51,886 nt of DNA from an uncultured Bacilli bacterium. GTDB taxonomy: Bacteria; Bacillota_I; Bacilli_A; RFN20; CAG-826. The position numbers were made by a program, and so were the translations under genes. The number at the start of each line of letters is the position of its first letter. Within the stretch, counting starts at the first letter, position 1. The notes under the pieces were generated by a model. The model was given only the letters and a program-made list of their open reading frames with translations, did no database searches and was not told where the DNA came from. Of the stretch, positions 1 through 51,886 are shown piece after piece. The stretch is taken from assembly GCA_944375905.1 (NCBI GenBank), contig CALWAS010000003.1:1-51886 (forward strand), given 5' to 3'.

Positions 1-2
1 AG

Positions 3-74
3 CATTACATCCAACTCGTAGAAGAATGGATTTCGTTTTATAACTCAACGAGATTAAAAAACAGGAACCATTAA
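3..74 (+). pseudogene. C-terminal end of an IS3-type transposase (cut by window edge)
   Basis: An open frame enters from the left edge and ends at a TAA at 72-74. It reads HYIQLVEEWISFYNSTRLKN-, which resembles the last part of the DDE integrase domain of IS3-family OrfB, where a W/Y-I-x-x-YN-x-x-R-x-(K) motif follows the catalytic Glu helix. A hairpin terminator and an IS-end-like sequence follow directly. Only 23 codons are visible, so whether the gene upstream is intact cannot be judged; it is called partial because of the window edge, not because a break is seen. Confidence 0.45.
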
Positions 75-98
75 CGATTCCTGTCTTTTGGCTTTTTT
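61..98 (+). terminator. Rho-independent terminator after transposase fragment
   Basis: Stem ACAGGAA (61-67) pairs with TTCCTGT (78-84) around a 10-base loop, followed by CTTTTGGCTTTTTT. It overlaps the last codons of the transposase fragment and would end its transcript. Confidence 0.6.
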
Positions 99-104
99 GA
101 AGTG

Positions 105-127
105 TGTCCAATATGGGGTTCACTTCA
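105..127 (+). repeat. Probable right terminal inverted repeat of an IS3-family element
   Basis: Read on the minus strand, the sequence starts TGAAGTGAACCCC and continues to TTGGACA. This has the form of IS150-group IS3 ends (TG-A-CTGACCCC...TTGGACA in many members; established knowledge). It sits just after the transposase tail and its terminator, where the element should end, about 35 bp past the proS stop codon. The exact boundary and any target duplication cannot be fixed without the other end. Confidence 0.4.
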
Positions 128-161
128 CGTGAAACGGGCTTTCGCTACTCGGCTATGGGAA

Positions 162-1592
162 TCAGTAGGCTTTGGCGAAATAGGCGACGACGGTCGCAGG
201 ACGGCCGCAGACCGGGCAGGTCTTGCCCTCGACTCCTTCCTTGTAGATGACGCGGGCCGTTCCGCCTTTCGTGATCTCCTTGATCTTGAGCTCGCATTCC
301 TCTTCGCCGCAATAGGCCATCCTGGCGTATCCGCCCTTCTCGAGGGCCTTGTTGAGCTCCTCGATTCCTTCGACATCGACGATCGAAGCCTCGAGACGCT
401 TCTTGGCCGCCTGATACATCCCCTCTTGTATTTCCTTAAGGAGAGCCGGGATTTGCGAAGGAAGGGAGGCAAGTTCCACATTCCTTTTCTCGCCAGAGAA
501 ACGGATGGCAAGGGAAGCAATTCCCTTTTCGAGGTCGCGAGGACCGATCTCGATGCGGAGAGGAACGCCCTTCATCTCGTATTCGGCGAATTTCCAGCCC
601 GGAGTCTTCCCTGGATCGATGTCGAGCTTCGCGCGGATGCCGAGTTTCCTCAGCTCTTCATAGAGTCCCTCGCACGCGGCCTTGACCTTTTCGTCGTTGG
701 CCCTGATCCCGACGATGACTGTCTGAACTGGGGCGACCATCGGAGGCAAGACGAGCCCGTTGTCGTCGCCATGGACCATGATCACGGCCCCGATGAGCCG
801 CGTCGAGATGCCCCATGAGGATTGGTAAGGGGTCTCCAAGGCATTGCCGCGCCCTTGGAAGGAAATGCCCGCTGCCTTGGCAAAGCCTTGGCCTAGATAG
901 TGGCTGGTTCCGGCTTGAAGGGCCTTCCCGTCGTGCATGAGGGCCTCGATCGAGTAAGTGGCAACCGCTCCCGCGAAAGTCTCGTGCTTGCTCTTCTTCC
1001 CCTTGAGGAAGGGAATCGCGAGGCATTCGCGGCCGATGCGGTCGTAGACCCCGAGCATCTCGAGGGCGTTGTCGTTGGCTTCCTTCTCGGTCTCGAAAAG
1101 GCAATGCCCTTCTTGCCAAAGGAATTCGCTTCCCCTAAGGAAGGGGCGAGTCGTCTTCTCCCAGCGGACGACGGAGCACCACTGGTTGAAGCGCTTGGGG
1201 AGATCGCGGTAGCTCTTGACGAGCCGCTTGTAGAGATCGGAGAAGAGAATCTCGCTCGTCGGGCGGATGACCAAGGGGTCGGCAAGCTTGTTGCCGCCGC
1301 CGACGGTCGCGACGAGGATTTCGGGGGCAAAGCCCTCGACATGGTCTTTTTCCTTGGCGAACATCGACATGGGGATGACGCTAGGCAAGTAGACATTCTC
1401 CGCGCCTTTCTCCTTGAAAAGGCGATCGGCGAAATCCCTTATTCCTTCCCAGATGGCATAGCCGTAGGGAAGGTAGTTGATGAAGCCCTTGACTGGGCTA
1501 TAGTCCATGAGTTCCGCCTTCCGGCACACATCGGTGTACCACTGGGCGAAGTCGACGTCGCGCGAGGTAATCGCTTGGTTTTTGCTTTCCAT
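162..1592 (-). CDS. proS: Prolyl-tRNA synthetase, archaeal/eukaryote-like (type 3) form
   Basis: This cytoplasmic enzyme charges tRNA-Pro with proline. The 476-residue protein is the short form without the bacterial editing insertion. Class II motif 2 is visible as RWEKTTRPFLRGSEFLWQEGH, and motif 3 as the STRLIGAVIMVHGDDNGLVLPP region. An anticodon-binding domain follows. The C-terminal domain has four Cys (CGEEEC and CPVCG) fit to bind zinc and ends in Tyr (AKAY), as is usual for this subgroup. It starts 4 nt after the stop of the upstream gene and is probably cotranscribed with it. The start is the ATG with AAAGGAA about 9 nt upstream. No clear terminator is seen after it; an IS end lies about 35 bp downstream. 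Confidence 0.97.
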   Translation of the reverse strand: MESKNQAITSRDVDFAQWYTDVCRKAELMDYSPVKGFINYLPYGYAIWEGIRDFADRLFKEKGAENVYLPSVIPMSMFAKEKDHVEGFAPEILVATVGGGNKLADPLVIRPTSEILFSDLYKRLVKSYRDLPKRFNQWCSVVRWEKTTRPFLRGSEFLWQEGHCLFETEKEANDNALEMLGVYDRIGRECLAIPFLKGKKSKHETFAGAVATYSIEALMHDGKALQAGTSHYLGQGFAKAAGISFQGRGNALETPYQSSWGISTRLIGAVIMVHGDDNGLVLPPMVAPVQTVIVGIRANDEKVKAACEGLYEELRKLGIRAKLDIDPGKTPGWKFAEYEMKGVPLRIEIGPRDLEKGIASLAIRFSGEKRNVELASLPSQIPALLKEIQEGMYQAAKKRLEASIVDVEGIEELNKALEKGGYARMAYCGEEECELKIKEITKGGTARVIYKEGVEGKTCPVCGRPATVVAYFAKAY

Positions 1593-1596
1593 GTAT

Positions 1597-3372
1597 TCAT
1601 TTCCTTTCCCGGAGGTTCTGGATCCGGTTTATGTTCTTCGGGTTCACTGGCAAAAGGTTCTGGTCGTAGGGGGCGAAGCAATCGGCGCTTATGTAGTCGA
1701 TGCCGCTCCCGACGACGAGTTCGAGGGCCGTCCAATTGAGAAGGCCCATGGCCACGATCGGCCGCTTGTAGCGAAGCAGTTTCTCGACGAGAGCATGCAG
1801 CTGGCTCCTTAGCCGGCTGTCCATGTGGGTTCCGCCGCTATAGGAGAAATCGACGTAGAAGGCATCGCTTAGGGCAAGGATCCGATGATCGAGGACAAGG
1901 CTGTTCCCCGATAGGGAGAACGAGACTTGGAAGCCTTTGTCGCGGAGGCTTTGCAGGGCCAAGAGGAAGTCGTCGATCCGCCCCGGAGGGACATTCTGAA
2001 CGATGTCTTCTTCCCGGAAGAGGAAGACGAGATTGGCATCCTTGGCCGTCCGGTAACGCGGAAAGAAGCTTTGGATGAGCGGGAGCTCGTCATAGCGGAC
2101 GGGATAGACGAGGCGCTGGCTTTTGAGCTCGCGCTCGGAGACGAAGCGGGAAACGATCGACTTGGCGAGGTGGGCGAACAGATTCTTGTCGTCTTGGGCC
2201 CGTCGGGCGTAGTTCTTGAGTTCGTCGATGCTCGCGAACGATGTGTTGATCGGCCTGGCCAGCGCAAGATAGGCATAGACGAAGCGCCTGTTGACCGAAT
2301 AGACGGGTCGATACGAGAAGTCGATTTTCTTCTCGTCGATGATGCGGTCGACCTCGTTTTTGAAGATGCCGGCTTCTTCGCTCGGGGCAATGGCTTCCCT
2401 CGAACGCGAATAGAATTCGAACCCGACTCCGTTTTCCCTAGCAAGGGAGGCGGCGTTCCTCGCTTCCGCGATTATGGCGTCGGCATCGCCCGGAAGGTCG
2501 CGGTTCGCGACGATGCCAAGGCGGCAGACGAATAGCGGCTCCCTTTTCTTCCTCGTGGCGATGAGAAGGCCGTCGATCCCCTTGCCCGAACGCAGGGCAA
2601 AGTCGATGGCCTCGCTTTTCTCGGCCATGTCGAAATTGGCAAGGAGCAACTCGCTTTCCGAGCATTGGATGAGCCGCTGCGATCCCTTGACGTAAGGGGC
2701 GACGAGGCTGCGGAAGCGGGAAACCTGCTCCCGGGTGAGCTTGGGACGCGCGTTGGCCGGCTTGTTCCCCCGGCGGACGGGGAAGAAGGAAAAGCAGAAG
2801 GTGAAGCCGACGCTCGAGCCGTTGCTTTTAAGGGCCGATGAGAAATCGTCTTCCGTCGAAAGGCGGAAGCTCTGCCCTTCCGAGGGGGCCATGCCCGAAA
2901 GCAGGTAGCTTTCGAGATGAAGGACGCCCTTCGGGACATCGACATCGGTCATTTTGAGAAACGAGGGGACGCGCTGCTTGCTCCGCTTCTTTCCGATGTA
3001 GACATCGAGCTCGAGATAATCGGGCGACGGCTTGCCGTCAAGGAGGTCATCTACCCAGGTCTCGAGGCGCTCGCGCTCGGAGGCCGGGAATGAGGAATAG
3101 AAATCGTCCGGCGGGACGGTTTTCACGTTTCGGAGATCGGAAAGGTTGAAATAGGAAACCTGCCGCTGATGGCGGTCGATGCGAAAAAGGCGAACCGTCG
3201 AAGTCTCGCGTTGAAGGATCAAGGCGTACTGCCGCTCCCTGACGAGAGAGCGGGCAAGAAGGATGCCGATTACCGCGATCGAAATGAAAAGGGCGAGCGC
3301 GACGGCGACAGCAAGCACGAAGCCGGCCACCGTATCGGGAGTGAAGACGTCGACGAAGAAAGTTCCTGCCAT
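1597..3372 (-). CDS. Membrane-anchored degenerate GGDEF/EAL-like protein
   Basis: This 591-residue protein has one N-terminal membrane helix (about residues 15-40). A soluble region follows that resembles a worn GGDEF domain: around residues 225-330, the stretch where RxGGDEF would be reads RLIQCSESELLL. The C-terminal half resembles an EAL barrel. Its first strand reads FSYRPVYSVNRR, and the usual YEALLR is YLALAR, so the catalytic Glu of EAL is missing. The last strand (SGIDYISADCFAPY) matches the place of the GxDYxQGYxFxxP motif but is also changed. Enzymatic making or breaking of cyclic di-GMP is therefore unlikely; a binding or structural role is more likely. proS follows 4 nt downstream. 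The family call is by eye and moderately sure. Confidence 0.6.
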   Translation of the reverse strand: MAGTFFVDVFTPDTVAGFVLAVAVALALFISIAVIGILLARSLVRERQYALILQRETSTVRLFRIDRHQRQVSYFNLSDLRNVKTVPPDDFYSSFPASERERLETWVDDLLDGKPSPDYLELDVYIGKKRSKQRVPSFLKMTDVDVPKGVLHLESYLLSGMAPSEGQSFRLSTEDDFSSALKSNGSSVGFTFCFSFFPVRRGNKPANARPKLTREQVSRFRSLVAPYVKGSQRLIQCSESELLLANFDMAEKSEAIDFALRSGKGIDGLLIATRKKREPLFVCRLGIVANRDLPGDADAIIAEARNAASLARENGVGFEFYSRSREAIAPSEEAGIFKNEVDRIIDEKKIDFSYRPVYSVNRRFVYAYLALARPINTSFASIDELKNYARRAQDDKNLFAHLAKSIVSRFVSERELKSQRLVYPVRYDELPLIQSFFPRYRTAKDANLVFLFREEDIVQNVPPGRIDDFLLALQSLRDKGFQVSFSLSGNSLVLDHRILALSDAFYVDFSYSGGTHMDSRLRSQLHALVEKLLRYKRPIVAMGLLNWTALELVVGSGIDYISADCFAPYDQNLLPVNPKNINRIQNLRERK

Positions 3373-3381
3373 TTCGCCGGG

Positions 3382-3387
3382 ATTATA
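3382..3387 (-). promoter_or_regulatory. Possible -10 box for the EAL-like gene and proS
   Basis: On the minus strand TATAAT lies 9 nt before the ATG at 3372. That would put the transcript start at or just before the start codon, leaving little or no leader. No good -35 box is seen 17 nt further upstream, where a short hairpin (3402-3418, CTCCCTC/GAGGGAG) lies instead. Confidence 0.35.
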
Positions 3388-3521
3388 GCGCTTCCAGCGT
3401 TCTCCCTCCTAGAGGGAGGGGCCAAAAGGGCAGCAAGAACGAGACCAAGGCACGGGAAGAATGGCTCGTCGAGCTCCATTTCCTTGAAAACAGGCGGCGG
3501 ATGGAGTATAAAGTGGCGCAC

Positions 3522-3612
3522 GGAGAATTACCCAAGAGGCTGAAGGGGTCAGTTTCGAAAACTGATAGTGGGTGCAAGCCCAGCCGGGGTTCAAATCCCC
3601 GATTCTCCGCCA
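3522..3612 (+). tRNA. tRNA-Ser (anticodon CGA)
   Basis: The acceptor arm GGAGAAT (3522-3528) pairs with ATTCTCC, followed by discriminator G and an encoded CCA (3610-3612). The anticodon stem TCAGT/ACTGA encloses the loop TTCGAAA, giving anticodon CGA, which reads UCG. A long variable arm follows, as expected for class II tRNA-Ser, and the T-loop GGTTCAAATCC is canonical. Total length is 91 nt. It lies alone between the EAL-like gene and the rhamnose operon and has its own terminator. Confidence 0.95.
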
Positions 3613-3624
3613 TCTAGGAAACGG

Positions 3625-3649
3625 CGCTCGGAAACACCGGGCGTTTTTT
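3625..3649 (+). terminator. Terminator after tRNA-Ser
   Basis: A CGCTCGG / CCGGGCG stem (one G-T pair) with a short AAACA loop is followed by GTTTTTT. It starts 13 nt after the tRNA CCA end. Confidence 0.75.
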
Positions 3650-3698
3650 CTTCGTCATCGCAAAAACGCTGGCAAAAACCCTGCAAAATAAAGGAAAA

Positions 3699-3730
3699 GG
3701 ACTCCCGAGAAGGAGAAGACTCGGGAGTCC
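3699..3730 (-). terminator. Terminator of the rhamnose operon
   Basis: A perfect 11-bp stem GGACTCCCGAG / CTCGGGAGTCC has a 10-base loop. On the minus strand it is followed by TTTTCCTTT. It lies 10 nt past the rhaB stop codon and marks the end of the long minus-strand operon that begins near 20965. Confidence 0.85.
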
Positions 3731-3739
3731 TCTTTCAGA

Positions 3740-5053
3740 CTAGCGAATGATGGAAAGGACGTTTCCGACACCGGTTGCCTCGCTTGGGCCCCGGTAAACT
3801 GGCAAGCGCGTTTCAAGGGCCGTCAGCTCATTGAGGTAGACGTTTTTGCTGCCGCCGCCGAAAACCCTGATTGCTTCCGGCTCGAAGGAGGCGACCTTCA
3901 TAAGCTCGTCGATCGTCTGAGCATAGGCCTTGGCGAGCGAAACGTATACGGCCTTGAAATAGTCGCCAGGTTCGAGAGGCAAATCGAATCCGCTTCTGCC
4001 TAGAAGCGAGCGTATCGCTTCCTCCATCGAGGCGGGGTTCATCAAGGACGGATCGTTCGGGTCGAAGTAGCCGCGGTATTCGCTTTTCCTCGCCAGCCGA
4101 ACGGCATCCTCGATCGAAAAATCGGCGAGGATTTCCGAACGCAGCCGGTTCGCGATGTACATCCCGGAAATGTTTTTGAGAAAGCGGACCTCCCCCGGGC
4201 GGGAAAGCTCGTTGGAGAAGCCGGCAAGGAAAGCCTCGCGCGTCACCGTCGGCTCGTTTTTGAGAACGCCGAGAAGGGACCAGGTTCCGGAAGAGAGGAG
4301 GATTTCGCCTTTCTTCGCGCCAGCCCCGAGGAAAGCCGCGGCCGTATCGTGGCCAAGGGCAGCCCTCACCTCAAGGTCAAAGCCGATTTCATCGGCGATT
4401 TCCTTCTTTAGGGTCCCTATCGGCGACCCCGCTCCAACCACCTCGTAGAAGAAGGATGGATCAAGGCCTAGCGAGCCAAGGATGCTCTCCTCGAATTTCG
4501 CGCCGCCCGGCGTCAATAGGCCCGAGGTGGAAGCGATGGACAGCTCGTTCTTCTTAACGCCGGTTAGTAGATAGGCAAGATAGCAAGGGAGGAAGAGCAT
4601 GCCCGAAGCCTTCGCGAGCTTGCCGCTTTCCCGATCGAGGAAAAGCTGATAGCAGCTGTTGAAGGCCATCGGTTGAATTCCGGTGCGATCGAAGAGAAGG
4701 GACGGGCTTTCGAAACGCTCTAACACGCCTTCGGTTCGGCTGTCTCGATAGGAAACGACTTCCCCCACTCTCTTCCCGTCTTGGTCGAGAAGGGCATAAT
4801 CGACGCCGAAGGAATCGATTCCAAGGATGCTTGGAATGCGTCCTGACTCGGCGCACTTTCGCAAGCCCTCGACAATCGAGGAAAAGAGGGAATCGACATC
4901 CCAATGGCAGTGTCCGTCGCCGTCGTCGACGAGCGGGGTCCGGAAGCGATGGACTTCGCTTAGCGATTCGACCTTCCCAGCGTCCGAAACCTCGGCCAGC
5001 AATAACCGGCCGGAAGTCGCGCCGATGTCGACGGCTGAGGCAAGCGTGCTCAT
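3740..5053 (-). CDS. rhaB: L-rhamnulokinase
   Basis: This cytoplasmic FGGY-family kinase phosphorylates L-rhamnulose with ATP to give L-rhamnulose 1-phosphate. The 437-residue length is close to the usual 480. The N-terminal phosphate-binding segment reads VDIGATSGRLLLAEV, as in RhaB. The second half has GHDTAAAFLG and ILLSSGTWSLLG, and the FGGGSKN motif near the C-terminus contacts the nucleotide in the family. Its ATG overlaps the rhaD stop codon (ATGA), so translation is probably coupled. It is the last gene of the operon, directly before the terminator at 3699-3730. Confidence 0.95.
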   Translation of the reverse strand: MSTLASAVDIGATSGRLLLAEVSDAGKVESLSEVHRFRTPLVDDGDGHCHWDVDSLFSSIVEGLRKCAESGRIPSILGIDSFGVDYALLDQDGKRVGEVVSYRDSRTEGVLERFESPSLLFDRTGIQPMAFNSCYQLFLDRESGKLAKASGMLFLPCYLAYLLTGVKKNELSIASTSGLLTPGGAKFEESILGSLGLDPSFFYEVVGAGSPIGTLKKEIADEIGFDLEVRAALGHDTAAAFLGAGAKKGEILLSSGTWSLLGVLKNEPTVTREAFLAGFSNELSRPGEVRFLKNISGMYIANRLRSEILADFSIEDAVRLARKSEYRGYFDPNDPSLMNPASMEEAIRSLLGRSGFDLPLEPGDYFKAVYVSLAKAYAQTIDELMKVASFEPEAIRVFGGGSKNVYLNELTALETRLPVYRGPSEATGVGNVLSIIR

Positions 5054-5862
5054 TTCAAATAGCCAGGGTGAGGCGTGAGGCCGAAGTGCTTGGCAACGGC
5101 CTTGAGGCCTTCGTCATCGATGTCGTTGATGACATCGTGACCGAGTTCGCCCATCATGATGGCTGCCGCCTTTTCGACGGTCTCGATGAGGCCGAAAGCC
5201 TCGTCGATCGTCGCCCCGGAGCCATAGACGCCGTGAAGCGACCAGATAACGACCCGGTATTCCTTCATCTTCTCGGCGGTCGCGACCCCGATTTCGTTGG
5301 TCCCGCAGAGCATCCAGGGAAGGACGCCGACTCCCTCCGGGAAGACGACGATCGATTCGGTCATCGTGCGCCAAAGGGCCAAAGTCAGCTCCTTCTCGTC
5401 GAGTTTCACCAGGTGGGTAAGGGTAAGGAGATTGGTCGGGTGGGTGTGCATGACGACCCGGTTTTCCGGATTGGCCTTGAGGCGGACCGCGTGGCACATG
5501 AGGTGGGCATAGACCTCGCTAGTGAACGAGCCGTCGTCTTTGAAACCCCAATGGAGAAGGGCCGTCTTCCCGTCGTCGGAAACCGTGATGATGCCGATGT
5601 TGTGTTCCGGATCGCCCTTTGTATTGCGGAAGTAGCCCCCGGTTCTGGTTATCGCGAAGGTCTTTCCGCGGACGATTTCATCCGCGACGATCGGAAGCGG
5701 GATTTCCCTTATTATCTTGGCCGGCACGTATTCGCGCACTTCGTTTGGGGTGAGGAGCATCGAGACGTTTCCGCCGTTGCGCTCATCCCAGCCAAGGCGG
5801 TACATGTTGTCGATGATCGAGAGATATTGCCCGATCGACGGGCATTCGAGGATGCTTTCCAT
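5050..5862 (-). CDS. rhaD: L-rhamnulose-1-phosphate aldolase
   Basis: This class II, zinc-dependent aldolase splits L-rhamnulose 1-phosphate into dihydroxyacetone phosphate and L-lactaldehyde. The 270 residues match the family length. Metal ligands are visible in VVMHTHPTNLLTLTH and in the later WSLHGVYGSG, with a catalytic Glu region in between. It lies 10 nt after rhaA and overlaps rhaB by 4 nt. No lactaldehyde reductase or dehydrogenase gene is present in the window, so the lactaldehyde must be handled by genes elsewhere. Confidence 0.95.
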   Translation of the reverse strand: MESILECPSIGQYLSIIDNMYRLGWDERNGGNVSMLLTPNEVREYVPAKIIREIPLPIVADEIVRGKTFAITRTGGYFRNTKGDPEHNIGIITVSDDGKTALLHWGFKDDGSFTSEVYAHLMCHAVRLKANPENRVVMHTHPTNLLTLTHLVKLDEKELTLALWRTMTESIVVFPEGVGVLPWMLCGTNEIGVATAEKMKEYRVVIWSLHGVYGSGATIDEAFGLIETVEKAAAIMMGELGHDVINDIDDEGLKAVAKHFGLTPHPGYLK

Positions 5863-5872
5863 CGCTAGTTAC

Positions 5873-7132
5873 CTACTTTCTCTTGCTTTGGACCTCGCGC
5901 TCATAGCGCTTGAGTTCCCTCTCCATCGCGAGGCCGGATTTGATGCCCTTGCTCTCGAGGAGGTAGTTCCATACGGCGTTGAAGGGGAAGTTGTTTTCCT
6001 CTTCCATCAAAAGGAGACGCTGGCTCTTGTCTTCGTCCAGTTCGGCTTTCTTTAGCATCTCGGTCGGCTCGAGAAGCGACTTCAGGATGGCCTTGGCCGT
6101 CGCCCGGAGGCCGATGACCCAGCCATAGACCCGCGAGATCGAGGCATCGAAGAAGTCGAGGCCGATGGCAACCTTGCCATAGTATCCGCCACGCTTGAGC
6201 TCGTTCATCATTCCCTGAAGGCCGTCGTCTTCGATGACGACATGGTCGCTGTCCCAATGAATGCCGCGCGAAACGTGAAGCATCATTCCGTTAACGAAGG
6301 GATAGATGGCGCTGATCTTGTCGGCCACGTCCTCGGTCGGGCGGAAATGCCCGGTGTCGAGGGTAATTCCAAGGTCGTTTTTGGCCGCATAGGCAATGTA
6401 GAAGTCGTGGCTTCCAACGACGAAGGCCTCGGTCGAGATGCCAAACCATTTCCCCTCGAGGACATCGCACGCGTACTTGCTTTCCTCTTCGGTGTACTTG
6501 TGCTCGAACATCCGGTCCAAGGCATCCTTCAAGAGCTCGCGGTAATGCCGGCGATCGGCCGGAATGTCCTTCGTTCCATCGGGGAACCAGAAGTTGTTGT
6601 AGCACTTGTCGTTCAGCTCGCGCCCGATGGCGACCGAAATCTTCCTTGAATCGATCCCGGCCTTGATCCAGTAGTCGCGGACTTTCTCGTCGAAGGAGCA
6701 GACGCTGTTGCCTTTGTCCATCATCGGATGGGTAAAGAACGAGGTATTGAAATCGAGTTTGTAGCCCTTCTTCTTCGCCCAGTCGATCCATTCGCGGAAA
6801 TCCTCGACGTTGAGGTCGTTGCGGGGATGGCCGTGCTCGGCGTACATGGAATGGAGATTGACCCTGTGGGTCAACGGCGAAAGGGAGAAGGCCTCGTCGA
6901 TGTCGCCCCTTAGCTCGTCCCCGTTGCGGGCCGCGTAAGGATAGCCGCCAGTAACCACGTTCTCGCTCGCGACCGGACCGAGGTTCTCGAATCCTTTGAC
7001 GTCGTCGCCGGCCCAGCATTGGAGGGAAACCTGGATTTCCCCGAACTGCTTGAGGCACTTATCGACGTCGACGCCGTACTCGGCGTAGAACTTCCTTGCC
7101 TCCTCGAAGTCGCGCATAGTCTTTTCGTTCAT
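5873..7132 (-). CDS. rhaA: L-rhamnose isomerase
   Basis: This enzyme interconverts L-rhamnose and L-rhamnulose, the first step of catabolism. At 419 residues it has the usual length. Metal-binding segments typical of the TIM-barrel sugar isomerases are clear: VNLHSMYAEHG early on, GITLDTGHFRPTEDV in the middle, and RGIHWDSDHVV, whose Asp and His residues bind the two metals. The ATG at 7132 overlaps the stop of the rhamnosidase gene (ATGA), with GGAGG upstream. The gene order isomerase-aldolase-kinase follows the rhamnosidase, so free rhamnose is consumed where it is released. Confidence 0.95.
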   Translation of the reverse strand: MNEKTMRDFEEARKFYAEYGVDVDKCLKQFGEIQVSLQCWAGDDVKGFENLGPVASENVVTGGYPYAARNGDELRGDIDEAFSLSPLTHRVNLHSMYAEHGHPRNDLNVEDFREWIDWAKKKGYKLDFNTSFFTHPMMDKGNSVCSFDEKVRDYWIKAGIDSRKISVAIGRELNDKCYNNFWFPDGTKDIPADRRHYRELLKDALDRMFEHKYTEEESKYACDVLEGKWFGISTEAFVVGSHDFYIAYAAKNDLGITLDTGHFRPTEDVADKISAIYPFVNGMMLHVSRGIHWDSDHVVIEDDGLQGMMNELKRGGYYGKVAIGLDFFDASISRVYGWVIGLRATAKAILKSLLEPTEMLKKAELDEDKSQRLLLMEEENNFPFNAVWNYLLESKGIKSGLAMERELKRYEREVQSKRK

Positions 7133-9612
7133 TGCTTTTTTCCTCCTTTCCCCGAAGGGATATTTATTTGATTAACATTGAACGCAATCTTGTGGGTGCC
7201 GGGGCCCAGTTCCCGTCCCAGCTTGGGAGAGAAGAGGACGATGCCATAAGGCACTTCGACGGTGTATTCCCTCTTCCCGTCCTTGACTCCGGGGGACGAT
7301 ACCTTGATCGTCCCTTTCCGAGTCGAATAGGCTACCGAGAAGGGAATGTCTTCCCTAAGAGGCGATGGATCGAAGGTCCCATTGCCGCTTTCGATGTCGG
7401 CGATCTCGATTCCCGCCATGAAGCGGAAGAAGAGGGCATCGTAGGAAGCGAACATCGGGTGGTTGAACGAATTCATCGTCGCGAGCACCGCCTTCTCCCA
7501 CCGCTCCCAGACGCTCGTGGCGCCGTTTTCGAGCATGTAGCCCCAGCCCGGATATTCCGGGTTGCGCAGGATCTTGAAGGCGAGGTCAATGTCCGAATGA
7601 CGGCACAATTCGTAGAAGGCATGCCGATATCCCTGGTTTCCGCAATTCAGATGGAAGCCGTCGAGCTCGATGAGTTCCTTCATGTGGGCGTAGGCGGCGT
7701 CCTTCTCCGAATCGTCATAGAGGGACAGCGACAGGGCCATCGCCGTCTCGGTCGTCGATCCATTCCCGAAAAGCCCGTTCTTGAGATAGGCGGCCCTCAG
7801 GGCCTCCCGGGCTTTCCGCGCATGGGTCGAATAGCGAAGCGAGTCGCCTCCCTTTCCGAGCTTTCCGGCAATTTTCCCAAGGAGGGAAAGGTGCCAGAAG
7901 AGGAAGAAGGAGGATATTAGGCGAGAATCCGGTTCGGGGCTCTTGAGGCCGTCGGGCCGGACCCAATCGGCGTAATAGTGGTAATCCATCACGTAGCCGT
8001 GGCTCCGGCGGAGGAGCGCTTCGACCCATTTCTTGAGCGACGGGTATACCTCGGCCGCCTTTTCCCTTTCGCCATATAGGTCGATCAGCATGTCTGCTAG
8101 CAAAAGGAAGGAAACGGTCGTCGTGTCGGCGGGTTGACCGCCGGTGAAATAGGGTACCGTGTCGGCTATTTCGCCCTTCTTGTTGGCGCTATCGGCAATG
8201 TCGATGGCCACTTTGTAGAGGTAAGGGGCCGCATCGAAGTCGTAATTGAGATAGAAAGCTCGGCTCGATAGGTCATTCAGCCATCCGAAGCGCTCATCGC
8301 GCTGAGGGCAGTCGCTTAAGACGCTTTGCTCGTTGTTTTCTTCGGTCCTTACGGCGATTTCGTGAAGGGTCGCGAGTTTCGGCTCGCCGACTTCGACTTC
8401 CCCGACTTTCCTGAGGGAGGAATGCACATGGACGGCATAGGCCTCGATGATATTGGCCTCGCCTTCTATTTTCAGTTCCACGTAGCGAAATCCGTGGAAG
8501 GTGAAATGCGGATAAAGGGTTTCCTCGCCCGCGCCGGAGAGGTAGTAGACGTCTTCCTGGGCGGCGTTCCTCAGGTTTGTCTGATCGATGTTGAGGGATT
8601 CGTCTACCGCTTCGGCATGGCGAAGCGAGATTCTGGTTCCGGGCGTTCCCTTCACGCGGAGGACGACGTGGCCCGCTAGGTTAGCCAAGGCATCGTAAGT
8701 CGCGACGTTTCCCTCTTTTTTGAGTAGCCTCAGAGGATAGCGGCCGTGAGCTTCGATCGGAGGAAGGGGATCCGGAAGCAGCTTTCCCGACGGTCCGTAG
8801 GCGTAAATCGACCCGAACCACCCCTTGCGGTAGCCCGGCTCGACCTCGGGAAGGGAGAAGTCGCCGACGTTTCCCAAACGGTAATCGACCGTCTCGCCTC
8901 CATAGACGGAGCTTGCGAGAATCGGTGAGGTGGCAAACCACCAATCGCCGTTGCAAGTCGAGACGATTTCCTTTCTTTTGCCAGAAGCAAAGCGGATGTC
9001 GATGAGAACGTTGGCGGCCTTGCTGCCGAACCATCCGTTGGCAAGAACCAAGCCGAAGACGTCGCCGTCTCCTTTGAGGAGAGGGCGAAGGTCGTAGGCT
9101 TCGTAATAGACCCGCTTCCGATAGTCGCTTTGGGAAGGGGCCAGGAGGGCGGAAGAGACTTTCCTTCCGCTCAAGTAGACTTCGTGGTAGCCAACGGCAG
9201 CGACATAGGCCACCGCCCTCGTGCACGTCTCGCCCTCGAAGGAAGGAAGACGCTTTCTTATGGCCAAGGGGCCGTCGGAAAGAAGGGCGCAGCCGATGTA
9301 GCCTCCGCGGAAGTCGCTTTCCCGCGGGGCGACGAGGAAGGAACATCGGGCCACGTCTTTCCCGCCGTCTTTGCCATGGACGGTCAAGGTGGCTAGGTAT
9401 TCTTCCTTGGGGAGAAGGGGAAGGCCCCCATAAGGGAACCTTCCCCGGTATTCGCGCTCGACATAGAGCGTCTCGCCCCTGATGCCCGGGCCCTTGAGCG
9501 AAAGCTCGAGGCTCTCGAGTCGTTCTTCGCCGCTCAAGCGATAGGCGAAGATGGGTCGGTTTTTCGCCAGAAGGCGGTTGCCTTCGACTTCAAAGCTTTC
9601 GATCTTGATCAT
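7129..9612 (-). CDS. Alpha-L-rhamnosidase, GH78, cytoplasmic
   Basis: This enzyme hydrolyses terminal alpha-L-rhamnose. The 827-residue protein has no signal peptide, so it acts inside the cell on imported oligosaccharides. The N-terminal half holds beta-sandwich domains, including the YxxGRKV carbohydrate-binding-like segment. The (alpha/alpha)6 barrel carries the GH78 general acid motif DCPQRDERFGW (Glu about 440) and the general base in TSVWERW (Glu about 703). A beta-sandwich closes the C-terminus. It sits between the surface protein gene and rhaA and overlaps rhaA by 4 nt. The linkage cleaved cannot be told from sequence. Confidence 0.93.
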   Translation of the reverse strand: MIKIESFEVEGNRLLAKNRPIFAYRLSGEERLESLELSLKGPGIRGETLYVEREYRGRFPYGGLPLLPKEEYLATLTVHGKDGGKDVARCSFLVAPRESDFRGGYIGCALLSDGPLAIRKRLPSFEGETCTRAVAYVAAVGYHEVYLSGRKVSSALLAPSQSDYRKRVYYEAYDLRPLLKGDGDVFGLVLANGWFGSKAANVLIDIRFASGKRKEIVSTCNGDWWFATSPILASSVYGGETVDYRLGNVGDFSLPEVEPGYRKGWFGSIYAYGPSGKLLPDPLPPIEAHGRYPLRLLKKEGNVATYDALANLAGHVVLRVKGTPGTRISLRHAEAVDESLNIDQTNLRNAAQEDVYYLSGAGEETLYPHFTFHGFRYVELKIEGEANIIEAYAVHVHSSLRKVGEVEVGEPKLATLHEIAVRTEENNEQSVLSDCPQRDERFGWLNDLSSRAFYLNYDFDAAPYLYKVAIDIADSANKKGEIADTVPYFTGGQPADTTTVSFLLLADMLIDLYGEREKAAEVYPSLKKWVEALLRRSHGYVMDYHYYADWVRPDGLKSPEPDSRLISSFFLFWHLSLLGKIAGKLGKGGDSLRYSTHARKAREALRAAYLKNGLFGNGSTTETAMALSLSLYDDSEKDAAYAHMKELIELDGFHLNCGNQGYRHAFYELCRHSDIDLAFKILRNPEYPGWGYMLENGATSVWERWEKAVLATMNSFNHPMFASYDALFFRFMAGIEIADIESGNGTFDPSPLREDIPFSVAYSTRKGTIKVSSPGVKDGKREYTVEVPYGIVLFSPKLGRELGPGTHKIAFNVNQINIPSGKGGKKQ

Positions 9613-9643
9613 TTGATGGGCCTTTCACAGGGGGTATTGCCGA

Positions 9644-12448
9644 TTAGGCTTGCTTCTTTTTACGGAAGTAGATGATGAGGAAGACGACGAGGCCGATGAC
9701 GACAACCCCACCGACGCATCCGCCGACAATGCCGCCGATGGCCGCCGGAGTAAGGCCGGAGGTTGGGGTTTCGCCGGTGGTCGGAGTCGATTCGGAAGCA
9801 GAGCTGCCCTTGACCGTCACGGTGATGGTGACCGACTTGGTCGTCCCGTCGTCGAGGGTGATGGTAGCCGTGATCGTGCAGGTGCCCGGCGCCTTGGCGG
9901 AAATGATGCCGGCGCTAGTTACGGTTGCGATGCTCGGATCGCTCGATTCGTAGGTGATGGTTCCGGTCGTGGCACCTTCCGGAGTGCGCTCGACGCCGGC
10001 CGTGGCATTCTGCCCGACCGTCATCTCGATGCTATCCTTGGTGGCTTTGATGCCGTCGGACGGGAGATAGGAGACGAAGGCAGTGCCATCGAAGCGGAAC
10101 TGGGTCTTCGTCGTGGTGAAGCCGTCGACGACGATCTCGCCAGTCGCCTCGTTCATTCCGTCCGGATTCGAGGGATCGGCGGCTCCGATCTTCCCGCCGG
10201 TGAACTTCGGAATCGGCATTCCGGCATCGACGGTGATGATGTCGCCCTCTTGGTAATAGGGGGCCTTGTTGTAGTTCTCGGCCGTAAGGCTCGCGCCTTT
10301 GAGGAACTCGGGCTCGATCGCGGTGTTGTGTCCAAGCTGGTAGATGGTGGTTAGCTTGACCTCGGTGCCGTCGGCCCTGGTGTAGTGAATGTGCGGAGCC
10401 ATGTACTTAGCGGTCCAATCGGTTCCCTTGGTATTCGAGATATTGACCTTGTTGCTGGCCGTGTTCGGGGCATCGACGAAGACCCAATAGGTGAACCAGT
10501 CGACGACGTTCGCCTTCTCGTAGACTTGATCGTAAAGGTCATAGACCCCGATCGCGATTTCGGACGTGTAGGTCTTTTCCTCGTAGGTGACGGTGACCGT
10601 GGTCTTGGTTTCGCCAGCCTTGCTATGGTCGAATTCCTTGTTGAAGGAATAGGTGAATCCGCTCGCCGGATGGACGACCGGGAAGGTGATTCCGTCCTCG
10701 CTTCCGTCGTCATAGACGAATCGGAAGCCTTGGAGAGTCGGGGCCCAATCGGCAAGGTCCTGATCGACGTAGACCTGATGCATATAGCCGTTGACGGGGA
10801 CGATGCCCTTGATTTCCATCACTTCGGTGACGGTGAAATCATAGGTGTGCGTCACTTCCCCAAGTTTAGCGGTAACGGTTGCCTTGCCCGGCGCAACGCC
10901 GGTTACGTTGCCTTGGGCGTCGACGGTGAGGACATCCTTATCCGAGCTTTCGAAGACGGGGAGCCCGGCGCTCGTGTCGGGAGTGAAGGTAACGCTCGCG
11001 TGGTAGGTATCGCCCTGCATGATGACGGATCCGCCGTCCCAAGCGACGCTGAAGTCGGTGACGGCTACGCCGGCGACAAGGAAGGCCGAACCGTTATAGA
11101 TGAAGTTGAGGTCTTCGTTCAGGACGGCAGTCGCGATCCACTCGCCGTCCCCGTTCACTTCCTGGCTGTTGGAATCCACGGTTCCGGTATATTTCCAGTT
11201 GTAAAGGCCGGCCTTGAACGTGACGGTGTCGCCGAGCTTGAATCCGGCGAAATCGGAGCCGGTGCCAAGGAGGAAGTGATTGGAAAGGAGCTTGACGCTC
11301 GTGAATACCTCATCGCTCCCGTTGACTAGGACGTGGGATAGGGCATTGTCGAGGGCGCGGCCCCTGAAGTTCAGGTTTTGCTGGTTGTTGTCATCGATGA
11401 CAAGCTCAAACTTCATTCCCCAAGTCGTGGCAGTCCCGGTAACGCCGAAGACGTTGCTCGGATCCATGTTGAGGGCCTTGGCAACGGAATCGACCTTGAC
11501 GGTGAGGGTGGTCTCGAACTCGCCGATTTTGATGGTGAGCGGGTATTCGCCGACTTCTTCGATATCGTATTCGCCGGTTATTGACGTGGCCGGATCCCAA
11601 GGAATGATTCCTTCGGTGCCGTCGGCATAGGTGGCACTTACCTTGACGGTCGAGAAATCGACGGGGACACCAACGTATGTGGAGAGGATCCCGTCGCTCG
11701 GCGTCGTTACCTTGATGCCGGTCTGGTCGGAGGCAGCGGTTACATTGACTGTTATCTCATCCTTGAGAAGCCCAGAGTAAACTGTCACCTTCGTCTGCCC
11801 GACGCCAACGCCGGTAATATTTCCGGAATTGTCAGCAGTTGCAGTCGTATCGCTACCGGATTGATAGACAATAACCGGCGTATCATCTTCCGTCGTGATA
11901 TTGACGTAGGAAGAAATATTTAGGGTTTGCCCAATTTTTAAATCGAGAGCATCCTCGCTGAAGGAGAGGGAAGTAGGAGCGATGAAGGGTTCCCAGTCGC
12001 CCAAATCTCCATCGGCGAGCTTACAAATCCATTTCTGTTCCTCGAACGAGTACGTATCCCCGGTTACGGAAGAGGAGAGTTTGAAGTCGGAAGGTATCGA
12101 CAGGATATTGCCGTAACGATTGATGATATTGTATGAGGTGAAAAGAAGATCGTCGTACGGGAACCAGGACTTCATCTCTTCGGCCTTCCCGTATTCGTCG
12201 TACATAGTCGGCCAGGTTCCGGAAGGCGTCACTCCGGCGCCGCTGTACCATCGCCCTGCATTGATTGCCGGATCGATTTGAAGGCCAACGACACCATATT
12301 GATCATTCCATACCTTGCGATTCACGACCTTGATTTTCGCGTCAACGTCAGCCGCGTTTGCCTGTGCAGCCGGGCTGTAGGAGACACCAACGGTCCCTAG
12401 GCCAAGCAACAAGGCTGTTCCCAACAGGAACTGCTTCTTAGCTTTCAT
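9644..12448 (-). CDS. Secreted Ig-like repeat surface protein with C-terminal membrane anchor
   Basis: This 934-residue protein has a classical signal peptide (MKAKKQFLLGTALLLGLGTVG..., cleavage likely near AQANA). Several bacterial Ig-like (Big_2/Big_3) repeats follow, recognised by strands such as SGNITGVGVGQTKVTV, GNVTGVAPGKATVTA and AGIISAKAPGTCTITA. A Ser/Thr/Pro linker leads to a Gly-rich membrane helix (GGIVGGCVGGVVVIG...) and a short basic tail, FRKKKQA. No LPXTG motif is present. It lies inside the rhamnose operon between GH99-like lipoprotein and rhamnosidase genes and so is likely a glycan-binding or scaffold protein. It carries no recognisable catalytic motif. Confidence 0.8.
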   Translation of the reverse strand: MKAKKQFLLGTALLLGLGTVGVSYSPAAQANAADVDAKIKVVNRKVWNDQYGVVGLQIDPAINAGRWYSGAGVTPSGTWPTMYDEYGKAEEMKSWFPYDDLLFTSYNIINRYGNILSIPSDFKLSSSVTGDTYSFEEQKWICKLADGDLGDWEPFIAPTSLSFSEDALDLKIGQTLNISSYVNITTEDDTPVIVYQSGSDTTATADNSGNITGVGVGQTKVTVYSGLLKDEITVNVTAASDQTGIKVTTPSDGILSTYVGVPVDFSTVKVSATYADGTEGIIPWDPATSITGEYDIEEVGEYPLTIKIGEFETTLTVKVDSVAKALNMDPSNVFGVTGTATTWGMKFELVIDDNNQQNLNFRGRALDNALSHVLVNGSDEVFTSVKLLSNHFLLGTGSDFAGFKLGDTVTFKAGLYNWKYTGTVDSNSQEVNGDGEWIATAVLNEDLNFIYNGSAFLVAGVAVTDFSVAWDGGSVIMQGDTYHASVTFTPDTSAGLPVFESSDKDVLTVDAQGNVTGVAPGKATVTAKLGEVTHTYDFTVTEVMEIKGIVPVNGYMHQVYVDQDLADWAPTLQGFRFVYDDGSEDGITFPVVHPASGFTYSFNKEFDHSKAGETKTTVTVTYEEKTYTSEIAIGVYDLYDQVYEKANVVDWFTYWVFVDAPNTASNKVNISNTKGTDWTAKYMAPHIHYTRADGTEVKLTTIYQLGHNTAIEPEFLKGASLTAENYNKAPYYQEGDIITVDAGMPIPKFTGGKIGAADPSNPDGMNEATGEIVVDGFTTTKTQFRFDGTAFVSYLPSDGIKATKDSIEMTVGQNATAGVERTPEGATTGTITYESSDPSIATVTSAGIISAKAPGTCTITATITLDDGTTKSVTITVTVKGSSASESTPTTGETPTSGLTPAAIGGIVGGCVGGVVVIGLVVFLIIYFRKKKQA

Positions 12449-12527
12449 TATCTTTTCCTTTCTTGTTAACTAAGCATTTGAGATGACGGTGAATCTTCTA
12501 GCTTTCTCCTTTTTGCCCCTCCTTTCA

Positions 12528-14444
12528 TTAGTAGCGGTAGCCAAGCCGCCCGAGCGGCATGGAATCCCCGCTTTGGTAATAACTCATCGGGTCGTCGGGG
12601 TCGCTTACGTTGTCATAGACCTTGAAGACGAAGCTCGCCCGAACGCCCGTCAGTCCCAAATCAGATAATGGGATGGCGATTTGCATGGCATTTCCCTGAA
12701 TCGCGTATTCGATCGACGAGGAAAGCGAGACCCATTCCCCGTTTTCGTAGCGCTCAAGCGAAGCCTTTCCTTCGGCTTTGCTAGCCCCGATCCGGTACTC
12801 GTAAGCGCCCATGAAGCCCTGGCCCGACGCTCCCTTCCCGAGAAGGATGACGAGGGCGTCGCCTTTCTCGCCGGAATCGATAGCCGCATTGCAATCGATC
12901 CGGAAATAGGCCTTGGAGGAATCGTTGGTTACCATCGCCGAGGCTATGTCGTTCCTTCCGGAGTCGTCGCTGTAGTGGGCCGGAACGGTGATTCCCACGA
13001 AATCGCGGTCCTCGCAATCTCCGGTCGGGTCTACATAACGATGGCTGATGCCACTCCAGGCATCGGCCGAAAAGTCGTTTACGTCGATGCTCTTGCGCTC
13101 GTGGGCGTACTCGACATATTGATTCATCTTGTAGGCCCGGGCATTCATCACGAACTGCATGTAATAGTTGTCGCCATAGCCGCCTTCCATCATCTCGAGG
13201 TCGCGGCTGTATTCGTGATTCCAGGTGTCGACGAAGTAAATTCCCTTGTCGCCGCCATAGCCGATGTTGGTTCCGTCCCACTGCTTGATGGCTTGCCACT
13301 CGTTCCAGCCGGTGACGAAGACATCGGTGACCCCGTTTTTAGGATCGAGGGCGGTATCGAACATCTTCTGGAAGGCTAGTCCTTCCTTCCAATCGCCCTC
13401 CTTTTTGTCGGTCTCGGGGTTATAGCCGCGGGCCGACTCGTCGCCTTCTAGCGAATAGCAGATGAGGTCGTGGTTATGCTGGGCAACCGGAACGGCGATA
13501 TGCCCGTTGTGGACTTTCTGCGGATAGCCATATGTCATTCCGGACTGGGACATGGCCCCGCCGGGGGCCCGGCTCCAGCTCATCCACGGCTGCCCGTTTT
13601 CGTTGTACATCCCGTTGGGCCACTGGCTTTCGAGGACATCGAAGTACTCGACCATGTCCTTGGACATGACCGGGTTCTTGCCTTCGTACATCGTTTGATC
13701 GCTGGCCTTTCCGTTGTTCTCGGTTATGCCGACGATCCTCGGCTTGCCGTTCGGTGCCCACCAGCAACTTGCCCATTTCTCCTGCGTGTAATAGGCGTTG
13801 AAGAGCATCTGCACGGTCTGGCCGGAAGACGTGTTGGTATAGAACATGACCTGCGGCACCTTGATGCCTTGGGCTTGGTAGAAGAGGATCGCGTCCAAAA
13901 TGGTCGGGACGACGTCCTCGTAGATGACGGCGTTGGTCGTGTCGAAGCAAAGGTAGTCGACCCCGCAGTTGGCGAATAGCTCAAGGTGCTTCCTGATGAC
14001 CCACGGATCGGCCGAATTGTAGTAGCCGTAAAGAGGCTTGCCCCAGGTATGGAAGCGCCCGTTCGGGGAGAGGGGGTCGTCCTCGCTGAAGAGGGCCTTG
14101 CGCCCTTCCTCGCTCGAAAGGAGGCTATCGATGTCCCGAGGTCCGGTATTGCCGCGGAAATCGTAGTCGTGCTGGCCGAGCCAGATGTGATAGAAGAGGC
14201 CGATATGGTGTTCTCCGTCCTTGAAGGAGCCCATCGGCAGAACCTTTCTCCCAAGCTCGTCGATTCCCTCGAGCTGGAGTTGGGAAAACTCGACGTCGCT
14301 TATCTTTCGCTCATCGATTGGAAGTCCGTCGTCATAGCTGACTCCGGGCCGGTTCGGACTAGACATGCTTGTTCCTCCAGGCTCGCAAGAGGCGAGGGCA
14401 AAGACCGATAGGCAGGCGAACAGGGCCTTAGTAGGCGTATTCAT
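12528..14444 (-). CDS. GH99/GH71-like lipoprotein, paralogue 2
   Basis: This is a secreted lipoprotein of 638 residues; the lipobox is FALASCE, with the Cys near residue 18. The start chosen is the ATG at 14444, which gives a clean lipoprotein signal and overlaps the previous gene by 17 nt. The middle is a barrel of the GH71/GH99 type: LFYHIWLGQHDYDF, the segment DPWVIRKHLELFANCGVDYLCFDTTN, and VTGWNEWQAIK, whose Glu is in the place of catalytic Glu residues in GH99-like proteins. The last about 200 residues form a predicted beta-sandwich like CBM9/DOMON domains. It is clearly a paralogue of the next gene upstream. It is likely an endo-acting glycanase on the outer surface; its substrate is unknown, although the operon points to a rhamnose-containing glycan. 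Confidence 0.7.
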   Translation of the reverse strand: MNTPTKALFACLSVFALASCEPGGTSMSSPNRPGVSYDDGLPIDERKISDVEFSQLQLEGIDELGRKVLPMGSFKDGEHHIGLFYHIWLGQHDYDFRGNTGPRDIDSLLSSEEGRKALFSEDDPLSPNGRFHTWGKPLYGYYNSADPWVIRKHLELFANCGVDYLCFDTTNAVIYEDVVPTILDAILFYQAQGIKVPQVMFYTNTSSGQTVQMLFNAYYTQEKWASCWWAPNGKPRIVGITENNGKASDQTMYEGKNPVMSKDMVEYFDVLESQWPNGMYNENGQPWMSWSRAPGGAMSQSGMTYGYPQKVHNGHIAVPVAQHNHDLICYSLEGDESARGYNPETDKKEGDWKEGLAFQKMFDTALDPKNGVTDVFVTGWNEWQAIKQWDGTNIGYGGDKGIYFVDTWNHEYSRDLEMMEGGYGDNYYMQFVMNARAYKMNQYVEYAHERKSIDVNDFSADAWSGISHRYVDPTGDCEDRDFVGITVPAHYSDDSGRNDIASAMVTNDSSKAYFRIDCNAAIDSGEKGDALVILLGKGASGQGFMGAYEYRIGASKAEGKASLERYENGEWVSLSSSIEYAIQGNAMQIAIPLSDLGLTGVRASFVFKVYDNVSDPDDPMSYYQSGDSMPLGRLGYRY

Positions 14445-16287
14445 AGGCAAGCCTCCCGATCGGGGCGGAATCCCCGCTAACGTAGAAGTCGTCGATGTCC
14501 AGGGGATCGAGGAGATGGTCGGTGGCCTTGAGAAGAAGGTGCGGAACCATGTTCCCGAGCCCGATGGCCGAGCGGGGAATCCGGTATTCGACGACGTTGT
14601 CTTGAGAAACGTAGGCGACGCGTTCTCCGGTCTTGACCCAGGAGCCGACTCCCTCGCTTTCCTCATAACGCGCCACCGCCATGCTTCCATCCGTTCCGTC
14701 CGGGAAGACGCGGTAGTCGAAATTCGAGGCAAACGGGGTTCTTCCCTCGACGTCCGGGGTTCCGATGAACAGGTTCATCCAGCTTTCGTCGCCAGCGCTC
14801 GGGATGACTTCCTCGGCCGTTTCGACCCGGACGTAGACGTTGTCGTTGTCATGGGTGACCTTGGTCGAGACGATGTCGTTCCGGGCCGTGAGGTCTTCGT
14901 ACATTTCATAGCCGTAGGAAGAAGGCGTCGCCGCGGCGTTTTTGTAGTTGCGGAACATGGCGTCTCCCTCGAAGTCGAGGTAGGAATGCCTGACTTCCGA
15001 CCATTTGGGGTCGTCCTTGCCGATTTCGATGCCCTTCGGTTCGAGGAAGTAATGCTCGCCCTCCTCGTAGGCGAATTTGCGAAGGTTGCGGGCGATTTGC
15101 AGGTAAAATCCGTCGCCATAGCCGGTTTCGCTGTCGGTCATCTCGGCATCGCGGCTATAGATCAAGTCAAAACCGTCGACCATCTGCATGTCGCCGTTGT
15201 TGGCCCGGTTCTTGATGGCCATCCATTCGTTCCACTGGGTGATGAAGACATTGTCCACTTCCCCACCCGACAGGCTCGGGTCGAAGGCCGTCATCCACTC
15301 TTCCTCGAAATTGAGGCCCTTGGCATATTCGTCGACGTTCTGGGCACCGGTCTTGTAGCCCTCGGTAACCCTGGTATACCCGCGTCCGAAATTGCTTTCC
15401 TCTTGGTTGGCTGCGTTATAGCCGGGCATCTGGGCGATGGAAACCGAGATGGTTCCGTCGTGGTTGAACTGGGGCCACTGCCAGTTCATCCACGGGAAGT
15501 TTTCCTTCCTCATCCGCTCATCGGGCCACTGGCTTCCCTTCAAGGTAAAGAATTCCTCGTAGAAGGCCAGCTTGTCGTAATCGGTGAAATCGTCTTTTCG
15601 GGTAACGAGCATCGGCTTGCCGTCAACCTTGTACCATATGTCGTCGTAAAGCCCGTCCTTGTACCAAATCGAATAGAGGGAATCAACCGTCGTCTGGCTG
15701 TGGGAATTGGTGTAGAAAGCCAGCTTCGGCACGTCGAAGCCTTGGGCCGCAAACTTGCGGAAGACCTCGATCAGGGCCTTGACGACGTCGGTATAGATGA
15801 CGCTGTTGGTCGTATCGAAGACCAAATAGTCGATCCCGGCCATGGTGAAGAGCTCGCAGTGGCGGGCCAATACCCACGGATCCCGGCTGTCGTAATAGCC
15901 ATAGAGGGGCCGTCCGAAGTAGTGAAACTGCCCGAGCGGGCTATCGACCGGCTGCCCATTGCCGCTATTCACGTCGAAGAGAGCCTCGGGATTTATTTCC
16001 TTGAGGATCGTCACGTCGTAAATGCCGCTTTCGTGGGAACCGTGCCATAGGGAGTAGAACATCCCGACTTCCTTTTCCGGATCGGCTTCCGAAACCGACG
16101 AAAAGGAGCGCCCGAAGGCATCGGTGGAGGCGAGGCTGTTGACAGTCCATTCCTGATCGCTCAGCACCCGTTCGTCCTCGACCCTCTCGAAGGGGTCGGG
16201 AATCTCGCTCGGGCCGCAGGAAGCAAGAAGGCAAAGGGAAAGGAGGAAGGCTCCCGGAAGAACGATTCTCTTGCGTTTGCTTGCCAT
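14428..16287 (-). CDS. GH99/GH71-like lipoprotein, paralogue 1
   Basis: This 619-residue lipoprotein has a lipobox LLASCGPSE. The start is set at the ATG at 16287, with AAGGGG in front, because it gives the proper signal peptide and lies just past the permease stop. It shares with its downstream neighbour FYSLWHG, the long segment on VLARHCELFTMAGIDYLVFDTTNSVIYTDVV, the ITQWNEWMAIK motif and the C-terminal beta-sandwich ending SGDSAPIGRLAYEYAY. The two are diverged tandem duplicates. Their position after the importer genes and before the intracellular rhamnosidase suggests that they make the oligosaccharides that are imported. No tested enzyme is known to the annotator for this exact group. 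Confidence 0.7.
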   Translation of the reverse strand: MASKRKRIVLPGAFLLSLCLLASCGPSEIPDPFERVEDERVLSDQEWTVNSLASTDAFGRSFSSVSEADPEKEVGMFYSLWHGSHESGIYDVTILKEINPEALFDVNSGNGQPVDSPLGQFHYFGRPLYGYYDSRDPWVLARHCELFTMAGIDYLVFDTTNSVIYTDVVKALIEVFRKFAAQGFDVPKLAFYTNSHSQTTVDSLYSIWYKDGLYDDIWYKVDGKPMLVTRKDDFTDYDKLAFYEEFFTLKGSQWPDERMRKENFPWMNWQWPQFNHDGTISVSIAQMPGYNAANQEESNFGRGYTRVTEGYKTGAQNVDEYAKGLNFEEEWMTAFDPSLSGGEVDNVFITQWNEWMAIKNRANNGDMQMVDGFDLIYSRDAEMTDSETGYGDGFYLQIARNLRKFAYEEGEHYFLEPKGIEIGKDDPKWSEVRHSYLDFEGDAMFRNYKNAAATPSSYGYEMYEDLTARNDIVSTKVTHDNDNVYVRVETAEEVIPSAGDESWMNLFIGTPDVEGRTPFASNFDYRVFPDGTDGSMAVARYEESEGVGSWVKTGERVAYVSQDNVVEYRIPRSAIGLGNMVPHLLLKATDHLLDPLDIDDFYVSGDSAPIGRLAYEYAY

Positions 16288-16291
16288 GTTT

Positions 16292-17215
16292 TTACCCCTT
16301 GATGCCGCTAGTGAGGGCACCGTCTGTAAGCTGTTCTTGGAAGATGAGGAAGAGGAGGGCCGGGAAGAAGGTCATGAAGACGCCCCCCGCCATCCTGACG
16401 GCTGCCCATCTCGTCGAGGCGAGGCCTTCGACGGTGCTTTTGAAAATGGCATACGCGAAGGTAATCGGCGCATCGGATGAGGGCATGTAGAGGAGCGGCC
16501 CGTAGTAATCTCCCCAATAGGAGTTGAAGACCGAGATGACGATGTAGATGATGATCGACTTGCAGTTAGGAAGGATGATCGACCAATAGATGCGGAACGG
16601 GCCGCAACCGTCGATCTTGGCGGCATCGCAGATTTCGTTTGGTATTCCGAACATGTACTGGCGAATGAGGAAGATGTACATGGCCCCGCCGCCGAAGAGA
16701 TTCGGTATGGTGAAGGGCAGGAGGGTGTTGAGCCAGCCGATCTTGGAATAGATGACGTAAAGCGGGATTTGCGTAACGACGCCCGGAAGGGTAACCGTCA
16801 GCATCATGGCCGCGAATACGATGTTCTTCCCTTTCCATTTGAGCTTCGCGAAGCCGTAGGCGATGAAAGTCGCCGAAAGGGGGATCGCGATGACGTTGAA
16901 GACGATGATGATCATCGTATGGAGGAGAGCCTGCGCATAGTTGTAGCCGGAGCTCGCGTCGGTGAAGAGGGTGACGAAGTTGCTCCACTGGAGGTTTCCC
17001 CAATCCGGGAAGAAATGGGGGTTTGGATCAAGGATCTCGCTCTCGGACATGAGCGACTTGAACACCATGAAGATGTAGGGGAACATGAGGACCACCGCCA
17101 CGACGCACATCCCAAGGAAGAGAGCGGTCGTCTTGGAGAAATCCCACATCTTGGCCTTGCGGTCCTCCACAAAGGCTTCGCCGGTAAGACGGTTCTTTAG
17201 GTCTTTCCAGGTCAC
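16292..17215 (-). CDS. Sugar ABC transporter permease, MalG type
   Basis: This inner permease subunit of a carbohydrate importer has about 307 residues and six predicted membrane helices. The cytoplasmic EAA loop reads EICDAAKIDGCGPFRIYWSIILP, the contact site for the ATPase. The GTG at 17215 is chosen as start because GGAGG (within GGAGGTGA) lies 9 nt upstream; a TTG at 17221, overlapping the previous stop, would leave only 3 nt. It pairs with the MalF-type gene upstream. No ATPase gene is in this operon, so it probably uses the MsmK-like ATPase at 49640. Confidence 0.9.
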   Translation of the reverse strand: MTWKDLKNRLTGEAFVEDRKAKMWDFSKTTALFLGMCVVAVVLMFPYIFMVFKSLMSESEILDPNPHFFPDWGNLQWSNFVTLFTDASSGYNYAQALLHTMIIIVFNVIAIPLSATFIAYGFAKLKWKGKNIVFAAMMLTVTLPGVVTQIPLYVIYSKIGWLNTLLPFTIPNLFGGGAMYIFLIRQYMFGIPNEICDAAKIDGCGPFRIYWSIILPNCKSIIIYIVISVFNSYWGDYYGPLLYMPSSDAPITFAYAIFKSTVEGLASTRWAAVRMAGGVFMTFFPALLFLIFQEQLTDGALTSGIKG

Positions 17216-17217
17216 GT

Positions 17218-18219
17218 TCAATCACCTCCATAGAAGACCCACTTGGAGGTCGAGAAAAGAAGGAGTGTAAGAAGCGAGATAACGATGCACAGCATCCAGG
17301 AGAGGGCGCTTGCGTAGCCGATGTCGCCGATGCGCATGGCTTCCCAGTAGATCTTGACGCCGAAGAGGAAGAGCGAATCGTCGATTCCGCGCCCTTCCCG
17401 CGGAGCGAAGATGAGGGTTCCGTTGTACTGGAGCGAACCGATGATGCTCGTTACGAGGTTGAAGAAGATGATCGGCGTCGACATCGGGATCGTGATATGG
17501 GCAAAGCGCTGGAAGGCATTGGCCCCGTCGACCTTTGCCGATTCATATAGGTCCTTGGGAATGTTCTTGAAGGCGCTCAGCCACAGAATCATGCCGCCGC
17601 CGACTCCCCATAGGCCCATGAAGATGAGAGAAGGCATGGCCGTCCGCGGATCCATGAAGAAGGTTGCCTTAGGCAGTCCGATCGATTCGAGTATCTTGTT
17701 GAAGATGCCGTAGGTATTGTCGAAAAGGTCTTTCCAAAGAAGCCCGCTTACGACCGCCGGAATGACGACCGGGAGGTAGAAGAGCACCCGGAATACCCTG
17801 GTGAATTTGTGGGCGTTGTTTACCAAAAGGGCGAGGAAGTAGCTGAGAACGAGGTTGAGGGGAACGTTGACGATGGCGTAGATGAGAGTGTTCAGGGCAC
17901 TGATCCCGACTTCGTCGTCTTGGAAGGCCTGGACGTAATTCCAAAGGCCGGCAGGCGAGATGTTGAACCCGTCGTAATGGAAGAAGCTCCAGTAAAGCGA
18001 GCAGAACATCGGGACGGCCGTAAAGAGGGCAAGGCCGATGATGAGGGGCGAGGCAAACACCCACCCGGCAACGGCTTCCTTTCTTTGCATCCGGCTCATC
18101 TTCGGACGCTTGAACTTCGGGGCATCCCCATCCTTTTTGGCAGGCAGGAAGCCCTTCACGCGGTCCTTGAGGCTGGACCAAAAGGGAGCCCTTTCCTTTC
18201 TGGCTTCGACGGTTGGCAT
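17218..18219 (-). CDS. Sugar ABC transporter permease, MalF type
   Basis: The protein has 333 residues with a basic N-terminal extension of about 50 residues before the first of six membrane helices. The EAA loop is ESAKVDGANAFQRFAHITIP. It forms the membrane channel with the next gene and works with the binding lipoprotein encoded just upstream (51 nt gap). The ATG is preceded by AGGAAAATCT. The substrate is inferred to be a rhamnose-containing oligosaccharide, from its place in an operon that ends with rhamnosidase and rhamnose catabolic genes. Confidence 0.9.
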   Translation of the reverse strand: MPTVEARKERAPFWSSLKDRVKGFLPAKKDGDAPKFKRPKMSRMQRKEAVAGWVFASPLIIGLALFTAVPMFCSLYWSFFHYDGFNISPAGLWNYVQAFQDDEVGISALNTLIYAIVNVPLNLVLSYFLALLVNNAHKFTRVFRVLFYLPVVIPAVVSGLLWKDLFDNTYGIFNKILESIGLPKATFFMDPRTAMPSLIFMGLWGVGGGMILWLSAFKNIPKDLYESAKVDGANAFQRFAHITIPMSTPIIFFNLVTSIIGSLQYNGTLIFAPREGRGIDDSLFLFGVKIYWEAMRIGDIGYASALSWMLCIVISLLTLLLFSTSKWVFYGGD

Positions 18220-18269
18220 AGATTTTCCTATGAAAGCAGGCGATTTTTGCTGATGAAAGGAGGCGGCGA

Positions 18270-19649
18270 TCAGTTGCCGACGGCGTCATTGAGGTCGCTC
18301 ACGCCGCGGGAGATGATCTCATCGATGCTACGACGGTTCTCGCGGGTCGAGAGAGTGTCGCCGATGACATCGGAAATGGCAAGAGTGACGTTGGCCATGG
18401 CGGAGGGAGAGCAATAGGCATAGTACTCGTCGGCCACTTTGTTCTCGTCGTAGAGGACATAGGCCTCTAGATTCCGGTCTGTATAGCCTTTCGTCCAGTT
18501 GGCTTCGGCATTGTCGGGGTCGGCTAGGTCGTTGCGGATGGACGGGAGGTTCAGCCCGCCGAGAGCCATGGCTTGCTGGCCGTCATAGCTCATGAGGAAG
18601 TTGAGGTATTCCCAGGCAAGGGCCTTCTTGTTCGAGGCCGTGCAAAGTGTGTATCCGGCAACGCCGGCGCCGATTTTCGCGTTTTCCTGGCCGTTGATGA
18701 ACGGGAAGGTGACGATGTCGATGTTTCCTTTTAGCTCACGCATCTCGTCATAGTGGGAAATGGCAGCCGATTGGAAGATGAAGGGGCAAGTGCCGCTTTC
18801 GAAGCTGGAGCCGGAAGTGACGCCATTGCCGACGCAATAACGCTCATCGACGAGTTCGCGCATTCCATTTAGGGCCTGCCGCATTTCGGGAGTATCGATC
18901 GAAACGGTATTCTCCGCCGAGAAAATGTCGGCCCCGTAGCTGCGGATGAACGGATAGTAGACGGATGACCAAGAGAAGTTGAAGTCGCAGCAGAACCAAT
19001 CGGCCGAGTGCCCCAGCTTGTCGGCATAGGCTCTCCATTGGGCGCAAAGGGCAATGAAATCCTCCCAGCTCCAGCCGTTCTTGATGCTGTCCATCGAAAT
19101 CCCGGCTTCTTGGAGAAGCTTCTTGTTGTAGAAGCAAACGACCGTGTCGGCGCTTCGGGGGACTGCATAGTAGGTGCCGTTGTCTCCGGCCATATCGAAG
19201 AATTCGGTCTTGAAGTCTTCCTCGAAGTTGTAATCGCCGCGGGCTTCGGTCTTTTCTATGTACTGGTTAAGGGGCTCGATGACATTCAGCGAACGGAGGA
19301 AGTAGACTTCCTGGGAATTGGTCCACAGGATATCCGGCATGTCCCCCGCCATGTTGTATTGGCGGATCGTCGATTCATAAGTGGGAATCGAAACGAAGTT
19401 GATTTCGAACTTCACGTTCGGGTAAAGGAGGTTGAAAGCCTCGTTTGCCTTCTCGATCATGGTCTGCTCGTTGCTATTGCCGGAAGGAATGAGGAGAGTA
19501 AGAGTTTCATTGGTAGTCGGATCGACGCCGATCTCGACCGATTCCTGCGAATGGGAAGTGCTCGAGCTGCTCTCGGGGGCGATGACGCATCCGGTGAGGG
19601 CAAAGGCGGCCAGTAGGGCTCCGGCGAAGGCTTTCTTGCTTGTTTTCAT
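18270..19649 (-). CDS. Sugar-binding lipoprotein of ABC importer
   Basis: This is an extracellular solute-binding protein, family 1, of 459 residues. It has a signal peptide and lipobox (FALTGCV), followed by a Ser-rich linker. The body shows typical features: TLLIPSGNSNEQTMIEKANEAFNLLYPNVKFEI at the N-terminus and WSWEDFIALC in the hinge region. The start is the ATG at 19649; the strong site AAGGAGG lies between the upstream stop codon and this ATG, and the alternative start eight codons earlier would lie before that site. It catches oligosaccharides at the cell surface and passes them to the two permeases downstream. Confidence 0.92.
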   Translation of the reverse strand: MKTSKKAFAGALLAAFALTGCVIAPESSSSTSHSQESVEIGVDPTTNETLTLLIPSGNSNEQTMIEKANEAFNLLYPNVKFEINFVSIPTYESTIRQYNMAGDMPDILWTNSQEVYFLRSLNVIEPLNQYIEKTEARGDYNFEEDFKTEFFDMAGDNGTYYAVPRSADTVVCFYNKKLLQEAGISMDSIKNGWSWEDFIALCAQWRAYADKLGHSADWFCCDFNFSWSSVYYPFIRSYGADIFSAENTVSIDTPEMRQALNGMRELVDERYCVGNGVTSGSSFESGTCPFIFQSAAISHYDEMRELKGNIDIVTFPFINGQENAKIGAGVAGYTLCTASNKKALAWEYLNFLMSYDGQQAMALGGLNLPSIRNDLADPDNAEANWTKGYTDRNLEAYVLYDENKVADEYYAYCSPSAMANVTLAISDVIGDTLSTRENRRSIDEIISRGVSDLNDAVGN

Positions 19650-19669
19650 TGTTGGTTTAACCTCCTTAA

Positions 19670-20965
19670 TCAAGCATTTTCAATGGTGGCGAGGAGGGCT
19701 CCGGCGTAAACGCGGTGCCCATAGTCATTGGGGTGATTGATGCCGTTTCCGGTCATGTCGTAATAGTCGCGACCGCCTCCGAGGAGATAATTCCCATAGG
19801 CGTAGGTATCGAGGACCACGACCCCGCTGAAGCTTTCGGCCACGTCATTCATTTTCTTGATGTAGCTCTCGAGCTTTATCTGGTCGTAGACCCGCGGGTT
19901 GGGGCTGAGGGGCGACATGAGGATGATTTCAAGGTTGGGGAGGTTTTCTTTGAGATAGGTCACGATGTACATGATGTTGTCCATGAAACCATTAGGGGTC
20001 GCTTGCCCGCCGAGGTCGTTGATTCCATAGTGGACAAGGAGAAGGTCGGGGGCATACGTCACGACTTTGTCGAGAAGGGATTTCTGGGTTCCATCGGAGG
20101 AAGTGGTTCCGCCGACCCCCATGTTGTCGCTCGTCACGTCGAGTCCGAACTTGTTCTCCACCGCTTCGGCAAAAAGGTCGAAGAAAGGCTTTTGGTAGGG
20201 CTCGTGGTTGAAATTGACCGAGGAAGAGCATCCTTCCATGACGCTATCTCCGATGCCGGCTATCTTGAGCGATCCCGACTTCGCATCGAGTTTCGCCTTG
20301 AGGGCTGGCAGACTCGAGATCTGGCTGGCGGGAAGGGAGGTCATGTCCAAATCGTTGATGTCATAGACATAGGTCACGTACACCTGCGTCCCGTAATAAA
20401 ACGGCGATTCCGTATAAATGGTCGCGCCCATCCTCATGCAATCGGTCGTTTGGTTGGAAATGGTACCCTTCACGACATATGGAGCCGGAAGGTCTTCCTC
20501 GCCCCACATCTGCCGATTGGTCCAATGGCCGATCCGACTGCCGCTCGGCGCCGTGATGGCATTGCCGTCGATCATGTAATCCGTGCCTTCGGCATATTCG
20601 GTCTTCAGCGTGTAATCGCGAACCGAGATGATCTTGCGAGGGGCAAAGCGAAGATGTCCGAGGCCGGTCCCGTCTTCCTGGGTCCTAAGCATGACAGTTT
20701 CGTTGTAGATGACGTTTCCGTAGAAAAATGGATCGCTCATGGCTGGATCGTTCACCTTGTAATCGTAAGTCAGCGAATCGATATCCTCGACATAGTTGGG
20801 AAAATCGCTCGGATCAAGCGTTTGGCCTTCCGACGAGGACGATTCGCTCGGCTGAGAACTCGATTCATTGGGAACTGGAGTGCAAGCGGCGAGGGCGATT
20901 CCGGCGAAGGCTAGGACTAGTCCTAGGCGGGGTGCCTTATCCGCTTTGCTGTGACCAAATGACAT
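19670..20965 (-). CDS. SGNH/GDSL-type esterase lipoprotein
   Basis: This secreted lipoprotein has 431 residues (lipobox ALAACTP, Cys 28). The N-terminal about 200 residues form a beta-rich domain, as in two-domain carbohydrate acetylesterases. The SGNH core follows: block I GIGDSVMEG with nucleophile Ser 241, block II Gly at GVGG (about 284), block III GIND with Asn 316, and block V GINHPNDYGH with His 411. It probably removes acetyl or other acyl groups from the target glycan so that glycosidases can act. It is the first gene of the eleven-gene operon; GGAGG lies just before the ATG. It could act on acetylated rhamnogalacturonan or on a bacterial wall glycan. Confidence 0.85.
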   Translation of the reverse strand: MSFGHSKADKAPRLGLVLAFAGIALAACTPVPNESSSQPSESSSSEGQTLDPSDFPNYVEDIDSLTYDYKVNDPAMSDPFFYGNVIYNETVMLRTQEDGTGLGHLRFAPRKIISVRDYTLKTEYAEGTDYMIDGNAITAPSGSRIGHWTNRQMWGEEDLPAPYVVKGTISNQTTDCMRMGATIYTESPFYYGTQVYVTYVYDINDLDMTSLPASQISSLPALKAKLDAKSGSLKIAGIGDSVMEGCSSSVNFNHEPYQKPFFDLFAEAVENKFGLDVTSDNMGVGGTTSSDGTQKSLLDKVVTYAPDLLLVHYGINDLGGQATPNGFMDNIMYIVTYLKENLPNLEIILMSPLSPNPRVYDQIKLESYIKKMNDVAESFSGVVVLDTYAYGNYLLGGGRDYYDMTGNGINHPNDYGHRVYAGALLATIENA

Positions 20966-20976
20966 ATGCTTCCTCC

Positions 20977-20990
20977 GTAAAGCGCTTTCA
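20977..20990 (-). promoter_or_regulatory. cre-like / LacI-family operator before the rhamnose operon
   Basis: GTAAAGCGCTTTCA contains the perfect palindrome AAAGCGCTTT and matches the Bacillus cre consensus TGWAARCGYTWNCW at 12 of 14 positions. It sits directly upstream of the GGAGG site of the first operon gene, 12 nt before its ATG. Similar palindromes precede three other operons in the window (38249, 47804, 51186), so CcpA or a dedicated LacI-type regulator may bind here. Confidence 0.65.
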
Positions 20991-21032
20991 TTCTTTGGCT
21001 CTAAGTTCATTTCTGCAAGGTTTTGATTGGGA

Positions 21033-21059
21033 ATTATCGAAATATTGACAAATAATCAA
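21033..21059 (-). promoter_or_regulatory. Possible promoter of the rhamnose operon
   Basis: On the minus strand TTGATT (21059-21054) and GATAAT (21038-21033) are separated by 15 nt. This is a plausible but short-spaced sigma-A promoter. It overlaps the 13-base motif GTCAATATTTCGA that recurs downstream of the DeoR gene, as expected for an operator. Confidence 0.35.
21038..21050 (-). promoter_or_regulatory. Candidate DeoR operator, copy in the divergent region
   Basis: GTCAATATTTCGA on the minus strand is matched at 12 of 13 positions by GTCAATATTGCGA at 21896-21908 on the plus strand. TTGACA inside it (21045-21050, plus strand) may also be the -35 box of the DeoR gene, so a bound repressor could act on both directions. 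Confidence 0.4.
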
Positions 21060-21096
21060 ATTCAAGCAAAACTTTGAGCAAGGACGGAAATCAAAA

Positions 21097-21861
21097 ATGC
21101 TAATCGATGAACGAAAGCAAGAAATTCTTAGCATCACCGGCGAAAGGACCTACATTTCGGTCGAAGAACTCGCAAAGCTCGTCTTTGCCTCGCCGGCAAC
21201 CATCAGAAGGGACCTTGCCGACCTTGCCAATGCGGGATTGATCAAGCGGGTAAGAGGAGGGGCCTCCGTTCTCGCGCCCAACACGGGCGAGGTTTCATCC
21301 CTCATCAGGCGCAAGACCAATGTCATAGAGAAGAAGCGGATGGCGCAGGCGGCCATCAACTATTTCCGGGAGGGCGAGAGCTACTTCTTCGACTCCTCCA
21401 CAACCGTTGGCCAAATAATCCCCCTTTTAAAACATTTCACCGATATAACCGTCATTACAAATGGCTTCGATAACGCCATGACTTTATCGAATTTCGTAAG
21501 TTTTTCCTCATATATGGCCCCAGGGATAATATCGAGCAACGTGGGCTCCAGCGTCGGTCCGGATACCGTTGAATTCGTTTCCCGCTTCTACGTCGATGCC
21601 TTCTTCTTTTCGTGCCGCGGCTTCTCGCTCGACGCCGGGCCGAACGAAGGCACAATCGAACAGCAAAGGGTAAAGGCGGCCATGGCCTCGCGAGCAAGGA
21701 AGCTCATTTGCCTCGTCGACCACACGAAATTTGATCGCACCCTTCTATCAAGCGACTGCGGCCTCGAGGACATCGACGTCCTGATAACCGACAGGGAACC
21801 GCCCGAGGAGTATCGGGAAGCGTTCCAGCGTGCGAATATCGATGTTGTCGTTGCTGGATAA
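21097..21861 (+). CDS. DeoR-family transcriptional regulator
   Basis: The 254-residue protein has the family length. The N-terminal helix-turn-helix (about residues 20-57) reads ISVEELAKLVFASPATIRRDL followed by the wing GLIKRVRGGA. The C-terminal DeoR sensor domain shows YFFDSSTTVGQ, ITVITNGFDNA and CLVDHTKFDR, where a phosphorylated sugar normally binds. It diverges from the rhamnose operon and lies just before the GDPD lipoprotein gene, so it most likely controls both. The effector could be rhamnulose 1-phosphate or another sugar phosphate (inference). No RhaR/RhaS of the AraC type is present nearby. Confidence 0.93.
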   Translation: MLIDERKQEILSITGERTYISVEELAKLVFASPATIRRDLADLANAGLIKRVRGGASVLAPNTGEVSSLIRRKTNVIEKKRMAQAAINYFREGESYFFDSSTTVGQIIPLLKHFTDITVITNGFDNAMTLSNFVSFSSYMAPGIISSNVGSSVGPDTVEFVSRFYVDAFFFSCRGFSLDAGPNEGTIEQQRVKAAMASRARKLICLVDHTKFDRTLLSSDCGLEDIDVLITDREPPEEYREAFQRANIDVVVAG

Positions 21862-21867
21862 AATTCG

Positions 21868-21908
21868 CGCAATATTGCTCACTGAGCAAACAAACGTCAA
21901 TATTGCGA
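21868..21908 (+). promoter_or_regulatory. Compound operator between the DeoR gene and the GDPD lipoprotein
   Basis: CGCAATATTG (21868-21877) and CAATATTGCG (21898-21907) are perfect inverted copies 20 nt apart. Between them lies a second palindrome, TTGCTCACTGAGCAA (21875-21889, 7-bp arms around one base). No T-tract follows, so this is not a terminator. The outer copy is shared with the divergent region on the other side of the DeoR gene, which suggests that DeoR binds both sites. A half site TTTGAGCAA also occurs at 21073-21081. Confidence 0.5.
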
Positions 21909-22010
21909 AGATATCGAAATTGAATTGAAAGCCCTTACTTGCCTTTCCTTGACGATGGACTTGCAAAAAAACGATTGAAATTGCCTAATTTCCATAGGAG
22001 GTCTTTTTCG

Positions 22011-23906
22011 ATGAGAAAAAAGATTCGCGCTTTGCCCCTTATCTTGAGCGTTTGCGGGCTTCTTGCCTCTTGCGAGCCGACGACCCATTCTTCCCTTTCT
22101 TCTTCTTCCTCGTCTTACCAGGAAAGCCTTTCCGACGAAATTACGGGAATAACCGTCAACGATTTTGTCGACACCCGTCCCGTTCAACCTTCCCTCATAG
22201 GCGAAGCCGTGAGGATATACGAACCGCGGAACGCCGAGGAACTTGCCTCTACGATGAAACTGGAGAGCGTTCCTACCATCGTCGTGTTGACGGTGGATGA
22301 CAGCCTGAAAGTCGTCTATGGCGACGGCAGCAAGGGGGATGATTTCTTCACCACTTACCTGACAATCCTATATAAAGCCAAAAGCGTACCGGCAATAAGG
22401 ATCGAAAGCCAGACCGCCCTCGACTTGTATCTGCGCGGGATAAGGGACAATGTCGCGATTTCCGATTGCTATATCGTCTCGTCGAAGGCCGACGTCCTCA
22501 AGAAAGCGGAAGCCGACACCTACGGAAAGAAGCACTACTTCGCCTTTGACGCTAGTTCGGCATCCCTCGAGAGCGACGAAGACCGCTTCCTCATCGAAGC
22601 CGTCTCTACCGCAGTCGCGGCCGATACCGTCATTCTCGGCGAGGAAAACGCAAATCTCGAGGAAGCCATCGAATGGTTCAACGCCCGCTTTAAGTCGACA
22701 TGGGTCAAGACCGACGGAAACGAGGCGCGGGCCCTGTGCTCGGGAGCTTACGGCGTAATGACGCCCAACGCCGAAAAGCTGAATTCACTCTATGCCAAGC
22801 TGAACCGGCCAGGACGGACAAGAAAGCAATTCCTCTCCGCCCACCGGGGTTTGACGACCGAAGGAAAATACAATCAAAACTCGATTCCGGCCATTCTCGG
22901 AGCCGACGCCGTCGGGGCCACCCATGTCGAAATCGACCTCCAAATCACCCACGATAACGTAATAGTCGTCTGCCATGACGATTCGCCTGCCTATTTCAGC
23001 GATGATTGCCCTTCGACTTCCGATCGGTTCATCGATTACGACTGGGACGAGATGAAGGACTACCGCTTGACAGACAACAACGTCGCGGAAGGAAACAAAA
23101 TCCCGACGCTTGAGGAAGCGCTGCTTGCCGCCAAGGGAACCGACCTCGTCTTCATGCTGGAACTCAAAATGGATTGGTGCAGCGACAAGGCCCTTGCCAA
23201 GGACCCGCTTCAGTATGTAGAGGAAATCGTCCGCAAAACCGGCATGGAAAAGCAAGTAGTCGCGATTACCTACTATTCTCCATATGCGCTTGGAGCCCGG
23301 GAGCACTCCCCTTGGATGCCGATAAACACCATCGGCAACGGCATGAAATACAATCTCGACTATGTCGGATCGGAGGATCCGCAAGGGCTTAGCCAATACC
23401 TGAGGAAATACCAATGGGGATGCGATTATTCCCTCACCGGCACGCTCATCGCCAATAGCTACAAGCTTGCCGCCCGCGGCTTTCCGATCAACAGCTACAC
23501 CTACGAGGACCAAAGCCACTTCGCGAACCCGACCAACATCGCCACGACCGACGTCGCCGAGAACAGCGAAAGCGTCGTTGCCGAGCTGAATCCCGAAAGC
23601 TACATCTATTTGGAATCGGCAAACGACATCGCCTCCCTCGCCGCGGTCGAAGCCACGACCTACGGAGGAACCGAGAAGGATGTCGCGGCGAGTTTCGTCC
23701 TCCTCGATGGCGACCCTTCCAAAGACAAGTACGTCACCGGCTCTTTCTACTACCGCGACGAAACGCTTTCCCACGGGCTCTACAGCCCGGCCGTGACTAT
23801 CGGCCTTTCCTCCCTCGGAGCCGAAGAGAATCATGAACCCGCCTATGAAGAAAAAGCTCCCCTTGAGATCCCCGAGGACCTAAGGGAAGCCGTTTACGGG
23901 GCTTGA
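22011..23906 (+). CDS. Lipoprotein glycerophosphodiester phosphodiesterase (GDPD), two-part
   Basis: This 631-residue secreted lipoprotein (lipobox LLASCEP, Cys 21; Ser-rich linker) starts at the ATG at 22011, preceded by AGGAGG. The second half is a GDPD barrel with all key residues: His 278 and Arg 279 in SAHRG, Glu 307 and Asp 309 in VEIDLQ, His 322 in CHDDS, and Glu 384 and Lys 386 in LELK. Residues 45-265 look like a second, degenerate barrel of the same type without these residues. It should cleave phosphodiesters with a glycerol-phosphate part outside the cell. Its site next to rhamnose genes and a GDPD-rhamnosidase fusion suggests a glycerophosphate-bearing polysaccharide rather than a lipid. 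Confidence 0.85.
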   Translation: MRKKIRALPLILSVCGLLASCEPTTHSSLSSSSSSYQESLSDEITGITVNDFVDTRPVQPSLIGEAVRIYEPRNAEELASTMKLESVPTIVVLTVDDSLKVVYGDGSKGDDFFTTYLTILYKAKSVPAIRIESQTALDLYLRGIRDNVAISDCYIVSSKADVLKKAEADTYGKKHYFAFDASSASLESDEDRFLIEAVSTAVAADTVILGEENANLEEAIEWFNARFKSTWVKTDGNEARALCSGAYGVMTPNAEKLNSLYAKLNRPGRTRKQFLSAHRGLTTEGKYNQNSIPAILGADAVGATHVEIDLQITHDNVIVVCHDDSPAYFSDDCPSTSDRFIDYDWDEMKDYRLTDNNVAEGNKIPTLEEALLAAKGTDLVFMLELKMDWCSDKALAKDPLQYVEEIVRKTGMEKQVVAITYYSPYALGAREHSPWMPINTIGNGMKYNLDYVGSEDPQGLSQYLRKYQWGCDYSLTGTLIANSYKLAARGFPINSYTYEDQSHFANPTNIATTDVAENSESVVAELNPESYIYLESANDIASLAAVEATTYGGTEKDVAASFVLLDGDPSKDKYVTGSFYYRDETLSHGLYSPAVTIGLSSLGAEENHEPAYEEKAPLEIPEDLREAVYGA

Positions 23907-23923
23907 TGATTCGCGATCGCCGT

Positions 23924-26902
23924 TCAATCTTCGACTAGGGCGTAGCCGTCCGGCAAGAAGAGGGCTTCGCCCTTTTCCTTTCGCTCGAAGACAATCGAAC
24001 GCGTGCCGCCTTCGATCGGGATCTCGAAGCGGCACGGGATCCCGGCCGTTTTTCCCTTTCGTCGATGGACGATCCTGCGCGCTTCGTCGACGAGGTAAAT
24101 GCCGGTTAGGCACTCGAGGACGATATTCGCGGCAAAGGAAGCGAATCCGTGGGTCAAAGAGGCGTAATACGAATCGTATTCCCATAGAGTTCCGGTCCGA
24201 AGGGCCATCTTGCCGAAATAGAGGCGAGCCTCTCTCAGGACCCGCGCGAATTCGCCCTCCTCGAGAAGGGACGAAAGCCGGAGGTAATAGCCGATGAACA
24301 TGTTGGCCGGGAATACTTCTTCCTCGGCAATCGAGGGGTCGCGGTTCGGCCCAAGCAGGCCGAAGACCCGTTCGAAAAGGGAAGGATCCTTCTCTTTCGA
24401 GGAAAAGCCGAAGTGGAAGGCATAGTATTGCGTTACCTCGCTAACGCGTCCCGTCAGCCGGAGAGCGCCCTTTTCGTCTCGCTTGGCATTGTCGTTCCAC
24501 CACTTTCCGTCATAGCCGAGGGAGGAAACGGCCTTCCTTAGTTCCGACGCCCTTTCTTTGAGATGGCCCAAGCGTTCTGGGTAAAGCTCGACGAGAGCTT
24601 CTAGCATCGCGCAGTAGAGCATGTTGGTCGGGAAATTGACCCCACGGGTGCTTTCAAGGTCGTTCGCGTGGCTCCATTCGACGAAAACGACGCCGTCGAG
24701 ATCCTCAAGGAAGCCCTCGGGGTCCTTGAACGACTCGCACCACTCAAGAAAGGGAACGATCTTGCGATAGGCGCCATCGAGATCGACGGTCCTTTCGTTC
24801 CTTTTCTTGGCCTCGAGGAGTTCAAGCACATAGAACATCGGCCAATTTGGAATGTAGCCTTGATCGCCGTAATCGCTCGGATGGCACATCGGGATCATCT
24901 TCTCCGGCTGGTCGCCCTGATTGACATAGTGGGCATAGTCGTCGAGAAACGCCCTTTCGACTGCGTTTTCGCCGGTGAAGAGATATTCGGCGCGGCCCGT
25001 GAAGTAGGTATCGCACAGCCAACCGGCCCTTTCTCTCGAGGGGCAATCCATCAAGACATCGACCGCGCATTGTCTAAACGACTCGCGGGCAGACGTCACG
25101 ATGGAGGCAAGCAATGCATCCTCGATTTCGAACCCAAAGCGACCGGAATCCGGATTTTCAAGGGCAATGAGAGAGAACGAGTCGTCCGAGATGTCGACCC
25201 ATCCATCCTCGCAGAGGACGCGGAAATACTTGCCGCTCACCGGAAGGAAACCGACAAGATCGTAGGTTCCGGGAGTCAACTCATAATGGATGACATTGTG
25301 GGTACCGTTTCGCTTGAAGTCGATGCCGATCGGCCCGGGCGAGTCCGACGTGTCGGCTTCGTCGAAGGCAATGTCGATGCGGCTGCTCGCATAAACCTTG
25401 AGCTTCAGTTTGGGGAATCCGGTCTTGCTTCCATCGAGCGCGAAGGTCGCGAAATCGCCTTTCGCCAACCAATGCTTCCTTTCCCCGAGCTCGTAGACGC
25501 ACTGGGAAAGATAGTCGCTGGGAGCGACCTCCCACTCCTCCTTGGGATACATCCCGAGGAAAGGAGCGTGCATCGAACGGTCGTCGTAGAGGGGCAATGT
25601 TGGGTCGAGGCGGAATTTTCCGCCCTCGCAAAGGCGGCCGCGGCTTTCTTGATACGACGGATAATGGGTTCTTCTCTCGAAGAGGTCCTTTTTCCCAAAG
25701 GGAGAAAGGCGGCTTGGAACAAGAGGGATCTTTTTCTTTGGCGAGCGAAGGGCGGAATAGGCATCGTACGAAATCCGATAAGACTCGGAAAAAGCCCGTT
25801 GGTAAGAGAAACGGGCAACTTTCTCAATGCGGAACGGCGAAGCGAAAACGCGGGAAGAAACGCCGCTTTTAGCGATGATTTTTCCATTCCGGTCATAAAT
25901 TCGGTAGAAGACGAATGGGCGCTCGTTTACCCTTTCGTAGCCTTTCGCGTTGCTTCCGGTCAAAAAGACCGAGAGACGCTTGGGCCCGTGCGGAAGCAAG
26001 GCCTCGTCGACATAGAACCGGGACTTCGCCCCCCGTTCCGGCCCGTAAAGAAGGAACTCTCCGTCGAGGAAGCATTGATATTCGCTCGCCCCGGCGATCT
26101 CCAAGAAGGCCGCATCGTCCGGAAGGTCCTCCACTAGAAGGAGCGAGCCGTTCATCGTCTCGCTTTTTTCCCTCAGGTAGAATCCTTCTTCCTTCCTCGA
26201 GCAAGAAGGATAGGGACGGAAATTCTCAAACGTGACGGCATCGCTTCCCTTGAGGGCGATTTCGAGCTGCTCTTCGTTCCTGATGGTCCAGGAAAGGACT
26301 TTCCCGCCCTTTTCCCGATAGGAACGGATCTTCTCATCCTGGAGGAGCGGATAAGCCACGTCCAGGAAATCGCAATTTCCGATGTCGCTTTCGCTAAGAG
26401 AGGCGAGTTCGTCGCCTCCTATGAGAAGCCCGATCGGCTCCTTTCCCTTGCCATAGGCGAAAAGCGCTTCCTTGTTGAAGGAAATGACGGCCGCGGGTCC
26501 TATGTAACGCGAGATGGCATCCCGGACTTTGGAAGCGAGCTCACGCCCGTTCCCCCCGTAGGCCTTCAGCTCGATGACAATCGGGACTCGGCCATCGACC
26601 ATTGCGAGCAGTTCCTCGAGCCGGAGAAGGGGCGAGCCGTCGGGGAGGGAATATCCCTCTATTTCGGCATCCCCCATCTTTTCGATGAGCCCGGGAACCC
26701 CGGCCTGATAGACGAGGTCATGGTCGTGGTTAAGAAAAAGGGATCCGTCCTTTGAGAGATGGACGTCGGTCTCGAAGGGATATCCCCACTCGACAGCCAG
26801 CCGAAAAGACAATGGCGAATTTTGGTAGGTCAGCGGGCCGTGAAGCCCCCGATGGGCAACCCCGTGCTTCGCGAAAACGGAAAATAAGGATGAAACTTCC
26901 AT
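23924..26902 (-). CDS. GDPD domain fused to a GH78-like alpha-L-rhamnosidase
   Basis: This 992-residue cytoplasmic protein has no signal peptide. Residues 1 to about 245 form a complete GDPD domain: His 17 and Arg 18 in VAHRG, Glu 44 and Asp 46 in FETDVHLS, His 59 in NHDHDL, and Glu 111 and Lys 113 in IELK. A beta-sandwich region (about 250-600) leads to an (alpha/alpha)6 barrel with the GH78-type motif DCPSRERAGWLCD (Glu 624) and a likely base in GTLWEYD (Glu 908). One polypeptide could thus remove glycerophosphate and rhamnose from the same imported fragment. It converges with the GDPD lipoprotein gene (17 nt apart). The ATG has GGAGG 7 nt upstream; a TATACT lies at 26922-26927 (minus strand). 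Confidence 0.85.
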   Translation of the reverse strand: MEVSSLFSVFAKHGVAHRGLHGPLTYQNSPLSFRLAVEWGYPFETDVHLSKDGSLFLNHDHDLVYQAGVPGLIEKMGDAEIEGYSLPDGSPLLRLEELLAMVDGRVPIVIELKAYGGNGRELASKVRDAISRYIGPAAVISFNKEALFAYGKGKEPIGLLIGGDELASLSESDIGNCDFLDVAYPLLQDEKIRSYREKGGKVLSWTIRNEEQLEIALKGSDAVTFENFRPYPSCSRKEEGFYLREKSETMNGSLLLVEDLPDDAAFLEIAGASEYQCFLDGEFLLYGPERGAKSRFYVDEALLPHGPKRLSVFLTGSNAKGYERVNERPFVFYRIYDRNGKIIAKSGVSSRVFASPFRIEKVARFSYQRAFSESYRISYDAYSALRSPKKKIPLVPSRLSPFGKKDLFERRTHYPSYQESRGRLCEGGKFRLDPTLPLYDDRSMHAPFLGMYPKEEWEVAPSDYLSQCVYELGERKHWLAKGDFATFALDGSKTGFPKLKLKVYASSRIDIAFDEADTSDSPGPIGIDFKRNGTHNVIHYELTPGTYDLVGFLPVSGKYFRVLCEDGWVDISDDSFSLIALENPDSGRFGFEIEDALLASIVTSARESFRQCAVDVLMDCPSRERAGWLCDTYFTGRAEYLFTGENAVERAFLDDYAHYVNQGDQPEKMIPMCHPSDYGDQGYIPNWPMFYVLELLEAKKRNERTVDLDGAYRKIVPFLEWCESFKDPEGFLEDLDGVVFVEWSHANDLESTRGVNFPTNMLYCAMLEALVELYPERLGHLKERASELRKAVSSLGYDGKWWNDNAKRDEKGALRLTGRVSEVTQYYAFHFGFSSKEKDPSLFERVFGLLGPNRDPSIAEEEVFPANMFIGYYLRLSSLLEEGEFARVLREARLYFGKMALRTGTLWEYDSYYASLTHGFASFAANIVLECLTGIYLVDEARRIVHRRKGKTAGIPCRFEIPIEGGTRSIVFERKEKGEALFLPDGYALVED

Positions 26903-27001
26903 GTCGATCCTCCGACGCTAAGTATAAATTAGCGCGAGTTGGGCCAATCAAGGGCGCGGAAAGTCGCAAAATGCGCAAACATCCGATCTTGGCGGCCTTG
27001 A

Positions 27002-27036
27002 TTGACATATTAATACAGTTAATACAATAATTAGCC
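27002..27036 (+). promoter_or_regulatory. Promoter and direct-repeat operator of the GntR cassette
   Basis: TTGACA (27002-27007) is followed by TACAAT (27023-27028, 15-nt spacing) or AATAAT (27026-27031, 18-nt spacing). Two direct copies of TTAATACA (27010-27017 and 27019-27026) fill the spacer and cover the -10 region, as expected for an autoregulatory GntR site. The GTG start at 27037 lies about where transcription would begin, and no ribosome site is seen, so a leaderless message is possible. Confidence 0.5.
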
Positions 27037-27384
27037 GTGATTTCTCCGATGGAACTGCCTGGAACCGGCCCAATCTATGAACGGCTTTGCGCTTTCTATC
27101 GGCGTTTGATCGAGCTCGGGGCCTACCAAGAAGGGAGCTTTCTTCCTTCGGCCCGTGAAGTCGCCGCGAACTTCGGAATCAATCCCAATACCGCGGCCCG
27201 GGCCCTTCGTTCGCTCGAAGATGACGGATATGTGGTGGCCATAGAGCGCAAAGGCTATATGGTCAGGAGAAAGGGCAACGCTTCCGGGCGCGAAGCGCGC
27301 CTTCGTGCCCTTTTGGCCGAAATCGTCAAGGAAGGCTATTCAATCGAAGAGATCGGGGCCGCCCTCAAGGAGGAAGGAAAATGA
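27037..27384 (+). CDS. GntR-family regulator, YtrA subfamily
   Basis: This short regulator of 115 residues has a winged helix of the GntR type: PIYERLCAFYRRLIELGAY, then LPSAREVAANFGINPNTAARALRSLEDDGYVVAIERKGYMV. Only a short helical C-terminus for dimerisation follows, as in YtrA, with no effector-binding domain. Such genes usually stand first in operons of ABC exporters and repress them. Here the ATPase gene overlaps its end by 4 nt. The start is a GTG at 27037; an ATG four codons later is possible but also lacks a ribosome site. Confidence 0.9.
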   Translation: MISPMELPGTGPIYERLCAFYRRLIELGAYQEGSFLPSAREVAANFGINPNTAARALRSLEDDGYVVAIERKGYMVRRKGNASGREARLRALLAEIVKEGYSIEEIGAALKEEGK

Positions 27385-28262
27385 TCGTCGAAGCGAAATC
27401 GATAAGCAAACGGCTTGGCGAAACGAGAGCCATCGATGGCCTTTCGTTCGTCCTCACCGACGGAATCGTCGGCCTCGTCGGGAAAAACGGCGCCGGGAAA
27501 AGCACTCTTCTCCGCTGTCTCGCCGGCGTCTATCAGCTTGACGCCGGGGAACTGCTTTGCGATGGTGTGCCAATCGGCCTTTCCAGGCCCGCAGAGGGCA
27601 CGTTCTTCTTGCCAGACGACCCCTATTGCCCAAAGGGCCTGAGTCTCAAGGGGCTCTACCGTTTCCTTTCCTGCCATTACGCCCTCGACTATTCCGCAAT
27701 CCGGGACATGGCCATGGAATTCGGCTTGCCGACAGACAAGCCGATTTCCTCTTTTTCAAAAGGCATGAAACGGCAGGCGTACCTAGCGGCTGCCCTCTCC
27801 GTCGACAGCCGCTTGCTTCTACTCGACGAGGCCTTCGACGGGCTCGATCCATTGGCTTTGGAGAAGATCAAGTCGAGGATCGTCGAACGTTTCGTCGGAA
27901 AAGACAGGCTCGTCATCATCGCAAGCCACAACATCGTTTCCCTCGAGCGGCTATCCGATACCTTCCTTTTGATCGACAAGGGCCGCCTTTCCGACAAAGG
28001 GGCAAGCGAGGAAATCGCCCACGGTCTCACGAAGATCCAGGCCGTTTTCTCGGTCCCCGTTTCCGAAAGCGACATCGAGTCCCTCGGAATCGACGTGATC
28101 GGCTTCCGTTCGCAGGGGGCCATGGCCGAATTCCTCACGCACGACGAAAGCTCCATCGATAAGCTCAAGGGCCGCTTCGCTCCGCCTTACATCGAGAAAG
28201 TTCCCCTCACGTCGACGGAGATAATCGCCCATGCCATGGCGGAAGGAGAAAAGCATGAATAG
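27381..28262 (+). CDS. ABC transporter ATP-binding protein (exporter type)
   Basis: This 293-residue ATPase has Walker A GKNGAGKSTLL, a signature of the SFSKGMKRQ form, Walker B LLLLDEAFDGLD and the switch His in ASHN. The C-terminal about 80 residues resemble the extra domain of YtrB/BcrA-like ATPases. It is the middle gene of a regulator-ATPase-permease cassette; its stop overlaps the permease start by 8 nt. Cassettes of this type often respond to cell-wall antibiotics in Bacillota (established for YtrA systems). The substrate here is unknown. Confidence 0.9.
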   Translation: MIVEAKSISKRLGETRAIDGLSFVLTDGIVGLVGKNGAGKSTLLRCLAGVYQLDAGELLCDGVPIGLSRPAEGTFFLPDDPYCPKGLSLKGLYRFLSCHYALDYSAIRDMAMEFGLPTDKPISSFSKGMKRQAYLAAALSVDSRLLLLDEAFDGLDPLALEKIKSRIVERFVGKDRLVIIASHNIVSLERLSDTFLLIDKGRLSDKGASEEIAHGLTKIQAVFSVPVSESDIESLGIDVIGFRSQGAMAEFLTHDESSIDKLKGRFAPPYIEKVPLTSTEIIAHAMAEGEKHE

Positions 28263-29337
28263 GAAATACCTTCTTTTCGAAGCGCGAAGATGGCTCGGAT
28301 TCGTCATCGTCTACTTTGCCCTGTTGTCCGCCGTCGTTCTCCTTTTCGCCTCCGTCTCCTACGTATCCGTCTACGGAACGGTCCAGCCGTCGAACGTCGA
28401 CGGGACGACGATAAATTCAATTGCCATTGCCTTTTCCGTCATCATGGCGATGCTTACCTTCTCCTATCGTTACGACCGGAAATCGAGCGATTATTACCTT
28501 TCGATCGGGGAGAAGCGCGATCGCCTTTTCATTGCCCGTTATCTCGTCTCGCTCGTTTATCTCATCGTCCCCTATGTTATCGTCTCGCTTCTTTTCTACC
28601 TTGTCCTCTACTGCCGCGGCGCCGTCCTCGACTACGGCCTTGGATTCCTTTCGATCCTCTTCGGCATCGTGATCATCGCCGCAAGCTATCTCGTCTCCTG
28701 CTTTCCCTTTTCGCGGGGCAAGACCTACTTCGAGGGTTTCTTCTACTTTTTCGTCATGATGGCGATCCTGCAGCTTGGCCTTCTGCCCCTTTCCTTCTTC
28801 GTCGGGGCGCTTGTCAAAAGCGATGCCTTCATGGAAGTTTGCCTTAAGGCCGTCGAGTACGCGCCGAGCCTCGCACTCGGCCCGGCCTTATTTTCCGAGC
28901 TGTTTGCCAATGACATTGCCAAGGCCGCTGTCACGGACACTCTGCTTAAGGCGCTTGGCGAATCCGATGCCTTCCTTGCCGTTTTCTCCACCTATGTCGC
29001 TACGTATGCCGTCCTTCCAATCGCCGCCACGGTTTACGTCTACCTTGCCAGGGAACCCTCGGGCGAGAAGATGGGCCGCCCGAGCAAGGGCCCGAGCTTC
29101 GAACGATACAGCTACCATTTCCTAATGGGGACGGCAGCTTTCATCCTTGGATGTTTTTGCTATTTCTTCGTATATCTTTCGATTCTCCTATTCGTCGTCT
29201 ACTGCGTCGTCTACTACGCCGTCGCTTCCCTCTACGCCCGAACCTTCAAAGTATCGCTATGGGATCTTTACGGTTACGCTTTCTCGCTCGTCGCGATGGC
29301 ATCGGGCATCGTCCTCGCGGCCATCGCTGCCGTCTGA
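28255..29337 (+). CDS. ABC transporter membrane subunit
   Basis: This 360-residue hydrophobic protein has about eight predicted membrane helices, for example WLGFVIVYFALLSAVVLLF and the PYVIVSLLFYLVLY stretch. The ATG at 28255 overlaps the ATPase gene and follows GGAAGGAGAA. There is no recognisable domain outside the membrane. As the partner of the preceding ATPase, it should form an export or sensing complex. The fold resembles the ABC-2 class by general layout only. Confidence 0.8.
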   Translation: MNRKYLLFEARRWLGFVIVYFALLSAVVLLFASVSYVSVYGTVQPSNVDGTTINSIAIAFSVIMAMLTFSYRYDRKSSDYYLSIGEKRDRLFIARYLVSLVYLIVPYVIVSLLFYLVLYCRGAVLDYGLGFLSILFGIVIIAASYLVSCFPFSRGKTYFEGFFYFFVMMAILQLGLLPLSFFVGALVKSDAFMEVCLKAVEYAPSLALGPALFSELFANDIAKAAVTDTLLKALGESDAFLAVFSTYVATYAVLPIAATVYVYLAREPSGEKMGRPSKGPSFERYSYHFLMGTAAFILGCFCYFFVYLSILLFVVYCVVYYAVASLYARTFKVSLWDLYGYAFSLVAMASGIVLAAIAAV

Positions 29338-29367
29338 AAATGTCTCCTTGATGGAGAGGAATAACGC

Positions 29368-29386
29368 TATAATCACCTCCGGAGGT
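29368..29386 (+). promoter_or_regulatory. -10 box and self-complementary ribosome site of the next gene
   Basis: TATAAT (29368-29373) is followed directly by ACCTCCGGAGGT (29375-29386), a perfect 12-base palindrome that contains the ribosome site GGAGG for the ATG at 29394. No good -35 box is seen at normal spacing. If the transcript starts a few bases before or within the palindrome, its ends could affect translation. Confidence 0.4.
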
Positions 29387-29393
29387 AGCAAAA

Positions 29394-29972
29394 ATGGCTT
29401 CATCGTCCAATAAGGTCCGGAAAGTGACTTTCGCCCAAATCATGTTCCTCGTCGCAGGGCTATTCCTACTCATCAAGTACCTGCTCGAGAACACCCCGTC
29501 CACGAGCGATTTATTCCAGTTCATCGTCTCGATCTTCGTCCTCATCGTTCTCGTCGGCTTCTACGTGCTTTTCGTCTTCGGCTTGCCGGGATTCAATAGC
29601 CCCTGGAAGGCCCTGGCTCCCTCGGTCCTGATCCTGGCCGTCTGCGGCGAGTACTCCCTCAATTTCGGAAATGCCGACGTCAATAGCATCCTCTCGGGAA
29701 TCGGGTCGATGCTTTGGATCCTCATCCTCGTCTCCATCTTCGTCTTCGTTTTCCTTCCCAAGAAGTGGCTTGGGATGACCGGGGGAATCGCTTCCATCGT
29801 CTATGGGGCGTTCGTCGTCGTTTCCTACATCGTCATGACGATCATCGGCTTGGTAAACGATGGCAAGTTCGACCTGAACCAGTTCTTCAAGGCCATTCTA
29901 TTGGCCGCCGGCCTCATCCTCATCGGAACCGGCCTCATCATTGGTCTCAAGCGTCGCGACTGGATAAAGTAA
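29394..29972 (+). CDS. Membrane protein of unknown function, six helices
   Basis: This 192-residue protein is nearly all membrane: about six hydrophobic helices separated by very short loops, with LGMTGGIASIVYGAFVV and LAAGLILIGTGLIIGL near the end, and a basic tail (KRRDWIK). No family is recognised. It follows the ABC cassette by 56 nt with its own possible -10 box and good ribosome site. It ends at a strong terminator that it shares with the converging beta-phosphoglucomutase gene. Confidence 0.7.
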   Translation: MASSSNKVRKVTFAQIMFLVAGLFLLIKYLLENTPSTSDLFQFIVSIFVLIVLVGFYVLFVFGLPGFNSPWKALAPSVLILAVCGEYSLNFGNADVNSILSGIGSMLWILILVSIFVFVFLPKKWLGMTGGIASIVYGAFVVVSYIVMTIIGLVNDGKFDLNQFFKAILLAAGLILIGTGLIIGLKRRDWIK

Positions 29973-29981
29973 AAGACAGCA

Positions 29982-30010
29982 AAAGACCCCGGGGAACCGG
30001 GGTCTTTTTT
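29982..30010. terminator. Bidirectional terminator
   Basis: The stem GACCCCGG / CCGGGGTC has a GGAA loop, with an A-rich flank (AAAA) on one side and TTTTTT on the other. It can serve both the membrane protein gene from the left and pgmB from the right. Confidence 0.85.
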
Positions 30011-30037
30011 CGTTATCGCCAGCAAAAAGCGGCTATT

Positions 30038-30688
30038 TCATTCTTTTTCGATCGGCTTGAAGATGGAAAGGAGATCGACGAGGGAAGCGATTTTCCTATC
30101 GGCCCGGTAATAGGAAGCGGCCCCTCCGATCCCGACGGCCAGGAAGCCGCCGGCCTTCGCCGCGTCGATGCCGGCCTCGGCGTCTTCGACCACCGCTCCT
30201 TCGCTCGGGTCGATGTCGATGAGCTTCGCGGCAAGGAGGAAGACTTCCGGATTGGGCTTGCTGTGGGTTATCTGGTTTCCATCCGCGACGGCGTCGAAGA
30301 AGGAACCAAGCCCGATCTTCTCGAGGATGAGGGGCGTGTTCTTCGAAGAAGAGCCGACGGCTAGCTTATAGCCGCGGGAACGGAGTTCCTCGAGAGCCTC
30401 TCGATCGGCTTCCTCGACGTCGCTTGGCGATAAACGCGAAAGCAATCCCCGGTAGATCTCGTTCTTTTTGGTGGCAAGGGCCAGTTTCTCTTCCTCGTCG
30501 TATTGGCGGGATGCCCTTTCGAGGATGATGTCGAGGCTTGCCATCCTCGACACCCCGCGAAGGCGGTCGTTGATCTTCTCGTCGAAGTAGATTCCCTCTT
30601 GGTCGGCAATCGCCTTCCAGGCTTCGTAATGGAAGCGGTCGGTCGAGACGATGACGCCGTCGAGGTCGAACACTATTCCTTTGATCAT
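30038..30688 (-). CDS. pgmB: Beta-phosphoglucomutase
   Basis: This cytoplasmic HAD-family enzyme of 216 residues converts beta-D-glucose 1-phosphate to glucose 6-phosphate. Motif I is DLDGVI with nucleophile Asp 8, motif II GSSSKN, the Lys is in SKPNPEVF, and motif IV is VVEDAEAG. The cap-domain loop RLRGVSR matches the substrate-specificity loop of PgmB. It follows two GH65 phosphorylase genes (3-nt gap), which release beta-glucose 1-phosphate, so the three form one pathway. It is the last gene of the importer operon. Confidence 0.95.
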   Translation of the reverse strand: MIKGIVFDLDGVIVSTDRFHYEAWKAIADQEGIYFDEKINDRLRGVSRMASLDIILERASRQYDEEEKLALATKKNEIYRGLLSRLSPSDVEEADREALEELRSRGYKLAVGSSSKNTPLILEKIGLGSFFDAVADGNQITHSKPNPEVFLLAAKLIDIDPSEGAVVEDAEAGIDAAKAGGFLAVGIGGAASYYRADRKIASLVDLLSIFKPIEKE

Positions 30689-30691
30689 GAT

Positions 30692-32737
30692 TCATTTCCT
30701 TTCGAAGGAAGCGCGATGGCGTTTCCCTTTGGCGTAGTAGTTGACGCGGATGGAAGCGATTTCCTTCGGCAGGCGCGGGAAGAAGGCGATTCTCTCCCCC
30801 TCCATCCGGGCTCCGAGGAAGCCATTGAAGAGGATGAGAAAGGATCCCGACAGGGAAGCCGGGTGGCTTCCGGCGATCTTGATGCCGCCGGCAAAGCGCT
30901 TGCCGCCTCCGACGAGGTCGATCCGCGCCGAGGAAAGATAGTGCCCATAGGCTTCTTCCTCCTTGCCGATGAGCGCGGCGAGGATCCCGAACATGACGTG
31001 GGAAAGCGAGGAACCGTGCTCGGTATAGGGCAGGTAGAATTCGTAGTTGGCTTTCAATACCTCGAAAGGAAAACGCTCGGGGTAGATAGCCAATAGGGCC
31101 ACGACGTCGGCTTGCTTGTTGACCCTCGTCGGGGCGGCGTATTTGCCCCAATAGTCGTCGGGGTCTTCCAGGCGCTTGGCCAGTTCCTTGGGGAGGATGT
31201 CCTCACGCTCGTAGAAGCCGGAGAATTGCTCGATGATGCCTCTTTCGTCCGGCTTCGGAAGGTAAATACGCGAGAGAAAGTCCCGGATCTCCCTTTCGCT
31301 TATCCCCCGGGCGGAAAAGGCCCCGTCGATCGATAAGCCAGCCGCCTTCAAATCGGAAAGGACATCCTCGAAGGCAAAGGCGATCTGGTAGTTGGTGAAC
31401 GCGTTGTCGTCGACGCGTTCGTGATACTCGTCGGGGCCGACGACATCGAGGAAATGGAAGAGCCCGTCTTCCTTTTCCGAGGCATAGGAACGGTAGAAAC
31501 GGAAGACTTCGGCGATGACGTCCACCGCTCCTTGACCAAAGAGCGAAGAGTCGCCCGTCGAACGGTAGTAGGATGAAAAGGCCTTGACGATATCCGCGGA
31601 AATGTGAATGGCCTTGTCCGCGAAATACGTGCGAATGCCCTTCCCCGTCTTGCGGTCGGTGACGTTATATAGCGAGCAGCGCTCGACGCCGTCTTCCTGG
31701 CTTTCCCAGGCGTAGAAGGCGCCTTGATAGCCGAAGCGTTCAGCTTTCTTGAGGGCACCCGGCAACGTCTTGATCCGATAAAGGAGAAGGCTCCGGGCCT
31801 CATCGGGCTCGAGGAGAAGGAAATAGGGAAGCATGAACATCTCGCTGTCCCAGAAGGCCGCGCCTTTGTAGACTTGCCCGGAAACCCCGCGGGCGGGAAT
31901 GGAGGCGATGCGCGAATAGTCGCTCAGGACCGACATCCGGTAGGCGCTGTCGTAAAGCCCCTCCAGGAATGGCGATTCGCCATCGGCTTTCGGGAAGAAG
32001 AAGCCAAAGCGGCGCTTCCGCTCGGAAACGTGATCCCAATAGCCGTCTTCGTAGGAAATAAACCTTTCCATCGGCCTTTCATCGTCCACGAGGGCCTCGG
32101 CTGCCCTTTCGAAGAAGACGATTTCCCCCCTTTTGACCTCGCCTTCCCAATCGGCAAGCGGAGTGCCTTCGGAAACGGAAGGCTTGAGTCCTTGAAGACC
32201 GGCGATTTTCAGGCTCACCTTGGCCTTTCTTCCCTCGTTGCTCGTTCCTTCCAGCGAAAGGGGCGAAGAGGAGGCCGCGAGCGAAACATAATGGGGACCG
32301 TTGATGTCGTGCGGGTCCTTTTCGATCTCAAAGCGAAGCGAAAGCCGTCCGGTTTTCTTTGCCCGGAAGCGGCTTTTGGCGAAAAGGAGCGTGTCGACGG
32401 AGGAAGAAAGGAACCTTTCCTCGAAATAGACGCCCTCCTTCCACTCGGCCCGAAGGCGAAGGACGGCCCTCCGGTAATCGAGATTCCAGCTCAGCCGCGC
32501 CTTCGAGAAAGCGATCTCCCTTCCGTCAAAGCGAACGCGGAGTCGAAGGGGATCGAACAGGTTCAAGGATTCCCTCCACTTGTCGCCGCATTGGTCGTAG
32601 ACCCCGACGAGGTGAAATCCACCGTCCTCGTCCGGGAGGCTGCCTTCGTAGCCGAGATGTCCGTTTCCAAGCAGGAAGAGCTCGCGATAGGAATCGTCGT
32701 ATCCCTCTCGGGACAGTTTAAATAGAGAGCGTTCCAT
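30692..32737 (-). CDS. GH65 disaccharide phosphorylase, second copy
   Basis: This 681-residue enzyme of the maltose/kojibiose/trehalose phosphorylase family splits an alpha-glucoside with phosphate, giving beta-glucose 1-phosphate. The general acid is Glu 437 in GPDEYHERVDDNAYTN, and the phosphate site is HGSSLSHVMFGI. There is no signal peptide. The true start is the ATG at 32737, overlapping the previous gene by 20 nt; upstream in-frame sequence belongs to that gene's other frame. It is shorter than its neighbour and quite diverged, so the two probably act on different linkages. Candidates are kojibiose, nigerose, maltose, or 3-O-alpha-glucosyl-L-rhamnose, an activity known in GH65. Confidence 0.9.
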   Translation of the reverse strand: MERSLFKLSREGYDDSYRELFLLGNGHLGYEGSLPDEDGGFHLVGVYDQCGDKWRESLNLFDPLRLRVRFDGREIAFSKARLSWNLDYRRAVLRLRAEWKEGVYFEERFLSSSVDTLLFAKSRFRAKKTGRLSLRFEIEKDPHDINGPHYVSLAASSSPLSLEGTSNEGRKAKVSLKIAGLQGLKPSVSEGTPLADWEGEVKRGEIVFFERAAEALVDDERPMERFISYEDGYWDHVSERKRRFGFFFPKADGESPFLEGLYDSAYRMSVLSDYSRIASIPARGVSGQVYKGAAFWDSEMFMLPYFLLLEPDEARSLLLYRIKTLPGALKKAERFGYQGAFYAWESQEDGVERCSLYNVTDRKTGKGIRTYFADKAIHISADIVKAFSSYYRSTGDSSLFGQGAVDVIAEVFRFYRSYASEKEDGLFHFLDVVGPDEYHERVDDNAFTNYQIAFAFEDVLSDLKAAGLSIDGAFSARGISEREIRDFLSRIYLPKPDERGIIEQFSGFYEREDILPKELAKRLEDPDDYWGKYAAPTRVNKQADVVALLAIYPERFPFEVLKANYEFYLPYTEHGSSLSHVMFGILAALIGKEEEAYGHYLSSARIDLVGGGKRFAGGIKIAGSHPASLSGSFLILFNGFLGARMEGERIAFFPRLPKEIASIRVNYYAKGKRHRASFERK

Positions 32738-34970
32738 CGATGGTCGTTTCCTTTCCGCGAACGCGGCAAACGAGGGGCTTTCCCTCGACGAGGGCGAGCC
32801 TCGTGCAGTCCTTGCCGACTTCCAGCCGGAGCCGACGGCCCCGATAGAGGAAGTTGATGGCATAGGACTCGTAACGGTCGGGCAAATAGGGATCGATTTC
32901 GAGGAGGTCGCCGTCGGTCCTCAACCCGGCAAAGCCATAGAGGACGTTTAGATAGGCCGCCGCGAGCGAAGTGAGGTGAAGCCCCTCGCCGGTGTTGTTG
33001 TTGTAGTCGTCGAGGTCGAGGCGGGTGGCAAACGAGAAATAGCCGGCCGCCTTTTCCTTCTCCCCGATGGCCGCGGCCAAAATGGAGTGGATGGAAGGCG
33101 AAAGGGAGGATTCGTGGATGCAGCGCGGCTCGTAATAGTCGAAGTTTGAGCGAAGGACGCCCTGGCTCATCTTCGAAAGGAAGAGGAAGCAGTACATGAG
33201 GACGTCCGGCTGCTTGATCATGTCGGTCCGGTAAAGGCGGTCGTAGCTCCAATGCCCGTAAAGCGGGAACTGCTCACGGGGAATCGAATCGATCGCCACG
33301 TGAGGAAGCTCGAAGAAGGAATCGTCCTGTTCGTAGAGGTCGGGATTTTCCTTCGAGACCGGCAGGTACATGCTCGCCGCGGCTTTCTTCATATCCTCGA
33401 GGTCGGACTCGCTTGCGCCCTCTTCGGCAAGGAGGGCCTTCCTCTTGCTTTCAGGAAGGGCGGACATGATCCGCAGGCAATACTCGAAGGCGAAGCGTCC
33501 CATGACGTTGGTGTAGTAGTTGTTGTTCACCATCATCTTGAATTCGTCGGGACCCATGACCCCGTAGAAGCCGAATCCCCGGCCATCCTGGGCATAGCCG
33601 CCGCGCGAAAGGAGGAAAAGGGCGACGTTCAGAATCGGGCGCGCGCCGTGCTCGAGGACGAAGTCGAAGTCGCCGGTCGTCTTCTCATAGTGGTAGAACC
33701 CATAGACGACGCCGGTCGAGGGCTGGAGCTGAAGCGACGCGTGCTGGAAGAGAGTGCACCCTTCCCTTCCGTCCAAAGTGGCGATTGGGTAGGCTGCCCC
33801 GCGGCAGTCGAGCTTCCTGGCCTTTTCCTTGGCCAAGGGAAGCGTCTTCTCGCGATAAAGGAGAAGGCTCCTAGCTGCATCCGGGTCGTTGAGAAGATAA
33901 AAGGGCAGGCAGTAGGTCTCGGTGTCCCAGAAGGCATGGCCGGAATAGGCTTCGCCCGTGAGGCCCTTGGCCCCGAGGTTGTCCTTTCCCGAAAGCCCGC
34001 GGTAAGTCGAGTGGAGCTGGAAAAGGCAGAAGGCGAGACCCTGCTCGTCGAGGGCGTTGCCCTTGATCTCGAGCCCGAGATCGTCGTAGAAAGCCGAATA
34101 GGAGGCGGCGTTCTCCTCGGCTAGTTCATCGAAATGCGTGGACCCGTAGCTTGCTTCCCCAACGGCGAATTCCCGCGGGTCGACTTTCATTTCATCGCGG
34201 CTCGTCACGACGGCAACGGCCTTGTCGAAGACAGCTTTCGAAGAGAGGACGAAGGAGATTTCATCCGCAAAACCCCCTTGGATTTCCTTTCTTTCCGCCT
34301 TGACCCCTCCATGTCCGAATAGCGAGGAAGCGATATAGGCCATCTGCTCGGTGTTCTCGGTTTCATAGCAAAGGAGGCCTTTTTCGACCTCCCGGGCCTT
34401 TTCGTGGAGATAGGCGTGGTCGCCCCAAGTGAGAAGAGGGTTCCCGGTTTTGAAGGAGAGGGAGATGCTGACTTCCTCCTTGCTTTCGAGGCTTACCCGT
34501 TGAAGGCAGAGATGGTAATGCGAAAGGGAAAGGAGGCGTTCGAAGGAGACTTTGACTTTCTTTCCGTTCCTTAGTTCCCAGACAAAGCTCCTGGTGAGCT
34601 TTCCTTCCCGGAAGGGAAGGCACCTCGTAAACGAGGAAAAGGAGGAGGTTCCTAGATCGAGCCGCTCTCCATCGGCCCATAGCTCGATGCCCAGGAAGTC
34701 GACCGTATTGACCATGAAATGGGTCCGGGTCTCGATGCCACGATAAGAAGTCGGCTCGTCTTTGAGGGCATAGGCATAGAGGCCGTTCACGTAGTTCCCG
34801 CGAAGGGTCGCCGCGCCGCTGCAGCCTTCTTCGAAATAGCCGCGAACTCCCATGTACTCGTTTGAAAGGGAGAAGAGCGACTCGCTGACCTTGCTCCTGT
34901 CCTTATGGAAACCAGTTTCCCTGATTAGATTCGGCTCGACGTCGAGATAGGCTATGCCGTGCTTTACCAT
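32718..34970 (-). CDS. GH65 disaccharide phosphorylase, first copy
   Basis: This cytoplasmic enzyme of 750 residues has the typical maltose-phosphorylase layout: an N-terminal beta-sandwich, a linker, the (alpha/alpha)6 barrel and a small C-terminal sheet. The catalytic acid is Glu 476 in GPDEFKMMVNNNYYTN, and phosphate binding is in HESSLSPSIHSI. In many members the residue after GPDE is Tyr and the next segment is H-x-x-VDNNAYTN; the FKMMVNNN reading here is a variation close to the +1 subsite. The start is the ATG at 34970, with AAGGGG upstream. It lies 2 nt after the permease stop, so the imported sugar is probably its substrate. Confidence 0.92.
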   Translation of the reverse strand: MVKHGIAYLDVEPNLIRETGFHKDRSKVSESLFSLSNEYMGVRGYFEEGCSGAATLRGNYVNGLYAYALKDEPTSYRGIETRTHFMVNTVDFLGIELWADGERLDLGTSSFSSFTRCLPFREGKLTRSFVWELRNGKKVKVSFERLLSLSHYHLCLQRVSLESKEEVSISLSFKTGNPLLTWGDHAYLHEKAREVEKGLLCYETENTEQMAYIASSLFGHGGVKAERKEIQGGFADEISFVLSSKAVFDKAVAVVTSRDEMKVDPREFAVGEASYGSTHFDELAEENAASYSAFYDDLGLEIKGNALDEQGLAFCLFQLHSTYRGLSGKDNLGAKGLTGEAYSGHAFWDTETYCLPFYLLNDPDAARSLLLYREKTLPLAKEKARKLDCRGAAYPIATLDGREGCTLFQHASLQLQPSTGVVYGFYHYEKTTGDFDFVLEHGARPILNVALFLLSRGGYAQDGRGFGFYGVMGPDEFKMMVNNNYYTNVMGRFAFEYCLRIMSALPESKRKALLAEEGASESDLEDMKKAAASMYLPVSKENPDLYEQDDSFFELPHVAIDSIPREQFPLYGHWSYDRLYRTDMIKQPDVLMYCFLFLSKMSQGVLRSNFDYYEPRCIHESSLSPSIHSILAAAIGEKEKAAGYFSFATRLDLDDYNNNTGEGLHLTSLAAAYLNVLYGFAGLRTDGDLLEIDPYLPDRYESYAINFLYRGRRLRLEVGKDCTRLALVEGKPLVCRVRGKETTIDGTLSI

Positions 34971-34972
34971 GA

Positions 34973-35881
34973 TTACCCCTTTACGGCACCGTCGGTCCCG
35001 CCGGCGGTGATTTGCTTTTCGAAAACGAGGAAGAGAACGATCTGCGGGAGGATCGATAGAAGCAGGCACATGAGCATCATGTCGTCGGTGAATCCGGCCG
35101 GGCGCGAGGTCTGGAGGGAAACGAGCTTGACCATGATGGTCTGCATGCTGTCTTGGGTGAGGAGAAGGGATGGCAGGAGATAGTCGCTCCACGAGGCCGA
35201 GACCGCGAAGATGGCGACGATCCCGACGATCGGGGCGGCGAGCGGGACGACAAGGCGGAAGAAAATGGTGAATTCGCCAGCCCCGTCGACTCTCATCGCC
35301 TCGACGAGCTCGCGCGGTATCTTGTCGAAGTAGTTCTTGAAGTTGATGAAGTAGAAGGCGTTCGCCCCGAAGGTGAGGGGAAGGATCGCATAGGGCCATA
35401 GCCCGCTCGTTAGCTTAAGGGAGGCAAGCATCGCGAATAGCGGGATGGAAGAGAGGACGGTCGGGATCATGTAGGAGCCGAGGACCATCAAGTAGACGAT
35501 TTTCGAGCCGGTCGGCTTCACGATCGAGACGCCGTACGCCAATAGGCCGTTGAAAATGACGGCCGCGACGACCGAAAGGACGACGATGAGCAGCGAATTG
35601 AGGAAGTAAATGCTCAAATTGACGCTATTCCAGACCTCGGCTATCTTCCCTAGATCTAAGTTCTCGGGGAAGAAATGGAATTCGAGGGAGGTGATTTCCT
35701 CGACGCTTTTGAACGACTGGACGGCCAAAAAGAAAAGCGGAAAGAGGGAAAGGAAAAGGCAAATCAAGAGAAAGGCGACCATGAGGCCGTATACCAGCTT
35801 GAATCCGCCCTTCCTGTACTCGACGAACGAGAGGATGCCGGATTGCTTGTCCTTTAGACGCTCGAAATGGTACTTTCTCAT
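34973..35881 (-). CDS. Sugar ABC transporter permease, MalG type (second system)
   Basis: The 302-residue protein has six predicted membrane helices and the EAA loop LVEAMRVDGAGEFTIFFRLVVPL. The ATG at 35881 overlaps the stop of the MalF-type gene by 4 nt. It belongs to the operon binding protein - permease - permease - GH65 - GH65 - pgmB. Like the other importer, it has no ATPase of its own in the operon. Confidence 0.92.
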   Translation of the reverse strand: MRKYHFERLKDKQSGILSFVEYRKGGFKLVYGLMVAFLLICLFLSLFPLFFLAVQSFKSVEEITSLEFHFFPENLDLGKIAEVWNSVNLSIYFLNSLLIVVLSVVAAVIFNGLLAYGVSIVKPTGSKIVYLMVLGSYMIPTVLSSIPLFAMLASLKLTSGLWPYAILPLTFGANAFYFINFKNYFDKIPRELVEAMRVDGAGEFTIFFRLVVPLAAPIVGIVAIFAVSASWSDYLLPSLLLTQDSMQTIMVKLVSLQTSRPAGFTDDMMLMCLLLSILPQIVLFLVFEKQITAGGTDGAVKG

Positions 35882-36819
35882 ACTCGATACCCCCGCTTCT
35901 TGAGGAAGGCGATCAAAGCGAAGTAAACCGCCGAGAGGAAGGCGATGATGAGGGCGAGGGTCACCATGCAAGCGGCTCCCATCCCCATCTCGAACCCGCC
36001 TCCGGATTTGCCAAACGACAGGTTGTAGGCCAATAGGAGAAGGGAGAGTGAGGAACCGTCCGCCCCGCCGCCGTTGGTCATGACGAGCGGCTCGTAGAAA
36101 ACCTGCATGACCGAAATGACCTGAAGGACGAAGAGGACTGTCATCGATGGAATGATTCCCGGAAGGGTGATGTGGACGACCCGGCTCCAGGCTCCGGCCC
36201 CGTCGATCCGGGCCGCCTCGTAATAGGCGGTATCGATTTGGTTGAAGGCCGCTAGGTAGATCAAGGCGGTCGACCCGGCACCCCGCCACGTCATGCAGAT
36301 GACGATGAGGGGTATGGCCATGTCCGGATCGTCCAGCCAAAGGATCGGTTCCTGGCCCATGGCCTCGAGGATGTTATTGAGGAAGCCGGCCGAGGAAGGA
36401 TCGAAAAGGAAAGTGAAGAGAATCGAGACGGTTATCCCCGCGAGGGCGGCCGGGAAGTAGATCCCGATGCGGAAGAGCCCTTTGAAATGGATGACCTCGC
36501 TGAGAATCAGGCCCATCACGACCGGAAGGAGAAAGCCAAGCAAGAGCGACCAACCGAGATAGATGAAGGTGTTCTTGAAGGCTATTGAGAATTCCGGGAG
36601 GGAGAAGAGCTCGGCGTAATTGTCGAAGCCGGCAAAGCCGACGATGTTGGCGGCCCTCGTTACCGAGAAGGACATGACGATCGCGTAGAGAAGCGGAATC
36701 CACACGAAGAAGGAAAAGAGGATGATTCCCGGCGTCATGACCGCGTAGCCGCGGACATTCTGCTTTAACTTCCCGACGGCCTTCTGCCGATCGAGGGAAG
36801 TGGAGACGGTCTTGCTCAT
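35878..36819 (-). CDS. Sugar ABC transporter permease, MalF type (second system)
   Basis: The 313-residue permease has six predicted helices after a short basic N-terminus (VGKLKQNVRGYA). The EAA loop is YEAARIDGAGAWSRVVHITLPG. The ATG at 36819 is chosen because it overlaps the preceding stop codon as ATGA, the same coupling as elsewhere in the operon; the frame is open six codons further upstream. Confidence 0.92.
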   Translation of the reverse strand: MSKTVSTSLDRQKAVGKLKQNVRGYAVMTPGIILFSFFVWIPLLYAIVMSFSVTRAANIVGFAGFDNYAELFSLPEFSIAFKNTFIYLGWSLLLGFLLPVVMGLILSEVIHFKGLFRIGIYFPAALAGITVSILFTFLFDPSSAGFLNNILEAMGQEPILWLDDPDMAIPLIVICMTWRGAGSTALIYLAAFNQIDTAYYEAARIDGAGAWSRVVHITLPGIIPSMTVLFVLQVISVMQVFYEPLVMTNGGGADGSSLSLLLLAYNLSFGKSGGGFEMGMGAACMVTLALIIAFLSAVYFALIAFLKKRGYRV

Positions 36820-38222
36820 TTGAAGTTGCGGTTCCACTCCGCGTTGATGGTAATGAGCTGGTTCATGATCTCATCGCGGCTCCGATTCGGGTTGGTGAGC
36901 GAGGAATAGACGGCCTTGTCGAGCTGGGCATACATTTCCTGGGCGTAGTGCTCGACCTCGGGGTGACGCATGTCGTTGACCGTATCGAAGAAATCCTCGA
37001 AGTATTCCATGTTGACGTTCACGTACTTCCCGTCGAGTCCGTCGGCGAAATCGTTGTAATCGTCGTTGGTCCAAGGACGGATCGAGGGAATGATCGGCTC
37101 GTTTTTCCGAAGCGAGACCTGCTTGCCTTCCTCCATGGCCGTCTTGCACGCTTCCGACATGATCGGGGCCCGGCCCATGTACTCGAGGAAGAGCAGGGCT
37201 CCGCGAACCTGCTCGTCGCTGGCGTCGGCCGAGAAGACGAACGGGGTGCCGCCGTATAGCGTGTAGCGGCCGCCCGGACCCCCGGGCATCGGGACGAAGG
37301 CGATGTCCTGACGGTCGACCCCGGCTTGAGTCACGGCATTCTGGACGACGTCGTTGCCGACGAAGACGAGCCCGACTTGTTCGTTGATCTTGTTGTACCA
37401 ATCGTTGTAGGTGATGTTGGTATCCGGGATGAGGCAGCCGTCATTCTTGAGGCTTTGGACATACTCGAGGGTGTCGACCATTTCCTCGCTCGCCAGATTG
37501 CCGCGCCAAACGCCGTTTTCCTCGACTTCCAAGGTCGCGCCAAAGCTCCATGCGAAATTGGAAAGGAGCCAGCCGCCCTGCTTGTTCGCGCTATAGATCA
37601 TCGTTCCGGCCACGCTTTCCCCGGAATTCTCGTAGAGCTTCTGGCAGAAGTCGCGAAGCTCCTCGAACGTCGTCGGGTAAAGCGGATTGCCGCTCTCGTC
37701 GTGAAGGACGTATTCGTGCTTGGAATAGTCGCCGTCGATGAGCCCGTACATGTTGAGGGTCTTGAGATTGAGCAGCATGCCGAATCCATACCCGTCGCGG
37801 GGAATGCCATAAAGTTCGCCGTCTTCCCCTTCGAGGGTTCCCCGCATGAACGGATCCATGTCGTCGTAGTAGCCGACTTCCCTAACGAGTTCTGTCACCG
37901 GGCGGATGATCCCGCCGTCGATGAGCATCGGCGGCTCGGTGAAATAGGTTTGGAAAATCGTCGGGAGCGTCCCGGCAAGGGCCATCTGGGTGACGGTTTC
38001 GGAAGAGTAGGTATAGGGCTGGGCCACGATTTCGTATTCGGGATGGTCGGCCTCGAAGCGCTCTTTCCAAACCGTGAACATGTTCACGTCTTCCTTTTGC
38101 TGGGCCTGGGGCCACATGCCGACGATTACTTGGATCTTTCCTTCGTCCGAGGGACCGCATCCCGTAAGGAGCAGGCCGAGCATCGAAGCGCAGGCAATAG
38201 TGAGCGACAAATGCTTTTTCAT
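36816..38222 (-). CDS. Sugar-binding lipoprotein of second ABC importer
   Basis: This family 1 solute-binding lipoprotein has 468 residues, signal peptide and lipobox LLLTGCGPS. Typical segments are FTVWKERFEADHPEYEIV, QMALAGTLPTIFQTYF and PGGPGGRYTLYGGTPFVFS. It is the first gene of the GH65 operon and probably binds an alpha-gluco-oligosaccharide. A cre-like palindrome lies 27 nt before its ATG. A truncated sensor gene diverges from it. Confidence 0.92.
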   Translation of the reverse strand: MKKHLSLTIACASMLGLLLTGCGPSDEGKIQVIVGMWPQAQQKEDVNMFTVWKERFEADHPEYEIVAQPYTYSSETVTQMALAGTLPTIFQTYFTEPPMLIDGGIIRPVTELVREVGYYDDMDPFMRGTLEGEDGELYGIPRDGYGFGMLLNLKTLNMYGLIDGDYSKHEYVLHDESGNPLYPTTFEELRDFCQKLYENSGESVAGTMIYSANKQGGWLLSNFAWSFGATLEVEENGVWRGNLASEEMVDTLEYVQSLKNDGCLIPDTNITYNDWYNKINEQVGLVFVGNDVVQNAVTQAGVDRQDIAFVPMPGGPGGRYTLYGGTPFVFSADASDEQVRGALLFLEYMGRAPIMSEACKTAMEEGKQVSLRKNEPIIPSIRPWTNDDYNDFADGLDGKYVNVNMEYFEDFFDTVNDMRHPEVEHYAQEMYAQLDKAVYSSLTNPNRSRDEIMNQLITINAEWNRNFK

Positions 38223-38248
38223 TCTTCTAACACCTCAGGCTAAGTTTA

Positions 38249-38262
38249 TGAAAACGCTTTCC
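38249..38262 (-). promoter_or_regulatory. cre-like operator before the GH65 importer operon
   Basis: TGAAAACGCTTTCC matches the cre consensus TGWAARCGYTWNCW at 13 of 14 positions, the best copy in the window. It lies between the binding-protein ATG and the divergent sensor gene and could affect both. Confidence 0.7.
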
Positions 38263-38324
38263 CCGCCTGTAGGCCGCTCGTCTTCTTTATTTGTGGAAAA
38301 TCCTGCCTCGTCTTAAAATGAGCC

Positions 38325-39251
38325 GTGTTCGAAAATAGCCGGAAGGCATTGTTCTCGTCTCTTTTCTACCCGGTTTTGACCTCGTTTATTTTCTCGTCCC
38401 TCGTCTTGGCCACCGCCTTGATAAGCGACCGAGTCGACACGATGCGCCGCTCCAACGACGCGGAAATGGCGAATCGCGGATCCTCGCTCAGAATCGACGC
38501 TTCCCTTCTCTCCAGCTCTTGCCAGTATCTCTTTCGGGAAAAGGAAACGCTCGATTACCTTTCGGGCGACTCGGGCGAGGCATCGCTCCTCAGCCAGACC
38601 CTCACTTCCTTCGTCTCGCGTTCGAGCCGTCTCATCGGGGCGAGCTTCTATCCCCTCGAAGGGCTAGGCGGGGTCGGAAGCTACCAAATAGGGGGCCTCG
38701 TGAGCAGGGAAACCCTTTTCGACCTTCCGGAGGTGAACGCCTTTTTGCTCGATGAGAGCAAAGACGAAATGCTCTTGGTTAGGAAAGAGGCGATCTCCGC
38801 CAGTTACGACTTCATGGCCTATCCGACGGAAGCCGGCTTGCTTTCGCTTTTCAAAAAAGGGAAGACCGTCGAGGGGGGAGGGCTCCTCGTCCTCGATTAC
38901 GATACCGTTTCCCTTCTCGACGAAATCCTTTCCTACGACGCGGATTCGGGTAGCGACCTCCTGAACCTGAGCGTACGTCAGGGAAGCGCGGTCCTCTGCC
39001 GCCCTGGGGAGGAAAGCTCCCCGCCGAGCGGTACCACCGTCACCGCAGCGGTTAGGGACGGAGTCTATCTCGAGGCGGTTTTTTCCGATCGGGAAGCCAT
39101 CGTCTCTTCCTCGCTCATCGCCATCATCGTGCTGGTGGCCTTCTCTATCCTCTCCACGGGCTATGGCCTCATCGCGAAAAGATTCACGAGGCTCGTGTTC
39201 GACCCGCTTGAGGAAATCAATCGCCGGATGTCTTCCTTTGAGGAATCGTGA
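38325..39251 (+). CDS. Kinase-less membrane sensor (truncated YesM-like)
   Basis: This 308-residue protein has one N-terminal membrane helix (VLTSFIFSSLVLATALI), an extracellular region of about 220 residues, and a second helix (SSLIAIIVLVAFSILSTGYGLIA). It ends about 25 residues later in the start of a HAMP-like segment (RLVFDPLEEINRRM). The layout is that of a YesM-type histidine kinase cut off before the kinase part. Its last 35 bp overlap the end of the true kinase gene on the other strand. The start is a GTG with no ribosome site; TAAAAT at 38314-38319 ends 5 nt before it, so the message may be leaderless. It may be a remnant, or a decoy or accessory sensor. Confidence 0.7.
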   Translation: MFENSRKALFSSLFYPVLTSFIFSSLVLATALISDRVDTMRRSNDAEMANRGSSLRIDASLLSSSCQYLFREKETLDYLSGDSGEASLLSQTLTSFVSRSSRLIGASFYPLEGLGGVGSYQIGGLVSRETLFDLPEVNAFLLDESKDEMLLVRKEAISASYDFMAYPTEAGLLSLFKKGKTVEGGGLLVLDYDTVSLLDEILSYDADSGSDLLNLSVRQGSAVLCRPGEESSPPSGTTVTAAVRDGVYLEAVFSDREAIVSSSLIAIIVLVAFSILSTGYGLIAKRFTRLVFDPLEEINRRMSSFEES

Positions 39252-40851
39252 TTTTCACGCGCGTTCCGCGGCCGATTTTCGAGTTAATTTCGACTTTTGC
39301 TTCGCTTCCGTATTCGAGGCGGAGCCTTTCTTTCACATTGTAGATGCCATAGCCGCCGGACCCTTCTCCATCGGGCTTGTTGCCAATCCGCCCGACGTCG
39401 AAGCCGATCCCGTTGTCCTCGACGAGAAAATAGACGTTCTTTCCCTCGATGCCGGCCTTTATCTCGATATGGGCATCCTCCACTCCTTCGAAGGCGTGTT
39501 TCAAGGCGTTTTCGACGAATGGCTGGACGATCAACTTGAGGGTATAGAACGACGCGGCTTCCTTCTCGATTTCCTCGTGGTGGGTAAAGGAATCGGGGAA
39601 GGAAACGGACTGAACGTCGAGATAGTAGGAAGAAATCGCCACCTCCTCCTCGACTCTAACGTGGCTCCGTCCCTTGGAAAGCGAAAGCCGGTAAAACCGC
39701 GCAAGGGCAACGACGGCCTTTTCCACGTCCTTGTTGTTCGAAAGCTTTCCCATCCACGCGATGGCGTCCAGCGAGTTGTAGAGAAAATGCGGGTTGATCT
39801 GCTGAAGGAGGGAATCGAGTTCGAGCTTCCTTTTTTCCTCCGCGTCCCGGCTTTGCTCGGCCATGAGGGCGTAGATGCGGCCGACCATTTCGTCGTAGCT
39901 CCGCTCGAGCACGTCGATTTCGTGGTTTAGGCTCTTGGGGTAGGGGCGGGGTTCCGCCTTCCCTTCGAAAGTTTCCCCTTCCATCCTTTCGGACAGAGCC
40001 GAAAGAGGCCTCGACACCCGACGCGAACGCAAGTACGCGACGGCCCCGGAAGTAAGGAAGGCGAGGCCGAGGAGGCAGCTCACGACGACCTCGACCAAAT
40101 TGATGGTCCCAAATGCCGCTTCCCGGCTGACATAGGTAATGAAGCGGGAAGACGGGGCGAAGCGGGACAAGGAGTTGGCCGGAGTCTCGACGATAAGGTA
40201 CTTCGATCCGTCGATCGGCTGGTAGGCCGCCGCATCGGGAGCCCCGATCCCGCTCACGAGGAGCGAATCGGAACCGTATAGAAAGGTAAACGACTGTTCG
40301 AAGCTCGACCGGAGGAAAGGGGAAAGCGTCTCTTCCTTGAGGAGATAGAAAAGGGAAAGCCCGGAACGATGGATGCCCGTGACAAGGGCATAGCCGCCGT
40401 CGAAATAGGCGCTTCGTTCGAGGATGAGGAATGACGATGGCTCTTCCTTGAGATGCTCGATGTCGGGCGAGGAAACGACGAAGGGCTCGTTCCCGCGGAG
40501 GGAATAGAAACGGCCGTCGTCATAGATCGATACATCGTAATATAGATCTTCGTTGAGCTCGCTTTCCTCGTAGATTCGGTTGAGGAACTTTTCCTTGTCG
40601 TTCGATTCGATGAACTCCGAGCAAGTCGATTCCGGAAAGGCGGTTTGCCCATAGCCGATGACCTCATAGAGGAGATTGAAGAGGGAGTTTTCGGCCGAGG
40701 ATGATTCTTCGGCAGCCATCGACGAGATGCTTGAGGCAAGGTAGGTTCCCTTGTAGATCTCGATTCCGCCGACGACGGCCCCTAGCGACAGCAAAAGGAC
40801 GCCCGAGACGATGGCTAAGACGCTTGAGGATATCGTTGGCTTATTTTTCAT
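39217..40851 (-). CDS. YesM/LytS-type sensor histidine kinase
   Basis: This 544-residue membrane kinase has two membrane helices (about residues 8-33 and 248-275) around an extracellular sensing domain. A HAMP-like region (RRVSRPLSALSERME), a coiled coil and the His_kinase domain follow, with phosphoacceptor His 355 in QQINPHFLYNSLD. An HATPase domain with FVENALKHAF (N box), VEDNGIGF (G1) and GYGIYNVKERL (G2) closes the protein. It overlaps the response regulator gene by 11 nt. Systems of this kind commonly switch on sugar importers and secreted glycanases in Bacillota; here the targets are likely the neighbouring operons. Confidence 0.93.
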   Translation of the reverse strand: MKNKPTISSSVLAIVSGVLLLSLGAVVGGIEIYKGTYLASSISSMAAEESSSAENSLFNLLYEVIGYGQTAFPESTCSEFIESNDKEKFLNRIYEESELNEDLYYDVSIYDDGRFYSLRGNEPFVVSSPDIEHLKEEPSSFLILERSAYFDGGYALVTGIHRSGLSLFYLLKEETLSPFLRSSFEQSFTFLYGSDSLLVSGIGAPDAAAYQPIDGSKYLIVETPANSLSRFAPSSRFITYVSREAAFGTINLVEVVVSCLLGLAFLTSGAVAYLRSRRVSRPLSALSERMEGETFEGKAEPRPYPKSLNHEIDVLERSYDEMVGRIYALMAEQSRDAEEKRKLELDSLLQQINPHFLYNSLDAIAWMGKLSNNKDVEKAVVALARFYRLSLSKGRSHVRVEEEVAISSYYLDVQSVSFPDSFTHHEEIEKEAASFYTLKLIVQPFVENALKHAFEGVEDAHIEIKAGIEGKNVYFLVEDNGIGFDVGRIGNKPDGEGSGGYGIYNVKERLRLEYGSEAKVEINSKIGRGTRVKITIPQRKTSGD

Positions 40852-42061
40852 CCGGCCCCTTAATGTAACTCACCGGGGTCCGTCCGGTAATCTTTTTGAA
40901 GACGGAAGTGAAATAGCGCGTATCGTTGTAGCCAACTTTGTCGGCCACTTCGCTCACCCGGTACTCGCCGCTCCTCAATAGTTTCTTGGCTTCGTCGATC
41001 CTCGTGGATACGAGCATGGTATTGAAGGTCGTCGCGAGTTCCTTCTTAAAAAGGTGCATCAAGTGGGAGGAGGAAACGTTGAGGGCATCGGAAACGGAGG
41101 ATACGGATAGATCGTCCCCGTAATGCTCCCGGATGTAAGCCAGGGCCTTGAGGAGGACTGGCGAATATATCTTCTCGCTTTCCCGGCCGTAGAACTCGAT
41201 CGAGTTGACGAAGCGCATGAGAAGCGACTCGGCGGAGGTCTTCGCGTTCTCGTAGGCTTCCGGGACCGCGTCGAGGGAGGTTATCGGCTTCGAGACCCCG
41301 ACCGAAATGGTGATCTTCGACTCCTTCTCATAGGCGGAGAAGGCTTCCCTTACCGCCCTTTCGATTTCGTCCACGCCCTTTTCGGCGACGAAAAAGCAGC
41401 ATCTTTGATGATAAATGCCGTCAACATAGGGGATTTTTGCGGCAGAAAGAACATGTTCGAGCGCGTTTTCGAAGCAAGTGAGCTCCACGGGTTCCTCTTT
41501 TTTCTCGTCTAGGACGGAAACGAGGAAACGTCCTTCCTGGAAGCTCGTCCCGATGAGGAATTCCATTTCGCGTTCCATCTCCTCGCTCGAAGAGTAGTCC
41601 TTCCTCACGAGCATCCGGACAAGGCGCCGCTTCATGTCCTCGCGGCTGCTTTCCAAGATGGCTTGGGTTTGGGAAATGGAACGCTTGTCCTCGATTTTCC
41701 TGACCACCGTTTCGACCGTCTTTAGCATCTCCTCGGTGGACACGGGTTTGAGCAAATAGGAGGCCACTTCGTTGTCGATGGCTTTCTTGGCATAGGAAAA
41801 CTCGCCATACCCCGAGAGGATGATGAACTTCGGGTTGAGCTTGGCGGCCTTGATTTTCTCGATCATGCCAATGCCGTCTAGTTTTGGCATCTTCAGATCG
41901 GTTATCACGATGTCGGGAACCAATTCGACGGTCTTTTCGAAGCCGTCGATGCCGTTTTTGGCTTCCCCCACCACCTCGATCCCGAGCTTTTCCCAGGGAA
42001 TCGTGGCCCTAAGTCCCCTTCTGACAAGAGGTTCGTCGTCGACGATGAGAAGTTTCAGCAT
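40841..42061 (-). CDS. YesN-type response regulator with AraC DNA-binding domain
   Basis: The 406-residue protein has an N-terminal receiver domain (LLIVDDEPLVRRGL, phosphoacceptor Asp 55 in VITDLKMP, Lys in YLLKPVS). A middle linker domain follows, and then two AraC-type helix-turn-helix motifs at the C-terminus (LSVSSVSDALNVSSSHLMHLFKK and VSEVADKVGYNDTRYFTSVFKK). The start is the ATG at 42061, since upstream in-frame sequence runs through the terminator hairpin and the end of the surface protein gene. It is translated together with the kinase downstream. Confidence 0.94.
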   Translation of the reverse strand: MLKLLIVDDEPLVRRGLRATIPWEKLGIEVVGEAKNGIDGFEKTVELVPDIVITDLKMPKLDGIGMIEKIKAAKLNPKFIILSGYGEFSYAKKAIDNEVASYLLKPVSTEEMLKTVETVVRKIEDKRSISQTQAILESSREDMKRRLVRMLVRKDYSSSEEMEREMEFLIGTSFQEGRFLVSVLDEKKEEPVELTCFENALEHVLSAAKIPYVDGIYHQRCCFFVAEKGVDEIERAVREAFSAYEKESKITISVGVSKPITSLDAVPEAYENAKTSAESLLMRFVNSIEFYGRESEKIYSPVLLKALAYIREHYGDDLSVSSVSDALNVSSSHLMHLFKKELATTFNTMLVSTRIDEAKKLLRSGEYRVSEVADKVGYNDTRYFTSVFKKITGRTPVSYIKGPDEK

Positions 42062-42087
42062 GGAAGCCTCCTTGCATATAGCCGAAA

Positions 42088-42112
42088 GGCCCCGGGGACA
42101 AAGCCCGGGGCC
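42088..42112 (-). terminator. GC-rich hairpin between surface protein and response regulator
   Basis: A 9-bp stem GGCCCCGGG / CCCGGGGCC has a 7-base loop, followed on the minus strand only by TTTC. It could be a weak terminator or an attenuator that lets some transcripts run on into the regulator genes, whose ATG lies 26 nt further on. Confidence 0.55.
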
Positions 42113-42131
42113 CGAAGAAGACGATTCAGCG

Positions 42132-45131
42132 TTACTTGGCGATCTTCTTCTTGCGGAAGTAAAGGACGAGGAAGATGGCGACGCCGACGATGACGACACC
42201 GCCGATCGTGCCGCCGACGATTGCCCAGATCTCGCCGGTCGTTAGGCCGCCGCTTTCGCTTGGGGCAGTCGATTCGCTGCTCGTCGTCTCGGAAGAGGTG
42301 GGTTCGGAAGTGGTTGGCTCCGATGAATCCGGTTCCGAGGTCGTAGCCTCGTTCACCATGACCTGCAGGGTTTTGCTCGACGTGTTCCCAGCTTCATCGC
42401 TCGCCGTAACAGTAATGGTATAGACGCCCGCTTTGTTGGCAGCAAACGAATCATTTTCCGTTTCTATCTCCTCAGCGGTTTCGCCAGATCCGTAGGAAAC
42501 GGCGATTTCGTAGGTCGGGGCATCGTCGGTATCGTCGCTCACGGTTACGGTCAGCTTCACCGTATCGCCGACCGTATAGCTTTCCTTGTCGGCAGTCAAA
42601 GCAATGGTCGGGGCGGCGTAATCGTCGGCCTTGATGGTCGTGGTGTCCGATTCGGGGCTGCCCTCGCGGATGAACTTGGCCGATAGGGTCAATCCAGTCG
42701 CGGTTCCGGCCCCGGCATGGACGTGGAGGACGCCGCCGTTGAGCAGGGCATAGGGATCGATGCCGTACTCGGAAAGACGGATCCGATAGGTATTGGCACC
42801 GGGTTCGAGATCGGTCGAGAAGGCTTTCCCGGTTAGGTCGAGGAGCTGTCCTTCGGCGTTCTCGGTGAACCAGAGGGTCCTGTTGGCGATGCCAAGGCGG
42901 ACGGTGTCGAGGGCGCCGGTGAGGGTCTCGGTTCCCGTATTGGTGATCGTGAACTCGAGGATGTCGCCGACGAAGGCAACGTTTCCGGTTACGAGGCCGC
43001 CGAGGTAGTTATAGTCGCCAGACGTCATCGGATCGAGGGCAAGGGCCTCGCCTCCGTTCCAAGCCGCTTCATAGAGCTTGTGCGCCGGGGTGGAAGTCGC
43101 GGAAATGAGCAGGTCGATGGCCGGTTCTTGGCCGTCCCCGTAGTGGAAATGCATGCTCGCTCCGGAGAGGGAGGACGGATTATCGATCCCGGAAGCCGAA
43201 AGCGATATCTCAAAGGTATTCACGCCGGCCGCAAGATCGGTGCCTAGAAGCGAGCCGTCTTTGGCGCGGAGGGTCCCTTGGTCGTTCTCGGCGAACCAAT
43301 AGGTCCCGACGCCGGTGATCTCGATTCTCAGGCTCGCAAGAGCGTTTTCGAGAGCCTCGCCCTTATTATCGATCGTCAAAGTTAGGGTATCGCCATAGGC
43401 GAGCGGGTCGGCCGGAAGCGTGGCCCCGTTCAAATAGGTATAGCCGTCAGCGGCATCGGCCTTGGCCGGGAGTCCTTCGAAGAGCGTGACCGGTTCCGCC
43501 GCTTCTTCCGCCGCTTTCTTGGCGAAGAAGATGGAATCGATCTCGATCGTCGAGCTTCCCCAATAGAAGGTGATGCCCTGTCCGAGGACCGCCCGATCCA
43601 AGCCGCATTCGTCGATGTCGAAGATCAAATAGACGAATCCGTTGGCATCCTTGTAGGGGTAGTTGCCGCTCTTCGGGATGGTCGGCAGCCCAAATGCGGC
43701 AAAGCCCTCTTTTGCCCAGATTGTGTTCTTCGTGTCGGGCATGAAGCGGAACGACGAGAAATCGGTTCCCGCATTTCCTTCCGCGTCGAGGCTCCGAGCC
43801 ACGACAACCATGTAATCGTTGTTGACGGCATCGGGGTGACGTTCCGTCCCAAGGAAGAAGTTGCCATATCCGGCAGGGCCCGAGATGCCCGGGAGCACGA
43901 GGCTCGTTCCATTGAGGTAAGCCTTCTGAGCATCGTCGGTATAAGCCGTCGCGTAATCGATGGCGTGGTCGGTAAGCGTCGACGATCCCGACGGTCCATA
44001 AGCCGTCGGCCAGTGGCCGCCTTCGTAGGTCACGTTGAAGTCGTTGAAGTAGCTGACCGAGCTCAGGTCGAGATCGGGGTAGAGGACTTCGCTCGCCCTC
44101 ACTTCGCAGTCGGACGCGAATAGGCCGTATATGGTAACCGATGTCGTCGAGGCGATGGCAATGCCTTCGAGCGGGGTCGCGATGCCGCTGTCGGCGAGGT
44201 TCACCGTGACCGTCGAGCGCGCATCGAGATTCGACGGGAGGGCGCTCCCCTCGTAGTCGACGAGGTCGGCATACGGGACGAAGGTTCCGGTGGTTCCTCC
44301 GCTTATCGGGGCGATGCTAAGCCCGGAAAGGTCTCCGAGAAGCTCAAGGCCGATGTTCGAGTAATCGATCGCCTCTCCATAGTTGAACGAATAGGAGCCG
44401 TTTTCGAGGGTAACCGACGTATCGACGAGGTTTCCCTGGGTGCCATACCAATAGGCAACATCGGTTCCCGGGCGATTCATGAAATCGTCAACGACCTGCC
44501 CGACCTTCACATCGCGGATCTTGAGGTTGCCGTGGTTCCCGGCAAGGTTGTATAGATGGAAGCCGGAAACGCCTCCGCTAACCGGGACGCTCGTCGAGCC
44601 TTGGACGAAGTTGACGCCGGCAAAAGTCATGGCGACGTTGATGTTTATGGTCGTCCACTCGTTGAGCGGAATGTTGGAGTTCTTCACGCCGTCGTCATCG
44701 ACGGTTTCGTTGAGGGCAAAGCCCTTTTCCGAGGGATAGTCCGGAGTGCCGTTGGCCCCTCCGCGAACCTTGATCTTGATTTTCGAGAGGTCGACGTCTC
44801 CCGATAGGTAGACCGTGAGGGAAATGGTGCTATTGGCCTGGTCGCCGGTGGTGCCGATCTTGTAGACGGAATCGTCGCAGGTTTCCTCGCTATTGACGAC
44901 GTTTTTCTCCAAATCGACGTCGAGATAGCCAAACGACTGCTGGGTCGCCCCGGTCTCCGAGAAGGTTCTACGATCGTCGTTGCCCTCGAGATCGTCGAGG
45001 TAAAGGTCGGTGTCTCCGTTGAAGAGGTAGCCTTCGTCGGCTGCCTTTGCCACCGCGGCCTCGGACGGGCTCATGAGAGCGCCGCCGACTAGGATGGCGC
45101 TCGCCAGGATGAGGAGTTTGTTCGTTTTCAT
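42132..45131 (-). CDS. Large secreted surface protein with Ig-like domain and C-terminal anchor
   Basis: The 999-residue protein has a signal peptide (MKTNKLLILASAILVGGALM...). A long beta-rich region contains repeated units of the type LRIEITGVGTYWFAENDQGTL and VRLGIANRTLWFTENAEGQL. A cadherin/PKD-like Ig domain (SYTVGDTVKLTVTVSDDTDD) follows, then a Ser/Thr/Glu-rich linker and a Gly-rich membrane helix with the tail FRKKKIAK. There is no LPXTG. The ending matches that of the surface protein at 9644. No catalytic motif is seen. It lies 13 nt after the beta-helix lipoprotein gene and is probably a carbohydrate-binding partner. Confidence 0.8.
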   Translation of the reverse strand: MKTNKLLILASAILVGGALMSPSEAAVAKAADEGYLFNGDTDLYLDDLEGNDDRRTFSETGATQQSFGYLDVDLEKNVVNSEETCDDSVYKIGTTGDQANSTISLTVYLSGDVDLSKIKIKVRGGANGTPDYPSEKGFALNETVDDDGVKNSNIPLNEWTTININVAMTFAGVNFVQGSTSVPVSGGVSGFHLYNLAGNHGNLKIRDVKVGQVVDDFMNRPGTDVAYWYGTQGNLVDTSVTLENGSYSFNYGEAIDYSNIGLELLGDLSGLSIAPISGGTTGTFVPYADLVDYEGSALPSNLDARSTVTVNLADSGIATPLEGIAIASTTSVTIYGLFASDCEVRASEVLYPDLDLSSVSYFNDFNVTYEGGHWPTAYGPSGSSTLTDHAIDYATAYTDDAQKAYLNGTSLVLPGISGPAGYGNFFLGTERHPDAVNNDYMVVVARSLDAEGNAGTDFSSFRFMPDTKNTIWAKEGFAAFGLPTIPKSGNYPYKDANGFVYLIFDIDECGLDRAVLGQGITFYWGSSTIEIDSIFFAKKAAEEAAEPVTLFEGLPAKADAADGYTYLNGATLPADPLAYGDTLTLTIDNKGEALENALASLRIEITGVGTYWFAENDQGTLRAKDGSLLGTDLAAGVNTFEISLSASGIDNPSSLSGASMHFHYGDGQEPAIDLLISATSTPAHKLYEAAWNGGEALALDPMTSGDYNYLGGLVTGNVAFVGDILEFTITNTGTETLTGALDTVRLGIANRTLWFTENAEGQLLDLTGKAFSTDLEPGANTYRIRLSEYGIDPYALLNGGVLHVHAGAGTATGLTLSAKFIREGSPESDTTTIKADDYAAPTIALTADKESYTVGDTVKLTVTVSDDTDDAPTYEIAVSYGSGETAEEIETENDSFAANKAGVYTITVTASDEAGNTSSKTLQVMVNEATTSEPDSSEPTTSEPTSSETTSSESTAPSESGGLTTGEIWAIVGGTIGGVVIVGVAIFLVLYFRKKKIAK

Positions 45132-45144
45132 ATTGGCTCCTTTC

Positions 45145-47775
45145 TTAAGCTAAACTGCCGAAAACGTAGACTTCGCTAAGCTGGCCGCCGTAGCCGCCGG
45201 CAATGGAGTTGGAGGCGATGTCGATCCTTAGGAAGCGCATCGTCACTGGAGTATCGAGTTCAAGTAGGTAGGTGTTTCCGAGGAGCGGATCGAAAGTGAT
45301 GTCGATGGCTTCTTGGAATGTCGTGAAGCTAAGGCCTTCGCGGTAGTCGGTGTCCTGCGCGCAGCCGCTGAAGGACATCCTCTGGGTCCGCTTGTCCCAG
45401 CTGAAGGAGGACGGGAGACAAAGGGTGATGGCCTTCACTTCGTAGACCTTCTGGAGGTCGATGACGATGTAGGCCGGGAAGCCATCGCTTTCGTAATAGG
45501 AGGTTCCGTTCGGGTTTCCGTCGGTGAGGCGGGCCGGGTCATAGACATCGTAATAGGGAGTCGAGTCGACGACCGGCTTCTGGTAGGAGAGCGACGGGCC
45601 GTAAACCTCGATTTCGCTAAGGCGGAAGGATCCGAGGTCGAAGAGGGCGCGGGAAGTGCGGAACACCCTTAGCTGGATGCCCTTGATGTTGGCCGCGGTA
45701 AACGAGATGTCGACGGCATTCCCGGCCTGCGGGGTAATCGAATACTCGGCGGCGCCGGAAGCGATGACGTAGTTACCGAAGGTACCGGGGCTCGAAGCCG
45801 ATTCCTTCTTGTAGCGGATCTCGATGTCGTAGACGTAGGAGAAAGCGTTGGCCTCGTCGGCGAGAAGGCGGATGGTTCCGGCCTGGACCGGTTCCTCGAA
45901 TTCGATGCTGATGCCGACGAATTCGTGTTCGGCCCCGGTATAGGGCTTGCTCTCGAAGGAAGTAGCGCGGTTGCCGTCGAGAAGGGAAGAGGGAGACGAA
46001 CCGTCAGCCGAGAAATCGCCGCTTCCGTCATCGACCGGGGTGGCGAAGGTATTGCCGGCGCCGTGGGTCACGGAAATCGATTCGGGGACGACCTCGAGCG
46101 GGGTTCCGACGTAGGCGAGGTCGCCTTGCTGGAAGGAGAAAGTCGGGACCATGACGGCATCCTGGGAAGTCGTCTCTTCGACTTTGACGTCCACCGCCGT
46201 ACCGAGATTGGTCAAGTCATAGACATAAGGGAGGGCGGCCCCGGTCGTCTCGCCGGTGCTTTCGATCTTGATGCTGCCTTCGTTTACGTCGGTTCCGAAG
46301 ACGAGGTTCAGGTCTTCCTTGCTCGCGACCTTCTTCCCCTCGATTTCCATGTTGCGGAAAGTGACGTTGGAAACGGTCGCGTGGTTCCCGGCATATCCGG
46401 AAACGCGGGAAACGACGCTATCGGCAAGCTTCAGGACCTTGACGTTGTCGACCAAAACGCCGTCGATGTTGCCAAGGTCGGTCGATTCGCTCCACGAAGT
46501 CGAGTACTCGACCGAGAAATCGCAGAGGTAGTCGTCGAGGCCGTCGGCCCGGTTGTCGCCAAGCATCTCGCCGTCCTCGATGGTGATGTTCCGATAGGTG
46601 ATGTTGCTGACGTCGGCCTTGTCGGCGTTATGGATCGACATGGCGGCTTTGTGGTAATTGTGGATGACGGTGATGTCGGAGAAAGTGACATTGGATATGT
46701 GGTCTCCGTGCGTCTCGAAACCGACCTCCATGCTCTGGGCGAGATCGGTCCAGACGTTAACCCGGTAGAAAGCGATGTTCTCCGTCGAGAGGTCGTCGTT
46801 GCACTTGACGACCAACGAGTCGTCCCACGTGCGGACGAAGCCGCCGTCCATCGTGACGTTGCTGCATCCCTGGATCGAGATTCCATCGCCGTTCGGGCGA
46901 GAGGAAATGATCTTGATGTTTTCGATGTTCACGTTGTCGCAGCCATAGAAGACCGTCGTCCATCCAGCCGGGTCGAGGAAGGTAATTCCCTCGACGGTGA
47001 TGTTGCTCCCATAGCGGATTTCGAGGGGGCAGGTGACGTCGCTGTCGCTATTGCGGGTATACATTTCGCCGGAGATGATTCCCCGGCCCCGGATCGTGAT
47101 GTCGTTCACGTGCTCGGTGCGGATGTTCCCGTAGACATAGGCCCCGCCGGCAAGATAGAGCGTCTGCCCCTCGGTCAGGGCAATGGCGCCGGCATCGTAA
47201 ACGCCGGGCCCGATGTAAACGACGTTGGGATCGTCGGGAGAAGGGACGTTTTCCTCAAGCGGATTGGCGAAAAGATGGATGGCCTTGTCGGCGTCTTCTT
47301 CGTCGAGGCCGTCCCCGTCCCTATCGACCTGGATCACGTAGTTGTTCGGCTGCTCGATGGCAAAGCTAAGGGTCGAGCCCTCGACTTTTACCGGGATGTC
47401 ATATCCTAGGGGCGAGACATAGGCGGCCTTGGCCTCGTAAGGAAGCTCGATGCGGACATCGACGCGGCCCTCGAAGTCGAAGATGGCCACTGCGTTCTTC
47501 TCGAAGCTGTTGCTCCAAGAGAAAGTCCGGGCATGATTGACGTTCACCTCGTAGACGAATAGGGGCGTGTCCTCGACATAGATCTCGCATAAGGATGAAC
47601 TATCGAGGATCTCGGGCCCTTCGTAGGCGACTACTTTCGTCGTCGTGACCTCGCTTACGTCGGGCGGTTCGGTGCTTTGGCTGCTCTCGGAAGAGGAGCT
47701 CGTCTCGTTGGTCCCCCCGCACGATGCGAGGAAGAGGGCCAAGAGGCTCGGCAGGATAAATCGTGATGCTTTCAT
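45145..47775 (-). CDS. Beta-helix GH28/GH49-like lipoprotein with two F5/8-type C-terminal domains
   Basis: This 876-residue lipoprotein has lipobox FLASCGG and a Ser-rich linker. Residues about 190-480 form a right-handed parallel beta-helix of the polygalacturonase/dextranase kind. Acidic residues lie where GH28 has its catalytic Asp residues (PNGDGISI and RTWDDSLVVK), but the GH28 motifs GHG and RIK are absent, replaced by SMEVGFETHG and SIHNAD. Two jelly-roll domains like F5/8 type C (sugar binding) end the protein. The ATG at 47775 is preferred over a TTG two codons earlier, given AGGAGA 8 nt upstream. The substrate is unknown; pectin-like or alpha-glucan polymers are options. Confidence 0.75.
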   Translation of the reverse strand: MKASRFILPSLLALFLASCGGTNETSSSSESSQSTEPPDVSEVTTTKVVAYEGPEILDSSSLCEIYVEDTPLFVYEVNVNHARTFSWSNSFEKNAVAIFDFEGRVDVRIELPYEAKAAYVSPLGYDIPVKVEGSTLSFAIEQPNNYVIQVDRDGDGLDEEDADKAIHLFANPLEENVPSPDDPNVVYIGPGVYDAGAIALTEGQTLYLAGGAYVYGNIRTEHVNDITIRGRGIISGEMYTRNSDSDVTCPLEIRYGSNITVEGITFLDPAGWTTVFYGCDNVNIENIKIISSRPNGDGISIQGCSNVTMDGGFVRTWDDSLVVKCNDDLSTENIAFYRVNVWTDLAQSMEVGFETHGDHISNVTFSDITVIHNYHKAAMSIHNADKADVSNITYRNITIEDGEMLGDNRADGLDDYLCDFSVEYSTSWSESTDLGNIDGVLVDNVKVLKLADSVVSRVSGYAGNHATVSNVTFRNMEIEGKKVASKEDLNLVFGTDVNEGSIKIESTGETTGAALPYVYDLTNLGTAVDVKVEETTSQDAVMVPTFSFQQGDLAYVGTPLEVVPESISVTHGAGNTFATPVDDGSGDFSADGSSPSSLLDGNRATSFESKPYTGAEHEFVGISIEFEEPVQAGTIRLLADEANAFSYVYDIEIRYKKESASSPGTFGNYVIASGAAEYSITPQAGNAVDISFTAANIKGIQLRVFRTSRALFDLGSFRLSEIEVYGPSLSYQKPVVDSTPYYDVYDPARLTDGNPNGTSYYESDGFPAYIVIDLQKVYEVKAITLCLPSSFSWDKRTQRMSFSGCAQDTDYREGLSFTTFQEAIDITFDPLLGNTYLLELDTPVTMRFLRIDIASNSIAGGYGGQLSEVYVFGSLA

Positions 47776-47803
47776 TAGCAAAATCTCCTAGGAACATTCT
47801 CTA

Positions 47804-47817
47804 AGAAAGCGCTTTCC
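47804..47817 (-). promoter_or_regulatory. cre-like operator before the beta-helix/surface protein operon
   Basis: AGAAAGCGCTTTCC contains the perfect 12-base palindrome GAAAGCGCTTTC (47805-47816) and lies 29 nt before the ATG. It marks a new transcription unit after the terminator at 47885-47906. A small inverted repeat (CCGTAAAAACGG on the minus strand) lies just upstream. Confidence 0.65.
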
Positions 47818-47884
47818 GTTTTTACGGAGCAAAACCTGCCTTTTTACGCTAGGAAAATGCTAAAGCGGGCAATCAAAGAAAAAG

Positions 47885-47906
47885 AGCCGGGGAAGAAAAT
47901 CCCCGG
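47885..47906 (-). terminator. Terminator of the MsmK/beta-helix operon
   Basis: An 8-bp stem GCCGGGGA / TCCCCGGC has a 6-base loop; on the minus strand it is followed by TCTTTTTCTTT. It lies 30 nt past the stop of the beta-helix gene at 47937. Confidence 0.8.
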
Positions 47907-47936
47907 CAATACCCATTTGCTTTGTTTAAAAGCGCG

Positions 47937-49643
47937 TCAAACGAGGGCGACTTCGCCGCTGAGCGGATTTTCCCAGCGCGGAGCGGGATCGTGGCCGGTT
48001 ATCGCCTCGCCGCTCAAGCCGATCTCAAGGCCGGAAACATGATCGCCGACATGGAGATTGCCATACTCGGAAGTGACTTCTTCGTCGACGACTTTCACGT
48101 CGCTTATCTTAACGTCCTGGACGGCCGAGACATTTCCGCGATAAGCCGCCCGGGTATCCACATAGCCGGCAATGACGATGGACCCCGGATTGCCGTTGGC
48201 TTTCCTTTTCACCAAGACGTTTTCGACTTTCACGTCATGGATGTTGCCGATTTCGGTTCCGCCGCCGGCCGGCTTGTCCGACCAGTTGCTCGAATAGAGG
48301 CACTTGAACTCGATGAGGGCGTTGTTCCCCTGGGCGTCGCCCTTCCCGGTCGAAAGGTCCTCCACCGTTATGTTTTCCCAAGTAATGCCATGGACATCGG
48401 CATAGTTGGCATTGTGGATGGAGATGACGGGCTTATGGAAGGCGTGATAGACGGTGATGCCCGAGAAGAGGATGTCCTTTATCTCCTTCCCGGCCGTCTC
48501 GTAGCCGATTTCCATGCTTTGGGCAAGGTCGGTCCAAAGATAGCAGTCGCGGAAGGATATCTCGGAGCTGGAGCCATGGGTCGAGCGGTCCGGATTCCCA
48601 TACGGGTAGGAGTAGTTCTTGACGACGAGGTTGTCGTCGAAGCCGCGCACGAAGCAGTTCCGCACCTCGATGCGATTGCAGCTTTGGAGGGTTATGCCGT
48701 CTCCGTTGGCGCGCGAGGAGAAGATGTGAACGTCCTCGATGGCGGAATCGTTCGTGAAGTAGAGATTGACGGTCCAGGCCGCCGGGTCGATGAAAGAGAT
48801 CCCGGAAATGAGGACATGGCTCGACTTCGTGCTGTCGAAAGGCACTATCTGCTCGGTCCTCGAGAAGAACTGCCCGGTAACCTCGCCACCGCCGATGATG
48901 GCTACGTTATTCGCCCCATTGACCCGGACCATTGCCGAAAGGACGGCTCCCGGCTCGAGGTAAAGGATGGTATTGCTATCGAGGGTGATAGTGCGGTCGC
49001 TTCCGATCCGCGGATCGCTTTCGTCGTAGAATCCCGGCTCGAAGCGGATCACTTCCATTCCTTCGTTCTCGTCGACGTAGTTTTCCCACTCGTCGAGCCT
49101 ATCGATGTCGACGGCGTTGAGGAAGATGGCTTTGCTCGGATCGCCCAAAGGCTCGATCACGTAGGTGCATGGGTCATCGATCGAGAAGGAAATCGTCTTC
49201 GCCGAAACGTTGTTGAAGGGGATGATGCTATAGCGGGTCGGATAGAACTTCGTTTCGTAGTCGATTTCGTAATCCAGTTTCAGTTCGACGTCCATCTTCC
49301 CCCGGAAATAGATCGTCGCGTAGCCGCAGGTGTCGCGATTCGGCCCCGGGAAGGCGTAGCTATGGTTGTTGTCGCAATTCACCGCCCTGATGGGAACCTC
49401 ATGGCCGGCAACCTTGAGGGTGGCCCCTTCGTAAAGCGGTATTTCCGCGGGAATGCTAGGTATGTGAAGAAGGGGGCCGGTTTCCTCCTGGGAAGAGGAA
49501 ACGACGCTCGAGGATTGGCTAGACTCCTCGCTCGAGACGCTGGAAACGGCTTCGCTTGACGAAGTTTCGCCCGAGGCGCCTCCTTCCGTCCCGCATGAAG
49601 TCAATATCATGGCCGCGAATAGGGCAAAGAAGGCAAGTTTCAT
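47937..49643 (-). CDS. Beta-helix GH28/GH49-like lipoprotein, short form
   Basis: This 568-residue lipoprotein has lipobox ILTSCGTE followed by a Ser/Glu-rich linker. A small beta-sandwich (about 60-190) leads to a right-handed beta-helix closely related to that of the protein at 45145: [31 protein letters not shown] and [12 protein letters not shown] all correspond. It lacks the F5/8-type domains. The Asp residues likely to be catalytic are kept, and GHG and RIK of classical GH28 are again missing. Its ATG overlaps the ATPase stop as ATGA, so it is coupled to msmK. Confidence 0.78.
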
Positions 49644-51169
49644 CTTATGATCTCCTCGCTTATGGGGTCGAAAAGCCGAATTGAGTCTTTTTCGCAGGAG
49701 AGCGCAACCGATTTCTCCATGGCGAGATTCGATTTGCTCATGAGACGGGCGACCACGGAATAGCCATGGAAGCCGACATGGAGGATGAATTCCTTGCCGA
49801 GGGGCTCAACGGCCTCGAGGGGGCAATGCAGCCCGCGTGCCGAGATCTCGAAGTCCTCGGGGCGAATGCCGAGTCGGAGGGAGCCCTCCGCCGCTTCGGC
49901 GGCCTTCGCGAAGCTGGACGCCTTTTCGCTTAGTTCCTCGACGCGTTTCTCTAGCCTGATGCGTTCGGCCTTGGCCTTCCTCGAGTCGCCTTGGGCGGCT
50001 TCGAGATAGACCTTTTCCTTCTTGAGGCTTTCCTCGCATTCCTCTTTCTTTCGCTCGTAGAAGGCTTTCTTCACCTTCATGAAGCCGGAAGGAAGGGGAA
50101 AAGACGTTCCGTCCTTGAAGAAAATCCCGTCCTTGGAGTAGGTCACGTCGAGGATGTTCATGGCCGGGGAGCCGATGAAGGTCGCAACGAAGAGGTTGGC
50201 CGGGTAGGCGTAGATTTCCTCGGGGGTCCCGATTTGCTGGACGTAGCCGTCCTTCATCACGACGATTCGGTCGGCCATCGTCATGGCCTCGGTCTGATCG
50301 TGGGTAACGTAAATGGCCGCCGCGCCGACCCGGCGCTGAAGGGCGACGATTTCGCTCCGCATGCTGACCCTGAGCTTGGCATCGAGGTTCGATAGCGGCT
50401 CGTCCATCAGGAAAAGGGTAGGTTTCCTTACCAGGGCCCGCCCAAGGGCGACGCGCTGCCTTTGCCCGCCCGAGAGTTCCCGCGGCTTGCGGTTCAGGTA
50501 GTCCTCGATTTCGAGAACCTTGGCGGCCGACGTAACTTTCTCCAGTATTTCCTCTTTGCTGTAGCGGCGCTTTTTGTAAACGGGCATCGGCTCCGTCAAA
50601 AGGCGCTCGCGTTCCTTTTCGGCCCGGGCCTTTTCCTTGGCTATCACGCTCTCGAGGAGGTCGAGGGAAGCAAGCTCTTTGTCCTTCCGCTCGCTCGCGG
50701 CTTGTCCATTTAACTTGGCTCGACGGCGGGCGATCCTCTCAAGGTCCTTTTCGAGTAACGATGCCTTCCTTAGCGCTTTCGCCGCGCGCTTTTCGTCGAT
50801 TCTAAGGACAGGTTTGCCTTCCTCGTCGAGCACCGGTTCGGAAACTTTTCTCATCCGGAGGCCAAAGGCAAGGTTGTTGAAAACGCTCATCTCGGGGTAA
50901 AGGGCATAGGACTGGAAGACCATCGCCACGTCCCTCTCCTTCGGGGAAAGGGCATTGGCGTAGGTCCCGTTGATGTAAAGCTCGCCCGATGTAATGTCCT
51001 CGAGGCCGGCAATCATGCGAAGGGTCGTCGATTTGCCGCATCCCGAAGGGCCGACGAGGACGATGAATTCGCCTTCCTCCACATCCAACGAGAAGGAATG
51101 GACGGCTTCGACGCCAGATGGATAGACCTTCGAAACGGAGGTTAAAGAAATGGCTGGAACGTTCTTCAT
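49640..51169 (-). CDS. msmK: MsmK/UgpC-type sugar-importer ATPase with two helical insertions
   Basis: This cytoplasmic ATPase powers sugar importers of the binding-protein type. Walker A is [11 protein letters not shown], the Q-loop [10 protein letters not shown], the signature LSGGQRQR, Walker [13 protein letters not shown] and the switch His in [10 protein letters not shown]-terminal regulatory TOBE domain is present ([13 protein letters not shown]). At 509 residues it is about 140 longer than usual. One charged, helical insert (about 109-205) lies between the Q-loop and the signature, and another (about 365-428) lies inside the TOBE region. Two importers in the window lack an ATPase, so this one probably serves both. 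The ATG at 51169 is preferred over one four codons earlier, on family length; neither has a strong ribosome site. Confidence 0.88.
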
Positions 51170-51185
51170 AATCGCCCGCATTTTA

Positions 51186-51199
51186 TGAAAGGGCTTTCC
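51186..51199 (-). promoter_or_regulatory. Variant cre-like site before msmK
   Basis: TGAAAGGGCTTTCC resembles the three palindromes at 20977, 38249 and 47804, but the central CG is replaced by GG, which should weaken CcpA binding. Its place, 17 nt before the start codon, is like that of the other copies. Confidence 0.4.
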
Positions 51200-51368
51200 G
51201 CGATGCCACGGCCAAAGCCTATATCATAACGAGATAGCAGGATTACCCACCATCGATTGAAACCTGGCTAAAGGACAGGCCGCGCGTCTTTCCTGACAAA
51301 ACGAGAAAGAAACGATTAAAGGAATGGCTTTTTGCGGGGGTTAATTTCGCTCTGACGTTGCTTCTTCC

Positions 51369-51716
51369 CTACTTCAGCTTTTCCCCGCACTTTGGGCAAT
51401 AGACGTCGTCTTTGTCCACGATTTCGTTGCAGCGCGGGCACCGTGCCGCCTTATTGCTCGTCGGTATCGGCGGAAGGCCGCCGTCTTGAAAAAGAGGGGA
51501 GGAGGAAAGCTTGCCCTGGGCACCGCCCTTTCGGACCTTGCGATTGTAAATCGAGGCAAGGACGATGCCGACGAAGACCATGAGCCATCCGACCACCGGA
51601 ATCGAAATCGTGGCCCCGAGCGATTCGAAGACGAACATCCCGAGGAAAATTCCGCCAATGAAGAGGGCGAAGCCAATGCCAATAAGGATCGAGGAAACGA
51701 TTTTTAGGATTTTCAT
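51369..51716 (-). CDS. Small membrane protein with C-terminal zinc ribbon
   Basis: The 115-residue protein has two membrane helices (about residues 5-27 and 35-57), a basic loop (YNRKVRKGGAQGK) and a C-terminal zinc ribbon with two CxxC pairs, CPRCNEIVDKDDVYCPKCGEKLK, likely cytoplasmic. The function is unknown; such zinc-ribbon membrane proteins are common and varied in Bacillota. TATACT at 51723-51728 (minus strand) ends 6 nt before the ATG and no ribosome site is seen, so the message may be leaderless. The 199 bp between it and msmK hold the msmK control region and nothing else recognised. Confidence 0.75.
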   Translation of the reverse strand: MKILKIVSSILIGIGFALFIGGIFLGMFVFESLGATISIPVVGWLMVFVGIVLASIYNRKVRKGGAQGKLSSSPLFQDGGLPPIPTSNKAARCPRCNEIVDKDDVYCPKCGEKLK

Positions 51717-51762
51717 GTCTCGAGTATAGACGCGAAAGGGAAAAAAGAAAAAGGCCCGTCAT

Positions 51763-51795
51763 TTAAACTGGACCCCGTTAATCGGAGTCCAAAAG
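51763..51795 (+). repeat. Probable left terminal inverted repeat of an IS3-family element
   Basis: TTAAACTGGACCCCG followed by GGAGTCCAAAAG has the layout of IS150-group ends (CTGACCCC...TTGGAC). It is similar in form, but not identical, to the end at 105-127 read on the opposite strand, so the two belong to different or diverged elements. Confidence 0.35.
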
Positions 51796-51816
51796 AAAAA
51801 GGTTAAAAGAGAAAGG

Positions 51817-51844
51817 CCTCCGGTTACACTGAAGCAACCGGAGG
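51817..51844 (+). promoter_or_regulatory. Hairpin hiding the ribosome site of the next start codon
   Basis: CCTCCGGTT (51817-51825) pairs perfectly with AACCGGAGG (51836-51844). The right arm contains the GGAGG ribosome site for the ATG at 51852, so the folded RNA would hold back translation. Hairpins of this kind protect insertion sequences from transcripts that enter from outside (known for several IS families). Confidence 0.5.
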
Positions 51845-51851
51845 TTTCCTT

Positions 51852-51886
51852 ATGGCAAAAGGCATCATCGACCCCAAGCTGGCCGA
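51852..51886 (+). CDS. Start of an IS-borne gene, perhaps orfA (cut by window edge)
   Basis: An ATG with GGAGG 7 nt upstream begins an open frame reading MAKGIIDPKLA, which runs off the right edge. It lies just inside the IS3-like left end, where orfA (the helix-turn-helix part of the transposase) is expected. Eleven codons are too few to identify the product. Confidence 0.35.
   Translation, partial: MAKGIIDPKLA

Follow-up and report, generated by a model that had tools for sequence, protein, structure and literature searches.

The locus analysed here raises the question of which polysaccharide, if any, is cut by two lipoproteins, A and B, encoded side by side in a rhamnose operon of an uncultured gut-type Bacilli bacterium. 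In this operon, which lies in a window of 51,886 nucleotides (the whole stretch of DNA analysed), a GDSL esterase gene is followed by those encoding an ABC importer, A, B, an Ig-like surface protein, a GH78 enzyme, RhaA, an aldolase and a sugar kinase, and the only sugar catabolism encoded is that of L-rhamnose. A previous reading of the locus, hereafter the sequence-only reading, considered A and B the only likely chain-cutting enzymes of the operon, which is correct apart from GH78, the one further candidate for a polymer-cutting glycosidase; two GH28-type proteins are encoded elsewhere in the window.

Table 1. Coordinates of genes, domains and codons in the window
Feature	Position	Strand	Remark
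Gene A	14428..16287	-	619 aa lipoprotein; GH99/GH71-like barrel and CBM9-like C-terminal domain
C-terminal domain of A	14431..15030	-	CBM9/DOMON-like beta-sandwich, residues 420-619
Glu354 codon of A	15226..15228	-	W-N-E-W; retained first Glu of GH99-type pair
Gene B	12528..14444	-	638 aa; paralogue of A, same architecture
C-terminal domain of B	12531..13088	-	from alignment to A
Glu382 codon of B	13299..13301	-	counterpart of A Glu354
FGGY kinase, probable rhamnulokinase	3740..5053	-	substrate inferred from operon
Class II aldolase, probable rhamnulose-1-phosphate aldolase	5050..5862	-	substrate inferred from operon
L-rhamnose isomerase RhaA	5873..7132	-	
GH78 alpha-L-rhamnosidase	7129..9612	-	no signal peptide seen
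Ig-like (Big_2) surface protein	9644..12448	-	conserved in cluster
ABC sugar permease	16292..17221	-	
ABC sugar permease	17218..18219	-	
ABC solute-binding lipoprotein	18270..19673	-	
GDSL-type esterase	19670..21010	-	lipobox-like N-terminus
DeoR-type regulator	21097..21861	+	divergent
GDPD phosphodiesterase	21939..23906	+	lipoprotein-like N-terminus
GDPD fused to GH78-like six-hairpin domain	23924..26902	-	no signal peptide seen

The minus-strand open reading frames of A (MASKRKR...) and B (MNTPTKAL...) were found where the sequence-only reading had placed them, and overlap by 17 bases. Both products begin with a signal peptide followed by LASC, which we take to be lipobox-like, and BLASTP shows the two to be homologous (300 bits, E 8e-98, 33% identity across 660 columns), in accordance with their earlier description as diverged tandem lipoproteins; the NEW motif ascribed to them is likewise present, reading TQWNEW in the former and TGWNEW in the latter. 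A recent tandem duplication is rejected on the basis of a quick tree in which B groups with B-type genes of Clostridia (8 rows, SH-aLRT 96), this group next joins genes of Bacteroidota (18 rows, SH-aLRT 96), and A is joined only afterwards. No relative of A was found in the plasmid collection.

Searched singly, A and B had no match in Pfam at E up to 1 and nothing useful in NCBIfam (one chance match for B, E 0.26), nor did A retrieve anything useful from the PDB, and these searches brought up no mannanase or glucanase of known function as a close relative, a result that would have refuted the idea of a new specificity. GH99 structures in the PDB were reached only through a profile of 77 relatives (E 2e-6). 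The AlphaFold model of A (pLDDT 93.1) retrieved a GH99/GH71-like barrel with Foldseek, and VIA-align scored this barrel at Z 18.7 with GH99 (4ad0; 252 aligned, rmsd 3.3, 18% identity) and Z 15.1 with GH71, the remaining TIM barrels scoring about 10.5. The model displays both the (beta/alpha)8 barrel of GH99 type and the GH71 arrangement of barrel plus C-terminal beta-sandwich, and profile, Foldseek and VIA-align agree on the barrel type previously proposed. Neither A nor B reaches the curated cut-off of the GH99 Pfam family PF16317, which is matched weakly by 37 of the 77 relatives (best 3.7e-8) and has no match above cut-off in 20 family-bearing genomes or, likewise, in 14 control genomes. 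The other family suggested for profile searches, WbsX (PF14307), is matched weakly by only two of the 77 (best E 6.7e-4), and not by A, B or anything else in the genome of the window. Folded alone, the C-terminal domain of A resembles CBM9 1i82 (Z 9.7, rmsd 4.3 over 151) and 7nwo (Z 9.4), as well as a DOMON-like protein, the gamma subunit of ethylbenzene dehydrogenase (2ivf, Z 9.8); the top row is the Sas6 chain 7uwv (Z 12.3), and the remaining folds drop to Z 7. The domain, which lacks a Pfam match, shares the CBM9 beta-sandwich fold with these structures, as had been claimed, and would brace the barrel or grip the glycan.

A genome scan was seeded on T[QG]WNEW[MQ] or PLYGYY[DN]S, and the 80 top-ranking of its 151 confirmed stretches represent 78 loci. 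The catalytic residues were compared in 119 family proteins, of which 26 contain the first seed, 76 the second and 8 both. The NEW glutamate (Glu354 in A) is Glu in all 119, 93 of which lack the NEW seed pattern, and the loss of this residue in homologues that might have spoken against the sequence-only reading was not encountered. In contrast, the second Glu of the D/E-x-x-E pair is missing in every one of the 119, the residue at +3 being Ala in 111 (Ala357 in A), Val in 5, Met in 2 and Ser in 1; this absence, like the neighboring GDPD enzymes, had been overlooked. Excerpts of two papers give the GH99 motif as EW[H/G]E with two catalytic Glu (PMC11025385) and the GH71 catalytic pair as D-x-x-E (PMC12394665). 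A and B share with GH99 (BtGH99 4acy, BxGH99 4ad1), endo-alpha-1,2-mannosidases/mannanases that are retaining via a 1,2-anhydro sugar, the barrel and the NEW segment that carries the first of the two catalytic Glu residues, but differ in having EWxA rather than EWHE, an extra C-terminal CBM9-like domain and a rhamnose gene context. With the alpha-1,3-glucanases of GH71 (AnGH71C 9fnf, Agn1p 9m6l) they share a barrel (Z 14-15) followed by a C-terminal beta-sandwich, whereas the D-x-x-E pair is replaced by E-W-x-A, the first residue being Glu and the fourth Ala, Val, Met or Ser throughout. Due to the missing second acid, membership of GH99 or GH71 is rejected, A and B form a separate GH99/GH71-like family, and neither mechanism can simply be assumed. 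D158, E354, D371, D380, D392, R302 and R379 are invariant in all 119, and as only the first GH99 Glu is kept, another invariant acid would have to act as the partner of Glu354, with Asp158, Asp371 and Asp380 as candidates. Given the broken pair, catalysis is what we infer, as are the endo mode, the substrate and the partner acid, whereas fold, homology, motif conservation, operon and genome absences were computed.

The link to L-rhamnose catabolism drawn by the sequence-only reading is real and recurs in other phyla. Carriers of the family in culture include Parapedobacter composti, Niabella drilacis and Pumilibacter intestinalis. The operon is retained in six loci (L012-L017) and in part in L021 and L080, and GH78 rhamnosidases are about four times commoner near relatives than expected, in Firmicutes and Bacteroidota (L020, L029, L033 and L035 in the latter): once the six syntenic loci and four weaker matches are set aside, 14 genes of at least 150 bits occur in 72 loci, against 3.3-3.8 expected (Poisson p ~1e-5 to 4e-5). 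Of 395 genomes drawn from the class, 47 carry GH78, and so does every one of the four with full-length family genes; a set of 25 genomes behind loci was picked with some GH78 matches known, and the 26/26 obtained there is no test. The link is not universal, as the fetched stretch of 56 of the 78 loci revealed no GH78-like gene and several Bacteroidales relatives sit amid housekeeping genes. Neighbor proteins for Pfam scans were hand-picked with some GH78 matches already known (76 of 98 in Bacteroidota and 80 of 440 others, these 80 mostly from a list of 199), and consequently the GH78 count rests on all 78 loci instead. GDSL or other esterases also recur near relatives, which fits acetylated plant glycans too, and GH127-like neighbors were observed.

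A further clue to the substrate comes from the GDPD enzymes. Two of the three GDPD genes of the genome belong to this cluster, one of them fused to a GH78-like domain, and four loci of Clostridia have a GDPD gene immediately ahead of the family gene; the enrichment in distant loci is not significant (4 vs 1.6 expected, p 0.077), the four being probably close relatives. Streptococcal rhamnan bears glycerol phosphate and beta-GlcNAc, according to excerpts of one report (PMC8807736), and locus L020 contains a GH20 gene. The adjacent GDPDs, including the fused one, suggest a glycerol-phosphate-bearing rhamnan, such as a Gram-positive wall rhamnopolysaccharide. Turnover of the cell's own wall is made unlikely by the lack of an RmlC match in the genome.

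With moderate confidence, we regard A and B as lipid-anchored glycoside hydrolases of an unnamed GH99/GH71-related family that cut an L-rhamnose polysaccharide at the cell surface. They might instead cut the backbone rhamnosyl linkage of a plant rhamnose glycan, e.g. rhamnogalacturonan I, as the many relatives from herbivore gut assemblies, the GDSL esterase of the operon and the GH28-type proteins of the window could indicate; nevertheless, this is unlikely, since the 97% complete genome has no match to the uronate isomerase UxaC or to GH88/105, which argues against pectin use, no polysaccharide lyase was seen in the operon, and the GDPD partners would be left unexplained. With half of the GH99 acid pair gone and a CBM9-like domain present, the two could also be non-catalytic glycan-binding lipoproteins that supply the importer, a quite unlikely role considering that Glu354 and at least four further barrel-region acids are unchanged in all 119 proteins and that the operon already has its own solute-binding protein. 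Finally, the nearest solved structures are endo-alpha-mannosidases and mannanases, and a GH38 mannosidase is found near one relative (L074), so that A and B could act in the manner of GH99 on alpha-mannosides or a different hexose polymer, with the rhamnose genes serving side chains only. This we likewise judge quite unlikely in view of the second catalytic Glu missing family-wide, an operon whose sugar catabolism is confined to L-rhamnose, and GH78 being the most frequent Pfam family among the sampled neighbors, tied with GDPD in one sample.

We hypothesize that A and B, secreted and lipid-anchored, would attack surface-bound or passing polysaccharide that contains L-rhamnose on the outside of the cell, probably at internal linkages, that the oligosaccharides would enter through the adjoining ABC importer, and that GH78 would then free L-rhamnose to be burned by RhaA, the kinase and the aldolase. 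The most likely food would be foreign rhamnan, for which the GDPD neighbors point to a glycerol-phosphate-bearing bacterial wall rhamnopolysaccharide, and if walls are eaten, the lipoprotein GDPD and the GDPD-GH78 fusion would strip phosphodiester decorations. More doubtful is the extended proposal that the rewired active site, with the first Glu kept, the second changed to Ala and another invariant Asp recruited, makes these proteins endo-rhamnanases that let gut Firmicutes and Bacteroidota feed on other bacteria through their glycerol-phosphate-decorated rhamnopolysaccharide walls, the GDPDs clearing the decorations. That endo-acting rhamnan hydrolases are poorly known, as the sequence-only reading maintained, was overstated, because excerpts of PMC6116271 describe endo-acting rhamnosidases in phage tailspikes, e.g. 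Sf6. The Sf6 and P22 enzymes perform the endo cleavage of rhamnose chains proposed here for A and B, although they are beta-helix phage proteins and not TIM barrels. Searches of the open-licence PMC library listed no GH99-like rhamnosidase.

Overall, A and B probably help the cell to feed on polysaccharides rich in rhamnose, which may be the wall coats of other bacteria. If true, GH99 and GH71 would gain a neighboring family of glycoside hydrolases in which the catalytic pair has been rebuilt, the rhamnose-rich polysaccharides in the walls of streptococci, enterococci and lactococci could be trimmed with a tool other than phage enzymes, and some gut bacteria would be eating the wall coats of their neighbors.

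Genes A and B, which the sequence-only reading had presented as tandem lipoproteins and candidate rhamnan endo-glycanases, are real open reading frames, homologous along most of their length (33% identity), in an assembly of 1.22 Mb that is 97% complete. Their frames overlap by 17 bases, and the upstream permease gene ends four bases before the start of A. The operon encodes, in order, a GDSL esterase, a solute-binding protein, two permeases, A, B, an Ig-like surface protein, a GH78 protein (alpha-L-rhamnosidase family), L-rhamnose isomerase, a class II aldolase and an FGGY kinase, with a DeoR regulator gene divergent from it. Elsewhere in the window, the GH65 and HAD genes probably form a disaccharide phosphorolysis operon.

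Features in the window and in one related locus (GDPD, phosphodiesterase)
Feature	Position	Strand	Remarks
A	16287-14428	minus	lipoprotein, 619 aa
B	14444-12528	minus	lipoprotein, 638 aa
Ig-like (Big_2) surface protein	9644-12448	minus	C-terminal membrane segment; conserved, directly after B in Bacilli loci, further down in L021, L080
Lipoprotein-like GDPD	21939-23906	plus	relatives beside family genes in L058, L064, L075, L082
GDPD fused to GH78-like six-hairpin domain	23924-26902	minus	992 aa, no visible signal peptide
Two GH65 genes adjoining HAD hydrolase	30038-35399	minus	
Separate ABC importer	34973-38222		upstream of GH65/HAD genes
PKD-domain protein, two GH28-type proteins	42132-49643	minus	beside MalK-type ATPase gene
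MalK-type ATPase	49640-51181		
Membrane protein	1597-3372	minus	591 aa, no Pfam match at 0.001; C-terminal half resembles degenerate EAL domain (by eye)
Protein of L007 (another genome of the class)	1045-2580	minus	512 aa; WNEWTA motif in C-terminal part, membrane-type segments in N-terminal part (by eye); more distant branch

Searched against Pfam as single sequences, A and B had no match with an E value of 1 or below. Relatives were found in five of 395 genomes of the same class, one a weak partial match, and as 151 confirmed stretches in 84,980 species genomes, of which the best 80, forming 78 loci, were kept; their carriers are Bacilli, Clostridia, Bacteroidota, Paenibacillus, Cohnella and one Verrucomicrobiota. 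A profile of 77 relatives picked up seven PDB chains of GH99 (E between 2e-6 and 6e-5; among them BtGH99 4acy and BxGH99 4ad1, with a family 71 label on some of the seven), pairing the WNEW of the family with the FNEW of GH99, and PF16317 (GH99) weakly matched 37 of the 77. AlphaFold modelled A with confidence (pLDDT 93.1, pTM 0.92); the barrel of the model is nearest to GH99, with GH71 second and other barrels far behind. Folded by itself (pLDDT 95.1), the C-terminal domain resembles a Sas6 chain, CBM9 and the ethylbenzene dehydrogenase gamma subunit. The proposed architecture, a GH99/GH71-type barrel with a CBM9/DOMON-like C-terminal domain, was therefore right.

According to PMC12394665, a D/E-x-x-E pair at a conserved position is common to GH99 and GH71; in GH99 it takes the form EW[H/G]E (PMC11025385). 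Whereas those families carry an acid at both positions, the A/B family retains the first Glu only: Glu354 (numbering of A) and its Trp never vary in 119 relatives, for 93 of which this conservation was not produced by the search seed, and none has an acid at the fourth position (A 111, V 5, M 2, S 1). By this defining pair, A and B are not members of GH99 or GH71. Also invariant are Asp158, Asn161, Arg302, Asp371, Arg379, Asp380 and Asp392; we infer that another acid would partner Glu354. A and B probably work partly like a GH99/GH71 member, and the mechanism may possibly differ. They are best regarded as an unnamed family resembling GH99 and GH71. This family may already be covered by GH99_GH71_like_3, a conserved-domain entry mentioned in PMC13421300, or by a sister entry. 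In a quick tree (77 of the 119 proteins) B groups with Clostridia B-type genes, then Bacteroidota genes, apart from A, which argues for an old, co-inherited pair; such side-by-side paralogues would make sense if they served two linkages, or two positions, of the same polymer.

The connection with L-rhamnose is supported by operon, synteny and an excess of GH78 near relatives, in agreement with the sequence-only reading. The Bacilli cluster is syntenic in six loci (L012-L017), and two Clostridia loci (L021, L080) retain the esterase and importer genes along with A, B, the Ig-like protein and GH78. In the 72 loci that remain without those six Bacilli loci, 14 GH78 genes of at least 150 bits were observed (weaker matches in L037, L043, L073 and L086 left out) against 3.3-3.8 expected from the genome-wide density across 25 family-bearing genomes. 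Of the 395 genomes of the class, 47 carry GH78; among the four that have full-length family genes, two of which belong to one genus, every one does (Fisher 1.8e-4; 8e-4 counting the weak match G082). No GH78-like gene was found in 56 of the 78 loci, and around several Bacteroidales loci the genes have no apparent link with sugars.

As to which rhamnan is attacked, neither UxaC (uronate isomerase) nor GH88/105 had a match in this genome, and control genomes did match; conventional use of uronate-rhamnose pectin is therefore unlikely. The GH28-type proteins are present although these matches are missing. RmlC likewise had no match in the genome, so the target is probably other than the cell's own wall. 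Two of the three GDPDs in the genome adjoin the rhamnose operon, and genes comparable to the fusion occur in L012-L016, in part truncated where the locus ends. In L058, L064, L075 and L082 the GDPD gene immediately precedes the family gene, and GH78 lies farther upstream; the GDPDs read from three of these loci look secreted. In the tree, which does not contain L082, the other three form a clade apart from A and B. Across the distant loci, the number of GDPD genes is statistically weak evidence (p 0.077). Streptococcal rhamnopolysaccharide bears beta-GlcNAc and glycerol phosphate (PMC8807736), and enterococcal rhamnan bears phosphodiester-linked teichoic acid (PMC7188991). Taken as candidates from sequence, A and B are plausible endo-rhamnanases, and because of the GDPD neighbors and these phosphate-bearing polymers, the best single guess for their substrate, itself a doubtful one, would be a Gram-positive wall rhamnan.

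Follow-up and report, generated by a model that had tools for sequence, protein, structure and literature searches.

The window, which is the whole stretch of 51,886 nucleotides analysed here, harbours on its minus strand a gene (23924..26902) encoding a predicted cytoplasmic protein of 992 aa, in which a glycerophosphodiesterase (GDPD) domain is fused to a GH78-like glycosidase part. The gene was delimited by the ORF call, Pfam, alignment and its orthologues in the loci L032, L033 and L034. The pairing is real and was new to us, and both activities are predicted from the sequence. We consider it about an even chance (probability roughly 0.5) that the protein serves a rhamnose-glycan utilisation locus as a bifunctional cytoplasmic enzyme, acting on phosphodiester-bearing rhamnose polymer fragments.

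The open reading frame starts with ATG, is stop-free, and is preceded by GGAGG a few bases upstream of the start codon. No signal peptide is evident in the protein, in agreement with the cytoplasmic location proposed in the initial annotation of this DNA. Full-length orthologues were present in L032 (= G141) and L034 (= G169), both with 73% identity, and in L033 (= G170), with 66% identity. These are separately named MAGs of uncultured Bacilli/Firmicutes from the same genus as the window genome, and the presence of the whole fusion in all three rules out an assembly or frameshift artefact or a chimera. The GDPD and GH78-like parts are joined almost without a linker, and unfused homologues begin to align at about residues 236-248 of the fusion.

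The fusion was found in four of the 224 genomes of the family, all belonging to one genus, and a sample of 395 genomes of the class contained no further fusion. Comparing the window with L032 or L034, dN was 0.23 and dS 1.4-1.6 for the GDPD part, and dN was 0.20-0.21 and dS 1.2-1.3 for the GH part, with dN/dS of about 0.15-0.17 in both halves; the comparisons with L033 were nearer saturation. As judged from these rates, both halves of the fusion are under purifying selection, equally strong in each. In the tree of the glycosidase part, which like the other trees was rooted at midpoint only, the four fusions are monophyletic (100/100), and a larger clade (100/99) unites them with the unfused proteins of G096, G162 and G163. 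The latter are glycosidases of 773-776 aa in which the GDPD domain is absent, and in G096 and G162 the unfused gene occupies the same slot, among the same neighbours, as the fusion gene. Unfused GH78-like homologues also occur in five further genera of this family, which makes a gain the best interpretation of the fused state. In L037 and L041, which belong to other genera, the unfused GH78-like gene is accompanied by GH127-like, fucose-isomerase-like, FGGY kinase and aldolase-like genes. Genome G034 also possesses a second, broken GH78-like copy (L037 15015-17077, minus strand), lying in several fragments at a distance of about 5 kb from the unfused gene, which is intact.

The GDPD domain comprises residues 1-230 (26213..26902, minus strand). 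Pfam PF03009 matches residues 17-217 with an E value of 9.7e-12 and 45.9 bits, against a curated cut-off of 23.6, and the catalytic motifs HR, ExD, H and ExK are present as H17 R18, E44 D46, H59, and E111 K113. The six catalytic residues, H17, E44, D46, H59, E111 and K113, are invariant in nine aligned GDPDs, which are the four fused GDPDs, the four GDPDs of the adjoining lipoproteins and one from a Hyphomicrobiales MAG. Modelled with this alignment, residues 1-245 form a GDPD barrel with pLDDT 89.8 and pTM 0.89. The closest solved structures of the model in VIA all have the GDPD fold, with Z of 24-27, compared with about 12 for unrelated barrels. Among the Foldseek and VIA matches are glycerol-3-phosphate complexes, including 3QVQ and GlpQ of B. 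subtilis (5T9B). The complete GDPD domain with its six named residues, as claimed in the initial annotation, is thus borne out by Pfam, alignment and model alike, and the first 245 residues do correspond to a GDPD barrel. The search of viral contigs revealed no relative of the fused GDPD domain.

The GH78-like part comprises residues 238-992 (23924..26191, minus strand) and was assigned by Pfam PF17389, a profile match to 2OKX and its invariant residues. Bac_rhamnosid6H (PF17389) matches residues 591-749 with an E value of 4.2e-12 and 46.4 bits (cut-off 24.5), and all ten homologues match this profile at E <= 0.01, with about half of the profile covered. The part is arranged as a beta-rich N-terminal region, a helical six-hairpin catalytic region at about 591-935 and a beta-rich tail, with boundaries that are partly inferred. 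Only the six-hairpin profile matches this half, while Bac_rhamnosid_N and Bac_rhamnosid were not recognised by Pfam. Since one alone of the three rhamnosidase Pfam domains was recognised, the half was classed as GH78-like and not as canonical GH78.

The motifs DCPSRER (residues 619-625) and WEYD (residues 907-910), on which the initial annotation relied, are both present, and D619, E624, W628, D631 and E908 are invariant in the ten aligned homologues. Beyond the motifs, the profile of the ten homologues matched RhaB of Bacillus sp. GL1 (2OKX) as the best solved structure, with a partial match at E 2.9e-16. In this match, D619/E624/W628/D631 align on D567/E572/W576/D579 of RhaB, which we take to be its catalytic acid and support residues. 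Many GH78 enzymes carry the motif DCPxRDER, one residue longer than DCPSRER, and the length of the latter agrees with RhaB. In the WEYD motif, E908 lies outside the stretch aligned with 2OKX and is a natural candidate for the general base. The full-length AlphaFold model had a pLDDT of 45.8, which is too poor for claims on the fold, including on E908.

The initial annotation took the GH78-like domain for a rhamnosidase, which the analysis did not establish. The domain is remote from characterised GH78, its best solved match being the partial one to RhaB, and a canonical GH78 is already present in the locus. The GH127-like, fucose-isomerase-like, FGGY-kinase and aldolase-type genes adjoining unfused homologues in other genera hint at a different sugar. 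The domain could accordingly hydrolyse another sugar of the same glycan, with the canonical GH78 performing the rhamnose step. However, RhaB has matching acid and support residues, and the locus holds the full rhamnose pathway, so that we regard this alternative as plausible while leaning against it. It is compatible with the bifunctional enzyme that we favour, and its likelihood is counted apart from those of the alternatives for the GDPD domain. The remoteness from characterised GH78 does count against the favoured reading.

The genes conserved in the cluster of all four fusion genomes encode, besides the fusion and a GDPD lipoprotein, a DeoR-family regulator (21097..21861, plus strand; Pfam DeoRC and HTH_DeoR), and, all on the minus strand, a GDSL esterase-type lipoprotein (19670..21010; Pfam Lipase_GDSL_2), an ABC sugar-binding lipoprotein (18270..19673; Pfam SBP_bac_1), two ABC sugar permeases assigned by sequence inspection only (16292..18219, with genes at 17218-18219 and 16292-17221), and two related lipoproteins of unrecognised family (12528..16320, with genes at 14428-16320 and 12528-14732). 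No Pfam or NCBIfam match was detected for the two orphan lipoproteins of about 620-640 aa, and no PDB match for the one tested. The pair is kept in every version of the cluster, and motifs such as WNEW presumably indicate a GH71/GH99-like endo-glycosidase. A surface protein with bacterial Ig-like domains (9644..12448, minus strand; Pfam Big_2) is conserved in the cluster as well.

The locus also possesses a canonical GH78 alpha-L-rhamnosidase, predicted to be cytoplasmic (7129..9612, minus strand), with three Pfam rhamnosidase domains, and the genes for rhamnose catabolism (3740..7132, minus strand), which in relatives, too, lie on the contig of the cluster. These encode the rhamnose isomerase RhaA (5873-7132; PF06134, E 7.4e-138), the rhamnulose-1-phosphate aldolase RhaD (5050-5862) and the rhamnulokinase, also named RhaB (3740-5053). 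In G096 and in each of the other three fusion genomes, the cluster contig also carries a RhaA orthologue, with 70-92% identity. The initial annotation's link to a rhamnose glycan is supported by the clustering of the fusion gene with the isomerase, kinase, aldolase and canonical GH78. Elsewhere in the window (30692-35399, minus strand), two adjacent GH65-type genes, one of them tested with Pfam, are located beside their own ABC transporter genes; in L032, L033 and L034 the fusion does not have them as neighbours. The GH65 family includes a glucosyl-rhamnose phosphorylase. A membrane-type protein of 591 aa without Pfam match is encoded at 1597-3372 (minus strand), and L044 and L065 have homologues of it close to the same locus.

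A secreted GDPD lipoprotein is encoded at 21939..23906 (plus strand), with ATG 22011 as likely start. It was assigned by Pfam PF03009, synteny, tree and lipoprotein signal, and belongs to another GDPD subfamily than the fusion. Its gene adjoins the fusion gene in four out of four fusion genomes. In G096 and G162, where the locus is complete, the cluster is otherwise the same, but the glycosidase is without GDPD domain, the GDPD lipoprotein gene is absent, and the genes for DeoR and the glycosidase are immediate neighbours. The lipoprotein was not found anywhere in the G096 genome, and for G162 its absence was seen at the locus only. G163 was left out of this comparison because its locus is split between contigs. 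Rhamnose use accompanies the locus with or without the GDPD parts, which are thus an addition to it.

The fused GDPD domain is encoded at the 5′ end of its gene, and the lipoprotein gene is located at the other, 3′ end. The opposite ends and the different subfamilies argue for separate recruitments of the two GDPDs in one lineage, so one lineage appears to have gained a GDPD outside and a GDPD inside the cell on a rhamnose-glycan locus. The fusions go back to one common event, so their co-occurrence with the lipoprotein counts as one evolutionary contrast and not as four independent ones. At the contig end of G163, a small ORF without Pfam match stands beside a truncated DeoR gene and looks like a contig-end artefact. 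In G162, a motif repeated across translated ORFs points to a CRISPR-like array, next to a Cas2-like ORF (L075, about 1800-4040).

In the proposed mechanism, the lipoproteins outside the cell, namely the GDPD, the GDSL esterase and the two of unrecognised family, would trim and cut a phosphodiester-bearing rhamnose polymer, and the ABC importer would carry the fragments into the cell. Inside, the GDPD domain of the fusion would hydrolyse a leftover glycerophosphate-type phosphodiester, yielding glycerol 3-phosphate or another phosphomonoester. The GH78-like domain would remove the terminal sugar, and rhamnose would enter the pathway of RhaA, rhamnulokinase and RhaD. The analysis shows the two domains with their catalytic residues, the conservation and the locus of the fusion, and its co-occurrence with the secreted GDPD; that both domains are catalytic, what they act on and in which order the steps run we infer. 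The internal GDPD would seem redundant if the secreted one removed the groups outside, unless the linkage differs. In its most specific form, the proposal is that one polypeptide frees an imported rhamnan fragment of both a phosphodiester decoration and a sugar. It would belong to a dedicated two-compartment GDPD system, by which a commensal feeds on decorated rhamnans from the cell walls of neighbouring Gram-positive bacteria. This form is put forward tentatively, and we consider it rather doubtful.

Known rhamnose polymers provide candidates for the substrate. The group A carbohydrate and the polymer of S. mutans carry glycerol phosphate on O-6 of GlcNAc or of alpha-glucose side chains (PMC11754754). 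The group B antigen and the enterococcal antigen EPA are rhamnose polymers with phosphodiester bonds (reviewed in PMC8327497; PMC7188991), and in EPA teichoic acids are bound to the substituted rhamnan via such bonds (PMC7188991). The initial annotation had proposed rhamnose bearing glycerol phosphate, which does not agree with the documented site on GlcNAc or glucose side chains (PMC11754754). The group would therefore be located on a neighbouring sugar, or the polymer would be one that is not yet described. The more general idea of a phosphodiester-decorated substrate is strengthened, as the secreted GDPD lipoprotein accompanies the fusion and is absent from the locus of congeners without it. 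It is weakened by the conserved cluster, which shows no obvious glucosidase, N-acetylglucosaminidase or other hexosidase that would act on the glycerol-phosphate-bearing side chains of known rhamnans.

Other roles of the GDPD domain were considered. The domain might cleave a sugar-phosphate-sugar or sugar-phosphate-alditol bridge, the substrate then being a phosphodiester-linked oligosaccharide such as a fragment of the group-B-antigen/EPA type. GDPD-type enzymes act on agrocinopines, which contain sugar-phosphate bridges. GDPDs have a common catalysis with a varied leaving group, rhamnose polymers joined by phosphodiesters are described (PMC8327497, PMC7188991), and such a substrate would account for the retention of both an inside and an outside GDPD. 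Nonetheless, the closest solved relatives are annotated as glycerophosphodiester enzymes, and the sequence features examined do not separate glycerol from sugar specificity. We regard a bridge of this type as unlikely to be the substrate.

Alternatively, the domain could act on glycerophosphodiesters from lipid turnover and have been captured by gene fusion, with two activities that are unrelated in pathway and have a promoter in common. The fused GDPD nests in the tree among standalone cytosolic GDPDs of the same family, and its sister GDPDs have no obvious glycan neighbours; by inspection, their neighbours look housekeeping. In addition, no match to the NAD glycerol-3-phosphate dehydrogenase GpsA (PF01210) was found in the window genome (G000) or in many congeners, and scavenged glycerol phosphate might be useful to such a cell. 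However, every fusion genome also keeps a separate standalone GDPD, the fusion is located in a glycan locus where it co-occurs with a second GDPD, and a glycerol kinase was present in six of the six genomes tested. A role in lipid turnover therefore seems improbable to us. The presence of glycerol kinase despite the lack of a GpsA match led us to reject the idea that a demand for glycerol phosphate alone explains the fusion. A non-catalytic GDPD domain, which would bind phosphate groups of the substrate or serve as a structural module, would suit the rigid packing suggested by the near-absent linker and the attachment of a GDPD-fold domain to the beta-1,3(4)-glucanase 7WW4, but is very unlikely given the six invariant catalytic residues and a purifying selection as strong as in the glycosidase half.

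On the surface of streptococci and enterococci, glycerol phosphate, teichoic acid and similar phosphodiester decorations are important features of the rhamnose polysaccharides, and our literature search found no description of how other bacteria dismantle rhamnose polymers decorated in this way. A locus that has acquired one GDPD for the outside and another for the inside of the cell, the latter joined to the glycosidase, points to this class of substrate. The fusion could also supply an enzyme for stripping phosphodiester decorations from purified polysaccharides in the laboratory.

Similar to the solved GDPDs of PF03009 (3QVQ, 2OTD and 5T9B), the fused GDPD has the barrel fold, the six catalytic residues, and the same length and order of motifs. 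It differs from them in sequence, with about 20-27% identity, in its attachment to a glycosidase and in its placement in a glycan locus. The GH78-like half agrees residue for residue with RhaB (2OKX) in the D-x4-E-x3-W-x2-D spacing, and part of the N-terminal region aligns too. In contrast, RhaB is without GDPD domain, the similarity between the two is low, and E908 is supported by conservation alone. Full-text searches gave no paper pairing a GDPD with a rhamnosidase in a relevant way and no described enzyme of this kind. The absence of precedent stated in the initial annotation thus stands for GDPD with rhamnosidase in the literature, but not for GDPD with glycosidase in general. In the multidomain beta-1,3(4)-glucanase 7WW4/7WWC, for which a literature search for 7WW4 yielded no paper, an N-terminal part of approximately 230 of the 480 residues adopts the GDPD fold, with GDPD sequence similarity at E 1.3e-16. 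The likeness to our protein lies in this fold and sequence similarity, whereas the glycosidase is different, being a beta-glucanase solved as a laminaritriose complex. Given 7WW4, a fusion of GDPD and glycosidase is not wholly unprecedented; both domains belong to known families, and it is the pairing of a GDPD with a GH78-like part that is new to us.
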